DNA of 48,419 nt from Terriglobia bacterium (lineage in GTDB: Bacteria > Acidobacteriota > Terriglobia > Terriglobales > Acidobacteriaceae). The DNA lies in assembly GCA_020073015.1 (NCBI GenBank), contig JAIQFZ010000034.1, positions 1-48,419 of the forward strand. The letters are read 5' to 3'. The notes under the pieces are model-generated. The model was not told the origin of the DNA and searched no databases. It saw only the letters and a list, made by a program, of their open reading frames with translations. Positions 1 to 48,419 of the stretch are shown here, piece by piece. The translations under genes were made by a program, and so were the position numbers. Numbering within the stretch: position 1 is the stretch's first letter; the number at the start of each line of letters is the position of its first letter.

Positions 1-115
1 GGAGGAGGAGGCGGCGGTGCTCGCGGTGGCGGGCGTGTGCCCTGGTTATGAGGAGGAGCGCGAGGAGCAGGGCGAGCTCGAGGACGTGTGCCCATCCGTT
101 GAGGGCGCGGATCAC
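1..115 (-). CDS. Small membrane protein, N-terminal part only (runs off left edge)
   Basis: Reading the minus strand from a GTG at 115, an open frame of 38 codons continues to the window edge without a stop. A short polar start is followed by a Leu/Ala-rich hydrophobic stretch (around residues 11-24, LELALLLALLLIT) and then a very basic Arg/His-rich part, as in a single-pass inner-membrane protein with a cytoplasmic positive tail. The GTG overlaps the TGA of the preceding 68-aa gene (sequence GTGA at 115-112), the same junction as the two others in this cassette, which is the main reason for calling it real. I do not recognise a family. The Leu- and Arg-rich composition partly reflects the very high GC, so the transmembrane call is tentative. 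Confidence 0.45.
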   Translation of the reverse strand, partial: MIRALNGWAHVLELALLLALLLITRAHARHREHRRLLL

Positions 116-318
116 TTGGACACCGTGGGCAGTCGGTGGTGGAAGCCGCAGGCTTGGCAGACGGCGCAGGTGCGGCGGGGTCCGCAGCGGCGGAGGATGA
201 GGGGCTTGCCGTTGCAGTGGAGGCAGCGGGCGAGCTTGGAAGCGCGGCCGGTGCCGTGCTCGGGGTAGACGACGGCTGGCGGCGAGTTCGCTAGCAGAAT
301 TCTCGGCTTGGTGGTCAC
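112..318 (-). CDS. 68-aa Cys-rich (zinc-ribbon-like) protein
   Basis: GTG start at 318 overlaps the TGA of the 143-aa gene (GTGA, 318-315), with a GAGGAG ribosome site about 8 bases ahead. The 68-residue product has CLHC at about residues 35-38 and CAVCQAC at about 54-60, with a further Cys and two His nearby, a spacing that suggests a small zinc-binding fold. The N-terminal third has no cysteines. No family recognised. It is the third gene of a recombinase-led cassette, so a DNA-binding or recombination-accessory role is possible but unproven. The longer open frame reaching up to 816 is a shadow of the neighbouring genes; only the part from 318 has a start with a ribosome site and coding-like content. 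Confidence 0.5.
   Translation of the reverse strand: MTTKPRILLANSPPAVVYPEHGTGRASKLARCLHCNGKPLILRRCGPRRTCAVCQACGFHHRLPTVSK
116..127 (+). repeat. Outlying copy of the TTGGACACCGTG repeat
   Basis: TTGGACACCGTG occurs here at the 68-aa gene/membrane-gene junction and again at 2029-2040 upstream of the integrase; an 11-base copy (TGGACACCGTG) lies at 2018-2028. A 12-base match in three places around one recombinase cassette is more than expected by chance, but no function is shown. Confidence 0.35.
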
Positions 319-746
319 GGCTTCGCTCCTCGTTTCTTTGTCTCGCGCGTCTTGGCCTCGCGTGTTTTCTTCTCTTTCGCTTTCGCCTGGCTCGCCGCTT
401 CGCTGAAGCGCAGGGCGCTGAGGCAGACCTGCAGGGCGTAGAGCGTGGTGCGTCCCTGATCGGGGTTGATCTGTTTGGTGACGAGCAGGTGCGCGATTTT
501 GCGGGAAGCCTCGGCTACGGCTTCGGGGCTGGTGGCGTCGGCGATCGCATGGGCGAGCGGATCGCCGTTGCCGGTGGCTTTGGCGCGGACTTTGGCGGCG
601 TCGATTTCGGCGTCGGTGAGTCCGATGAGTTTCATGAAGGCGGTGGCGAGGTCGCGGCCTTGTGCGGGTTCGTCCAGGTGCTCGCCGGTGAATTGGAGGG
701 CGATGAGGTCGAGGTCGATGCCGGGTTGAGTCTCGGATTGTTTCAC
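315..746 (-). CDS. Hypothetical 143-aa protein coupled to the recombinase
   Basis: I start this at the GTG at 746, because it overlaps the recombinase TGA (GTGA at 746-743) and has AAGGAA about 8 bases upstream. The N-terminal extension to 818 would lie inside the recombinase and is not needed. The protein is mostly helical in character, with acidic and Ala-rich segments (around residues 30-90) and a strongly basic Lys/Arg-rich tail (last ~25 residues) that could bind nucleic acid. No family recognised. Its position directly behind the recombinase and its translational coupling suggest it is part of the same mobile or accessory unit. GC at third positions is near saturation, as in its neighbours and unlike the rest of the window. 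Confidence 0.6.
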   Translation of the reverse strand: MKQSETQPGIDLDLIALQFTGEHLDEPAQGRDLATAFMKLIGLTDAEIDAAKVRAKATGNGDPLAHAIADATSPEAVAEASRKIAHLLVTKQINPDQGRTTLYALQVCLSALRFSEAASQAKAKEKKTREAKTRETKKRGAKP

Positions 747-1881
747 GAGTCGAATTCCTTTCGCTGGCAGAGTCGGGCTTCGGGTGTGCAGTGCGGGGCG
801 GCGGGGCAGTTCGCACAATTGCCGGTTGCGGGGTCGAGGGTGACGGTGGCTTGCTGCTGGCGGAGCTCGCGCAGGTGCTGGACCTTCAGCATGATGGGCT
901 GAAGGTCTTGGAGTGTGATGCGGTCGGCGAGGTAGCGGGCGGTGGTGGTGGGGCTGCGGTGTCCGAGTTGCGCTTGCACGGCGCGAATATCGTGCGTGGC
1001 GTTCCAGACGTCCTCAGCGACGGTGCGGCGGAGGTCGTGGATGCGGAGGTCGGCGCGAATTCCGGCTCGGGTTTTGAGCGCCTTCCACTGCTTGCTGAAG
1101 CGCGGCCTGGGGCCGGTGGTTTGCTCGCGTCGGTTTCTGGGGAGCAGGTTGCCGATCGGCACGGTGCGATCGGAGGAGCGCGGGAGGGACTCGATGATCT
1201 GGCGGAGTTCGCGCGTCACTGGCAAGGTCTGGTGGACGTTGCCTTTGGTGTAGAAGGACAGCGCCTGGAGGTCGTAGTTGTAGTTGGCCAGGGTGATGCT
1301 GGCGGCGGTGCGGTGCCGTAGACCGAGATCGGCGCACAGCAGCAGGAAGAAGCGGAGCCGTGGCGATGCGGCCTCGAGGATCTGGCGGCGCTCCTCGTCG
1401 GTTGCGATCGAGGTGCGCGGTTGGGGTTGGTGGACTCTGGGGACGGCGTCGACGGCGCTGGGCGGAGCGGCGGCCACGCGTTCGAGCCAGCGCAGGAAGC
1501 GGCGCAGGCACTTCGTGTAGTTCGACCTGGTGTGCTTGGCGTAGCGCTTCCGCCAGTTGTCGGCGATGCGTTGCACGCAGGCCGCGGTGAGTTTCGAGGG
1601 GAGCAGGCCGCCGTAGTCGTTTACGAGTTCGGCGAGGGCTGCCGGCGTGTTCGGGTTTTGAGCTTGCGCGCGGATCCACTCCTCAGCGGCTTGCGCAATG
1701 GTGGCCGCTGGGCCGATCGGTTTGGGAGTGTGCCGGGTTCGGGGTTGGCTTGTGCGTGGGCGAGCTGGCGCATGGCCTCGGCGTGGGCCTTGGCTTCCTT
1801 CAGGGTGTCGAAGGCTTTACGATGACGGGCGCCGCTGGCGTCTCTCCAGTCGGCGAAGAATTTGCCGCACTTCTTCAGCAT
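743..1881 (-). CDS. Tyrosine recombinase/integrase interrupted by a -1 frameshift
   Basis: Two frames together make one phage-type integrase of about 379 aa. The N-terminal part starts at ATG 1881 (MLKKCGKFFADWRD) and looks like an arm-binding domain. Its own frame stops at 1621. The frame one base back continues without a stop from about 1720 to 743, giving a SAM-like core-binding domain (AAEEWIRAQ and NWRKRYAKHTRSNYTKCLRRFLRWLE) and the catalytic domain. Catalytic residues are visible: Arg in LGLRHRTAA, HDLRR, LGHRSPTTTARYL with the nucleophilic Tyr. A Cys cluster (CANC, then two more Cys) ends the protein. The switch point coincides with C-CCA-AAC at 1726-1720, so this is either a frameshifted pseudogene, a sequence error or programmed frameshifting. 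It drives the three coupled genes downstream. Confidence 0.75.
1720..1726 (-). other. Candidate -1 slippery heptamer CCCAAAC in the integrase
   Basis: On the minus strand the heptamer reads C-CCA-AAC in the upstream reading frame, which fits the X-XXY-YYZ rule for -1 slippage. After a one-base slip the next codons (CCG ATC GGC CCA) enter exactly the frame that carries the rest of the integrase. The match may be chance at a simple indel; the site type is better known from viruses than from bacteria. Confidence 0.3.
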
Positions 1882-2287
1882 GGGTGGTGTCCTCGGTTCG
1901 GAATGGTGCTGCTGGCTGGTGTGGGCCGGGGTGTTGCGTTGGTGCGGTCGCGTGCGGTGTCCAGCAGGTAAGCAGGTTGGTGGCCAGTGCACCGAGGGGT
2001 GCTTTTGTTGGGGCTAGTGGACACCGTGTTGGACACCGTGTCGCGTGGAGAGTGCGTTAAATCTGGCGATTTAGAACGGTCGAAATAGCCGCTGAGTTAA
2101 GCGCCCCGCCGTTTAGGTTCAACAGTTTGCGGTATGTAATTCTAGCATCGCGGGGCCATTTGCAGGTAACAATCCGCAGCTGAGCTCCATGGGAAAACGT
2201 CATGAGCGTCTCCAAGTTCTTTAACATCCTCCGGTGGCTGACCCGCCTTGTATTCATGCTTGGCCTGGTCCCGGAACGGGCACTGGG
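1882..2287. other. Intergenic region at the edge of the recombinase cassette
   Basis: No convincing gene. It holds the TGGACACCGTG tandem pair (2018-2040), a perfect 6-bp inverted repeat TAAATC-TGGC-GATTTA (2058-2073), and the point (about 2050) where composition drops from very GC-rich to average. A 66-codon frame (2057-2257, minus) has no recognisable features. The compositional edge together with the repeats makes this the likely right boundary of the inserted cassette. Confidence 0.4.
2018..2040 (+). repeat. Tandem TGGACACCGTG pair upstream of the integrase
   Basis: Two direct copies of TGGACACCGTG (2018-2028 and 2030-2040) are separated by one base, about 140 bp upstream of the integrase start. 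Direct repeats in this place are typical of recombinase arm-type sites or of an autoregulatory operator; which, if either, applies cannot be told here. Confidence 0.4.
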
Positions 2288-3959
<1,672 letters not shown>

Positions 3960-3999
3960 GATTTCCTCCGTACACTTTAGAAAGTCGCCGGGCTGTGTC

Positions 4000-4041
4000 C
4001 CCTGGGCTGGCCGATCGCAGGGGCGGGCCGCCAGCCCTGGG
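4000..4041. terminator. Hairpin between TonB receptor and cytochrome c (left copy)
   Basis: CCCTGGGCTGGC (4000-4011) pairs with GCCAGCCCTGGG (4030-4041) with one mismatch and an 18-base loop. No T-run follows, so it could be an mRNA-stability or attenuation hairpin rather than a full terminator. The right-hand copy of the receptor-cytochrome module also has a hairpin in the same place. Confidence 0.4.
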
Positions 4042-4052
4042 ATGACTCCGTG

Positions 4053-7000
4053 CTAGAACGTAAACTTCGCTGAAAATTGAAGCTGCCGCGGGTTGAACAT
4101 CGTTCTCGGTGTCCCAAACAGCGGGTTGGGAATCGGCGCGCCGCCGTTACTTGCTGCGTCACACGTGACTTGGAACTGCTGAATTGCGATCGAAGCAGCA
4201 TCCTTATAGTGTTTTGGAACCGCCCCGCAGAAGTCGATCGTCCCGCCCCCATAAACCGAAGTCACTTCATCTACGTTGGGGCGATTGAAAACATTGAAGG
4301 CGTCCACCGCCAACTGCAGCTTCTTCTGCTCTTTCAAGGCGAACTGGTACGCGAGCCGAATGTCGTTGGAGTAGAGATGGTCACCGCGGTACGAATTCCG
4401 TGGCGAGAGCCCGACCCGGTCTGTCACTGGATTGGTGTCGTTGTTGATGTCGTTACCCACGAAGATCGTGAAAGGCCGACCCGACTGCAAGTTCAGAATA
4501 TCGCTGAACTCGAAATTCCTTAGGAAGGACTTGGAGGGGCCGTGGGCGACAAAGTTTGCGATGAAGCGATGTCGGACATCCTGAACGGAATTCGCTCGCT
4601 CGGCATTCCGGTCGTACAGATCCTGCGGCGTGCTGACGAACGTGGTGAAGGTGCCATCGTCGAAGGTGTGGGAGAAGGTGTAGTTCGCGTTGAAGTTGAA
4701 GTTCTTCATGCGTCCGGTCAGCGAGACGCTGCCCCCGTGGTACACCGAGACGCCGCTGTTGTCGAGGTAATACATCAAACCGGCGTTGGAATACTTGGGT
4801 CCGCTAAATGCATCCCTTCCGTCGGGCAGCTTGTTGCCGGGGAAGCCCACGAACGAAGCCGGGACACAGCCGCTGGCCGGGTCTGACAAAAGTCCTTCTG
4901 GCGGACAGACGTTCAGGTTTTCAGGCCGCACCTGCTTGTGCGAGGCCACGAACAGATAGCCAACGCTGAGCACCAGCCCTTTGCCGAGTTCCTGGTCAAT
5001 TCCAAAACTGGCCTGCTCCGAATAAGGGATGCGGCTATTGTGGTCAATGCCGCCGCCGCTCTGGGTGACCAGCGTTCCCGGAGGTCCGGTGCTAAAGTTG
5101 GCCGGAAATGTTCCATTGAGAATCAGGTTCTTGGCTGCCTCCGCAGGCAAGGGTGGCGCTGACCCATCGGGGTACGTTTGAGGCACCGGGGGAAGAACTA
5201 GAGGCTGGAAGGGGAGGAGGTTCAGGGCCCATGTGGCCGTCTCGTTTCCCTTGCGCACCCACGGCTGCGGCGCACCGGGGATCACGACCTCGCGCTGCGG
5301 ATAGGTCACAAACAGGAAGGTCATGTTGTAGTGGTCATCGAAGATGCCGAAGCCGCTGCGGATGACCGTGTGCTTGGTGGGAGAATATGCCAAGCCGATT
5401 CTCGGTTGGAAGCCGCGGTAATCGTGATTGATGATCTGCGTGAGGCCAGTCTCAAAATCCCAGCGCAAGCCGTAGTTCAAAGTCAATTTGGGCGTAAGCC
5501 GCCACTGATCTTGCGCGAAACCTCCGATGTACCCGTGGTTGATGCGGACAAAGTAATCCTGGGGATCGACATAGGCGTTCTGCCAGGTTGTGGGTACGGG
5601 CGGGGGAGAGCTTCCGTCTACGATAGGACCCGTACCTACCGGGGCACCCCAAAATACGATGGGCACACCGTTCAGACCGAATTGGGGCGGCAGGAAAGCA
5701 GCACAGGGTGGGCCTTCCGCGGGTGCGACAGCATCAGGGTTATCCTGCACAAAGTTGGCAAAGTCCACCATACAGTTAAAGCCTGGGAAGATGATCCGCA
5801 TCGGCGTAAATCCGGGCCAGATCACAAAATCCCAAATGTGATTGAAATCTCCACCAAACCGCCAATAGTGTTTGCCCTTAATCCATGCGAGGCTGTCGGA
5901 AAACTGCACGCGGCTCTCGTTGTTCGCATCGAAGGTTCCGAAATTGTGTCCGAAAAGAAGCGTGTTCGGGATATCAAGATTGGGTTGGCCGGTAACGGCG
6001 GGAAAGGTATTGTGACGCCGCGCGTACTGCACTAGAGCGGTGTTCACCAGTTCCGGCCTGATCAACGTGTTGAGCGTACCGACCAGGGACTGATCGCGGA
6101 TAAAGCTGTCGTGTCCACTGCTGGGCGCGCCGATACCACCGCCGTCGAGAGTCGCGCCGACCAACACGTTGCGGTTGCGGGCGTCAAACGCACCATAGTG
6201 AACGGACAAGTGATTGTTGCTGTTAATTTGATGATCCAGCCTGACAAAACCGTTGTCGTGATCGAGAGTGTTCAAAACGCTCAGATCCTCTGGCGGCAGG
6301 TTCAATGCCGCCTTCACGGCTTGGACGGTGTCCAGATTGTTGATCAGTGTGGCCGGAAAGGTGGGCGATTGCGCGAACCGCTGGCCATCGTAGTTCATGA
6401 AGAAAAATGTCTTGTCTTTCCTGAGAGGCCCGCCCAAGGTTCCGCCAAACTGACCCCGCCGATACTGGTCGAATTGCGACGTCTGCAGAAGTGACCGGGC
6501 ATTCGCCGCCTTGTTACTCAAATATCCATACAGCGATCCGTGCAGGTCGTTGGTTCCGGACTTGGTGACGATGTTCACGATCCCACCCAGCGCCCGGCCG
6601 TATTCGGCTCCGAAACTGTTGTTCACCACGCGGAATTCGCTGACTGCTTCCTGGGAGGGTGTCGAGCGTTGCGAACCTGTCCCCAGATTGATGTAGTCGG
6701 CGCCATCCACGGTGACCGCATTGCTCAGGTCGCGCATTCCTCCGAAAGAAATGCGGGTCACTTCCGTTTCCGTGAAGGTCGACTGAATGCTGGTCCGTCC
6801 CGTCGCGACGCCGGGGGTCAACAGGGCAAAGTCTACAAATTGGCGTCCGTTGGTGGGCAGGCCATCGATGTGGACGGTGTCGATTACCTGACTGGTTTCT
6901 GATCGTGTCGTCTCAACCGGGGGTGCTTCGGTGGTAACTTTAACGACCTCGACGGTAGAAGCTACCTGCAAGGTCACATCGATCGTGGCCGTCTGGCCGA

Positions 7001-7310
7001 CCGTGAGGGGGATGCCAGTCTGCACATACTTGGCGAAGCCCGAGCTCTGCACCGTCAATTCGTAGTGCCCAGGTGGAAGATTCGGCACGAGGTAGAAGCC
7101 GGGGGCGTTGGAGGAAGCGGTGTAAGTCCGGTTCGTGTCCAGGTCGCGCAGCGTCACCGAGGCTCCAGCGATCGTTCGGCCACTCGAGTCCAGGATCGTC
7201 CCGTTGAGTTGAGCAAAGCTAGCCGTGGCTTGCCCGAAAGCCTGTGGTGCCAAAAGCGCAGCCATCACCGCTATTACGCACAGAGTCAGCATTAGACGAC
7301 GTAGTCTCAT
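4053..7310 (-). CDS. Oar-like TonB-dependent outer-membrane receptor (left copy)
   Basis: I start at ATG 7310 (MRLRRLMLTLC), which has GGGGAG upstream and opens directly with a signal peptide (to about APQAFGQ); the 73 codons before it look non-coding. The 1085-aa protein has a carboxypeptidase-regulatory-like beta-sandwich (LNGTILDSSGRTIAGASVTL to PPGHYELTV), a plug domain (ETTRSETSQVIDT, FGGMRDLSNAVTVDGADY, EFRVVNNSFGAEYGRALGGIVNIVTKSG) and a long 22-strand-type barrel ending in AKFTF with the terminal Phe needed for outer-membrane assembly. Such receptors are abundant in Acidobacteriota; the substrate is unknown but the linkage to cytochrome c and pobA suggests an aromatic compound. Paralogous along its length to the receptor at 35348. 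Probably controlled from the LysR box at 7606. Confidence 0.93.
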   Translation of the reverse strand: MRLRRLMLTLCVIAVMAALLAPQAFGQATASFAQLNGTILDSSGRTIAGASVTLRDLDTNRTYTASSNAPGFYLVPNLPPGHYELTVQSSGFAKYVQTGIPLTVGQTATIDVTLQVASTVEVVKVTTEAPPVETTRSETSQVIDTVHIDGLPTNGRQFVDFALLTPGVATGRTSIQSTFTETEVTRISFGGMRDLSNAVTVDGADYINLGTGSQRSTPSQEAVSEFRVVNNSFGAEYGRALGGIVNIVTKSGTNDLHGSLYGYLSNKAANARSLLQTSQFDQYRRGQFGGTLGGPLRKDKTFFFMNYDGQRFAQSPTFPATLINNLDTVQAVKAALNLPPEDLSVLNTLDHDNGFVRLDHQINSNNHLSVHYGAFDARNRNVLVGATLDGGGIGAPSSGHDSFIRDQSLVGTLNTLIRPELVNTALVQYARRHNTFPAVTGQPNLDIPNTLLFGHNFGTFDANNESRVQFSDSLAWIKGKHYWRFGGDFNHIWDFVIWPGFTPMRIIFPGFNCMVDFANFVQDNPDAVAPAEGPPCAAFLPPQFGLNGVPIVFWGAPVGTGPIVDGSSPPPVPTTWQNAYVDPQDYFVRINHGYIGGFAQDQWRLTPKLTLNYGLRWDFETGLTQIINHDYRGFQPRIGLAYSPTKHTVIRSGFGIFDDHYNMTFLFVTYPQREVVIPGAPQPWVRKGNETATWALNLLPFQPLVLPPVPQTYPDGSAPPLPAEAAKNLILNGTFPANFSTGPPGTLVTQSGGGIDHNSRIPYSEQASFGIDQELGKGLVLSVGYLFVASHKQVRPENLNVCPPEGLLSDPASGCVPASFVGFPGNKLPDGRDAFSGPKYSNAGLMYYLDNSGVSVYHGGSVSLTGRMKNFNFNANYTFSHTFDDGTFTTFVSTPQDLYDRNAERANSVQDVRHRFIANFVAHGPSKSFLRNFEFSDILNLQSGRPFTIFVGNDINNDTNPVTDRVGLSPRNSYRGDHLYSNDIRLAYQFALKEQKKLQLAVDAFNVFNRPNVDEVTSVYGGGTIDFCGAVPKHYKDAASIAIQQFQVTCDAASNGGAPIPNPLFGTPRTMFNPRQLQFSAKFTF

Positions 7311-7384
7311 TGCTTCTGCTCCCCGTCTGCATCCAGGGGTCGATCGTCGGAGACCGGCCTGGCGGCAGGCACTGGTGGAAGCAG

Positions 7385-7403
7385 CGTGGGCTTCTTGCCC
7401 ACG
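7385..7403. repeat. Short REP-like hairpin
   Basis: Perfect 7-bp stem CGTGGGC / GCCCACG around the loop TTCTT, in the leader region of the left TonB receptor. Short palindromes of this sort recur between genes in Acidobacteriota; a role in mRNA structure is possible. Confidence 0.35.
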
Positions 7404-7605
7404 GTTCCTATAACCAAGCCGGCCACTGGATGCAATAGTCGAAAAAGATCCGCCACCGGAACCCCACGTCCCGATTGCGGTTTTGCGTATTCGCTCCCAA
7501 CCGGCAACACCAGTTCCGCCGGAGGGCAAAACGACTTACTCACTTCTGTGGCGCAGAGCATGGTTTGAAACTAAGAAAGTGTCCAATACATCTTGGGTCA
7601 GTCTG

Positions 7606-7624
7606 TGATACCCTCCCGGTATCA
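7606..7624 (+). promoter_or_regulatory. LysR-type operator, ATAC-N7-GTAT
   Basis: TGATACC-CTCCC-GGTATCA is a perfect 7+7 palindrome and contains ATAC-N7-GTAT (7608-7622), the consensus known for BenM/CatM-type LysR regulators of aromatic degradation. It sits between the LysR gene (GTG 7801) and the divergent receptor - cytochrome c - pobA run (start 7310). The 490-bp gap 7311-7800 otherwise holds only the hairpin at 7385-7403 and no gene I can support. Confidence 0.7.
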
Positions 7625-7800
7625 TGGTGTGAGGCCGCTTCCCGAGGCAGGTGTGGCAGTGAAGGAATTCAAACGCACATGCAGGGGAGGCTTATACAGA
7701 CCGCAAGAACGATGTGAAACTCCGGAACGCGCCCGCGGGGCATCGGGGACGAGAAAGAAGAAAGCTGCCCGAATACTTTGCAGGTATAGAATACGTCGCC

Positions 7801-8715
7801 GTGGAACTGCGTCACGCCCGATACTTCATCGCCGTCGCTGAATGCCTGAACTTCCGCAAGGCTGCTCAGCAACTACACGTCGCCCAGCCTCCCTTGAGCC
7901 GCCAAATCCGGCAGTTGGAAGAGTACCTGGGCGTCGCGCTCTTCGTGCGTGACAAACGCAAGGTGGAGCTCACCAAGGCTGGCCATGCGTTTCTTGAAGA
8001 GGCGCGCAAGCTCATGGTCCAGGCCGGCCATGCCGCCGATGTCGCTCGCCACGCGCAGAAGGGCGAGTTCGGAACCATCAAGATCGGGATTGCCTCGGGG
8101 TTGGGAGGGGTGGTCAGCAAGGTCGTGTTTGAGCACCGCCGGCGATTTCCTACGATCGAGGTCGAATGCCGGGATATTTTCTCCAATTTTCAAAATGAAG
8201 CCCTGCGCAGACGTGAAATCGACGTCGGTTTTTTGCGGCCTCCGGTGGACCAGGTGAATCTGGAGTGTGAGTTGCTTTACGAGGAAGAGTTTGTGGTGAT
8301 CCTGCCCAAGAGCCACCATCTGGCAAAACGCAGATCGCTACGCTTGAAAGATATCGCGGATGAACCGCTGATTATCTTCGACCGGACTTTTTCCACTGGT
8401 CTTTACGACAGGATCGTCGGGATGTTCAGCCGGCAAGGTTTCACACCGCACTTGATCGTAACCCATGTGGAGGCCCATGAAGAAGCCGGAGCGATTATGG
8501 TCGCATCCGGCAAGGCGATCTTTGTCGGTGCGGGCGCCATCGTCAATCGCTCGGTTTCCGGCCTGGAGTTGGCTTCGGTACGTCTCAGTGAACCGGAAGC
8601 CAAGATCGAAGTCTATGTTGCGTGGCGAAAACGTGAAGATTCAGCCACCGTTCTGGCATTCCTGGATTCGGTGCGCCGAGCTTTGAGACAACCGGTGCAT
8701 GAGGACATTGCCTAG
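7801..8715 (+). CDS. LysR-family regulator, BenM/CatR-like
   Basis: 304-aa transcription regulator. The GTG at 7801 (VELRHARYF) fits the family N terminus exactly, and the longer frame from 7714 adds 29 atypical residues. The winged HTH lies at about residues 4-63 (ARYFIAVAECLNFRKAAQQL, HVAQPPLSRQIRQLEEYLG, LTKAGHAFLEEA), followed by a two-lobed effector domain (VGFLRPPVD, YEEEFVVILPKSHHLA, MVASGKAIFVGAGA). The HVAQPPLSRQIRQLE recognition helix is typical of regulators of aromatic catabolism responding to compounds such as muconate, benzoate or 4-hydroxybenzoate. Divergent from the receptor - cytochrome - pobA run, with an ATAC-N7-GTAT palindrome between. Effector not deducible. Confidence 0.92.
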   Translation: MELRHARYFIAVAECLNFRKAAQQLHVAQPPLSRQIRQLEEYLGVALFVRDKRKVELTKAGHAFLEEARKLMVQAGHAADVARHAQKGEFGTIKIGIASGLGGVVSKVVFEHRRRFPTIEVECRDIFSNFQNEALRRREIDVGFLRPPVDQVNLECELLYEEEFVVILPKSHHLAKRRSLRLKDIADEPLIIFDRTFSTGLYDRIVGMFSRQGFTPHLIVTHVEAHEEAGAIMVASGKAIFVGAGAIVNRSVSGLELASVRLSEPEAKIEVYVAWRKREDSATVLAFLDSVRRALRQPVHEDIA

Positions 8716-8752
8716 TTCCTGGAAAGGTGTCCCTCGCCGCAAGGTAGAGATC

Positions 8753-9904
8753 ATGAAATTGATTTCAACTCTGATTGTCTTGCTGTCGCTGCTGGGTGCG
8801 TGCTGGGGACAGGAGCTTGCGAAAGAGCGCGTGATCGGCCAACTGGAGGTGGTGGCAACCTTCAACGGCCCGATGCCGACTGGTGTCAGCGTGGCCAACC
8901 ATGGCCGGATCTTCGTGAACTTCCCCAAGTGGGGCGACAACGTCGAATACACCGTAGCGGAAGTCAAAGACGGCAAGACCCTGCCGTACCCAAACGCGGA
9001 CGTGAACCACTACGCGGATGGCGATAATCCGGCAGACAAGTTGGTGTCTGTGCAGAGCGTCGTCGTTGACCCCACCGGAAACCGCCTGTGGATCCTTGAC
9101 ACCAGCAGCATCGCGTTCGGTCCGGTCAAATCGGGTGGCCCCAAGTTGATCGCGGTTGACCTCAACACGAACCAGATCGTCAAGAAAATCATCTTCCCCG
9201 CGGACGTTGCGCTGCCGACGACGTACTTGAATGACGTCCGGTTCGACTTGCATCGCGGCGACGAGGGGATGGCGTTCATTACCGATTCTTCATCGACGGG
9301 ATCAAACGGCATTATCGTCGTGGATCTGGCTTCGGGCAAAAGCTGGCGCCGTCTGAACGACCATTCCTCAACGAGACCGGATCCGGTATTTGTTCCGGTT
9401 GTCGAAGGAGAGATTCTGCAACTGCGGCTGCCGGGACAACCACCCGCACGGTTCGCTGTCGGTGTGGATGGAATCGCCATTAGTCCGGACGGCAAGACAC
9501 TCTACTACTGTCCGCTAACGAGCAGGCATCTCTACAGCGTGAGCATTGACGCGCTCGCAGACCGAAGCAGGTTTGACGCCGAGGTCGCGGCAACCGTGAA
9601 GGATCTCGGCGAAAAGGGCGGAGCCAGTGATGGTCTGGAGTCCGATGCCGAGGGGCGCGTCTATCTTAGCGACTACGAACACGATGCCATTCGTCGATGG
9701 ACCACGGCGGGGGCGATCGAGACGCTCGTCCACGACCCGCGCGTGCTATGGCCGGACACCTTGTCCCTGACGGCAGACGGGTACCTCTACTTCACCGCGA
9801 ATCAGATCGAACGAGGCGCCGGGTTCCATAACGGCCAGGATCTGCGCCAAACACCGTACGTCTTGTTCCGCGTGAAAGTTGACGGGACAAGAATTCACCA
9901 GTAG
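8753..9904 (+). CDS. MRJP/yellow-family beta-propeller protein, exported
   Basis: 383-aa protein from ATG 8753 (MKLISTLIVLLSLLGACWGQ), which starts with a signal peptide; the upstream frame from 8699 is part of the LysR end. Repeated blades of a six-bladed propeller are seen: GVSVANHGRIFVNFPKWGD, SVVVDPTGNRLWILDTS, LNDVRFD, AFITDSSSTGSNGIIVVDL, GIAISPDGKTLYYCPLTSRHLYSV, GLESDAEGRVYLSDYEHDAI. This is the family of major royal jelly proteins and yellow/dopachrome-conversion-like proteins; bacterial members are periplasmic and their substrates mostly unknown, though binding of small aromatic amines or lactone hydrolysis has been proposed for relatives. Ends 16 bp from the convergent reductase gene. 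Confidence 0.85.
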   Translation: MKLISTLIVLLSLLGACWGQELAKERVIGQLEVVATFNGPMPTGVSVANHGRIFVNFPKWGDNVEYTVAEVKDGKTLPYPNADVNHYADGDNPADKLVSVQSVVVDPTGNRLWILDTSSIAFGPVKSGGPKLIAVDLNTNQIVKKIIFPADVALPTTYLNDVRFDLHRGDEGMAFITDSSSTGSNGIIVVDLASGKSWRRLNDHSSTRPDPVFVPVVEGEILQLRLPGQPPARFAVGVDGIAISPDGKTLYYCPLTSRHLYSVSIDALADRSRFDAEVAATVKDLGEKGGASDGLESDAEGRVYLSDYEHDAIRRWTTAGAIETLVHDPRVLWPDTLSLTADGYLYFTANQIERGAGFHNGQDLRQTPYVLFRVKVDGTRIHQ

Positions 9905-9919
9905 ACACCAGTGCAACGA

Positions 9920-10849
9920 TCACGACGGATCGGTCCAGGAGTGTTCGAGTCCCTTCACGAGTTGCCAGACCGCGCGATTCAGCGGCACCGGGACGCCGAG
10001 TTTCTCTCCGCAATCCGCAATCGCACCATTGATGAAGTCCACCTCGGTTGGTCGCTGCGCCAGGATGTCAAGCAGCATGCTCGCATTTCTCTTCTCGGGC
10101 CCTCTTGCTCCTTCTGAGATCATTTCGCGCGGGTCGGAATGCAGCGTGATCCCCAGCGCTCGCGCTACCGACTCTCCTTCCTGCAAGAGAGCTTCGTACA
10201 GCGTAGAGGTTGGCGGAAGACGATGAGCGGCGCCGTGATGAAGCCGGGTGAGCGCACCCACGGGATTAACTGCGGAATTGAAAATGAGCTTGGTCCATTG
10301 CGCGCCGCGGGCGTCCTGGAGTGAGACCACGCGCAACCCCGAGCGATTCAATAGGTCTGCGAGCTCTTGTACGCGCTCAAACGGCGTTGCGGAAGGCTCA
10401 AAGGGGCCAATCCACAGATTGCTGTAGAACTCGAATCCGGCGTGGCCCGGCCCGCGCATGTGGGCGGCCATCGTCGTTGCACCACGAATTACATACCGCA
10501 CCCGCTCGGCAATGATTTCTTCGTTGCCCAGGCCGTTCTGCACCGAACACACCGCGCCCGACGTTCTGAAAATGTGAGCCGTTTGTTCGACCGCAGCCCT
10601 TGTGTGCAGGCTCTTCGTCGCAAAGACTCCAAAATCGCAGGCTGGAATTTCTTTCGCATCTGACGTCGCATGTACCTTAACCGTAAAGTCTGAAGCACCG
10701 CTGATCTGCAATCCGCACTCCCGGATCGCGCGTACGTGGTCCTGGGAGACGTCGTAGGCGTAAACCTCGACGTCCTCGAGGTGCGCCAAATGTGCGGCAA
10801 TCACGCTGCCCAGCGCGCCACAGCCCACAATGCAGATCTTCACTGACAT
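9920..10849 (-). CDS. 2-dehydropantoate 2-reductase-like (PanE/ApbA) oxidoreductase
   Basis: 309 aa from ATG 10849 (MSVKICIVGCGALG). NADPH-binding Rossmann motif GCGALGS at residues 9-15, then KSLHT and QNGLGNEE of the family core and the C-terminal helical domain with FNSAVNPVGALTRL, which carries the conserved Asn/Ser substrate-binding region. The family reduces ketopantoate to pantoate, but many copies in catabolic clusters act on other 2-keto acids. Placed divergently from a benzoylformate-decarboxylase-like gene, it may handle a related 2-oxo acid; that is a guess. Divergent promoter region 10850-11009. Confidence 0.85.
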   Translation of the reverse strand: MSVKICIVGCGALGSVIAAHLAHLEDVEVYAYDVSQDHVRAIRECGLQISGASDFTVKVHATSDAKEIPACDFGVFATKSLHTRAAVEQTAHIFRTSGAVCSVQNGLGNEEIIAERVRYVIRGATTMAAHMRGPGHAGFEFYSNLWIGPFEPSATPFERVQELADLLNRSGLRVVSLQDARGAQWTKLIFNSAVNPVGALTRLHHGAAHRLPPTSTLYEALLQEGESVARALGITLHSDPREMISEGARGPEKRNASMLLDILAQRPTEVDFINGAIADCGEKLGVPVPLNRAVWQLVKGLEHSWTDPS

Positions 10850-10946
10850 GGGAAATCGACGGGATGGTCCATCCACAGCCCCGCGTCGAGTGAGAGACAA
10901 TAGCATCTCTCGAAATCTGAATTCAACCACATCGGGCGCGACGACT

Positions 10947-10977
10947 TTGACGGCGCATCGGAATGAAGTGGTATAAC
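10947..10977 (+). promoter_or_regulatory. Possible sigma-70-type promoter for the ThDP decarboxylase gene
   Basis: TTGACG (10947-10952) and TATAAC (10972-10977) are separated by 19 bases, slightly longer than ideal, 32 bases ahead of the GTG at 11010. Weak evidence from two hexamers only. Confidence 0.3.
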
Positions 10978-11009
10978 TTTCCACAACTCGATCGAATCCG
11001 GAGCCGACT

Positions 11010-12623
11010 GTGAGCACGGTACGAGAAGTAACTTATGAAGTCTTGCGCAACCTGGGTATGACCGTGATGTTCGGCAACCCGGGATCGACGGAACTGCCTT
11101 TTCTGCGGGACATGCCCTCGGATTTCAAGTATGTCCTCGGCCTGCATGAACGCGCAGCCGCCGGCATGGCACTGGGGTATTCACTGGCAAAGGGAGATGC
11201 TGTATTCGTGAATTTGCATTCCATTGCCAGCACGGGCAACGGTCTTTCTGCGATTCAGGATGCGTGGTACTTGCACGTTCCGTTGGTGATTACCACGGGC
11301 CAGCAGGATCGCAGGCATCTTCTGGGCGAGCCCTTTCTCGCAAGCCGCGCCGTAGAGACGGTGAGGCCGTACGTGAAGTGGGCTTACGAACCGCTGCGCT
11401 CCGAAGACGTACCGGCTGCGATTGCGCGTGGAAGTTACCTTGCCATGCAACCTCCCATGGGACCGGTATTCATCTCGATCCCGATGGACGACTGGACTCA
11501 GGAATGCGTGCCCGTGGCCACGCGCAGAGTCACTGGGAAGGTTCTGCCGGATCCCGCCGTACTCGACGAATTGGTGAACGCGCTGGATTCAAGTCGAAAC
11601 CCCGCACTGGTCGCCGGTTCTCAGATCGAAGAAGACCGTGGGTGGCATGAGGTCGTCGCGTTGGCCGAGCACCTCAAAGCCGACGTCTACCAGGATCCGA
11701 TTTCGCCGCGTTGGACATTCCCCCGCAGTCACCCGCAGTTTCGCGGAGGCTTGCTGCCCGCCCAGCAACCACTCTCGGATCAGTTGGCCGGGCATGATGT
11801 GGTCGTCGTGTTGGGCGCACGGATTTTTTTGTACTATGCCCACGTGCCGGGTCATCCGATCAAGCCCGGGACAAAACTATTTCAAATCACCAATTCTCCG
11901 CTCGACGCTGCGGCGGCCCTTGCGGGAACGAGCATCGTAGGCAACATTGCTGCATCCGCACAATACATTCGCGCACACAGCAAAGCGAGGCAACGCCCAG
12001 CAAGAACGTTCATTTCTCCTCCAGCACCGAGCTCAGACCATCCCATCACGCCGGCCCTGTTATTCGCCGAACTGAACAGAGTCATGCCGCGCAATACGAT
12101 CATCGCCGAAGAGTGCCCGTCGTCCAAGGGCGACCTCGACCGTTATCTGGTTGTGGATGAGCCAGGTTCGTTTTACTCCGTGCCCAACGGCGTCCTGGGA
12201 TTTGGTTTGCCGGCTGCGGTCGGCCTGCAGATGGCGCATCCCAATCGGCGAGTCGTGTGTCCAATCGGCGACGGTTCGATCCAATACTCGATTCAGGCGC
12301 TGTGGAGCGCTGTTCAACAGAAAGCGCCGGTGATCGTGATCGTGTTGCGCAACTCGGACTACTCGGCCTTGAAAGGTTTCTGCGATTTCACTCAGGTTGG
12401 CCGGAACGTTCCCGGTATGGATATCCCCGGCATCGACATGGTGAAGATTGCCCAAGGATACGGCATGGCCGCGCAACAGGTAGACCGACCGGAAGAGCTA
12501 GAGCCCGTGCTGAGAGCGGCATTTGCAGCGCACGAGCCGCGGTTGATCAGCGTCAACGTGGCGAAGGGTGGCCAAAAGTGTATGGGAATGGATCAGTCGG
12601 TCCATCCCCCGAACTATCGTTGA
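11010..12623 (+). CDS. Benzoylformate decarboxylase-like thiamin-diphosphate enzyme
   Basis: 537 aa from GTG 11010 (GGAG about 7 bases upstream). Closely follows Pseudomonas benzoylformate decarboxylase, which turns phenylglyoxylate into benzaldehyde and CO2: FGNPGSTELPFL with Ser26, LHERAAAG with Glu47, FVNLHSIASTGN with His70, and the ThDP/Mg motif GDGSIQYSIQALWSAVQQ...RNSDY. The family's second catalytic His (His281 in RYHQYDPG) appears to be Tyr276 here (LYYAHVPG), with a His two residues on, so substrate or stereochemistry could differ. Other aryl or branched 2-oxoacids are possible. Followed 33 bp later by a Tat-exported subunit and GMC dehydrogenase, but these act in the periplasm, so shared function is uncertain. 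Confidence 0.85.
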   Translation: MSTVREVTYEVLRNLGMTVMFGNPGSTELPFLRDMPSDFKYVLGLHERAAAGMALGYSLAKGDAVFVNLHSIASTGNGLSAIQDAWYLHVPLVITTGQQDRRHLLGEPFLASRAVETVRPYVKWAYEPLRSEDVPAAIARGSYLAMQPPMGPVFISIPMDDWTQECVPVATRRVTGKVLPDPAVLDELVNALDSSRNPALVAGSQIEEDRGWHEVVALAEHLKADVYQDPISPRWTFPRSHPQFRGGLLPAQQPLSDQLAGHDVVVVLGARIFLYYAHVPGHPIKPGTKLFQITNSPLDAAAALAGTSIVGNIAASAQYIRAHSKARQRPARTFISPPAPSSDHPITPALLFAELNRVMPRNTIIAEECPSSKGDLDRYLVVDEPGSFYSVPNGVLGFGLPAAVGLQMAHPNRRVVCPIGDGSIQYSIQALWSAVQQKAPVIVIVLRNSDYSALKGFCDFTQVGRNVPGMDIPGIDMVKIAQGYGMAAQQVDRPEELEPVLRAAFAAHEPRLISVNVAKGGQKCMGMDQSVHPPNYR

Positions 12624-12656
12624 GAATTGCCGAGTCACTGCGGCAGAGGATTACCG

Positions 12657-13202
12657 ATGGACGAAGGGACAATTCATCGCCGAGACTTCCTCAAGACGAC
12701 GACTGGTTTGTTGACGGGCATGGTCGTCGCAGGAAGTCCGCTGGGGCTGATCGCGCCGGGACGAGCGTGGGCAGTGGATCTGACGGCATTCACCAGTTCT
12801 GAGGCAGCCACGCTCATGGCGGCAGCACGCACCATCGCACCACACGACAAACTGGATGACGCAGCGTACGCGCTCGTCGTTCAGGCCGTTGACTCCGATG
12901 CAACCAAGGACGGGAACACTCGGAAGATACTCAGGGAGGGCCTTAGTCGACTCGGAGCGGAGTTTATCAAAGCGACGGAAACGGACCGCGTTGCCGCTCT
13001 GAAGAAAGTCGAGTCGTCGGAATTCTTTCAGACCGTGCGTCGGAAGACCTTGCAGGTTCTCTACGCCAGCCCGATCGCCTATGCGTACTTTGGGTATGAG
13101 GGCGAGGCATTTTCAAAGGGGGGCTATGTGCTGCGCGGATTCAACGATCTGCGCTGGTTGCCCGAGGTGCCGCTCGAAGACAGCGGCCCCGTGCCGATGT
13201 GA
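12657..13202 (+). CDS. Tat-exported small subunit of a GMC dehydrogenase (gluconate 2-dehydrogenase subunit 3 type)
   Basis: 181 aa from ATG 12657 (MDEGTIHRRDFLKTTTG), chosen because AGAGGA lies 7 bases upstream and it gives a clean twin-arginine signal (RRDFLK, hydrophobic stretch, cleavage about AWA-V). The mature part has the subunit-3 pattern: TLMAAARTIAPHD, then helices, then YASPIAYAYFGYEGEAFSKGGYVLRGFNDLRWLPE. In characterised complexes this gamma subunit escorts the FAD subunit through the Tat system and the complex passes electrons to a cytochrome c. The FAD subunit follows 26 bp later. No cytochrome subunit is adjacent; the small cytochromes at 3528 and 39150 are candidates. Confidence 0.85.
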   Translation: MDEGTIHRRDFLKTTTGLLTGMVVAGSPLGLIAPGRAWAVDLTAFTSSEAATLMAAARTIAPHDKLDDAAYALVVQAVDSDATKDGNTRKILREGLSRLGAEFIKATETDRVAALKKVESSEFFQTVRRKTLQVLYASPIAYAYFGYEGEAFSKGGYVLRGFNDLRWLPEVPLEDSGPVPM

Positions 13203-13227
13203 CGAGTGGCTGATTCGAATTCTCGAC

Positions 13228-14832
13228 ATGGCGAAAATCGATTTCAAAGACGACAGCGCGATTGTGATCATCGGCTCCGGTGCCGGCGGCGGAACTCTGG
13301 CGCACGAACTAACCCGGCGTGGCATCAAGGTAGTTCTGCTGGAGGCCGGTAAACGCCAATCGCTCGAGGCTTTCTCGCAGGTTCCCGGAGAGGCCTTTGG
13401 CCAACTCACCTGGCTCGACACCCGCACCCCCTTTGGCCAACTCACCTGGCTCGACACCCGCACCCAGAGCGGCAATTGGGGCGTCGCGCGCGACTTTCCG
13501 TCGCTGCCAGTGTGGCACTGCAAAACGGTCGGCGGCACAACCGTGCACTGGACCGCGTCCGCGCCTCGCCTTCAACCCTGGGAACTGCGCGCCAAGAGCA
13601 CGTACGGCAAGCTCGCCGGCGCTTCGCTGATTGACTGGCCAATCTCCTACGACGAACTGGAAAAGTTCTACGTCATTGCCGAGCGCCGGATGGGCGTGAC
13701 GCGCCGCAATGACATGCCCGGCCTGCCCGCGTCAAACAATTTCAAGGTCATGCATGCGGGGGCAAAGAAGCTCGGGTACAAGCAGGTGCACACCGGCCAC
13801 ATGGCGATCAATTCACGCTCCTACGACGGGCGCGGTTTCTGTATCCAGCAAGGTTTCTGCGTGCAAGGCTGCAAGATGGGCGCGAAGTGGAGCACTCTCT
13901 ACACTGAGATCCCCGATGCGCAAGCGACGGGCAACCTGGATCTGCGAATCGAGTCCACGGCTACGAAGATCGAACACGGGACCGATGGACGTGTCAATGC
14001 GGTGGTCTACCGCGACGAGCGCGGCCAGGAGCAGCGGCAAAAAGCCCGTCTGGTCTGCGTCGCCGGTAATGCGATCGAGACTGCGCGACTCTTGCTGCTC
14101 TCCGAATCTTCAAAGTATCCGCAGGGCTTGGCGAATTCCTCCGGCCAGGTCGGACGGAACTATTGCCACCAGATCACCGGCTTTGTCTGGGGAATTTTCG
14201 ACAAGCCCGTTTACTCCTGGCGCGGAGCAACGCTCGCAGGTGTCGTCGAGGACGAAGTGGTGAACGATCCACGCCGTGGATTTGTGGGTGGCTATCGGAT
14301 CGAACTGCTCGCGCTCGATCTACCCACTCTGCCTCTGGTGGGTCTGCCCTACGGTTGGGGCCGCGACTTCGCGTCCATCATGGAGAGCTACCGCAATCTC
14401 GCCGGCATGTTCATCAACGGTGAAGACCTGCCGCGCTCCGACAACCGCATCACCTTGAACTCGAACGTCAAAGATGCCTACGGTCTGCCGGTGGCGAACG
14501 TTCATGTGGACGAACATTCAAACGATCAGGCCATGCGCAAACATGCGCAGGGGCAGATGTCCCGAATGTACGATGCGATCGGCGCGAAACGAGTGGTTCT
14601 TGGGCCGACTCCGCCGGCAACGCACAACTTGTGTACCGCCCGGATGAGCGCCGATCCGCGTGACGGAGTAACCAACCCCTGGGGCCAGACTCACGACATC
14701 AAAAATCTATTCATATCCGACGGCAGCGTCCTGACTACACCCGGCGCCGCCAATCCCACCCTGACCATCGTGGCCTTAGCGCTCCGCCAAGCGGAGTACA
14801 TCAGCCAACAAATAAAGGCAGGCAATATCTGA
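13228..14832 (+). CDS. GMC-family FAD dehydrogenase (large subunit)
   Basis: 534 aa from ATG 13228 (MAKIDFKDDSAIVIIGSGAGGG), downstream of the small subunit. FAD-binding GSGAGGGTLAHEL at about residues 15-27, LLEAGKR, the GMC signature region CKTVGGTTVHWTASAPR, a Cys-rich loop (GFCIQQGFCVQGCKMGAKWSTL) and the C-terminal active-site region NLFISDGSVLTTPGAANPTLTI. No signal of its own, so probably carried out by the Tat-bearing partner. Oxidises an alcohol or sugar; substrate unknown. Odd point: residues about 56-79 contain the same 12 residues twice (FGQLTWLDTRTP), from a perfect 36-bp tandem duplication at 13394-13465, which may impair the protein. Confidence 0.9.
   Translation: MAKIDFKDDSAIVIIGSGAGGGTLAHELTRRGIKVVLLEAGKRQSLEAFSQVPGEAFGQLTWLDTRTPFGQLTWLDTRTQSGNWGVARDFPSLPVWHCKTVGGTTVHWTASAPRLQPWELRAKSTYGKLAGASLIDWPISYDELEKFYVIAERRMGVTRRNDMPGLPASNNFKVMHAGAKKLGYKQVHTGHMAINSRSYDGRGFCIQQGFCVQGCKMGAKWSTLYTEIPDAQATGNLDLRIESTATKIEHGTDGRVNAVVYRDERGQEQRQKARLVCVAGNAIETARLLLLSESSKYPQGLANSSGQVGRNYCHQITGFVWGIFDKPVYSWRGATLAGVVEDEVVNDPRRGFVGGYRIELLALDLPTLPLVGLPYGWGRDFASIMESYRNLAGMFINGEDLPRSDNRITLNSNVKDAYGLPVANVHVDEHSNDQAMRKHAQGQMSRMYDAIGAKRVVLGPTPPATHNLCTARMSADPRDGVTNPWGQTHDIKNLFISDGSVLTTPGAANPTLTIVALALRQAEYISQQIKAGNI
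13394..13465 (+). repeat. Perfect 36-bp tandem duplication inside the GMC gene
   Basis: Copy 1 at 13394-13429 and copy 2 at 13430-13465 are identical base for base, starting CCTTTGGCCAACTCACC. The in-frame duplication adds 12 residues. The identity means a very recent event or an assembly error. Confidence 0.9.
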
Positions 14833-14844
14833 GTCTGCTCGGCG

Positions 14845-16449
14845 TCAATGAGACGCGGCTTTTTCGGCTCCCAATCCTGTTTGAGCCCTTACCAGCAGCT
14901 CGTTGAACTTGGCCTCCGCACTTGGTTCCCTGCCAAGCAACGTCCCGACGAACGCCGCCAGGAATCCAAGCGGCACACTGACAATGCCGACATTTTCAAA
15001 CGGGAACCACGGTTTGGCCTGAATCAAGTGGCGTGTTGCGCCCACGACGTTGGGGGGATCGATACCCATGGCATTCGGCCCCGCCACGATCAGTCCGACG
15101 GTCGCCAGCAGGCCAACCGTCAGGCCTGCCACAGCTCCGGCGGTGTTGAATCGGCGCCAGAAGATCGAAAGCGCAAGCACGGGGAAATTCGCTGAGGCTG
15201 CGACGGCCATCCCGAAGGTCGCCAGAATCAAGACGTTCGACGCCGGCCCCAGCGCAATCGCGATCAGGACTGACACGGCGCCGACGGCGAGGGCCGCGAT
15301 CCGCGCCACCAGCACGCTTTCACCGGATTTTCGTTCTACGCCGCGATGAATTACGTTCGTCCAGAAATCATGGGCAAAGGAAGTTGATGCACTGATCATG
15401 AGTCCGGCCACCACCGCAAGGATCGTAGCGAACGCAACGGCCGAAACGACTGCCAGGAAAACATTCCCCCCCAGGGCCTGTGCAAGCCGCGGACCTGCCA
15501 TGTTCGTTCCGCCGTGTGTCACGATGTCATCCGGGCCAATCAGAACGGCTGCACCAAGGCCAAGAATCGAGGTCATCACGTAGAAACTGCCAATCAAAAT
15601 CATGGCCCACACCACGCTGTGGCGCGCAGTCTTCGCATCGGGGACGGTATAGAACTTCACCAGGATGTGGGGCAGACCGGCGGTTCCGAAAGCGAAGATC
15701 AGGCTCAAGGAAATCAAATCGAGAGGGCCATGAGGGAGCTTGTAATGTAATCCGGGCTGAAGGAAATCACTCACCACCAGTTGCCCATGCTGCTGATGCG
15801 CGATTTGACTGGCCGCGGCGAAGAACTCGGCCAGGTGAAAGTGAAAGTGCCGTAGCACCAGCAGCGTCAGAATGAGAGTGCATGCTGATAGCAGCATGGC
15901 CTTGATGATCTGCACCCAGGTCGTCGCTAACATACCGCCGAATATCACGTACACCATCATCAAGACGCCCACCCCGATGACGGCAACGTTGTACGTGAGG
16001 CCGGAGTCTGCCAGCAGCAGCGTGACCAGCGCACCTGCGCCCACCATCTGCGCAATCATGTAGAACGTGGCCACTGTAAGAGTGCTCAGCGCCGCCAGCG
16101 CGCGCACAGGACGCGGCCGCAGGCGGTATGCCAGCACATCTCCCATCGTGTATTTACCGGTATTGCGCAGCGGTTCCGCAACGACCAGGAGGATGGTCAC
16201 GAAGGCCACGAAACCGCCGACCGAATACAGAAATCCGTCCAAGCCTTGGAGCGCGATCAGGCCGATGAGCCCTAGAAACGACGCCGCGCTCATGAAATCT
16301 CCCGCTACCGCAAACCCATTTTGCCACGCGGTGATTCGCCGTCCCGCCGCGAAATAGGCACTCGCGCCGCGCGAGCGCTTTGCCGCCCAGTAGGTGATTC
16401 CCAGCGTACTAGCCACGAAGAGCAGGAACACTGCGAGTGAGATCGACAC
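14845..16449 (-). CDS. Sodium:solute symporter, acetate/monocarboxylate type (ActP-like)
   Basis: 534 aa from a GTG at 16449 that directly abuts the TAA of the DUF485 gene (TAAGTG). About 13 transmembrane segments typical of the SSS family; recognisable pieces are SAYFAAGRRITAWQNGFAVAGDFMSAASFLG (signature around TM2), GKYTMGDVLAYR, GGMLATTWVQIIKA and FGTAGLPHILVKFYTVPDAK. ActP carries acetate, glycolate and related monocarboxylates; in an aromatic cluster it might import an aromatic acid or scavenge acetate. Its partner is the small DUF485 protein, the usual arrangement. The gene is convergent with the GMC gene. Confidence 0.9.
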   Translation of the reverse strand: MSISLAVFLLFVASTLGITYWAAKRSRGASAYFAAGRRITAWQNGFAVAGDFMSAASFLGLIGLIALQGLDGFLYSVGGFVAFVTILLVVAEPLRNTGKYTMGDVLAYRLRPRPVRALAALSTLTVATFYMIAQMVGAGALVTLLLADSGLTYNVAVIGVGVLMMVYVIFGGMLATTWVQIIKAMLLSACTLILTLLVLRHFHFHLAEFFAAASQIAHQQHGQLVVSDFLQPGLHYKLPHGPLDLISLSLIFAFGTAGLPHILVKFYTVPDAKTARHSVVWAMILIGSFYVMTSILGLGAAVLIGPDDIVTHGGTNMAGPRLAQALGGNVFLAVVSAVAFATILAVVAGLMISASTSFAHDFWTNVIHRGVERKSGESVLVARIAALAVGAVSVLIAIALGPASNVLILATFGMAVAASANFPVLALSIFWRRFNTAGAVAGLTVGLLATVGLIVAGPNAMGIDPPNVVGATRHLIQAKPWFPFENVGIVSVPLGFLAAFVGTLLGREPSAEAKFNELLVRAQTGLGAEKAASH

Positions 16450-16803
16450 TTACTTGTCTCCTTGCCGCTCGTCGAAGCTCGCGAGAATATCTTTCGTGAG
16501 CGCGTCGAATCTGGTAGAAGCCAGCAGGTAGAGACCGGCAATGATCCACCCCACGACAAATTGTGACAGTGCGAACAGGTAAGCTACGGTCACGCTCCCA
16601 ATCACCCGCGCGGATGCCAGTTTGGGCGCATACCCTACCAGAACAGCCAAGGCGAAGTAGTACATAAAGAAGAAAACAAAGGCTGGAACAATGAACAGCT
16701 TCTTGATCTGAAGCAGATCCTTGAACTGCTCGCTGGCGGCAATACGATCCCATTCCGTTCTCGCCAATTCTTGCCTCGAAGCATTTCTACCGGTGCTGTT
16801 CAT
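16450..16803 (-). CDS. DUF485 membrane protein, partner of the symporter
   Basis: 117 aa with two transmembrane segments (FIVPAFVFFFMYYFALAVL and AYLFALSQFVVGWIIAGLYL) separated by a short polar loop, the pattern of DUF485 (YjcH-type) proteins found next to actP in many bacteria. N terminus is charged (RQELARTEWDRI). First gene of a two-gene transcript with the symporter. The 170-bp gap to the divergent gene at 16975 should hold both promoters; I see no clear operator there. Confidence 0.9.
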   Translation of the reverse strand: MNSTGRNASRQELARTEWDRIAASEQFKDLLQIKKLFIVPAFVFFFMYYFALAVLVGYAPKLASARVIGSVTVAYLFALSQFVVGWIIAGLYLLASTRFDALTKDILASFDERQGDK

Positions 16804-16974
16804 CGATTCACGCCCTCAGTGCCGAAGCATTGTATCCGAGATGAAGGATGGAGCAACTTCGCTGGGCCACAGAGAAGAGTTGCAAACATATCGCAGATGC
16901 AATAGAAGAGTACGCACTGTCGATGGCATCCCTGGTTCGCTGCAACTGCCGCAAGGTCACGGGAGAAAGAAGAA

Positions 16975-17820
16975 ATGAAACGCAATGTCGACTTACTCGC
17001 GTCGTACTGGACGATCTCTGCGGGACAGCCGCACACCGACAGAGAGTACAGCCCCTTCGATTTTCGGGAACGTGTGGAAGCGGCGGCCAAAGCCGGGTTC
17101 AAGGGTTTTGGCATTTGGCATTCCGATCTGGACCATGTGCTGGAGCGTCGGACTCTCCCGGAGATGAAGCACATCCTCGACGATAACGGGATCCAGCATA
17201 TCGAACTGGAATTTCTCACCGACTGGTTCCTGGATGGGGAGAGGAAGAAGAAGTCGGATCTTCAGAAACAGAAACTGCTGAAAGCCGCCGAAGGGCTCGG
17301 GGCCCGACACGTGAAGGTAGGGGATTTTTTTCAGGAGAGCTGCCCCATGCCACGTCTGATCGAGGCATTTGAGGCGTTGTGTGCGGATGCTGCCGATCAC
17401 GGCACGCGGGTTGGATTTGAACTGATGCCCTTTGCCATGATCCGGACGCTGGAAGAGACGTTGGCCATGGTCGAGGGAGCGGGTGCAAAGAACGGTGGCG
17501 TCTGCTTCGATCTGTGGCACATGGTGAAGCTCGGCATCCCATACGAAGCGGTCGCGCGGGTTCCGTTGGAGTACATCGCTAGCGTGGAACTGGACGATGG
17601 AACCTTCTCCGCGCCCTGGAGCCTTCATGAAGACACTATCAATCATCGCAGGCTCTGCGGCGAAGGCGAGTTCGACATCAAGAGCTTTATCACCAGCGTG
17701 CAGCGCGCAGGGTACACGGGGCCTTGGGGGATCGAGGTCCTGTCCGAGGAGCTTCGCAAATTACCATTGGAGGAATTGACAACGCGTGCGTTCCAGACCA
17801 CCATCGCACAGTTTTGCTGA
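16975..17820 (+). CDS. Sugar phosphate isomerase/epimerase-like TIM-barrel protein
   Basis: 281 aa, xylose-isomerase-like TIM barrel (AP endonuclease 2 superfamily). Likely divalent-metal ligands are in GFELMPF, CFDLWHMVK, the His of INHRRLCGEG and GIEVLSEEL, the E-D-H-E pattern of the superfamily. Members isomerise or epimerise keto sugars or dehydrate inosose and related compounds; some act on ring-cleavage products. AGAAAGAAGAA lies just ahead of the ATG. Followed 33 bp later by a cupin gene, likely co-transcribed. Substrate not deducible. Confidence 0.82.
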   Translation: MKRNVDLLASYWTISAGQPHTDREYSPFDFRERVEAAAKAGFKGFGIWHSDLDHVLERRTLPEMKHILDDNGIQHIELEFLTDWFLDGERKKKSDLQKQKLLKAAEGLGARHVKVGDFFQESCPMPRLIEAFEALCADAADHGTRVGFELMPFAMIRTLEETLAMVEGAGAKNGGVCFDLWHMVKLGIPYEAVARVPLEYIASVELDDGTFSAPWSLHEDTINHRRLCGEGEFDIKSFITSVQRAGYTGPWGIEVLSEELRKLPLEELTTRAFQTTIAQFC

Positions 17821-17853
17821 GATCGGTACTCTTGGCTGCCAAGGGAGGCCACA

Positions 17854-18261
17854 ATGAGCCAGTTGTCCGCGCCCTCAGTTCGACCAGACTGGCCGTGGCC
17901 GGATTCGCTCGATGCGTTGCAGGCGGCGCCCGCGCACCACGAACTCTTTCTGGAGAACGATCGTGTACGTGTGATTCATACCCATATTCCCGCCGGCGAC
18001 ACTGTTCCGCTTCACACTCATCGATGGCCGGGTGTTGCCTATCTGCTGAGTTCGAGCGATTTCATCCGGCGGGATCAGCAGGGAAATGTCCTGTTGGATA
18101 GCCGTCATGCGGGCACTCCGCCAAGTGCTCCCGCGGTCCAATGGTTGGAGCCGCTGCCGCCACACACGGTGGAGAATGTGGGACATTCCGAGATCAGTAT
18201 CCTGATCGTGGAGCTCAAGGGCCCGCAATCCGGCGTGGGCCTTCCAGCGGGTCAATCCTAA
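17854..18261 (+). CDS. Single-domain cupin protein
   Basis: 135 aa with one conserved beta-barrel cupin. Motif 1 reads GDTVPLHTHRWPGVAYLL (His-x-His present, but the usual Glu is absent), motif 2 LPPHTVENVG supplies a third His. With three His the metal site is possible. Cupins of this size range from isomerases to dioxygenases and quercetinase-like proteins; nothing points to one. GGGAGG lies before the ATG. Last gene before the carboxylase operon, but a separate operator-bearing region follows. Confidence 0.75.
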   Translation: MSQLSAPSVRPDWPWPDSLDALQAAPAHHELFLENDRVRVIHTHIPAGDTVPLHTHRWPGVAYLLSSSDFIRRDQQGNVLLDSRHAGTPPSAPAVQWLEPLPPHTVENVGHSEISILIVELKGPQSGVGLPAGQS

Positions 18262-18314
18262 GGCACTGTTAAACAAGGGACGGGCGAGGTATCAGTGAAA
18301 TTTGTTTGCAAATT

Positions 18315-18333
18315 AGAACGGACGTTCGCTAGA
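18315..18333 (+). promoter_or_regulatory. TetR-type operator, site 1 (carboxylase operon)
   Basis: AGAACGGACGTTCGCTAGA contains the inverted repeat GAACG-N2-CGTTC and matches the sites at 35314 and 41436 over AACGNACGTTCGCTNGA. It lies 60-80 bp before the CoA ligase start at 18394, in the 132-bp gap after the cupin gene. Confidence 0.7.
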
Positions 18334-18393
18334 GTACTGCGCACAGCGGAAGAGACGTACACCTAAAAGGTAAGACGAGTAGGGGTGGGGGCA

Positions 18394-19731
18394 ATGCGGG
18401 GTCACGACTACCTGGACCGAGAGATCGAAACAGCCACCTTGAAGGCGATCCAGAAACTCCAGGAAGCCGAACTGGCGCGTCAGCTCGACTACTTGTTTTC
18501 GCGCTCGCTTTTTTATCAGGACAAGTTTCGTAGCGCGGGAGTTCGGCGCAAGGACTTTCGGAAGCTTGGTGACCTGGCGCGCTTTCCATTCACCAGCAAA
18601 CAAGAGCTGCGCGAAAGCCAGACCGCACATCCGCCTTTGGGACGCCACATCGCCGCGGATTGGCGCAATGTGATTCGGGTGCATAGCTCGACCGGCACCA
18701 CCGGGAAGCCCAGTTTTGTCGGAATCACCCGCCGCGACGCGCGCATGTGGACAAGGCTCACCGCCAGATCGTTCTACACCCAGGGTTGCAGGAAGACCGA
18801 CACCGTGGTCCACGCAGCGGGCCTTACTCTGTTCGTTGCCGGTCTGACATCGAAGGATGCGATTGAATCCATCGGGGCTGTGTTCGTCCCGCTGGGCACA
18901 GGTGCGTCGGAGAAGGCGCTGACCATGATTCCCTTCCTGGGCGCGAATGCCATGCACTGTACTCCGTCCTATGCGTCCTACTTCGCCGACTATGTGCGGC
19001 GGGAAGCCGCGATCGAGCCACGAGAACTTGGGTTGAAGAAGTTGTTCTGCGGTGCGGAGCCCGGCGCAGGAATTCCCGCGGTGCGTACCAAGCTGCAAGA
19101 AGATTTCGGCGCGCGGGTCACGGAAGGGCTCGGCAATGCCGACATGGCGCCGATTATCTTCAGCGAATGTCCGGAACAAGCCGGCATGCATTTCAATGGG
19201 CCCGACTTTGTAGTTGCGGAAGTGATCGACCCCGACACAGAAGAGAGTCTGCCAATCGAAGCCGGAGTAACCGGCGAGTTGGTGTACACCAGCCTGCAGA
19301 GAGAATGCGTGCCCCTGTTGCGGTTTCGCACGCGCGACCGGGTCACAGTGCTGGGAACCTCGTGCCCTTGTGGACGCACCGGCTTCCGACTGCGATGCGT
19401 CGGTCGCACCGACGACATGCTCATTGTCTTGGGCGTGAATGTGTTTCCCTCTGCGGTCCGCGACGTAGTCTCCGGTTTCCATCCTCGGACGACGGGGGAG
19501 ATTCAGATTCTGCTGGAAGGGCCCGGACCCAAGGTGGTTCCGCCGCTCAGAGTAGTGGCAGAGTGCTCAGGTCCCCCTTCGGCTAACGACGAACTGAAGG
19601 ATGAGATCGAGAGAAAAATTCGAGCCACACTGGTCGTGCCGGCGAGCGTGGAACTCGTGCCCGCAGGGACACTGCCGCGCTACGAGATGAAAGGCCAATT
19701 GGTAAGGCAGCTTTCTCGAGACAAAGTGTGA
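18394..19731 (+). CDS. Phenylacetate-CoA-ligase-family (PaaK-like) CoA ligase
   Basis: 445 aa from ATG 18394 with AGGGG about 8 bases upstream (a GTG at 18385 is an alternative). AMP-forming ligase of the PaaK group: short form without the usual long C-terminal domain, P-loop HSSTGTTGKPSFVGIT (about residues 92-107), GAEPGAG, GLGNADMAP, a zinc-like CPCG (SCPCGRTGFR), and GRTDDMLIVLGVNVFPSAV. It heads the acetophenone-carboxylase-like operon, so the natural guess is activation of the carboxylation product (an aroylacetate) to its CoA thioester. A TetR operator is at 18315. The next gene begins 30 bp after the stop. Confidence 0.88.
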   Translation: MRGHDYLDREIETATLKAIQKLQEAELARQLDYLFSRSLFYQDKFRSAGVRRKDFRKLGDLARFPFTSKQELRESQTAHPPLGRHIAADWRNVIRVHSSTGTTGKPSFVGITRRDARMWTRLTARSFYTQGCRKTDTVVHAAGLTLFVAGLTSKDAIESIGAVFVPLGTGASEKALTMIPFLGANAMHCTPSYASYFADYVRREAAIEPRELGLKKLFCGAEPGAGIPAVRTKLQEDFGARVTEGLGNADMAPIIFSECPEQAGMHFNGPDFVVAEVIDPDTEESLPIEAGVTGELVYTSLQRECVPLLRFRTRDRVTVLGTSCPCGRTGFRLRCVGRTDDMLIVLGVNVFPSAVRDVVSGFHPRTTGEIQILLEGPGPKVVPPLRVVAECSGPPSANDELKDEIERKIRATLVVPASVELVPAGTLPRYEMKGQLVRQLSRDKV

Positions 19732-19761
19732 GTCCATTGCACCGGTAGGTTGGAAAGATTC

Positions 19762-21747
19762 ATGTATAGCGTTGACATCGACGTAGGCGGAACCTTGACC
19801 GACGGCCTCTTCAGCGACGGTCATCGAACGGTGTGCACGAAGGTGGATTCCACTCCCCATGATCTGACCGTGTGTTTGTTTGACTGCCTGTCGCAAGGAG
19901 CCGCCCAGCTGGGTTTCTCCGATCTCGGAAGCTTGCTGGAGAAGATGGAACTGCTCCGGTGGTCGACCACGATCACTTCCAACGTGCTGGCGGAGTTGCG
20001 CGGCCCCAAGCTCGGTTTGCTGGTAAGCCAGGGACACGAGAAGGATCTGTATGGTAGCGATGACAGCAGCGTCCTTCTCAACAAACTGGTCGACGAAAAA
20101 AACGTCATCGGAATTGATGGGGTACACGACCCTGCGGTTCTGAACGCGGTGCGGTTGTTGCTTGAAAACGGGGTTCGCCGCATTTGCATCAGTTTGAAAG
20201 GGGCGCTGCAGGATCCGGAAGGGGAGCAACGGATCAAGCGGATCATCGACGAACAGTATCCGGACCACTACCTGGGATCGGTGCCGGTGCTTACCGGGAG
20301 CGACGTCTGCCAGAACACGGATGACACCACGCGCACGTACTACGCGGTAATCAACGCCTACCTTCACAGTGCGCTGGCGGCGACGCTGTTCAAAGCCGAA
20401 GACGAGTTGCGGTATACGCAGGGATATTCGCGGGCCTTTCTCATCAGTCACATCAATGGCGGCGTGGCCGGAGTTTCGAAGACACGCGCGATCGACACGC
20501 TGGAGTCCGGACCTGTGCTGGGGATTTACGGCGCTGCGTATCTGGCCAAGACGTACGGTGTGAAGCGCGTCCTCGCCATGGACGTCGGCGGGACCACGGC
20601 AAAGTTGGGCGTTATCCGCGACGGGGAACCGCTGCATACCCAGCAGAGCGATCTGTTTGGGATTCCCGTGCGAGTCAACCTGCCCTTCCTGCGTTCCATT
20701 GCACTCGGTGGTGGCAGCGTGGTCACGGTGAAGGATAACGGCGTGCGGCTCGGTCCGGAGAGTATGGGTTCGTTTCCGGGACCGGTTTGCTACGCGCTCG
20801 GCGGTGACAAGGCGACTCTGACCGACGCCTTCGTGACCGCCGGTTTGATTGATCCGGAGTATTTTCTCGGAGGCAACAAGCACCTGGATTTGGCGGCTGC
20901 CCGTGAAGCCATTGAAAGCCAGGTGGCGCGTCCACAGGGAACGTTCGTAGAAGACGCCTGCTGTGCTGTGATTGACGGCGCATACGACATGGTTGCCGGC
21001 ATGATTGTGAAGGCCAGCCAGGAACTCCAGCAAGACCTCTCGGATCACGTCCTGTTTGCCTACGGCGGAAACGGCGGGCTGTTTGCCTGCGGGGTTGCGC
21101 AACGGGCCGGGATTCGGACGACCTATCTCTTCGACCTGGGTCCGGTGTTCAGCGCGTTTGGATCGTCGGTGTCGGACATCTGCCACGTCTACGAGCGCTC
21201 GTTCCATCTTTTGCTGCGCGATGGTGCGGAAGTAGCGCCGCTCAACCAGGTCCTGGAAGAAATGCGCAACCAGGGCATGCGCGACCTGTTGGGCGAGGGG
21301 ATTACTCCCGAGAATACGGAGTGCTTCGTGGAACTGGAAGTGTCGCGGGCCGGCGATACGACGCTTTGCGTAAAGTGCCCGCAGGTCCGCTTCGACAATG
21401 GCGCGGAACTACGGAGTGTTCTTACGCCCGATTTTCCCCGCGGGGACGCCACGGTGGAGTTGGTGCGCATGCGAGTAAAGAAAGGAATCTCAAAACCGGC
21501 TCTCGTGATGAAGGAAAAAGGGGACCACGATCCGAGCGGCGCGCAACTCGGCATGCGCAGAGTGATGATGCAGGGAGGCGGCCAGCAAGAAGCCGCCCTC
21601 TACCGGTGGGAGTTGTTACGACCAGGGAACGTCGTGCCAGGAGGATCGATTCTCGAATCTGCAAATAGCACCTACCTGGTTCCGCCGGGGTGGAATCTGG
21701 AGATGGATCATTACGGTAACGCACTGATCCGACGCGGCACGAGTTAG
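19762..21747 (+). CDS. Acetophenone carboxylase-like subunit, HyuA family (ApcA position)
   Basis: 661 aa (about 72 kDa) from ATG 19762 (MYSVDIDVGGTLTD), with GGAAAG about 8 bases upstream. Hydantoinase/oxoprolinase A fold: two ATP-phosphate loops, DIDVGGT at residues 5-11 and AMDVGGTTAKLG around 272, plus TTITSN, GGVAGVSKTRAI and SIALGGGSVV. In acetophenone carboxylase this type of subunit helps phosphorylate the enol or bicarbonate at the cost of ATP, joining CO2 to the methyl ketone to give benzoylacetate. The size and first position match the 70-kDa subunit of the known complex. It differs clearly from the second HyuA gene at 22175, so the two are distinct subunits, not a duplication in place. 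Confidence 0.87.
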   Translation: MYSVDIDVGGTLTDGLFSDGHRTVCTKVDSTPHDLTVCLFDCLSQGAAQLGFSDLGSLLEKMELLRWSTTITSNVLAELRGPKLGLLVSQGHEKDLYGSDDSSVLLNKLVDEKNVIGIDGVHDPAVLNAVRLLLENGVRRICISLKGALQDPEGEQRIKRIIDEQYPDHYLGSVPVLTGSDVCQNTDDTTRTYYAVINAYLHSALAATLFKAEDELRYTQGYSRAFLISHINGGVAGVSKTRAIDTLESGPVLGIYGAAYLAKTYGVKRVLAMDVGGTTAKLGVIRDGEPLHTQQSDLFGIPVRVNLPFLRSIALGGGSVVTVKDNGVRLGPESMGSFPGPVCYALGGDKATLTDAFVTAGLIDPEYFLGGNKHLDLAAAREAIESQVARPQGTFVEDACCAVIDGAYDMVAGMIVKASQELQQDLSDHVLFAYGGNGGLFACGVAQRAGIRTTYLFDLGPVFSAFGSSVSDICHVYERSFHLLLRDGAEVAPLNQVLEEMRNQGMRDLLGEGITPENTECFVELEVSRAGDTTLCVKCPQVRFDNGAELRSVLTPDFPRGDATVELVRMRVKKGISKPALVMKEKGDHDPSGAQLGMRRVMMQGGGQQEAALYRWELLRPGNVVPGGSILESANSTYLVPPGWNLEMDHYGNALIRRGTS

Positions 21748-21791
21748 ACACTTGGCAGTTGATGGATAGGCGAGTTGGAGACATAGGTTTT

Positions 21792-22178
21792 ATGACCACA
21801 ACAGGCGATCGGCGCCTTCGGATTACTGAGTATCTCGATCTGGATCTGGACGGGGAGATTTGGCTCTGCAACCGCTGCAACCGAGTTCTGGGCCCGGCGC
21901 GCGAGAACTACAAGAGGGGGCTTTTGCTGTACGACCGCGACCCACGCGAAGTGCACCCCCCGATTGTCGAGGGCAATTTCAGTTTCGCTCCCGATCCTTT
22001 GTGGGTGCGAATCGTCGAATTCTACTGTCCCGGATGCGGCACGCAGATTGAAACCGAGTACCTGCCGCCCGGGCACCCGATTACTCGCGACATCGAGATC
22101 GATCTCGATGCCCTCAAAAAGCGGCTGGAGAGCGGAGAACTCATCCTGAAGAACCAACGTCTCGAGGCGGCGCCATGA
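21792..22178 (+). CDS. Acetophenone/acetone carboxylase gamma-like zinc subunit (ApcB position)
   Basis: 128 aa from ATG 21792 (MTTTGDRRLRITEYLD); alternatives are TTG 21759 and ATG 21762. Two zinc knuckles, CNRC at residues 26-29 and CPGC at 79-82, with YLDLDLDGEIWLC in front, match the small gamma subunit of ketone carboxylases (acetone carboxylase gamma family). About 15 kDa, the same as the second subunit of acetophenone carboxylase. The gene overlaps the next by four bases (ATGA, 22175-22178), which couples their translation. Presence of this subunit is what separates a ketone carboxylase from ordinary hydantoinases, which lack it. Confidence 0.85.
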   Translation: MTTTGDRRLRITEYLDLDLDGEIWLCNRCNRVLGPARENYKRGLLLYDRDPREVHPPIVEGNFSFAPDPLWVRIVEFYCPGCGTQIETEYLPPGHPITRDIEIDLDALKKRLESGELILKNQRLEAAP

Positions 22179-24292
22179 ATTCGATCGACATAGACGTGGG
22201 CGGAACCTTCACGGACATGGTGTTGAACTACGAGGGACACACCGTCATTCGTAAGGTTCCGACCACACCCTACGATCTCTCCGTCTGCTTCTCGAATGTG
22301 ATCGAGGAAGGCGCGAAAGCTCTAGACCTACGCATGGAGTCCCTGCTGCCGGCGGTGGATATGATCCGCTACTCGACCACCATTGCGCTGAACCGGCTGC
22401 TGGAAAGAAAAGGTCCGCGTCTGGGATTGATCACGACCGAAGGACATGAGGACACGACGCTGCTCGGCCGGGGCGCGCAATGGATCGACGGGACGCGCGT
22501 GCAGGAGCGGCGCAATCTCAGCATTCAGCACAAACCCGACCCGCTTATTCCGCGCGACATGATCGTGGGAGTGAAGGAACGCGTGGATTCCGGTGGACAC
22601 GTGATCCGCCCGCTGGATGAAAACGACGTACGGGAAAAGGTCCGGTATCTTGTCGGCCGGGGCGCGCGGGCCTTCGTGGTCTCGCTGCTCTGGGGATTCC
22701 TGAATCCTCTCCACGAGCGGAAAGTTAAAGACATCATTCGCAGTGAGTATAAGGAATTCCATATCGGGTACATGCCGGTCGTGCTCGCCGGTCAAGTGTC
22801 GGGAAAGCTAGGCGAGTACGAGCGCACCATGGCTGCGATTCTCGATGCTTACCTGCAGCGCTCCATGCAAATCGAACTCTCCACCTGCTGGGACAAGTTG
22901 CGGGACCGCGGCTACAAACGCTCTTTGTCGATGATCCAGAGTTCCGGTGGCATCGCCGAGGTCTTCAAGACTGCCGCCAGTCGGACCTTCAACAGCGGTC
23001 CGGTTTCCGGCCTGATGGGGGCCCACCACGTAGCCAAGTCGCTGGGCGTCCACAACGTGGTGATGGCCGATATGGGCGGTACCAGCTTTGACGTTGGCCT
23101 CGTCGTCAAAGACAGCGTACGCAGCTATGACTTTCGCCCCATCATCGACCGCTGGATGGTCGGCATCACGATGATCAAGACGCTGTCGATCGGCGCAGGC
23201 GGCGGGTCGATCGCGTCGCTGAACAAGTTGCTCAAGAACCAGTTGCAGGTGGGCCCGCGGAGCGCGGGATCCATGCCGGGGCCGGTGTGTTTCAACCGGG
23301 GTGGCACCGAGCCCACCGTGACGGATGCGGACGTGGTGTTGGGCTACATCAATCCGGCTTACTACTACGGAGGAAAGCTCGCTCTCAACGCGGCTAAAGC
23401 GGCGCAATCGATCCGCGACAAGATCGCCAAGCCGCTCGGGCTGAGTGTGGAAGAGGCCGCAGCCATCATTCGCAAGATTGTGGATGAAAACATGTCGTCC
23501 GCCATCATGAAAGAAGTGCACTTGCGGGGCTACAGCCCGGAGGAGTTCATTCTGTTCGCCGCTGGTGGCGCCGGCCCCACGCATGTGGAGGGCTTCCGAG
23601 CGGATATTCCGAAGGCGGTCATTTTTCCGTTCTCGCCGGTGTTTTGTGCCTGGGGATCGTCGACGATGGACATCATGCACGTGTACGAACACTCGAAGAA
23701 GCTCACGTTGATGGAGCCCGGCACTCATCAACTCACAAATGAATTCGACGCGTTCAATAACGCCGTCTCTCTGCTGATAGAGAATGCAAAAAGGGATCTG
23801 GCAGGAGAAGGCTTGGATCCGGCGTCGGCGAACTTCGTTCTGGAATTGGACATGCTGTATGGAGGTCAGTTCCACGTGAAGCGGACGTTGTCGCCTTTAC
23901 TTTTTGTCCGGGGGCAAGAAGACATTCGGGCCATCTGCGACGCCTTCGCCAAGGAATTCAGCGAAGCATTTAGTCCATTCGTAGTAAATCCTGACGGCGG
24001 CGTTTTCTTAGACACCTTCGTTCTGAAAGCGATTGTTCCGGCCCAGAAGGTGATCTTGCAGACGCTCCCGCTCGAAGGCCATAGCCCTGAGGCCGCTGCC
24101 AAGGGCACGCGCATGGTGTACTGGCCCGACAAGAAAGATTTCTGCATCACGGGGATTTATTCCTTCGAGAAGCTGCGGCCCGGCAATTTGATCTACGGAC
24201 CAGCCGTGGTGGAAGGGGAGTACACCACGCTGGTGGTTCCGGAGCCACTGCGGTTCTCTATCGATCAGCACGGCCTGGGAATTCTGGAGTGA
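22175..24292 (+). CDS. Acetophenone carboxylase-like subunit, HyuA family (ApcC position)
   Basis: 705 aa (about 78 kDa). Same fold as the 19762 product: MNSIDIDVGGTFTDM at the N terminus, STTIALNRLLERKGPRLGLIT, GKLGEYERTMAAILDAYL, QSSGGIAEV, MADMGGTSFDVG as second phosphate loop, and a C-terminal beta-rich part (RPGNLIYGPAVVEGEYTTLVVP). Predicted ATPase subunit of the carboxylase complex. It begins in an ATGA overlap with the gamma gene and ends 13 bp before the HyuB gene, so all are one transcript. Third position in the operon, the place of the 87-kDa subunit in the characterised acetophenone carboxylase, although this protein is somewhat smaller. Confidence 0.88.
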   Translation: MNSIDIDVGGTFTDMVLNYEGHTVIRKVPTTPYDLSVCFSNVIEEGAKALDLRMESLLPAVDMIRYSTTIALNRLLERKGPRLGLITTEGHEDTTLLGRGAQWIDGTRVQERRNLSIQHKPDPLIPRDMIVGVKERVDSGGHVIRPLDENDVREKVRYLVGRGARAFVVSLLWGFLNPLHERKVKDIIRSEYKEFHIGYMPVVLAGQVSGKLGEYERTMAAILDAYLQRSMQIELSTCWDKLRDRGYKRSLSMIQSSGGIAEVFKTAASRTFNSGPVSGLMGAHHVAKSLGVHNVVMADMGGTSFDVGLVVKDSVRSYDFRPIIDRWMVGITMIKTLSIGAGGGSIASLNKLLKNQLQVGPRSAGSMPGPVCFNRGGTEPTVTDADVVLGYINPAYYYGGKLALNAAKAAQSIRDKIAKPLGLSVEEAAAIIRKIVDENMSSAIMKEVHLRGYSPEEFILFAAGGAGPTHVEGFRADIPKAVIFPFSPVFCAWGSSTMDIMHVYEHSKKLTLMEPGTHQLTNEFDAFNNAVSLLIENAKRDLAGEGLDPASANFVLELDMLYGGQFHVKRTLSPLLFVRGQEDIRAICDAFAKEFSEAFSPFVVNPDGGVFLDTFVLKAIVPAQKVILQTLPLEGHSPEAAAKGTRMVYWPDKKDFCITGIYSFEKLRPGNLIYGPAVVEGEYTTLVVPEPLRFSIDQHGLGILE

Positions 24293-24305
24293 CGAAGCAG
24301 GAACT

Positions 24306-26363
24306 ATGCCCATACCAACCTTGGCGGAAAAGCTGCAGTGGCTGAAGCCGGCGCCGGCTACCGACTACGAGAAGGAATGTGTCCAGACGATCAAGCACGG
24401 CAGCTATGAGATCGGCGTGCAGATCACCAACGACATTCTCGACGAGGCCATGGAAGTGTTCGTCCGCTCCTCGCGCAGCTATTTTGGCGTCTCTGGCGAT
24501 TCGATGGTGGCCATCTTTACGGCCGGAGGAGACCTGATCAATGGCTCGTGTGGCACCTATCTCCACGCCATCATTCAGCCCATCATCATCAAGTTCATTT
24601 TGAAGTACTACCAGGAGAACCCCGGCATCCGCGACGGAGACATTTTCTACACCAACGACGCGCTCTACGGCGGAATCCACAATCCGGATCAGGTCGCGAT
24701 TATGCCCGTGTTCCACGAGGGCAGGCTGATTGCCTGGGCGACCGCCGCTCTGCATACGACCGAGACAGGCGCTGTCGAACCGGGAGGCATGCCCGTCAGT
24801 GCCAAGTCACGGTTCGAAGAGGGATTAAATATGCCGCCGATCAAGATCGGCGAGAACTTCCACTTGCGCAATGATTTCCTGGAGTTCTATTCGGTGTACG
24901 GCCTGCGCGCGCCCGCCATGTTCATTTCTGATTTGCGGGCACGCTGCACAACTGCCGACCGCGTACGCGTTCGCCTGCTCGAGCAAGTTGAGAAGAGAGG
25001 AGTCGAGTTCATCGTTGGCCTGATGCGCAAGATGCTCGACGTAGCCGAGGCGGGCGCATTCCAGAAGGTCAAGGCTCTTCCCGACGGCAAGTTTCGCAGC
25101 GTCGTATTCAACGATGCCATCGGTTGGACACCGGCCTTGGTCCGCGCCTGCTTCCTCACGCTCACGAAGTCGGGCGACCGACTGACGTTCGACTTTGAGG
25201 GCACCTCGCCCGAGAATCCCTCGTCCTATAACGTCCACACGCAGGCGGTCGTGGGACACATTGCCAATTTCATGTACGAGTACTTCTTCCACGATTTGCC
25301 CATTTGTAGCTCCACGTTCGCGCCGATCGATTTTGTTTTCCCGGAAGGCATCATTCTCAACCCCGACAAGCTGGCGGCAACCAGCTGCTGTGTGTACATC
25401 GGAATGCAAACGCGCTGCGCAACTCACAACTGCTTCGCCAAGATGATGTACGCGACGAATCTCTGGACCCAGGTAGCATCGGCGCCCGGAAGCCAGCACA
25501 CGGCGCAAATCTGCGCTGGCCATTCCCAGTGGAATCTGGCCGTCTCCGATGTGCTCTCGTTCTCGCTCAACACACAGGGGCAAGGCGGCCGCGCCGCCGA
25601 TGACGGGATGGATGCTTATGGATTCGCCTGGTGCGCCTTCGGACGCGCTCCGGATTGCGAACAGGTGGAAGGAGAACTGCCCATCACCGTCAACTTGTCC
25701 CAGCACTGGAAGGATTCCTCCGGTCCCGGCCTCCATCGCGGCGGCTCGGGCGCTGTCCAGCAATGGATGATTCATAAAGTGCCGAACATGCTGTCTCTGT
25801 GTATGGGTAACGGCAGCAAAGTACCGCTCGGCCAGCCCTTGTTCGGTGGGTATGCTTCAGCGCCGATCCCAGGTATCAGCGTACGCAAAACCGATATGCT
25901 CGCGCGCATGCGAGAAGGCGATCCGGAATTGACCTTGGACCATCGTGAGCTTCTGGAAGACCGATCCACTCATGGGGATTGGACGTTTGAACTGATCGCG
26001 CGTACTCCGAAGATGTACAGCGAGGGTGACCTGCTCTTCGGCTTCAGCGGAGGCGGACCAGGCTATGGCGATCCGCTGGAGCGGGCGCCGGAGAGTGTGG
26101 TAGTGGACTTGAAGAAGAGGATCATCTCCGAGTGGACGGCAAAAAATGTGTACCGCGTAGCCTTCGATACCGAGCGGGGCAAGGTAGACAACGCACAAAC
26201 GAATGAACTGCGGGCGGCGGAGCGCAAGGCACGTCTGGCGCGCGGAAAGCCCTATGACGCCTTTGTGGCGGACTGGAGTAAGCAATCCCCGCCGCAGGAA
26301 ATTCTGCAGTATTACGGGTCCTGGCCGGATGCCAAACCGACGGGACCGGTCTTCCGGCCTTAG
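24306..26363 (+). CDS. Acetophenone carboxylase-like subunit, HyuB family (ApcD position)
   Basis: 685 aa (about 76 kDa), hydantoinase B/oxoprolinase family. Visible family blocks: FVRSSRSYFGVSGDSMVAIF, GDIFYTNDALYGGIHNPDQ (usually GD...NDP..GG.H..D), GGMPVSAKSRFEEGL, SDLRARCTTADRV, FDFEGTSPENPSSYN, GPGLHRGGSGAVQQW and FGFSGGGPGYGDPLERAPE. In ketone carboxylases this is the subunit where the ketone enolate is thought to react. Subunit mass and fourth place fit the 75-kDa component. Its TAG stop overlaps the AGGAG ribosome site of the next gene, so the five genes are tightly linked. Confidence 0.88.
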   Translation: MPIPTLAEKLQWLKPAPATDYEKECVQTIKHGSYEIGVQITNDILDEAMEVFVRSSRSYFGVSGDSMVAIFTAGGDLINGSCGTYLHAIIQPIIIKFILKYYQENPGIRDGDIFYTNDALYGGIHNPDQVAIMPVFHEGRLIAWATAALHTTETGAVEPGGMPVSAKSRFEEGLNMPPIKIGENFHLRNDFLEFYSVYGLRAPAMFISDLRARCTTADRVRVRLLEQVEKRGVEFIVGLMRKMLDVAEAGAFQKVKALPDGKFRSVVFNDAIGWTPALVRACFLTLTKSGDRLTFDFEGTSPENPSSYNVHTQAVVGHIANFMYEYFFHDLPICSSTFAPIDFVFPEGIILNPDKLAATSCCVYIGMQTRCATHNCFAKMMYATNLWTQVASAPGSQHTAQICAGHSQWNLAVSDVLSFSLNTQGQGGRAADDGMDAYGFAWCAFGRAPDCEQVEGELPITVNLSQHWKDSSGPGLHRGGSGAVQQWMIHKVPNMLSLCMGNGSKVPLGQPLFGGYASAPIPGISVRKTDMLARMREGDPELTLDHRELLEDRSTHGDWTFELIARTPKMYSEGDLLFGFSGGGPGYGDPLERAPESVVVDLKKRIISEWTAKNVYRVAFDTERGKVDNAQTNELRAAERKARLARGKPYDAFVADWSKQSPPQEILQYYGSWPDAKPTGPVFRP

Positions 26364-26371
26364 GAGAACGG

Positions 26372-27370
26372 GTGACGGAACTGACACCGCGAGCGATGAT
26401 CCGGGCGATGCTGCAGGGCGATCTGCTGCCGCGCCCCTTGCTGCTGCCCATCGTCTTCTCGCTCGGAGCCAGACTCGAGAATCTGTCGCCGCGCGCGTTC
26501 CTCGCGAATGCAACCAGAATCGCGAACTCGCAACGCCAAATCCGCAAGGTGTTGGGGCTCGATGGTGTCACGTGCTACTTCGATCCCTATCTGGAGGCGG
26601 AGGCTTTCGGTTGCGAGTTGACGTGGAGCGCAGATGAAATGACCCGCGTGCTTCGTCCCTTGGGAGGGAATGCGGTCGACTTGCGGGAACGACTCCGAGC
26701 GCCGGAGGAAATTGTGCAACGGGGCCAGATTCCTGTGGCCTGCGATGTCTTGCGGCGGCTCAAAACGATGTTGCCAGGAGAACCGGCTTTGATGGCTGGC
26801 GTGTCCGGACCGTGCGCCTTGGCCGACTTGTTGGTGGGAAGCGCGTGCGCGGTCGAATCGTCCCGTCACGGCGTTATTGATTTCGCCGCGGAATTGACCG
26901 CGGCGGTCTGCACGAGCTTCCTCCAGTCCGGCGCCAACGTGATCTTCCTTCGCGAGGACGGCGCGTCAATCCAGGATTGCAAGCAATGGGCAGAGTTGTT
27001 GTCACCCATTGTGAACGTCATCCGTTTCTATGAGGCGTTGCCTGTACTTCTCTTTGACGGCCCACCTCCAGAGTCCGCACTTGCTGCACTGGAAGCAGAT
27101 TGCGAGCGAGTGATCTGTCCTGGAGCGATCGATTCGGCATTGGGAACAGTCCTGCCGACGTCGACTTTCGCATCCGCGTATTTACCGGAGACATGCTGGT
27201 TGCCATCCCCGAAAGAAAATGGTGCGCTGGGCAAGTCACTGCAGGCTCTGGTACGGGACACGAATCTGTGTGTGCTCACGTCTCAGCGAGATGTTCCGAA
27301 AGACGTAGATGTGAAGTCCTTGGCCAACTTGTTCGGCAGTCTGCGCAGTGTGTCGCGAGTCGTGGCTTGA
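26372..27370 (+). CDS. Uroporphyrinogen-decarboxylase-fold protein (ApcE position)
   Basis: 332 aa (about 36 kDa) from GTG 26372, AGGAG about 6 bases upstream. Resembles the URO-D/MtaA methyltransferase superfamily: LLLPIVFSLGARLENLS, LDGVTCYFDPYLEAEAFGCEL, VSGPCALADLL, ANVIFLREDGA, ERVICPGAID. The usual C-terminal Cys/His zinc motif of MtaA enzymes is not evident. It occupies the place and size of the 34-kDa fifth (epsilon) subunit of acetophenone carboxylase, which is needed for activity but is not tightly bound. Whether the known fifth subunit has this fold I cannot confirm from memory. A methyl-transfer or haem role is the alternative reading. Confidence 0.7.
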   Translation: MTELTPRAMIRAMLQGDLLPRPLLLPIVFSLGARLENLSPRAFLANATRIANSQRQIRKVLGLDGVTCYFDPYLEAEAFGCELTWSADEMTRVLRPLGGNAVDLRERLRAPEEIVQRGQIPVACDVLRRLKTMLPGEPALMAGVSGPCALADLLVGSACAVESSRHGVIDFAAELTAAVCTSFLQSGANVIFLREDGASIQDCKQWAELLSPIVNVIRFYEALPVLLFDGPPPESALAALEADCERVICPGAIDSALGTVLPTSTFASAYLPETCWLPSPKENGALGKSLQALVRDTNLCVLTSQRDVPKDVDVKSLANLFGSLRSVSRVVA

Positions 27371-27394
27371 TGACGGGGAGGTTTGACCTAAAAC

Positions 27395-27865
27395 ATGTTT
27401 GTCAATCGCAAGCGCATATTGATCGAATTCGGGGATTGCGATCCCGCCGACATCGTTTTTTTCGCCAACTATTTTCGTTGGTTTGACGACTGCACCACCG
27501 CCCTCTTTCTGGCGGCCGGGCTTCCGGTTCGCAATCTCTTCAAGTCCTATGGCGTGATGGGGATTCCCATTGTGGATGCCCGGGCCCGGTTCATCACACC
27601 GTCCACTCACGGCGATGAATTGGAAGTGGAGTCCCGCATCACGGAATTGCGCAAAAGTAGTTTCGTCATCACCCACAGATTCTTCCGGAAGGGAGAACTT
27701 ACACTGGAAGGACAGGAGACGCGGGTGTGGGCAGCAGCGCACCCGACCGAATCGAACCGGATGAAAGCTGTGCCTCTGCCCAGGGAAGTCATAGAGAAAC
27801 TTTCGCAGAACGCGAAGCCGGCCGGACGTAAGGCGTCCAGACGAGGGGCACGTTCCCACCACTGA
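27395..27865 (+). CDS. 4-hydroxybenzoyl-CoA thioesterase
   Basis: 156 aa hot-dog-fold thioesterase. The N terminus IEFGDCDPADIVFFANYFRW is close to Pseudomonas 4-hydroxybenzoyl-CoA thioesterase (IEFGDCDPAGIVWYPNYHRW), with the catalytic Asp at residue 16, and further matching blocks are GLP, GVMGIPIVDARARF, HGDELEVESRI and KSSFVITH. It would release 4-hydroxybenzoate from its CoA thioester, the product expected after thiolytic cleavage of 4-hydroxybenzoylacetyl-CoA. The substrate for PobA (3496) would come from here. The gene lies 24 bp after the fifth carboxylase gene and 12 bp before the PQQ dehydrogenase, in the same apparent operon. Basic Lys/Arg-rich tail beyond the usual end. Confidence 0.88.
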   Translation: MFVNRKRILIEFGDCDPADIVFFANYFRWFDDCTTALFLAAGLPVRNLFKSYGVMGIPIVDARARFITPSTHGDELEVESRITELRKSSFVITHRFFRKGELTLEGQETRVWAAAHPTESNRMKAVPLPREVIEKLSQNAKPAGRKASRRGARSHH

Positions 27866-27877
27866 AAAGGGCACGTA

Positions 27878-30034
27878 ATGGACTTGCTGAGGAGGAGAAT
27901 GAGCTGGCTTGTCGACGCACGAATTGCGCTTGTCTTGACTGTGGTAGTGTCCTGCGGTTGCAACCTGTCCACGACGAAGCACTCCCAACCGCAAACGGCC
28001 GGGCCAGGAAGCGTGACCGAAGTCCGGCTGGTCAACGCCGATCATGAGCCGGGCAACTGGCTAGCCTATGGACGCACCTACAACGAGGAGCGCTTCAGTC
28101 CCCTCCAGGAGATCTCCGGCCGAAACGTCAACCAGCTCGGGCTAGCGTGGTCCTTCGATCTGGACACGCACCGGGGGCAGGAAGCAACCCCGATCGTGGT
28201 GGATGGCGTCATGTACTTCACCTCGGCCTGGAGCAGGGTGTTCGCGTTGAATGCAGCCACCGGCGCATTGCTCTGGTCCTACGATCCGAAAGTTCCACGG
28301 GAATGGGGAGTAAATGCGTGTTGCGATGTTGTCAACCGGGGCGTCGCGCTATGGAAGGGGAAGGTCTACGTCGGCACGCTGGACGGGCGGCTGGTAGCAC
28401 TTGACGCAGCCACCGGCAAGCTGGTTTGGGAGCAACTGACGATTGACCGGAACTGGCGCTATACCATCACCGGCGCGCCGCGCATCGTCAAAGGCAAGGT
28501 GATCATCGGCAACGGTGGCGGGGAGTTCGGCGTGCGCGGCTACGTTTCCGCTTACGATGCGGAGAGCGGCCAGATGGTGTGGCGTTTCTATACCGTGCCG
28601 GGCGATCCTGCGAAGCCTTTCGAAAGTCCGATTCTGGCGCAAGCGGCCAAGACCTGGTCGGGCGAGTGGTGGAAGAACGGCGGCGGCGGGACGGTTTGGG
28701 ACGCCATCGTCTACGACCCTGAGCTCGATCTCTTGTATGTGGGGACCGGCAACGGCGGACCGTGGAACGGAAAGATCCGGAGCCCGAAAGGCGGCGACAA
28801 TCTTCTCACCTGCTCCATCGTAGCCCTGCGGCCGGAGACGGGAGAATACGTCTGGCACTATCAGGAAGACGCAGCCGACGACTGGGATTTCGATTCGTCG
28901 GAGCAGATCATCCTGGCCGACATTCCGATCGACGGCAAGACGCGCAAAGTGCTCCTGCACGCTCCGAAGAATGGGATCTTCTATGTGATCGACCGTGAAA
29001 ACGGCGCCGTAATTTCGGCGAGGCCCTACACGTTCATCAACTGGGCCACCGGGGTTGATCTGAAAACCGGGCGCCCGATGGAGACTGATATTGCGCACTA
29101 CCCTGGAGAGAACCCGCCGCCCATCGTTCCCGGGCCATTGGGTGCGCATAGCTGGCAACCTATGTCGTACAGCCCGATCACTGGATTGACCTACATTCCA
29201 GTGAACGACGTTGGCTTCAAGTTCAAGGCGGCAGATAACTTCGAGTTCAAGAAGCTGGCGGCGAACTACGGGATTGATACGGTGGCGGCGGGCATGCCAC
29301 AGGATCCGACAATCAAAAAGGCGATTCTCGACACCGTCAAGGGGAAACTGGTGGCGTGGGATCCGGTGCAACAGAAGCAAGCATGGGCAGTCGAGCGGCC
29401 TGGACCATGGAATGGCGGAACCCTTGCCACCGCGGGAAATCTCGTCTTCGAGGGCACGGCTGCGGGGCGTTTTGAGGCATATCGCGCTGACACGGGCGAG
29501 AAGGTCTGGTCGTTTGACGCGCAGACGGGCGTGATGGCGGGGCCTGTGACCTACACCGTCAAGGGTGAACAGTACGTCGCAATTCTCGCGGGGTGGGGCG
29601 GTGTGTTTCCGCTGGCGACGGGTGAGGTTTCGTTCAAGTCCGGCCGCGTGCGGAATGTCAGCCGTATGCTGGCCTTCAAACTGGGCGGGAAGGCGAGTTT
29701 GCCTCCGCTGCCAGAGGTGGAAGAGCCCATCCTGAATCCGCCGCGTTCTGTGGCTGACTCTGCCACGATTCACCGTGGGGAAGCGCTCTTTCAGCGTTTC
29801 TGTGCGTCCTGCCATGGCGACGTGGCAGTCAGCGGAGGAGTGTTGCCGGATCTCCGCTACTCCAGCACGCTGGCAAATGACCGCTGGTTCAAAATCGTAC
29901 GCGACGGGGCTTATCAATCGCTCGGCATGGTGTCGTTTGCCAAGGAAGTATCGCAGAAGGACGCCGCTGACATGCGGACCTACGTGATTTTTCGGGCGAA
30001 CCAGAGCAAAGCGGATCAAGTACCACACAAGTAG
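27878..30034 (+). CDS. Quinohaemoprotein (PQQ) alcohol dehydrogenase with C-terminal cytochrome c
   Basis: 718 aa. Probable lipoprotein signal (VVVSC, about residues 22-26). The eight-bladed PQQ propeller has NWLAYGRTYNEERFSPLQ, the adjacent-Cys pair typical of PQQ enzymes at C148-C149 (VNACCDV), and repeated Trp-docking motifs (AATGALLWSYD, AATGKLVWEQ, ESGQMVWRF, DTGEKVWSFD). The active-site segment W336-D-F-D339 carries the second Asp seen in lanthanide-dependent enzymes. A cytochrome c domain follows with C642-ASC-H646 and a Met near residue 686. Periplasmic oxidation of an alcohol, perhaps 1-(4-hydroxyphenyl)ethanol to the ketone that feeds the carboxylase; this link is inference from co-location. 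AAAAGGG ribosome site, ATG at 27878. Confidence 0.9.
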   Translation: MDLLRRRMSWLVDARIALVLTVVVSCGCNLSTTKHSQPQTAGPGSVTEVRLVNADHEPGNWLAYGRTYNEERFSPLQEISGRNVNQLGLAWSFDLDTHRGQEATPIVVDGVMYFTSAWSRVFALNAATGALLWSYDPKVPREWGVNACCDVVNRGVALWKGKVYVGTLDGRLVALDAATGKLVWEQLTIDRNWRYTITGAPRIVKGKVIIGNGGGEFGVRGYVSAYDAESGQMVWRFYTVPGDPAKPFESPILAQAAKTWSGEWWKNGGGGTVWDAIVYDPELDLLYVGTGNGGPWNGKIRSPKGGDNLLTCSIVALRPETGEYVWHYQEDAADDWDFDSSEQIILADIPIDGKTRKVLLHAPKNGIFYVIDRENGAVISARPYTFINWATGVDLKTGRPMETDIAHYPGENPPPIVPGPLGAHSWQPMSYSPITGLTYIPVNDVGFKFKAADNFEFKKLAANYGIDTVAAGMPQDPTIKKAILDTVKGKLVAWDPVQQKQAWAVERPGPWNGGTLATAGNLVFEGTAAGRFEAYRADTGEKVWSFDAQTGVMAGPVTYTVKGEQYVAILAGWGGVFPLATGEVSFKSGRVRNVSRMLAFKLGGKASLPPLPEVEEPILNPPRSVADSATIHRGEALFQRFCASCHGDVAVSGGVLPDLRYSSTLANDRWFKIVRDGAYQSLGMVSFAKEVSQKDAADMRTYVIFRANQSKADQVPHK

Positions 30035-30049
30035 CTTTCGGAGTCCAGA

Positions 30050-30089
30050 GCCGAGCTGCGCTCGGCCGGACAGCCGAGGGCGGCTGTCC
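30050..30089. terminator. Double hairpin between convergent genes
   Basis: GCCGAG-CTGCG-CTCGGC (30050-30066) is followed by GGACAGCCG-AGGG-CGGCTGTCC (30068-30089, 9-bp perfect stem). It lies between the ends of the PQQ dehydrogenase (+) and the VanA-like gene (-), so it may end both transcripts; the second element is of a type repeated in Acidobacteriota genomes. Confidence 0.55.
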
Positions 30090-31103
30090 CTACGTGTATC
30101 GCGCCAACTCGCGCTCGATGATGCGCCGCGCGTGCACTCCGCCGGCGTCAATCTTGAGATTCAGCAGTTGCCGGTCGGGACGTCGCAGGATGTTTTCCTG
30201 CTGAGACTCGAGAATCTCCGTGTCCTCGGCGAATACCGCCGCCTGCCCATCCCGGATGCGGAACGTCAGCCCGCGGTCGTCGGTCTGGAAATTGCGGGCC
30301 ATGCCCCAGTGATACCACGTGGAAGTATCCGTTTCGGGAGTCATCAGGTTCACCACGATACCCGTCACGCCCTGCGACCGATTTCCCTCTGGCGCACCAG
30401 TTCCCGCTCGCGCAACGCCGACGTCGATCATGACGTTGGCCGGCAACGTGAAATTGCAAATCTGCCAGCGGTCACACTTTTCATAGGACTTCAGGTTGGC
30501 AGCCCAGAATGGTGGCGGGTCGATGTTGTACATCCATCGCGTCACCTGAACGGACTTTTCGTCCGACGCAACCTTGATGGGAGCTTCGAGAATTTCGTGC
30601 TGTCCGATACTGGAAGGATGGACAAACGTTTCGTGCGATAGATCCATCAAGTTGTCCACCAGAAGCTGGTAATTGCACTTGACGTGATACGTGCTGCCTT
30701 CAAACACCCAAGCTGGATCCGAACACCAGGACAGATCTGGAATCTTCTTCTCATCCGCTAGCGCCGAATCTCCGATCCATACGCACACGAATCGGTGTTT
30801 TTCCGCGACCGGATACGTCCGAACTTTGGCGTCCTTGTGGATGCCCTCCTGCCCCGGCATCCAGATGCACTGGCCCCGCGAATCGAAACGGAGACCGTGG
30901 TACTTGCAAACCAGCCCGTCGTCGTTCAGGAATCCCTTGGACAGAGGCAATAACCGGTGTGGGCAACAATCCTCGAAGGCACAAAGGGCGCCGTTGGTCT
31001 GCCGATAAAGGACGATAGGTTCACCACAGATGGTTCGTCCGAAGGGTGAGCGCTTGATCTCGTGATCCCAAGCGACGGCATACCAATGATTGCGCAGGAA
31101 CAT
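30090..31103 (-). CDS. VanA-like Rieske non-haem iron oxygenase
   Basis: 337 aa, close to vanillate O-demethylase oxygenase (VanA): MFLRNHWYAVAWDHEI, FGRTICGEPIVLYR, Rieske [2Fe-2S] ligands C47-x-H49 and C66-x2-H69, DNLMDLSHETFVHPSSIGQHEI with the mononuclear-iron His/His, PPFW, DRWQICNFTLPANVMIDVGVA, TPETDTSTWYHWGMARNF and RRPDRQLLNLKIDAGGVHARR. It would remove the O-methyl group of vanillate-like substrates to give protocatechuate and formaldehyde. The reductase VanB is not in the window. Minus strand, TGAGGAG upstream of the ATG. The methyltransferase-type genes on the same strand upstream suggest a shared link to methoxylated aromatics. Confidence 0.88.
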   Translation of the reverse strand: MFLRNHWYAVAWDHEIKRSPFGRTICGEPIVLYRQTNGALCAFEDCCPHRLLPLSKGFLNDDGLVCKYHGLRFDSRGQCIWMPGQEGIHKDAKVRTYPVAEKHRFVCVWIGDSALADEKKIPDLSWCSDPAWVFEGSTYHVKCNYQLLVDNLMDLSHETFVHPSSIGQHEILEAPIKVASDEKSVQVTRWMYNIDPPPFWAANLKSYEKCDRWQICNFTLPANVMIDVGVARAGTGAPEGNRSQGVTGIVVNLMTPETDTSTWYHWGMARNFQTDDRGLTFRIRDGQAAVFAEDTEILESQQENILRRPDRQLLNLKIDAGGVHARRIIERELARYT

Positions 31104-31134
31104 TGAAACTCCTCAGGCACTTAACAACTAGCGT

Positions 31135-31183
31135 TTAGCACTTAGCCAACAACGAAAACGAATCGGTGTCGGCTAAGTGCTAA
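31135..31183. repeat. REP/MITE-like palindrome with TTAGC motifs
   Basis: Perfect 13-bp stem: TTAGCACTTAGCC (31135-31147) pairs with GGCTAAGTGCTAA (31171-31183), loop 23 bases, flanked by further TTAGC/TTAAC variants. Sits in the 100-bp gap between the VanA-like and methyltransferase genes. May be a stabilising hairpin or a dispersed repeat. Confidence 0.55.
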
Positions 31184-31203
31184 CAGCTAACTGCCAAGAG
31201 CTA

Positions 31204-32856
31204 CTACGGGCTTTCCCAAACTTCCGTCCGGAAGAAATTGACGCTTACGGTTGCCAACTCTGAGGGCGGAAATTTGCATTGGTGTCGCTCGTCCGCCCAG
31301 AGGCCCGCTTCGCGGGCGCAGTCGAGGAACAGCGGTAACTCGACCAGGTATTGGTCGGAGAAACAGTGCGTGCCGTCGTAAGCGACCGCGGGAGTGTGCT
31401 CCAGATGTTTCGCCGTCAGATCCGGAGGAAGCGTGTGCAGTTCCAGGACGAGCAACCCGAAACGACCGACGTAGGGCGCCCATCGGCGCATGTGTCGAAC
31501 CAGATTTTCTTCCAGTTCGTCGCAGGGGATTTCTTCTCCCAGGTGAGCGAACGCTCCCGTTGATCTTCCCGTACGCGCACCGGACGCGTAGTTCGCCGGA
31601 GGGATATAAGGGCGGTTGTGGTCGAGGAACGAGCGCACGTGGAGTAGATCGTGAATGTCCAGGTCCAGGGCTTCGAGGTCGCTGGCCAGTTGCGCCGGAC
31701 GATTGATGTCCCCCGGAATCACGTGATAGACGGGGATGCCAGCCTTGCGCAGTGTTTGCTTGGCGACGCGCCTTGCGACTTTGTTGAAATCCGCGCCCAC
31801 CAGGATCAGGGGATGCTTGTCCAGCACCTGGCCCCGCAGGGTGTGGTTCTTCACCACGACGTAGAGATGTTCAAGAAAACTTGCGTCGCCACACCCCATG
31901 TCGCAAATGCCGCGGGGTTGCAGATTGAGCGACCGGTTGAAGATCTCGATGATGATCTCATCGACTTTCTTGAAGTAGGTGCGGTGCGCGCCGCCGCTTC
32001 CCCACACGTTCATGCCGCGATTGACGAGCAGTTCAACGCCGCTTTCGTCCAGACGCGAGATACGGGCATTGCCGAAAAGCAGCGTGCTCAGGTTGTCAAA
32101 GAGAGGAAGATAGGAAATGGTGACGCCATACGAGGTAGCAATCTGGGCGGCGTAGCGGCCGCACGGAGTAAGGCTCAGCGCGTTCTTGTCGCGCACGATC
32201 CAGCCTTGCGCAGCCAGCAGATCGAGGATGCACGTGAAGCTGGCGCGATTGGCGGAAATCGAGTTGACGTCCACGGGCGCCTGCTCCAGTTGAGCAAGGA
32301 TACCGCCGCGCGCCAGCGCCACCATGGTTGGACCGATGATCATGCCATCGAGGTGTCGGCAAATTTGATTCCGTACCTGCTCGGCGACCGGGTCCGATTG
32401 TGGTTGCAGACCCCAGTGTTCCTTCGACCGGCGAACCAGTTCCTGCAGCGATGGCAGGACGGGGCGGTCAGATTCACCAAAGAGAAAGTCTTCCAGAAAA
32501 ATTGCTTTCGAGACAAAGGAGAGCACTTCGCCGTAGAGGAGGGGCGCCATGCCGAGGGCAATTTTCCCTTCGAGAGTGAGCGAGTAGCTCGGCGGGTGCC
32601 CATTTTCGAGCCGCTGCCGCAGCCACCCACACGACGACAACAGGCGAAGAGCCGCCCGCAGGTAGCCACGGTTGGCGCGGGTTTGATCGAGGACACGATC
32701 GAGTTCCACCCACTCGTCGTCGGCCTCGAAGAGATCGAACACGCGCCGGTCCCATAGCGCTTTGACGGTGGGCGCCAAAACAACCCCGGCGAGGTGTCCG
32801 AAGACGACGACGCGAATCTGAGCTTTTTCCGAGTCGCTGATGGAGGAAGCTGCCAT
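31204..32856 (-). CDS. SAM-dependent methyltransferase with two winged-helix-like domains
   Basis: 550 aa, class I methyltransferase. The SAM-binding motif RGICDMGCGDASFLEHLY is near residue 315-332, followed by LILVGADFNKVARR and VIPGDINRP. The first ~270 residues contain two copies of a winged-helix-like unit (ALWDRRVFDLFE...YLRAALRLLSSCGWLR and ARGGILAQLE...CILDLLAAQGWIV), as in O-methyltransferases with a dimerisation domain, but doubled. The C-terminal part (LVLELHTLPPDL, DGTHCFSDQYLVELP) is like methyltransferases of the AprA-related type seen near polyketide genes. Substrate unknown. It shares a strand with a MetE-like protein 12 bp upstream, so methyl transfer between them is possible. 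Confidence 0.8.
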   Translation of the reverse strand: MAASSISDSEKAQIRVVVFGHLAGVVLAPTVKALWDRRVFDLFEADDEWVELDRVLDQTRANRGYLRAALRLLSSCGWLRQRLENGHPPSYSLTLEGKIALGMAPLLYGEVLSFVSKAIFLEDFLFGESDRPVLPSLQELVRRSKEHWGLQPQSDPVAEQVRNQICRHLDGMIIGPTMVALARGGILAQLEQAPVDVNSISANRASFTCILDLLAAQGWIVRDKNALSLTPCGRYAAQIATSYGVTISYLPLFDNLSTLLFGNARISRLDESGVELLVNRGMNVWGSGGAHRTYFKKVDEIIIEIFNRSLNLQPRGICDMGCGDASFLEHLYVVVKNHTLRGQVLDKHPLILVGADFNKVARRVAKQTLRKAGIPVYHVIPGDINRPAQLASDLEALDLDIHDLLHVRSFLDHNRPYIPPANYASGARTGRSTGAFAHLGEEIPCDELEENLVRHMRRWAPYVGRFGLLVLELHTLPPDLTAKHLEHTPAVAYDGTHCFSDQYLVELPLFLDCAREAGLWADERHQCKFPPSELATVSVNFFRTEVWESP

Positions 32857-32868
32857 GGCTGCGGTCTC

Positions 32869-33873
32869 CTACGCTCTCCCTTCAAAAAGATTTCTTCCGT
32901 CGACCAAAGCGCGCATTTTGCGGTCGGCTACGGTGCGCTGCAGCATCCAGAAACCGCAATCGGGATGAACATAGCGCAGGCGCTCCGGACCCAATGCCTT
33001 CACGATTTTTTCGATGCGCAAGGCGATCAACTCAGGGCTCTCGACTTCGTTGTCCTTGATGTCCACGAGGCCGATGCCCAAGGCGATCTTCGGATCGAGA
33101 TCGGTGAAGACGTCAAGTTCGTCATAGCCGCGCCGCGCAAATTCCAGCACCAGGTGGTCGGCGTGCAGCGAATTGAGAAAAGGAATCAGATCACGCCAGA
33201 AGCCACGCAGCATCGGCTGTCCGCCGTAGTTGCCGAAGCAGATGTGCACCGCGCCTTCGTTGAGGATGCCGTCGAGCACGTGGTTGATCGCATCGGCGGC
33301 CCAGGGCGAATCCTGCGGATAGCCGGCGATACAGGCTTCGTCGAGTTGAACAGTGTCGGCTTCCACGAGTTCAATCTGACGGCGCAGGACACCGGCAATA
33401 TCCATGGCCAACTCGGGAATGTCTTTGTAGAAGCAGTTGGTCACCATGCGCGAGAGCATGTGTGGTCCAGTGCACGTGAACTTCAGAGGAGTGCGCGTGA
33501 GCTTGGCAACGAGTTCATAGTCGCGAGGGAGGTTGAGCGTGCCTTCGCCAATCTTGCCGACCACCATGCCGGCGGTGAGCAACCCCTGGCTGGAAGCGCG
33601 GTCGGTACGATAACGGTCGAAATCCGACGTAGCAAAGTGGCTGCGGATCCCCTCCATCTGCGACACAAAATAGTCCACCATGCCGTTCGTCTCAGGATGG
33701 CTGGGATCAAAGCGAACCAGCTCTCCATCCGTGATCAAGTCGAGGCCTGCCAGTTCCTGGGTCTTGAGCACGGTCATGACGGCATCCCGCAGCACGAGGC
33801 GGGAAGTGTTACCGACCAGCCACGAAGGAACAGGGTAGCTGCCGACCACCGTGGCTTTGATGCGTGTGGTCAT
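32869..33873 (-). CDS. MetE-core-like zinc methyltransferase (copy A)
   Basis: 334 aa from ATG 33873 (MTTRIKATVVGSYPVPSW), GGAG 6 bases upstream. Corresponds to the C-terminal catalytic half of cobalamin-independent methionine synthase, with the zinc ligands H210-x-C212 (VHICFGNYGG), E244 (LVLEFARRG) and C306 (VHPDCGFW), plus ITDGELVRFD and IQ-LDE near residue 175. The MetE N-terminal half is missing, as in stand-alone core enzymes and 2-hydroxypropyl-CoM lyase-like proteins. A methyl transfer from a methoxy compound or methylated thiol to homocysteine is possible. Divergent from copy B (34081), on the same strand as the SAM methyltransferase and VanA-like gene. Confidence 0.83.
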   Translation of the reverse strand: MTTRIKATVVGSYPVPSWLVGNTSRLVLRDAVMTVLKTQELAGLDLITDGELVRFDPSHPETNGMVDYFVSQMEGIRSHFATSDFDRYRTDRASSQGLLTAGMVVGKIGEGTLNLPRDYELVAKLTRTPLKFTCTGPHMLSRMVTNCFYKDIPELAMDIAGVLRRQIELVEADTVQLDEACIAGYPQDSPWAADAINHVLDGILNEGAVHICFGNYGGQPMLRGFWRDLIPFLNSLHADHLVLEFARRGYDELDVFTDLDPKIALGIGLVDIKDNEVESPELIALRIEKIVKALGPERLRYVHPDCGFWMLQRTVADRKMRALVDGRNLFEGRA

Positions 33874-34080
33874 AGGATCTCCTGCATGGGTGCACGTTCC
33901 TCCGTCGCGCGTCATGATAACCCGAGGTGCCTTGTCTTCCGGTAGGGCACTTGAAAGTAACCGGTTGTAGGCGAGCACGAAGTCGGATAAATTGATGCCC
34001 GCTTTTGGAAAGATGCAGTCGCACCCGGGATTGCAAGCATGATCCGGGTGCTGAGAAGTTGGGCCCTGGGGAGGTATCAC

Positions 34081-35187
34081 GTGTATCGCAGCGACGTAGT
34101 AGGGAGCCTGTTGCGCCCGCCGTACCTGAAGGAAGCGCGAGAACGGCACGCGGCAGGCAAGGTCACAGATGCCGCCTTCAAACAAGTGGAAGATCGAGCC
34201 GTCGATGAGGCGGTCGACGCGCAGATTCGTGCCGGAGTCGAAGTGATCACCGATGGCGAGATGCGCCGCTACGCCTTCTACGGGCACTTGATCGACGCCG
34301 TCGAAGGCTTCGACAAATACGGCGGCTGGGCGATTCCGTTTCGGGATGAGAAGGGCGAAAAGTTAGTGCTGCCACGCCCGGTGGTGGTTTCGAAGTTGCG
34401 CCGTAAGCGGCCCCTCTGCGCGGAGGAGTTTACGTACGTACGCGCGCGCACCAAGCATCCTGCCAAGACCACCATGATCAGCGCGCAGCAGGCCGCGGCC
34501 TATTACGACAGCAAGAAATCCACCGGGGCCTATGCAACCGTCGACGCCTACCTCGCCGATTTGGTCGATATCCTGCGGGATGAAGTAGGCGAGTTGATTC
34601 GCCTCGGCTGCACGTATATCCAGATCGACTCCCCGCAATACACCGCACTTCTGGATCCGGATCTGCGCGAGGGATACCGGCAACGCGGCAACGATCCCGA
34701 CCGGTTGCTCGATTTGTCGATCGAAATGGATAATGCCGTGATCGGGGACCATCCCGGCATCACCTTCGGCCTGCACCTCTGCCGCGGAAACAACCAGAGC
34801 AAGTTCTATGCCGCCGGCGATTACGGTCCGATCACAAAAGTGTTTCGCAATACAAAGTTTCAGAGATTTCTGCTGGAGTACGACGACGAGCGTTCCGGCG
34901 GTTTCGAGCCGTTGCGCCAGGTGCCAGCGGATCGCACCGTGGTGCTTGGTCTGGTGAGTTCCAAGAAGCCAGACCTGGAAAGCAAGGACGAACTGAAGCA
35001 GCGGATTGAGGCCGCGTCCGCCTTTGTTCCGCTGGAGCGATTGGCCCTCAGTCCGCAGTGCGGCTTCGCCTCCACCATGGAAGGCAATGCTGTGACGCCT
35101 GCGGACCAAGATGCAAAGCTGCGCCTGGTGGCCGAAACGGCGCAGGAAGTGTGGGGCAAGTCCGTCCCTCTGGCGCACAGTGCCTGA
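34081..35187 (+). CDS. MetE-core-like zinc methyltransferase (copy B)
   Basis: 368 aa from GTG 34081 (VYRSDVVGSLLRPPYL), chosen over ATG 34039 because GGGGAGG lies 7-8 bases upstream and the family start is regular. MetE-core fold with zinc ligands H232-x-C234 (LHLCRGNNQS), E266 (LLEYDDERSG) and C327 (SPQCGFAS), and VITDGEMRRY, YIQIDSPQY. Divergent from copy A with a 207-bp gap. It is not close to copy A in sequence, so the two are distinct members. Stop is followed by a strong hairpin at 35267. Role in methyl transfer inferred; substrate unknown. Confidence 0.83.
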   Translation: MYRSDVVGSLLRPPYLKEARERHAAGKVTDAAFKQVEDRAVDEAVDAQIRAGVEVITDGEMRRYAFYGHLIDAVEGFDKYGGWAIPFRDEKGEKLVLPRPVVVSKLRRKRPLCAEEFTYVRARTKHPAKTTMISAQQAAAYYDSKKSTGAYATVDAYLADLVDILRDEVGELIRLGCTYIQIDSPQYTALLDPDLREGYRQRGNDPDRLLDLSIEMDNAVIGDHPGITFGLHLCRGNNQSKFYAAGDYGPITKVFRNTKFQRFLLEYDDERSGGFEPLRQVPADRTVVLGLVSSKKPDLESKDELKQRIEAASAFVPLERLALSPQCGFASTMEGNAVTPADQDAKLRLVAETAQEVWGKSVPLAHSA

Positions 35188-35266
35188 GGACAGCGGCGGC
35201 ATTTACGGCGTAGGGTTTTGAACGGTGGGGTTGGGTACGAATCCAGTTCTGATCTAGTGAATGAAA

Positions 35267-35294
35267 CCCCGTGTTCCGCAGTTGGAACACGGGG
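35267..35294 (+). terminator. Strong 11-bp hairpin after MetE-like copy B
   Basis: CCCCGTGTTCC (35267-35277) pairs perfectly with GGAACACGGGG (35284-35294) around GCAGTT. It lies between the copy B stop and the operator/promoter of the second TonB receptor. No T-run follows; it would separate the two transcripts. Confidence 0.55.
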
Positions 35295-35313
35295 CTGCTC
35301 GGGTGCGGAAAAT

Positions 35314-35332
35314 CGAACGTACGTTCGCTCGA
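35314..35332 (+). promoter_or_regulatory. TetR-type operator, site 2 (second TonB receptor)
   Basis: CGAACGTACGTTCGCTCGA carries the perfect inverted repeat CGAACG-TA-CGTTCG and matches sites 1 and 3. It lies only 16-34 bp before the ATG at 35348, where a bound repressor would block transcription or the ribosome site region. Confidence 0.72.
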
Positions 35333-35347
35333 ATGACAGGAGATGCT

Positions 35348-38300
35348 ATGAAATCACGTCGGCTGTCTGCCTGCTGGTGTGGCCTGTTGCTGGCCTTGGC
35401 CCTGACTCAATACGCTGCAGCCCAAGCCACGATCAGCTATGCCTTGCTGAATGGAACCGTGACCGATGAAGCCGGGCGAACCATTGCCCAAGCCAAGATC
35501 ACGGTCCGCTCGCTCGACACCAACCAGACTTTCACTGCCACATCGAACGACACCGGGTTCTACGCGCTGCCCAGCCTGCCCCCCGGACGCTACGAACTTT
35601 CGGTGAACTCCGCCGGTTTCGGGCAATACACACGCACGGGCGTGGTCGTGACGGTAGGTCAAACCGCCACCATCAACGTGACGCTTAAAGTGGCTGCCGT
35701 CAAAGAGGAGGTGGTCGTAAACACCGAGGCCCCCGCGGTCGAGACGACCCGCTCCGAGGTGAGCCAGGTCATCGATACGAAGCAAATCAATAATCTGCCT
35801 ATCAGCGGCCGGCTTTTCACCGACTTCGCCCTGCTCACTCCCAGCGTCGCCACCAGCCGAACCAGTCTGGGAACGACTTTCACCGAGTTCGAGATCACGC
35901 AAATCTCCTTCGGCGGCATGCGCTCGTTCAGCAATGAGATCACAGTAGACGGCGCCGACTTCGTCAACACGATTAGCGGCGTGCAGCGAGCCACGCCCCC
36001 GCAGGATTCCGTGCAGGAATTTCGCGTCGTGAACAACAGCTTTGGAGCGGAATACGGCCGGGCGCTCGGCGGCATTGTCAACATTCAGACCAAGTCTGGC
36101 ACCAACGACCTTCACGGTTCCATATACGACTACCTGCAGAACAGTGCCACCGACGCGCGCTCCCTGCTGCAGCCGGCGCCGTTGCCTCACGCCTTGCGCG
36201 AGAATCAGTTTGGCGGCACCCTCGGAGGCCCCGTCCAGAAGGACAAGACGTTTTTCTTCTTGAATTACGAGGCGAAACGACGCGGCGCTTCCCCCACCTA
36301 CGCCCCGAGTCTGTTCGCGAACATTGACGCGATCGATCAGGCTAAGGGTTACCTGGGTCTTTCGCCCGAGGGCTGCAGTCTTAAGCCGGATCAATGCACG
36401 GGCACGCCGTTTTCCTATCTCCAGGGAGTTCTGAAGACAGTCGACAACGACTACGGCTTTGCCCGACTCGACCATCAGATCAACAACAACAATCGCTTCG
36501 CGCTGCGCTACGTCGTGGAGGATGCGCGCGACTTGGGAGAACTGATCGGCAACACGGAAGATGGCGGCGGCATCGGTACTCCAAGCGGGGCGCGCAATCT
36601 TTTCATCCGCGACCAGTCGCTGGTCGGTACCTTGAACTCCGTGCTAAGACCGAACCTGGTCAATACCGTGCTGGGACAGTATTCCAGACGCCACTACAAC
36701 TTCCCCGGAGCCACCGGCGAACCAAACCTGGACGTCGTCAACGACTTGAGTTTGGGACATAACTTCGGCACCTATGACGCGATTTACGAGAGCCGGTCCC
36801 AATACTCGGACTCGCTCTCCTGGGTCAAGGGCAACCACGTCGCCAAGTTTGGATTCGACGGCAATTACGTTTGGAGTTACAACAACTATCCCGGGTTCAC
36901 CCCGGAGCGGTTACTTTTCCCGAATCTCGATTGCGCGTACGCCTTTGCCGACACAATCAGCCTTTTGACGACGGGCACGTACGGAACGGTTCCTCAGAAC
37001 TGCCAGGCGCTTGAGCCCGGAGCGAACGGGTTGGAGTTCATCTATTTTGGACTTTCCCTTCCCCGAGCTGGTTTTGCAAACGGGTACCAGCCATCCCCTG
37101 CAACGGGCGGAGGCTTCGGCAGCGGGTGGCCGAACGCATTTCCGACAGATCAGTATTCGAATTACGCGTACACCTTGAACCACGGCTACTGGGGATTCTT
37201 TGCCCAGGATCAATGGCGAATCACTCCCAAGTTGACTGTGAATTACGGTTTGCGCTGGGATTACGAATCGGGATTGTCGAGCACCGCCAACCCCGACTAC
37301 CTGGCGTTTCAGCCCCGCATCGGGTTCGCTTACTCGCCGGACTCCAAGACGGTTATCCGCGCCGGTTTTGGCACGTTCTATGATCGCAATAACCTGACTT
37401 TCTTCTTCACCACCGGAAACCAGAAGACGCTTCCCGGCTACTTCTGCAATCCCCCGGGTGCCGACCCCAATTGTGCCGCCAACGGATTTTCGCAGGGAGT
37501 AGTCGTTCCGATGATTCACCAGGGAGCGCAAAACGGCGGCTGGCAATTATCCGCCGCCCCGGGGGCGCCAGCCACGCCATCTCTCCCTTGCCCGGTTTTG
37601 GGTTTACCCCCAAGTCTTTGCTCGCAGCTTCCCGGCACGCCGGAACAACAGACCATCAGCGTCGAAGTTTTACAAGCCCTCAGCATCCTCGCTGGCGGTC
37701 CCATGTCGTATCCAACGCAGAGTCTAACCGGGCCTTGCACGGCCGACCCAATAACCGGGGCACCAACTGGCGCCTGCGGCGTCGGCTCCGGCGGCATCCA
37801 GAAAAACGGCCGACTCCCCTATGCTGAGCAAGGCAGCCTCCAGATTGACCGCCAAATTGGCAAAGGGCTCACGATTGAAGCGGGCTATCTGTTCGTGGGC
37901 GCACACAAATTGGTTCGAGGCAACAACCTCAATATCGATTGCCCTTACGGAACCGCCAAGGCCTCCAATCCGTACTACGCCCAAGGGCTGCTCAATCCGG
38001 ACGGCTCGCTCACGGCCTGCAGCGGAACACCCGCTCTTGGGCCATTTGGGTTGGGCCCGTTTTTCGCTTATCTAGGTCCCGCGGCCAATCCTGGCCTTCC
38101 AATCTACAATCCCCTCCTTCCCGTCAATCCGAGTGGGTTGGAATTTGGCGTACCCGGGGGAGTGGGCGCTCCGCCGACACTAAGTGGCGGCCTTCTCGAC
38201 TACAACAACAACGTTGCCAATGCGGTGTACCACGGTCTGACCTTCACCGCGATGGAGCGCTTGAAGTATTTCCGCATGACCGCCAACTACACGTATTCCC

Positions 38301-39022
38301 ACACCATCGACAACGGCAATTTCACCACCTTCATCAACCTTCCGGTCAACCAATACGATTACGGTAATGAGCGGGCCAACTCCAACCAGGATCTGCGCCA
38401 CAACTTTGTAGCGAACTTCACCGCAACCGCGCCCGACCACACTTTCCTTCGCAACTTCGAACTCAGCGGCATTATCACCGTGCAGTCCGGACGGCCCTTC
38501 ACTTTGTTCGTCGGGCAGAATACGTTTGGCGACGTTGCCGGTCTGAGCACGGATCGTGTCGGTGGCCCGCCCGTCGTCGCTAGCTGCCCTTCCGTCACGG
38601 ATTGCACCACGACCGTCCGCCGAAACACCTACACTGGGGCGCCGTTCCGTTCTGTGGATCTGCGCCTGTCGCGGAATTTCCGGGTGGGCGAGGGCAAGAG
38701 ACTCGACTTCGCTGTCGACGCTTTCAACCTTTTCAATCACCCGAACGTGGATGAAGTAAGTTCCGTGTACGGTTCCCCGGCTTTCTGCGGAGCTAGTCCG
38801 GCCATACCCAAGCACTACAACGACGCGACAACCCTCGCCATCCAGCACGGCGATGCGTCGGTGTCTTGCGCCACGCAGCAGGCCGCCGGAAACCCAGGGG
38901 CCTGGCTCAGCGATGGGCTTTTGCCGGTTGGGATTCCCGGTTCTCCGAATCCGACTTTCGGCAAGCCGAGAACTGTGTTCAACCCGCGCCAGTTGCAGTT
39001 CTCGTTGAAGTTTTCATTTTGA
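35348..39022 (+). CDS. Oar-like TonB-dependent outer-membrane receptor (right copy)
   Basis: 1224 aa from ATG 35348 (MKSRRLSACWCG), AGGAG 7 bases upstream; the 29 earlier codons contain the operator and are not coding. Signal peptide to about QYAAAQ, then carboxypeptidase-regulatory-like domain (LNGTVTDEAGRTIAQAKITV, PPGRYELSVNSAGF), plug (ETTRSEVSQVIDT, FGGMRSFSNEITVDGADF, EFRVVNNSFGAEYGRALGGIVNIQTKSG) and a long barrel ending LKFSF. Paralogous to the left receptor along its length. The adjacent TetR operator ties it to the carboxylase operon, so the aryl ketone or its precursor is the likeliest cargo. Followed by a hairpin and cytochrome c as at the left end. Confidence 0.93.
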   Translation: MKSRRLSACWCGLLLALALTQYAAAQATISYALLNGTVTDEAGRTIAQAKITVRSLDTNQTFTATSNDTGFYALPSLPPGRYELSVNSAGFGQYTRTGVVVTVGQTATINVTLKVAAVKEEVVVNTEAPAVETTRSEVSQVIDTKQINNLPISGRLFTDFALLTPSVATSRTSLGTTFTEFEITQISFGGMRSFSNEITVDGADFVNTISGVQRATPPQDSVQEFRVVNNSFGAEYGRALGGIVNIQTKSGTNDLHGSIYDYLQNSATDARSLLQPAPLPHALRENQFGGTLGGPVQKDKTFFFLNYEAKRRGASPTYAPSLFANIDAIDQAKGYLGLSPEGCSLKPDQCTGTPFSYLQGVLKTVDNDYGFARLDHQINNNNRFALRYVVEDARDLGELIGNTEDGGGIGTPSGARNLFIRDQSLVGTLNSVLRPNLVNTVLGQYSRRHYNFPGATGEPNLDVVNDLSLGHNFGTYDAIYESRSQYSDSLSWVKGNHVAKFGFDGNYVWSYNNYPGFTPERLLFPNLDCAYAFADTISLLTTGTYGTVPQNCQALEPGANGLEFIYFGLSLPRAGFANGYQPSPATGGGFGSGWPNAFPTDQYSNYAYTLNHGYWGFFAQDQWRITPKLTVNYGLRWDYESGLSSTANPDYLAFQPRIGFAYSPDSKTVIRAGFGTFYDRNNLTFFFTTGNQKTLPGYFCNPPGADPNCAANGFSQGVVVPMIHQGAQNGGWQLSAAPGAPATPSLPCPVLGLPPSLCSQLPGTPEQQTISVEVLQALSILAGGPMSYPTQSLTGPCTADPITGAPTGACGVGSGGIQKNGRLPYAEQGSLQIDRQIGKGLTIEAGYLFVGAHKLVRGNNLNIDCPYGTAKASNPYYAQGLLNPDGSLTACSGTPALGPFGLGPFFAYLGPAANPGLPIYNPLLPVNPSGLEFGVPGGVGAPPTLSGGLLDYNNNVANAVYHGLTFTAMERLKYFRMTANYTYSHTIDNGNFTTFINLPVNQYDYGNERANSNQDLRHNFVANFTATAPDHTFLRNFELSGIITVQSGRPFTLFVGQNTFGDVAGLSTDRVGGPPVVASCPSVTDCTTTVRRNTYTGAPFRSVDLRLSRNFRVGEGKRLDFAVDAFNLFNHPNVDEVSSVYGSPAFCGASPAIPKHYNDATTLAIQHGDASVSCATQQAAGNPGAWLSDGLLPVGIPGSPNPTFGKPRTVFNPRQLQFSLKFSF

Positions 39023-39031
39023 GGGGGCACT

Positions 39032-39071
39032 GCCACGCTGGCCGTTCGCTGCCCCGAGCGGCTAGCGTGGC
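39032..39071. terminator. Hairpin between TonB receptor and cytochrome c (right copy)
   Basis: GCCACGCT (39032-39039) pairs with AGCGTGGC (39064-39071), with an inner GCCG/CGGC stem. Starts 10 bases after the receptor stop and corresponds in place to the hairpin at 4000-4041, although the sequence is different. Confidence 0.45.
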
Positions 39072-39149
39072 GGTCCTGTTCTACTTCAAGCTTCGGTCAC
39101 GCGAGGATGCTCTAGCACAACGAAACCCTCGGGACCACAGGAGGAATCT

Positions 39150-39584
39150 ATGGGCATGCGCTATTTCGCTGGCTTGGTGACGCTGGTCCTCGCAAGCATG
39201 ACGGTTGTTACGGCACAGGAAGCAAAGACTCGAGTCAAGCATGAAGCCGCGCCGCTAACCTCTCCCGCATCTGGCAAGGAAATGTTTCTGAGTTACTGCG
39301 CCTCCTGCCACGGAAAGGATGCAAAAGGCGATGGCCCGGCCGCAACCTCGCTCAAAGCACTCCCCGCCGATTTGACTACCTTGGCCAAGCGCAACGGTGG
39401 GAAGTATCCTTCAGACAAGGTGACCAGTATTTTGCGCGGCCAAACCAATCTGGTACCTCACGGCGATCAGGAAATGCCAGTGTGGGGTCCGGTGTTCTGG
39501 CGCATGAGTCAGGGCCACGAAGAACTGGTGCAGCAGCGCATCGCAAACCTGAACCGGTACATCGAGTCGCTGCAAGTGAAGTGA
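39150..39584 (+). CDS. Exported class I cytochrome c (right copy)
   Basis: 144 aa from ATG 39150, AGGAGGAATCT just upstream. Signal peptide (about residues 1-22), single haem site CASCH at residues 50-54, and a Met-rich sixth-ligand region MPVWGPVFWRM. Strongly similar to the cytochrome at 3528 across the mature part ([26 protein letters not shown]). Both follow a paralogous TonB receptor, so the pair was copied as a module. Probably takes electrons from the PQQ or GMC dehydrogenase in the periplasm; no experiment implied. Confidence 0.9.
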   Translation: MGMRYFAGLVTLVLASMTVVTAQEAKTRVKHEAAPLTSPASGKEMFLSYCASCHGKDAKGDGPAATSLKALPADLTTLAKRNGGKYPSDKVTSILRGQTNLVPHGDQEMPVWGPVFWRMSQGHEELVQQRIANLNRYIESLQVK

Positions 39585-39594
39585 GTTCGTGTAG

Positions 39595-39614
39595 GGCGGA
39601 CACTCTTGTCCGCC
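39595..39614. terminator. Hairpin between convergent cytochrome and ligase genes
   Basis: GGCGGACA-CTCT-TGTCCGCC is a perfect 8-bp stem in the 114-bp gap between the cytochrome (+) and the acyl-CoA ligase (-). It may act as a bidirectional terminator; similar elements are common repeats in Acidobacteriota. Nothing else is seen in the gap. Confidence 0.55.
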
Positions 39615-39698
39615 TCCCGTGCCTACTCGTAGAGACGCAACTTGCCCGCGCCTCCCGCGTGCGCTCGGCGCGGCGGTTCCGGGCATAGCAAGCGTGAT

Positions 39699-41312
39699 CT
39701 AGCCTTCCCATTTCCAATCCTGGAAGCGGCGCCTCAGTTCTGCTTTCAACAGTTTCCCCGTGGACGTATGCGGCAACTTCTCCATAAACACAAATGCATC
39801 GGGCAATTGCCACTTGGCAAACCGGACGGAAAGAAACTCCCGGAGTTGGTCGGGCTGGAGTTGTACCCCATCTCTCAAGGTCAACACGGCGATCGGCCGT
39901 TCCTGCCACTTAGGGTGAGGGACAGCAATGACCGCTGCTTCCCGCACGTCGGGATGCGCGACCAGCGCGTTCTCCAGGTCCACCGAACTGATCCATTCCC
40001 CGCCAGACTTGATCAGATCCTTGGTGCGGTCCACGATTTTGAGATAGCCCTCAGCGTCGACCGTGCCGACATCGCCGGTGCGGAGCCAGCCGTCTTCGGT
40101 CCACTTGTCGGATTCAGCAGGAAGATTGTAGTAGCTGGAGGCGACCCAAACGCCGCGTAGCTGGACTTCGCCAATAGTGGCACCGTCCCACGGTACCTCA
40201 CCGTCCTGATTCACGACTCTTCTCTCTACGAAGGGAACGGGAAGCCCAGCTTGCGCCTTGATCTGATGGCGTTCCTCGGCGGGCCAATCCTTCATGTGGG
40301 CTTTGAGTTGACTGGTCGTGGCCTGGGGGCTGCTTTCGGTCAGGCCCCAGCCCTGCTCGAGACTCATGCCATGCTGATGGAGCTTGCGGACCAGCGCCAG
40401 TGGAGGGGCCGCGCCGCCGACGAGAATCCGCATGGGAGTAAGCTTCCAGCGGGCGGGATGTTGGTCGAGAGCGTCGACTACGCTTAACCACACGGTAGGA
40501 ACTCCGGCGGCGACCGTGACGCGCTCTTGCTGGCAAAGATCCAGAAGGCTTTCGGGATCGAGATGAGGGCCAGGAAGAACTTGTTTCGCTCCCACCAGCG
40601 TGCTCGAAAAAGGGAGGCTCCAGCCGTTTACGTGGAACATGGAGACGGCGGGCAGAACGGAGTCGGCATTGCAGATCGCGAAGTTATCCACGGTGGTCAG
40701 GAGAAAGGAATGCAGAACGACCGAGCGATGCGTATACACGACGCCTTTGGGCGCGCCGGTAGTGCCGGAGGTGTAGCACATGGATGCGGCTTCGTTCTCG
40801 TCAAGGTCGGGATAGCGGAAGTTTCCGGCGGCAGTGGCCAGAAATCCCTCGTAGTCTTCGAGTTCGCCGGCCGCCGAGGCCGGGTTCCAGCGCACGACGA
40901 TGACGCGCTCGAACCGGACTGAGTCCCGGATCTTCTCATAGAGAGGTAAGAGGATGTCGTCCACAATCAGAAAGCGATCGCTAGCGTGATTGGCGATGTA
41001 GGCGATCTCGGATGGGGCGAGGCGAAGGTTCAGCGTGTGAAAAACTCCGCCGGCGATAGGGATTCCGAAGTAGGCTTCGAGATGCGCGTGGTGGTTCCAC
41101 ATTAAGGTGGCGACCCGCTCTCCGCGCTTGAGGCCGGCTGCCTGCAAGGCTTCGGCCAAAGCTCGAGCCCGGCGGTAGAGGTCGGCGTAGGTGTAACGGT
41201 GCAGGGATCGGTCCGGGCGGCGGGAGACGATCTCGGCTCGCGGAAAGTACTTGCCAGCGCGCTCCAGGACGTGGATCAACGTCAGCGGATAATGCATCAT
41301 GGTGCCTTGCAT
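39699..41312 (-). CDS. AMP-forming acyl-/aryl-CoA ligase
   Basis: 537 aa from ATG 41312 ([20 protein letters not shown]), AAGGA 6 bases upstream; the 49 codons before it include the TetR operator. ANL-family motifs: [17 protein letters not shown]-loop, [36 protein letters not shown] and the C-terminal catalytic Lys in [11 protein letters not shown]. Related to medium/long-chain fatty-acid and aryl-acid ligases. Divergent from tetR across an operator, so expression should be under that repressor. A second candidate, with the PaaK-like protein at 18394, for activating the aroylacetate. Confidence 0.88.
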
Positions 41313-41435
41313 AGGGGTCCTTATAATGCCAGGGCTAGCCGGGTTCCGGTGGCGGCGAGCCCCCGGATTGCCCTTTCGGCTCACCTCATCCTTATTGTTG
41401 CCAGCGAGGCGGAAGGGGCCTAAGATGATGCGAAT

Positions 41436-41454
41436 ATAACGAACGTTCGCTCGA
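41436..41454 (+). promoter_or_regulatory. TetR-type operator, site 3 (tetR/ligase divergent promoter)
   Basis: ATAACGAACGTTCGCTCGA matches the sites at 18315 and 35314 over AACGNACGTTCGCTNGA; the left half is one base off (TAACG for GAACG). It ends four bases before the tetR ATG, as expected for autorepression, and lies within the divergent region with the ligase. Confidence 0.72.
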
Positions 41455-41457
41455 CCC

Positions 41458-42090
41458 ATGACCCGATCTTCCCCCGCGCCCGAACCTCTGACCCCGAATT
41501 CCGACAGTCGGTTCGATCGTCAGCTCGCCAGAATCCTAGAACATGCGACCGCGATCTTCTACGAAAAAGGATATGAAGGCGCGTCCATGAGGGACCTCTC
41601 CCGGCTCAGCGGCCTGTCGCTGGCTGGCTTGTACTATTACTTCGATTCCAAGGAGAGGCTGCTCTACCTGATCCAGAGGCACTTGTTCCTTTCGGTCATG
41701 GACCTGGTGCGGGAACGGCTTAAGGACGAGAGCGATCCGGAACAACGGATTCGCATCTTTATCCGTAATCACTTGGAATACTTTCTCGCAAAACCCGAAG
41801 CGATGAAGGTGCTCTCCCATGAAGACGACGTGCTGAAAGAAGAGTTGGGAACCGAAATCAGCAGCCTCAAGCGCCAGTACTACCGTTGTTGCGCCGACCT
41901 CGTAGAGGCCCTAAAAGCAGCCAAGGGTCTGCGATTCAACTCGCGAATCGCCGCGCTGAGCCTGTTCGGCATGATGAATTGGATCCACACCTGGTATAAC
42001 CCACGGGTGGATGGCGATGCCCAAGCGGTCGCCGGTGAAATCGCCGATGTCTTTCTGCGAGGCATTTACTCGACCGAGACTCCAGGCTGA
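41458..42090 (+). CDS. TetR-family transcriptional repressor
   Basis: 210 aa. The HTH is at about residues 22-68: ARILEHATAIFYEKGYEGASMRD, LSRLSGLSLAGLYYYF, DSKERLLYLI, a well-conserved TetR domain, followed by an all-helical ligand/dimer domain of the FadR/KstR2-like type (QRIRIFIRNHLEYFL, IAALSLFGMMNWIHTWY). Such repressors usually respond to acyl-CoA thioesters. The neighbouring operator and two further copies elsewhere in the window define its probable regulon (carboxylase operon, second receptor, CoA ligase). The inducer would plausibly be an aroyl-CoA or aroylacetyl-CoA; this is inference. Confidence 0.9.
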   Translation: MTRSSPAPEPLTPNSDSRFDRQLARILEHATAIFYEKGYEGASMRDLSRLSGLSLAGLYYYFDSKERLLYLIQRHLFLSVMDLVRERLKDESDPEQRIRIFIRNHLEYFLAKPEAMKVLSHEDDVLKEELGTEISSLKRQYYRCCADLVEALKAAKGLRFNSRIAALSLFGMMNWIHTWYNPRVDGDAQAVAGEIADVFLRGIYSTETPG

Positions 42091-42102
42091 GCGACGGCCG
42101 CG

Positions 42103-43341
42103 TCAATGGCCTGGATTCTCCAGTAGTAGAGCGATCCCCTGACCGCCACCGATGCACGCGGATGCGATTCCAAAGCGTCCGCCGGAGCGCTTCAATTCGC
42201 GGGCGAGAGTAACGGCCAGCCTAACTCCGGTCGCGCCGAGGGGATGGCCGATGGCAATCGCGCCCCCGTTCACGTTCAGCTTGGAACGGTCCAGTCCCAA
42301 GTCGCGCTGGCATGCGAGCACCTGGGCCGCGAAGGCTTCGTTGATTTCAAAACGGTCGATCTGTTGCAGACTCAACCCCGCAAAGTCGAGAACACTCTGG
42401 ATGGCGGGAACCGGACCGATTCCCATAATCTCGGGCGGAACACCAACCACGGTTCCCGCCACTACCTTGGCCAGAGCCGGCTTCTCGGTCCGGCGCGAGT
42501 AGTTGCCGGAAGCGACCAGCGTCGCGGCGGCTCCGTCCACGATGGCTGAGCTGTTTCCCCCGGTCTGCACTCCGCCGAACGCCGGTTTGAGCTTGGCTAG
42601 AACATCCAGCGGTGAAGGGCGGATGTGTGTGTCCTGTTCCAATTTCTCGACGCCTCGAGCCAGTTTTATGCCGCGGGCTTGATAACCGTCGAGTTCGAAA
42701 CTCTCGTTGACCAGCGCCACGATCTCGCCGCTGAGGAAGCAGCTCTTCTGCGCAGCCAAGGCGCGTGCAAAGCTCTCGGCGGCGAAGCCGTCGGCTTCTT
42801 CCCTTGAAATGTGGAGACGGCGAGCCAGCTTCTCAGTGCTGCCACCCATGGTTTCGTTTGGGCACGTGTCCAACAAGGCTTCCCAGAGGAAGTCCTTGAA
42901 TTCCACTTGTCCCATGCGGAATCCGCTGCGGTGCGTGTAGGCGGCGATGGGGTTCCGCGACATGGATTCGGTGCCCACCACAAGTCCCAGCTCCGCTTTG
43001 CCGAGCTGAATCGAATCCGCCGCCGTCAGGATCGCTTCGATGCCGGTGCCGCACACGCGCTGCACCATGTGCGCTGGCACTTCAATCGGAACACCGGAGT
43101 AGAGCCCGATGTGTCGCGGCAAGACGTAGGCGTCAAACGAGGACTGTGCCATATTTCCGGCGACCACCAGGTTCACTTCGTTGGGCGGTACGCTGGTTCG
43201 CTGGAAGATCGCGCGGGCCGCCTTGATGCCGAGGTCGGTAGGGGAAACCAGTCCCAACACGGTGCCGTAATCTGCAAACGGCGTGCGAACGCCGTCGAGG
43301 AGCCAGACGTCGTCATAACGCGCACGGAGGCCTGCGATCAT
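42103..43341 (-). CDS. Thiolase (acetyl-CoA C-acyltransferase)
   Basis: 412 aa. Catalytic residues are all present: nucleophilic Cys97 ([12 protein letters not shown]), [23 protein letters not shown] with the general-base His, and the second Cys in [11 protein letters not shown]. Thiolytic cleavage of a 3-oxoacyl-CoA; in this setting benzoylacetyl- or 4-hydroxybenzoylacetyl-CoA to the aroyl-CoA plus acetyl-CoA is the attractive substrate. ATG overlaps the HxlR stop by four bases (ATGA, 43338-43341), so the regulator and thiolase are translated together. Convergent with tetR. Confidence 0.92.
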
Positions 43342-43784
43342 AGAGTGCCCCTGCTGCGCATTGCCTGCGACGGGTCAATCGACCGTGGCACGGGCAGCAC
43401 GGGAGCTGCATTCGGAATAGGAGGCGGCACGGCGACCGCGAGTTCCTCGTGTCTTGTGTGCGCCTTAGCCAAACCATAGCGAGCACGGTGCTTCGTTCCC
43501 CAGGCCGACATCAATTTGAGAATGGGCTTGAGAGTCTCCCCGTGGCGTGTAAGAGAGTATTCCACCCGTGGCGGGACCTCGGGATAGACCTTGCGACGGA
43601 TGATCTCGTCGCGCTCCAGTTCGCGCAAGTGCTGGGTGAGCATCTTCTTGGTCAATTGCGGGATCAGCCGCTTGAGTTCGCTGAAACGCCGGGTGCGGCC
43701 CTCCAAGTAGAAAAGGATGAGAGGTTTCCACTTGCCGCCGATGATGTCGGTGGTCAGCTTTACAGGACAATAAAATTCTTCCAT
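43338..43784 (-). CDS. HxlR-family transcription regulator
   Basis: 148 aa; winged HTH of the HxlR type: [82 protein letters not shown] Cys at residue 6 is typical and can sense thiols or aldehydes in HypR/YodB/HxlR relatives. The C-terminal ~45 residues are an extension rich in Pro and Ala. First gene of a pair with thiolase. Upstream are a near-palindrome at 43800 and a strong palindrome at 43827, between this gene and the divergent 43931 gene. Confidence 0.9.
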
Positions 43785-43799
43785 GGCAGTCCCCGAAAA

Positions 43800-43852
43800 G
43801 GTACCCAGGTTACCGAAATGTGCCTACTAGCCAAAAGGACACTTTTGCCTAG
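43800..43852. promoter_or_regulatory. Two palindromes in the hxlR/reductase divergent region
   Basis: GGTACCCAGGTTACC (43800-43814) is palindromic apart from two mispaired position pairs. A 26-bp element follows: CTAG-C-CAAAAG (43827-43837), GACA, CTTTTG-C-CTAG (43842-43852), with 10 of 11 pairs matched. Palindromes of this length next to an HxlR gene are good operator candidates for autoregulation and for control of the divergent gene at 43931. Confidence 0.55.
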
Positions 43853-43930
43853 AATAGGCCCTTTGGCTGTAGAGAATACCTGATTCCAAGGATCTTGAAA
43901 ATACCTGCGATGGGGTTCGGGGTACACACA

Positions 43931-45043
43931 ATGAGCGACAAGAGGCCGGTCGTTATCTACGGTGCAAATGGATTTTCTGGTCGGCTGGTGGCGGAGTTTC
44001 TGCGCGAGTTCAACATTCCATTCATCGCTGCGGGCCGCAGCCGCGCCCGGCTCGAGGAAGTGATGAATCATGTGCCCGGGATCGAGACCGCTGACTATGA
44101 GATTGCCGAAACCGCCGGCTCGCAGGAGGAACTCGTCAAACTCTTCGCGGGAGCCAAGGTCGTCTGTAACACGGCAGGCCCGTTTATCTACAACGGACCG
44201 CGTGTGATTGAAGCTGCGCTGGAGGCGGGATGCCACTACCTGGATATCGGCGGCGAGCAGGCGTGGTTGCGGCAAGTGTCGGAAAAGTGGGGCGAGAGGT
44301 TCGCAAAACGCGGGCTGCTGGCTGCGCCCGCTACCGCGTTCATGTCGGCGGTGAGTGACTCCGCGGCGCGTCTATGCCTAGAGAACGGCGCGATTGACAC
44401 GCTCGAGATTCTCACAATGTTTAAGGGCAATCCCACGTTTGGGTCAACGCAAACAATTTTTGCGGTGATTCAGACCGACGCATACTACTTGGAGCAGAAT
44501 CAGTACAAGCCCTGGCCGCGCGCCACGCGCTATGAGGTCGCCGTGCCCGGTACGATTCAGATGCAACTCGCCCTGGCGTGGGGTGGCTTTCCGCATCCGG
44601 TGTGGTTCAAAGAGCATCCGCAGGTGGCGAATGTTCGATCCTTCGGAGGATTACTCGACCGTCAAATCATGGAAGGGATCGCGGCGACCGAGAAAGTTTT
44701 TGAGGAGCAGATTCGGCCACTGCCGCGTCCGGAGCAGGAAAAACGTTTAGCGGAAATGGCCAACGCGGTGCAAGGCGGCACGCCCCCGCGCGAAAATTCC
44801 CGGGAGCACCGCACCATTGATGTGGTGGTCGGGCGCGGCAGCACCGACTCTGTACAGTGTGTTGTGTTTGGGACCTGTTGTTATCGCCAAACTGGACTGA
44901 TTCAGGCATTTGCGGCACAACAACTGGTCCGCGCGGCTCCGCGCAAGGTCGGGTTCGCGTCGGCGGCAGAGGCATTTGGTGCTCGGGAGATCCTTCGGGT
45001 TCTGGAAAGCCACGGGCTCTCAAAAGCGAAAATGTCCTGCTGA
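43931..45043 (+). CDS. Saccharopine-dehydrogenase-like NAD(P)-binding protein
   Basis: 370 aa from ATG 43931 (MSDKRPVVIYGANGFSGRLV). Rossmann motif YGANGFSGRL near residues 10-19, AGRSRARLEEV, VCNTAGPFIYNGPRVIEAALEAGCHYLDIGGE, as in the saccharopine dehydrogenase/trans-acting enoyl-reductase-like family. The C-terminal half (FKGNPTFGSTQTIFAVI, GTCCYRQTGLIQAFAAQQLV) is family-typical but does not name a substrate. Such proteins often reduce carbonyl or enoyl groups. Divergent from the HxlR-thiolase pair across the palindromes, and 57 bp before the next CoA ligase. The start could be ATG 43910. Confidence 0.75.
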   Translation: MSDKRPVVIYGANGFSGRLVAEFLREFNIPFIAAGRSRARLEEVMNHVPGIETADYEIAETAGSQEELVKLFAGAKVVCNTAGPFIYNGPRVIEAALEAGCHYLDIGGEQAWLRQVSEKWGERFAKRGLLAAPATAFMSAVSDSAARLCLENGAIDTLEILTMFKGNPTFGSTQTIFAVIQTDAYYLEQNQYKPWPRATRYEVAVPGTIQMQLALAWGGFPHPVWFKEHPQVANVRSFGGLLDRQIMEGIAATEKVFEEQIRPLPRPEQEKRLAEMANAVQGGTPPRENSREHRTIDVVVGRGSTDSVQCVVFGTCCYRQTGLIQAFAAQQLVRAAPRKVGFASAAEAFGAREILRVLESHGLSKAKMSC

Positions 45044-45100
45044 GTCCTGGCCCCAAACGGTACGTCTGATGTCCGGCTAGTCCGACAACGCTGTTCAGTC

Positions 45101-46672
45101 ATGCGAGCGATCGACTACTTCGACAAGAGCGCCGCGATTCATCCTGACCGCCTCGCGATCGTGGACGGCGATACGCGGTACTCCTATGTTGAGACGCGTT
45201 GTTATAGCGAGCGGATCGCGCGTGCGATGTGGGCGAATGGCTTACAAAGGGAACAGCGCGCCGCCATCTGCTCACAGAATCATCCCGCCGTGCTGTTCTG
45301 CATGCTGGGCATTCTGCGGGCTGGTGCAGCTTGGGTTCCCATCAACTCTCGCAATGCCACCGACGCGAATGTTGAGTATTTGAACTATTCCGAAACAGCC
45401 TGGCTTTTCTACCACAGCCGATTTCGGGATGAGGCGTGCAAAATCAAGGCGCGGGCTCCTTCTTTACGGCACCTGATCTGTCTCGATGCGGACGACGGAG
45501 ACAATCCCTCGCTCGCAAGTTTCCTGGCACAAGGCGCCGACGCGCAGGAACCGGACTGGGCGGATGCTCACGGCAACCTGGATCGCATGATGATGGGATT
45601 GGTGCCCACCGGCGGCACGACCGGCCCGGCCCGGGGGGTGCGCGTCACGAACCTTGCCTGGGGCACGATGACGGAGATGGCAACGCAGTACTGGAGAGGC
45701 GGTGATTGCACTCCGGTCTGCTTGTGCACTGCGCCTCTGTCTCACGCCGCCGGGGTTGTTGCGTTCACGATGTTCGCGCTCGGGGGAACGAACGTCATCC
45801 TGCCAGGCTTTGATGCACTGGCAGTCTTGCGCGCGATCGAACAGTACTGCGTGACCCATCTCTTCCTTCCCCCGACCGCGTTCTATGCGTTGCTGGCGCA
45901 CCCTGACGTTGGGAAATTCGACTACTCCAGTTTGCGTATTTTTCTGCTGGCGGGTTCACCCGTATCCCCAGACAAGTTCAAGAAAGGCGTCGAGATCTTC
46001 GGACCTTGTATGTGCCAGTCTTATGGGCAGACGGAAGCGCCGATGCTTCTGACCTTTCTGGACCCAGCCACGACAGCAGCGGCAGCGGCCGGTGATCACC
46101 CCGAGCGTCTTCGCAGTTGTGGCAGGTCCACTTCCGCAGTGCGCGTCGCAATCATGAATGAGGCTGGCGAGATTCTTCCGCCCCGCCAATGCGGTGAAAT
46201 CGTGGCGCGCGGAACGCTTGTCACTGGCGGGTATCACAATCTTCCCGAAGCCACGGCGGAAATCCGGGCATACGGCTGGCACCACACCGGCGACGTTGGC
46301 TATATCGACGAGGACGGATATGTGTACATCGTCGACCGCAAGAAGGACATGATCATCAGCGGCGGGTTCAACGTATATTGTGCTGAAGTCGAGTCGGCCA
46401 TCATGGCATTGCCGGAGGTCCAGGAGTGCGCTGTGATTGGCGTGCCCGATGAGAAGTGGGGTGAAGCGGTCAAGGCCATTGTTGTCCTGAAGGATGGGGA
46501 GTCGCTCAACGAGGAGGCCCTCCTCGCCCACTGCAAGGTGACGCTGGGCGGCGTGAAGTCGCCCAAGTCGGTGGAGTTCTGGCGGGAGATCCCCAAGACT
46601 CCAGCCGGGAAGTTGGACCGCAAGACGATGCGCAGGCCCTACTGGGCCGCGGCGGATCGCGAAGTCCATTGA
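45101..46672 (+). CDS. AMP-forming CoA ligase (fatty-acid/aryl type), variant P-loop
   Basis: 523 aa ANL enzyme: VPTGGTTGPARGV (P-loop; the usual Lys is Arg here), SYGQTEAPM, YGWHHTGDVGYID, DRKKDMIISGGFNVY and PAGKLDRKTM with the C-terminal catalytic Lys. The P-loop Lys binds the ATP phosphates, and Lys-to-Arg is unusual but not necessarily inactivating, since the adenylation Lys at the C terminus is kept. Start ATG 45101. One base separates its stop from the next ATG (TGA-G-ATG), so it is probably co-transcribed with the lipoyl/E1 genes. A third ligase in the window, so several carboxylic acids may be activated. Confidence 0.87.
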   Translation: MRAIDYFDKSAAIHPDRLAIVDGDTRYSYVETRCYSERIARAMWANGLQREQRAAICSQNHPAVLFCMLGILRAGAAWVPINSRNATDANVEYLNYSETAWLFYHSRFRDEACKIKARAPSLRHLICLDADDGDNPSLASFLAQGADAQEPDWADAHGNLDRMMMGLVPTGGTTGPARGVRVTNLAWGTMTEMATQYWRGGDCTPVCLCTAPLSHAAGVVAFTMFALGGTNVILPGFDALAVLRAIEQYCVTHLFLPPTAFYALLAHPDVGKFDYSSLRIFLLAGSPVSPDKFKKGVEIFGPCMCQSYGQTEAPMLLTFLDPATTAAAAAGDHPERLRSCGRSTSAVRVAIMNEAGEILPPRQCGEIVARGTLVTGGYHNLPEATAEIRAYGWHHTGDVGYIDEDGYVYIVDRKKDMIISGGFNVYCAEVESAIMALPEVQECAVIGVPDEKWGEAVKAIVVLKDGESLNEEALLAHCKVTLGGVKSPKSVEFWREIPKTPAGKLDRKTMRRPYWAAADREVH

Positions 46673-46673
46673 G

Positions 46674-46970
46674 ATGTGCTGCAAGAGGCCGGGGAGGTCT
46701 GTCATCATTACCACGCTGAAGGTTCCGAAAACGGGCGGGATTCCTACGACCAAGGTTAGCGTTCTGCGCTGGCTCAAACATGAAGGAGATTCCATTCACC
46801 CAGGCGATCCAGTGGTTGAACTGGAGACCGACAAGGTGAGTTACGAACTGGAGTCTCCGACGGAGGGAATTCTGTTGAGGATTATGGCGCAGGAGAATGC
46901 GCAGGTCCCGGTTGGAGGTCCGTTGTGCCAGATTGGCCAGCCGGGAGATTCTGTGTCGTCGAAGGAGTGA
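46674..46970 (+). CDS. Stand-alone lipoyl-domain protein
   Basis: 98 aa biotinyl/lipoyl domain: KVPKTGGIPTTKVSVLRWLKHEGD, then the lipoylation motif ETDKVSYE with Lys54, then ESPTEGILLRIMAQENAQVPVGGPLC. The E2 catalytic and peripheral-binding domains are missing, so it serves as a free swinging arm or part of a reduced 2-oxoacid dehydrogenase complex with the E1 alpha (3 bp after) and E1 beta. The ATG 46674 start adds nine odd residues (MCCKRPGRS); a strong GGGGAGG at 46691-46697 six to nine bases before ATC/ATT codons would fit an ATC or ATT start at the domain edge (46704-46709). Confidence 0.8.
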   Translation: MCCKRPGRSVIITTLKVPKTGGIPTTKVSVLRWLKHEGDSIHPGDPVVELETDKVSYELESPTEGILLRIMAQENAQVPVGGPLCQIGQPGDSVSSKE

Positions 46971-46973
46971 GCG

Positions 46974-48011
46974 ATGCCAATGCCAATGAGAGAAGGTCTG
47001 GGAAATGATCGGCTGGTCTGGATGTACACGCAGATGGCCCGCATTCGTGAGTTTGAGGAGCACGTGAAGCGCACCTTCCTCGAACATCCGGGAGCGATGC
47101 GCGGGCACACCCACTTGGCCGATGGAGCGGAAGCTTCCATCGTTGGAGCCCTGGCCACGCGGCACGCGGACGATCTGGCGATGCCAAGCTATCGTTGCCA
47201 TGCGCAACCGATCGTGCTGGGAACGCCGCCACGAAAAATGATGGCCGAACTCTATGGCCGGAAAGACGGGCTGTGCAAGGGGTTTGGCGGGTCGATGCAT
47301 TTGTCGGATCCGGTGAATCATTTCCCGGGGACGTCGGGCATTGTGGGGCAGAGCATCGCGCATGCTGCTGGCGCTGCATTGACCGCTCAGGTCAAGAAGA
47401 CCGGCCAGGTGGTCTATTGCTTTTTTGGAGATGGCGCGGCCAAGCAGGGAGCATTCTTCGAAACGTTGAACCTGTCGGCCGTGTGGAAGCTGCCGGTGGT
47501 GTTCATTTTGGAAAATAACGAATACCAGGCCTACACGCACATCAGCCTGGAAGATGCCAACTACATGGCGGGGGATCCGCTGTCGAAGAAGGCGGCGGCT
47601 TTCAGCATTCCGGGGGTGACCGTGGATGGGACCGATCCGCTGAAGGTTTATGACGAAGTGGGGAAAGCCGCGGCCCGTGCCCGCGCCGGAGAGGGCCCGA
47701 GTCTGATCGAGTCGAAGTTCTATCGCTTCAGCGCACACGGCAATGCCATCACGGTGCCGCCCGCGCCTACGCAGTTCCCCGAGCACGAGGCGGTGGGCGT
47801 CTATGGCAATAAGGACGAGTACAAGTCAGCCCGGGAGCGGGATCCAAACAAGCTATTCCGAGCCCTGCTGCTTCGCCAAGGCGTGCTCACGGAAGGTGAT
47901 GCGAAGAAGATCGAAGACAGCGCGCGCGCAGAAATGGACGATGCGGTGGCGTTTGCCCTGGCCAGTCCGTTGCCGTCGCCTGAAGAGGCGACCAACTACG
48001 TGTACGCATAG
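46974..48011 (+). CDS. 2-oxoacid dehydrogenase E1 alpha (pyruvate/acetoin type)
   Basis: 345 aa from ATG 46974, AAGGAG 8 bases upstream. ThDP-binding region GDGAAKQGAFFETLNLSAVWKLPVVFILENN with both the GDG start and the final NN; GKDGLCKGFGGSMHLSD-like segment (RKDGLCKGFGGSMHLS) for substrate channel; SAHG near residue 256 with the conserved His. Length and motifs match acetoin or pyruvate dehydrogenase E1 alpha. With the lipoyl protein before it and an E1 beta start after it (9 bp gap), it would form an oxidative decarboxylation unit, but no E2 core or E3 is visible and the beta gene is broken, so function here is doubtful. Confidence 0.9.
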   Translation: MPMPMREGLGNDRLVWMYTQMARIREFEEHVKRTFLEHPGAMRGHTHLADGAEASIVGALATRHADDLAMPSYRCHAQPIVLGTPPRKMMAELYGRKDGLCKGFGGSMHLSDPVNHFPGTSGIVGQSIAHAAGAALTAQVKKTGQVVYCFFGDGAAKQGAFFETLNLSAVWKLPVVFILENNEYQAYTHISLEDANYMAGDPLSKKAAAFSIPGVTVDGTDPLKVYDEVGKAAARARAGEGPSLIESKFYRFSAHGNAITVPPAPTQFPEHEAVGVYGNKDEYKSARERDPNKLFRALLLRQGVLTEGDAKKIEDSARAEMDDAVAFALASPLPSPEEATNYVYA

Positions 48012-48019
48012 GAGATCGT

Positions 48020-48187
48020 ATGGCGCAGGAAATGATGTATGGAGAAGCGATGGCGACGGCCATCATCGAAGAAATGCAGCGCGATCCGAATGTCATCTTC
48101 TACGGCCAGAATATGGCACATTGTGGGCGAGCCAAAATTCCAAGTCGAAGGGACTGCGGTCTATCTCGACGTCGAGGCCCTTCCTGA
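48020..48187 (+). pseudogene. Truncated 2-oxoacid dehydrogenase E1 beta (first ~31 codons), then foreign sequence
   Basis: The frame begins with MAQEMMYGEAMATAIIEEM and DPNVIFYGQNMA, a normal E1 beta N terminus (family about 325-330 aa), but after codon about 31 the E1 beta pattern stops and the frame ends at TGA 48185-48187. From about 48111 another frame carries an unrelated RNase H-like sequence. The rest of E1 beta is missing from the window. Either an insertion or deletion joined two loci, or the assembly is chimeric here. Confidence 0.75.
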
Positions 48188-48419
48188 CCGCGATTTCTAC
48201 TATTTGGTTGGAGCCCGCGTGAGGCCAGCTGACGGATTTGTGCAACATAGTTTTTGGGCTGACGACGTCATTGCTGAAAGGAAGGTATGGGCTGATTTTC
48301 TGCGCTTTTTGGTGAGCGTGGGCAACCCGACATTGATTCACTACGGAAGCTTCGAAACGACATTTTTCAAGCGAATGTGCGCCCGATACGGTGGTCCGCC
48401 TGCGGACACGCCCGGGGCT
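48111..48419 (+). CDS. Internal fragment of an RNase H-like (TM0106/RecB-like) nuclease
   Basis: In the frame of codon 48123 an open frame runs to the right edge: GEPKFQVEGTAVYLDVEAL, PDRDFYYLVGARV, FWADDVIAERKVWADFLRFL, PTLIHYGSFETTFFKRM. This is the predicted RNase H-like domain of the TM0106/YprB type, with the first acidic residue in YLDVEAL. It has no start of its own at the junction (a GTG at 48123 lacks a ribosome site) and its normal N-terminal half is absent, so it is a fragment fused to the E1 beta start by rearrangement or misassembly. Confidence 0.65.
   Translation, partial: MWHIVGEPKFQVEGTAVYLDVEALPDRDFYYLVGARVRPADGFVQHSFWADDVIAERKVWADFLRFLVSVGNPTLIHYGSFETTFFKRMCARYGGPPADTPGA

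Follow-up and report, generated by a model that had tools for sequence, protein, structure and literature searches.

Organization of the locus

We analysed a window comprising positions 1–48,419 of contig JAIQFZ010000034.1 (GCA_020073015.1), from the genome of a soil member of the Acidobacteriota, a Terriglobia bacterium (Acidobacteriaceae). On the (+) strand, a compact run of eight genes spans 18385 to 30034, in the order ligase, apcA, apcB, apcC, apcD, apcE (divergent), then the genes for a 4HBT-fold thioesterase and a PQQ alcohol dehydrogenase, with intergenic gaps of at most 24 bases and one 4-base overlap (Table 1). The ligase starts either at 18385 (GTG) or at 18394 (ATG). Every gene named in the initial annotation was found where it had been placed, but the run proved longer than described, as the PQQ alcohol dehydrogenase gene, which starts 12 bases after the thioesterase gene, also belongs to it. 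The genes for PobA and a thiolase lie approximately 15 kb and 12 kb away from the run, respectively.

Table 1. Features of the 48,419-nucleotide window
Feature	Position	Strand	Basis
PobA, 4-hydroxybenzoate 3-monooxygenase	2288–3496	−	TIGR02360
AMP-forming CoA ligase of the PaaK type, candidate counterpart of Bal (aroylacetate-CoA ligase)	18385–19731	+	Pfam AMP-binding, AMP-binding_C_2
apcA-like, alpha' subunit, proposed bicarbonate kinase	19750–21747	+	5L9W chain b, NCBIfam ApcA
apcB-like, gamma subunit	21759–22178	+	5L9W chain C, NCBIfam ApcB
apcC-like, alpha subunit, proposed ketone kinase	22175–24292	+	5L9W chain B, pocket comparison, tree
apcD-like, beta subunit	24306–26363	+	5L9W chain A
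apcE-like, URO-D/MtaA-related, candidate epsilon subunit, divergent	26372–27370	+	Pfam URO-D, position behind apcD
4HBT-family thioesterase, proposed 4-hydroxybenzoyl-CoA thioesterase	27395–27865	+	1BVQ match
PQQ-dependent alcohol dehydrogenase fused to a C-terminal cytochrome c, candidate for oxidising 1-arylethanols	27878–30034	+	TIGR03075, Cytochrome_CBB3
VanA_C Rieske protein	30090–31103		
AprA-MT2-like protein	31204–32856		
MetE-like protein	32869–34287		
Further AMP-dependent ligase	39699–41459	−	
Thiolase, proposed aroylacetyl-CoA thiolase	42103–43341	−	TIGR01930
Further AMP-dependent ligase	45101–46672	+	

The Hyu-type proteins resemble acetophenone carboxylase

Among solved structures, the best match of all four core subunits was acetophenone carboxylase (5L9W), far above acetone carboxylase and hydantoinases. 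ApcC scored 996 bits to chain B, compared with 340 bits to acetone carboxylase and at most 318 bits to oxoprolinase or hydantoinase; ApcD scored 851 bits to chain A (versus 171), ApcA 582 bits to chain b, and ApcB 169 bits to chain C (versus 28). The window encodes 665, 139, 705 and 685 aa for ApcA–D, where 5L9W has 658, 129, 732 and 684, and these lengths are Apc-like rather than Acx- or Hyd-like (solved Acx chains: gamma 168, alpha-type 717 and beta-type 776 aa). By eye, the alignments retain four zinc-ligand cysteines in ApcB, the alpha fingerprint KERxDsxG as KERVDSGG, and the ASKHA phosphate and GxxPGP motifs, with one ApcC phosphate motif reading DMGGT instead of DVGGT. The order apcABCD, followed by the apcE-like gene, is present at 19750–27370, and apcABCD(E) is described to code for alpha', gamma, alpha, beta and epsilon subunits (PMC5214803). 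None of the five subunits reached its NCBIfam equivalog cut-off (bits/cut-off: ApcA 682/1250, ApcB 190/250, ApcC 1098/1500, ApcD 902/1500, ApcE 87/450), and they are thus related to the Aromatoleum enzyme without qualifying as certified equivalents. The lowest-scoring of them, the product of the apcE-like gene, is URO-D-like and sited behind apcD; the epsilon subunit of Apc-type enzymes is divergent and missing from some operons (PMC5214803).

A midpoint-rooted tree of 52 ApcC-type rows, with only one row each for acetone carboxylase, oxoprolinase and hydantoinase, placed the window ApcC in a 24-row clade (100/99) adjoining the rows with Aromatoleum. Both fell together in a 47-row branch (98/95), and the acetone carboxylase, oxoprolinase and hydantoinase rows fell apart from Apc, all on very long branches. 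Structure scores and tree agree with the initial annotation, which had read HyuA/HyuB as a ketone carboxylase instead of a hydantoinase or oxoprolinase, and they support designating these proteins as Apc-type ketone carboxylase subunits, with carboxylation itself predicted.

The subunits do have folds of the hydantoinase type, and a RutB-like cysteine hydrolase is encoded at 12 of 25 Acidobacteriota loci. Its conserved Asp, Lys and Cys motifs are presumably catalytic. Such a hydrolase would fit a complex acting as an ATP-dependent amidohydrolase of the hydantoinase or lactamase type, but we regard this as extremely improbable, given that scores and tree group the complex with Apc and that the five-gene apcABCD(E) order includes a gamma subunit, which is absent in hydantoinases (PMC5214803).

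Accessory genes join the apc run in relatives

The PaaK-type ligase reached 257–263 bits with PaaK models, under their cut-offs, and matched phenylacetate-CoA ligases in PDB. The thiolase scored 376 bits with TIGR01930 (cut-off 241), PobA 573.3 bits with TIGR02360, over the equivalog cut-off of 538.7, and the PQQ alcohol dehydrogenase 671 bits with TIGR03075 (cut-off 480) together with Pfam Cytochrome_CBB3. As the initial annotation had anticipated, the closest solved relative of the thioesterase was a 4-hydroxybenzoyl-CoA thioesterase from Pseudomonas, 1BVQ. The two share the 4HBT family and the catalytic Asp motif (GDCDP, conserved in 10 of 10 aligned rows including the window), although the match reached just 78.8 bits, a moderate similarity. 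We propose the 27395 gene as a candidate Pseudomonas-type 4-hydroxybenzoyl-CoA thioesterase; in Pseudomonas CBS-3, the 1BVQ enzyme is presumably part of chlorobenzoate dehalogenation.

In G055, a genome from a different family of the same class, a single minus-strand run comprises ligase, RutB-like hydrolase, apcA–E, thiolase, 4HBT and pobA. For each of the G055 thiolase, PobA and 4HBT proteins, the best match in the whole genome of our bacterium falls inside the window: the thiolase at 69% identity (next best, at most 50%), PobA at 68% and the thioesterase at 49%, the latter two being sole matches. It is through these relatives that the window's PobA and thiolase may be linked to its run. G055 also carries a full BoxB. 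The order apcE–thiolase–4HBT–pobA recurs in two further Acidobacteriota contigs (L024 and L028), and L068, also from Acidobacteriota, has apcE, an Fcs-like ligase, thiolase, 4HBT and pobA. The order of steps that the initial annotation had inferred finds support in relatives, where genes for ligase, carboxylase, thiolase, thioesterase and PobA follow one another in a row. Protocatechuate 3,4-dioxygenase genes are present as well, as pcaHGB lies outside the window, elsewhere in the genome, and passes equivalog cut-offs.

Across informative loci, 4HBT was found at 9 of 19 from Acidobacteriota and 0 of 22 others, and pobA at 4 of 19 and 0 of 22 (Fisher, 0.0003 and 0.04; 0.001 and 0.07 after dropping one of each near-identical pair; rows are not independent in either case). 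Within the stretch seen, 4HBT was absent from 10 and pobA from 15 of the 19 Acidobacteriota loci. Ligase types alternate at these loci: a PaaK-type orthologue (at least 75% identity, upstream of apcA) occurs at 8 of 19, an Fcs-like ligase at 6 of 19, and both together at none. Thiolase, 4HBT and PobA could also serve a beta-oxidative p-coumarate route that shares the operon by chance, a reading with which the Fcs-like ligase is consistent. We consider it very unlikely, since that ligase turned up only at loci with no visible PaaK-type orthologue, and since the classified run genes of L014, L024, L028, L030 and L068 included neither an enoyl-CoA hydratase nor a hydroxyacyl-CoA dehydrogenase.

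The genes downstream of the run raise a different substrate, a methoxylated ketone, for example acetovanillone or acetosyringone, O-demethylated by the VanA-like Rieske protein or by the MetE-like/AprA-MT2-like methyl-transfer pair. All three genes lie nearby in the window; MetE-like and AprA-MT2-like genes immediately follow 4HBT in L026 and L027, and MetE-like and MTHFR genes lie upstream of apc in L030. However, vanillate would make PobA unnecessary, the closest relative (L020) has no Rieske gene between the PQQ dehydrogenase and AprA-MT2-like genes, and the demethylation role of the MetE-like and AprA-MT2-like proteins is putative, which leaves this substrate distinctly unlikely.

A pocket lysine is fixed in the window's ApcC clade

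Relative to Aromatoleum, the window ApcC has Lys for Gln at position 344 and Ser for Gly at position 283. Position 344 is a named pocket-lining residue (PMC5214803). All 24 clade rows have Lys there; of the 23 others, 22 have Gln and one has Glu. Finding one named pocket residue among seven clade-fixed ApcC positions has p ~0.07. A Myxococcota locus (L037) has both K344 and S283 but neither 4HBT nor pobA within 9.6 kb, so the two changes are markers of the clade and no proof of the substrate.

The other six of the seven named pocket residues are unchanged, as would be expected if the enzyme used plain acetophenone, its thioesterase freeing benzoate while PobA and the other genes served unrelated aromatics. 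The sole characterised enzyme of this kind uses acetophenone, the operon reporter was weak or silent with analogues (PMC4729919), and the BoxB of G055 would also suit this reading. Against it, 4HBT and pobA share the apc run in several Acidobacteriota and in none of the informative outside loci, the substrate of PobA is 4-hydroxybenzoate, and the search for BoxB in the genome of our bacterium gave no match over the cut-off, only partial matches below it. We judge plain acetophenone an unlikely substrate, if the least unlikely of the alternatives.

A proposed route from hydroxylated ketones to protocatechuate

Taken together, these observations suggest that the genes of the cluster probably form a route in which an aryl methyl ketone hydroxylated at position 4, in the simplest case 4-hydroxyacetophenone, would be carboxylated and then fed into a lower pathway that depends on oxygen. 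The gene identities, the relatives' gene order and the family placement of the carboxylase come from the analysis; the substrate, each reaction and the expression of the route are what we infer. The PQQ dehydrogenase would first oxidize a 1-arylethanol to the ketone; its gene is part of the run in the window and at the equivalent site in L020 only, with a 68% homologue upstream on the opposite strand in L061. ApcC would then phosphorylate the ketone enol and ApcA bicarbonate (two ATP), and the two would be joined to an aroylacetate without biotin and without earlier phosphorylation of the ring hydroxyl, chemistry carried over from that proposed for Aromatoleum Apc. The PaaK-type ligase (the Fcs-like ligase in other members) would form the CoA ester, thiolase would release 4-hydroxybenzoyl-CoA and acetyl-CoA, the 4HBT thioesterase would yield 4-hydroxybenzoate, PobA would convert this to protocatechuate, and PcaHG would open the ring. 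Counting against the route, the RutB-like hydrolase has no role in it, the window's thiolase and PobA lie outside the run, and the thioesterase has just 49% identity to that of G055. In addition, Aromatoleum handles 4'-hydroxyacetophenone by a completely different pathway, not by Apc (PMC4729919).

More tentatively, with confidence a little short of even, we propose that Acidobacteriota independently evolved this biotin-free, ring-phosphorylation-free carboxylation of hydroxylated acetophenones, in which pocket Lys344 may hold the phenolate and thiolase, 4-hydroxybenzoyl-CoA thioesterase and PobA may wire the product to the protocatechuate branch, not to benzoyl-CoA.

Comparison with known carboxylating pathways

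The cluster shares gene order, five subunits (the epsilon as a candidate), subunit lengths and signature motifs with ApcABCDE of Aromatoleum aromaticum EbN1, and ApcD is 53% identical (5L9W; PMC5214803, PMC4729919). A CoA ligase neighbours both, upstream in the window and behind apc, as Bal, in Aromatoleum. The window run adds a thioesterase, and relatives' runs add thiolase and PobA too, which makes 4-hydroxybenzoate or protocatechuate, not benzoyl-CoA, the likely end point. The initial annotation had taken the thioesterase and an oxygenase as signs of an aerobic route. Use of Apc under aerobic conditions has a precedent, as Aromatoleum degrades acetophenone through Apc both with and without oxygen (PMC4729919).

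The initial annotation had also named Hpe and Acv carboxylases as comparison families, which was mistaken. The Hpe carboxylase of Rhodococcus rhodochrous GD02 is biotin-dependent, acts on a phosphorylated ketone and is non-homologous to Apc (PMC9618137), and the Acv operon of Sphingobium lignivorans SYK-6 is homologous to Hpe (PMC13101465); they are therefore analogues of another enzyme type. Like the proposed route, Hpe and Acv carboxylate the acetyl group and lead to 4-hydroxybenzoate or vanillate and to protocatechuate, but their ring hydroxyl is phosphorylated by a two-component kinase before a three-component carboxylase acts (PMC9618137, PMC13101465). In GD02, a CoA ester is then made and acetyl-CoA split off, as proposed here, with a beta-ketoacyl-CoA hydrolase where the proposed route has thiolase and thioesterase (PMC9618137). 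A Pfam scan of 30 window proteins, which covered the window except for a few small ORFs, found no Hpe/Acv-type kinase or biotin-dependent carboxylase domain among them. The GD02 authors were aware of no further aerobic pathway for aromatics that includes a carboxylation (PMC9618137), although the Apc of Aromatoleum functions with oxygen as well (PMC4729919).

A 2026 paper counts four strains reported to grow on hydroxyphenylethanones, and the carboxylating pathways described there begin with a kinase (PMC13101465). As these described routes pair a kinase with an unrelated carboxylase, an Apc-type route would be a new version, and the cluster suggests a putative bacterial way to use hydroxylated aromatic ketones. 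If true, this route would solve hydroxyphenylethanone carboxylation by a second kind of chemistry, and the Apc family, in which a single member had been characterised biochemically at the time of PMC5214803, would extend to hydroxylated, possibly lignin-derived substrates. The clade-fixed pocket lysine would offer a direct handle for a mutational test of substrate choice, and uncultured soil Acidobacteriota would gain a concrete aromatic pathway.

Gene organization of the window

The window is the entire contig C202 of a 5.5 Mb genome assembled in 245 contigs. Eight of its genes form a tight run, with intergenic gaps of at most 24 bases and one 4-base overlap. Scanning positions 17800-31300 gave 1 promoter-like and 10 terminator-like sites, a count not above that of shuffled sequences. 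Elsewhere in the genome PF02538 (HyuB) has a single match, on contig C217; it reaches 681 bits against the Pfam model, the window ApcD 258.

Features of the window
Feature	Position	Strand	Remarks
Eight-gene run	18385-30034	+	In order: PaaK-type CoA ligase, apcA, apcB, apcC, apcD, apcE-like, 4HBT thioesterase, PQQ alcohol dehydrogenase with cytochrome c
PobA	2288-3496	-	
Thiolase	42103-43341	-	
Further ligase	39699-41459	-	
Further ligase	45101-46672	+	
TonB-receptor-like protein	4053-7529	-	Large; carboxypeptidase-regulatory-like domain
TonB-receptor-like protein	35261-39022	+	Large; carboxypeptidase-regulatory-like domain
TPP enzyme and GMC oxidoreductase	11010-14832		TPP enzyme of benzoylformate-decarboxylase type (621 bits, cut-off 493), close to the oxidoreductase
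MetE-like protein and AprA-MT2-like methyltransferase	31204-34287	-	

Several neighboring genes recur at apc loci of other genomes (L-numbers). The two outer-membrane TonB-receptor-like proteins flank the island, and in 14 of 25 Acidobacteriota loci proteins of the same cluster are encoded ahead of apc in the same orientation; a role in aromatic uptake is possible. At L023 the apc run has relatives of both the TPP enzyme and the GMC oxidoreductase nearby, and at L027 a relative of the latter; this pair could supply the same lower pathway with aromatic aldehydes. The MetE-like/AprA-MT2-like pair is also found next to or within other apc runs, behind the 4HBT gene in L026 and L027 and upstream of apcA in L030 and L064; in L030 the MetE-like protein (37%) adjoins an MTHFR. 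The pair may handle methyl groups of methoxylated aromatics.

The carboxylase is of the acetophenone carboxylase type

The top PDB match of all four core subunits was 5L9W, the acetophenone carboxylase (Apc) of Aromatoleum (ApcC 996, ApcD 851, ApcA 582 and ApcB 169 bits). Acetone carboxylase ranked second (ApcC 340, ApcD 171, ApcB 28 bits), with oxoprolinase and N-methylhydantoinase lower still; for ApcA the second-ranked match was the paralogous chain B of 5L9W (315 bits). The cluster has the gene order, clustering and subunit lengths by which Apc is separated from acetone carboxylases and hydantoinases in an extract of PMC5214803, and the four cysteines of the gamma subunit and the KERxDsxG fingerprint of the alpha subunit are present. 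In a midpoint-rooted tree of 52 ApcC-type rows, in which three outgroup branches are very long, the window lies inside a 24-row clade (support 100/99) of 23 labelled Acidobacteriota, including G055 from another family of the same class, and one Myxococcota MAG (L037). This clade adjoins rows that include Aromatoleum.

Scores, gene order and tree rule out a hydantoinase, oxoprolinase or acetone carboxylase, and the initial annotation of the HyuA/HyuB-type proteins as ketone carboxylases is borne out: ApcC is placed with Apc in the tree and in its scores, apart from hydantoinases and oxoprolinases. The Hpe and Acv carboxylases, which had also been named for comparison, proved unsuitable, being a different enzyme type, and membership among them is ruled out on the same ground. 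In Rhodococcus GD02, HpeHI phosphorylates hydroxyphenylethanones before the biotin-dependent HpeCBA carboxylates them, and HpeCBA is not homologous to the ATP-dependent carboxylase of Aromatoleum (PMC9618137, in extract). None of the five Apc subunits reached its NCBI equivalog cut-off, so this member of the Apc type may act on a different substrate. That the enzyme is of the Apc type is near certain, and an aryl methyl ketone is its likely substrate.

Seven residues of the Apc alpha subunit have tentatively been placed around its presumed ketone site (PMC5214803, same extract), and the window ApcC keeps six of these, Gln344 being replaced by Lys. We compared 47 rows, leaving out L015 and L016 (distant type) and rows shorter than 600 aa. 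Position 344 is Lys in 24/24 clade rows, and among the 23 others Gln in 22 and Glu in 1; position 283, part of the 281-285 stretch, has Ser in 24/24 clade rows and Gly in 23/23 others. Clade-fixed differences occur at 7 of 704 positions, one of them among the seven named residues (p about 0.07), so that pocket enrichment is weak as a statistical argument. Both changes are also present in L037, with neither 4HBT nor pobA within 9.6 kb, and they may therefore be older than the hydroxybenzoate link or have some other meaning. The pocket result is suggestive, not decisive.

A complete gene run in G055 and the proposed order of steps

On the minus strand, G055 carries in order an alpha/beta hydrolase, a PaaK-type ligase, a RutB-like hydrolase, apcA-E, a thiolase, 4HBT and pobA. 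Identity to the window's genes is 68% for the ligase, 69% for the thiolase, 49% for 4HBT and 68% for pobA. When searched against the window's whole genome, the G055 thiolase found its best match at 42112-43332 (69%; next at most 50%), PobA had one match, inside the window, and the thioesterase had one match, the gene at 27395. These searches are the strongest support for the proposed step order because they are independent of proximity inside the window. The order of steps set out previously, from the ketone to protocatechuate, is thus supported: the genes concerned form a single run in G055, and the best matches of its last three fall in the window.

The RutB-like protein of G055 (L014:15690-16367, minus strand) is a hydrolase of the isochorismatase family; its Asp, Lys and Cys motifs, which we take to be catalytic, are conserved. 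Such a gene precedes apcA, behind the ligase where a ligase is present, in 12/25 Acidobacteriota loci; none stands in front of apcA in the window or in its closest relative, L020. Directly upstream of apcA in L067 is a PcaR/PobR-type IclR regulator (4360-5319; 322 bits, cut-off 285), a position that fits a connection with the metabolism of 4-hydroxybenzoate or protocatechuate.

Distribution of the cluster

Among 61 genomes, ApcD orthologues above 80% were found in G001 (97%), G003 (85%) and G055 (81%) besides the window's own, with distant matches (32-39%) in G004 and G055. Of 396 genomes sampled evenly across the phylum, none but the window's own had an ApcD match reaching E 1e-200, which indicates a rare cluster with a patchy distribution. 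A plasmid search returned 10 records, with about 30-41% identity to ApcD. An ApcD-alignment scan over one genome per species (84,980 species) gave 50 loci, 24 of them labelled Acidobacteriota; with G055 (L014) added, there were 25 Acidobacteriota and 26 other loci. Loci were taken as informative (19 Acidobacteriota, 22 others) if at least 4 kb of sequence followed apcD and their ApcD match spanned 40% of the query; outside these counts are L032, L033, L060, L061, L067 and L069, L044, L051, L053 and L066, and the window itself.

In the informative Acidobacteriota loci we found 4HBT in 9/19, a window-type thiolase in 8/19 (one on the opposite strand) and pobA in 4/19. Neither 4HBT nor pobA occurred in the 22 others, 7 of which had thiolase matches at 24-27% identity only. 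Fisher tests between the two groups gave 0.0003 for 4HBT and 0.04 for pobA, or 0.001 and 0.07 with one of each near-identical pair removed, values that are descriptive because rows share ancestry. Carriers of 4HBT are spread over subclades (L014, L023, L024, L026 and L027; L030 and L068; the window and L020); a further carrier, L028, has a truncated apcC and so does not appear in the tree.

L015 (G055:C2) and L016 (G004:C301) represent a second Apc-like cluster, apcABCD, that is only distantly related. Its ApcC is 44-45% identical, a thiolase and an AMP-dependent ligase lie nearby, the pocket motif is a different one (LLEVKS) and no apcE match was found in either cluster; it is probably another ketone carboxylase.

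Proposed exchange of CoA ligases

An orthologue of the PaaK-type ligase (at least 75%) is present in 8/19 informative Acidobacteriota loci, the L027 copy being split between two frames, and an Fcs-like acyl-CoA synthetase (at least 66% to that of L068) in 6/19. The two types occur together in 0/19, and 5/19 have neither; these figures include L029 (Fcs-like) and L028 and L036 (neither), whose contigs start within apcA or apcC and leave the upstream side out of view. We read this as unrelated ligases replacing one another at one obligatory step, aroylacetate activation. Alternatively, the Fcs-like ligase may serve hydroxycinnamates. It scores 758 bits against NCBIfam PRK12582 (cut-off 777), a subfamily that presumably includes feruloyl-CoA synthetase; its best PDB match was a malonyl-CoA ligase at just 75 bits, with feruloyl-CoA synthetase at 41 bits among the best 60 listed, so that search does not settle the substrate.

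Lower pathway and relation to known routes

Each of the four genomes searched (the window's, G001, G003 and G055) has two side-by-side matches to PF00775. In the window's genome pcaH, pcaG and pcaB exceed equivalog cut-offs on contig C29; in G055 pcaG and pcaB do so, at a distance of about 16 kb from apc, the first gene being known by PF00775 only. Extradiol protocatechuate cleavage by LigB (PF02900) was rejected for the window's genome, which gave no match, as did G001 and G055; G003 gave one. A benzoyl-CoA/Box end point is likewise unsupported there: BoxB-like matches are partial and below cut-off in the window's genome, G001 and G003, and G055 alone has a full BoxB over cut-off.

With or without oxygen, Aromatoleum degrades acetophenone via Apc and Bal; for 4'-hydroxyacetophenone it uses a completely different pathway (PMC4729919, in extract). 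Growth on hydroxyphenylethanones is reported in the available part of a 2026 paper for GD02, SYK-6, Novosphingobium aromaticivorans and Pseudomonas rhizophila, the last by a route thought to start with ring hydroxylation (PMC13101465); the PMC9618137 extract also cites Pseudomonas fluorescens, in which 4-hydroxyacetophenone takes a route of the Baeyer-Villiger type. An acetophenone carboxylase core operon is described, again in extract, from soil Paraconexibacter, which is not an Acidobacteriota member (PMC11737030). Among the papers listed from a library that lacks most subscription titles, judged by title and abstract opening, none deals with an Apc-type route for hydroxylated ketones or with Apc in Acidobacteriota. 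A 4-hydroxylated substrate is the best reading of the window's cluster, one we consider reasonably probable. The observation itself is real and better supported than from the sequence alone: the gene run of the relatives spells out the proposed pathway, from a 4-hydroxylated aryl methyl ketone through the aroylacetate, its CoA ester, 4-hydroxybenzoyl-CoA and 4-hydroxybenzoate to protocatechuate.
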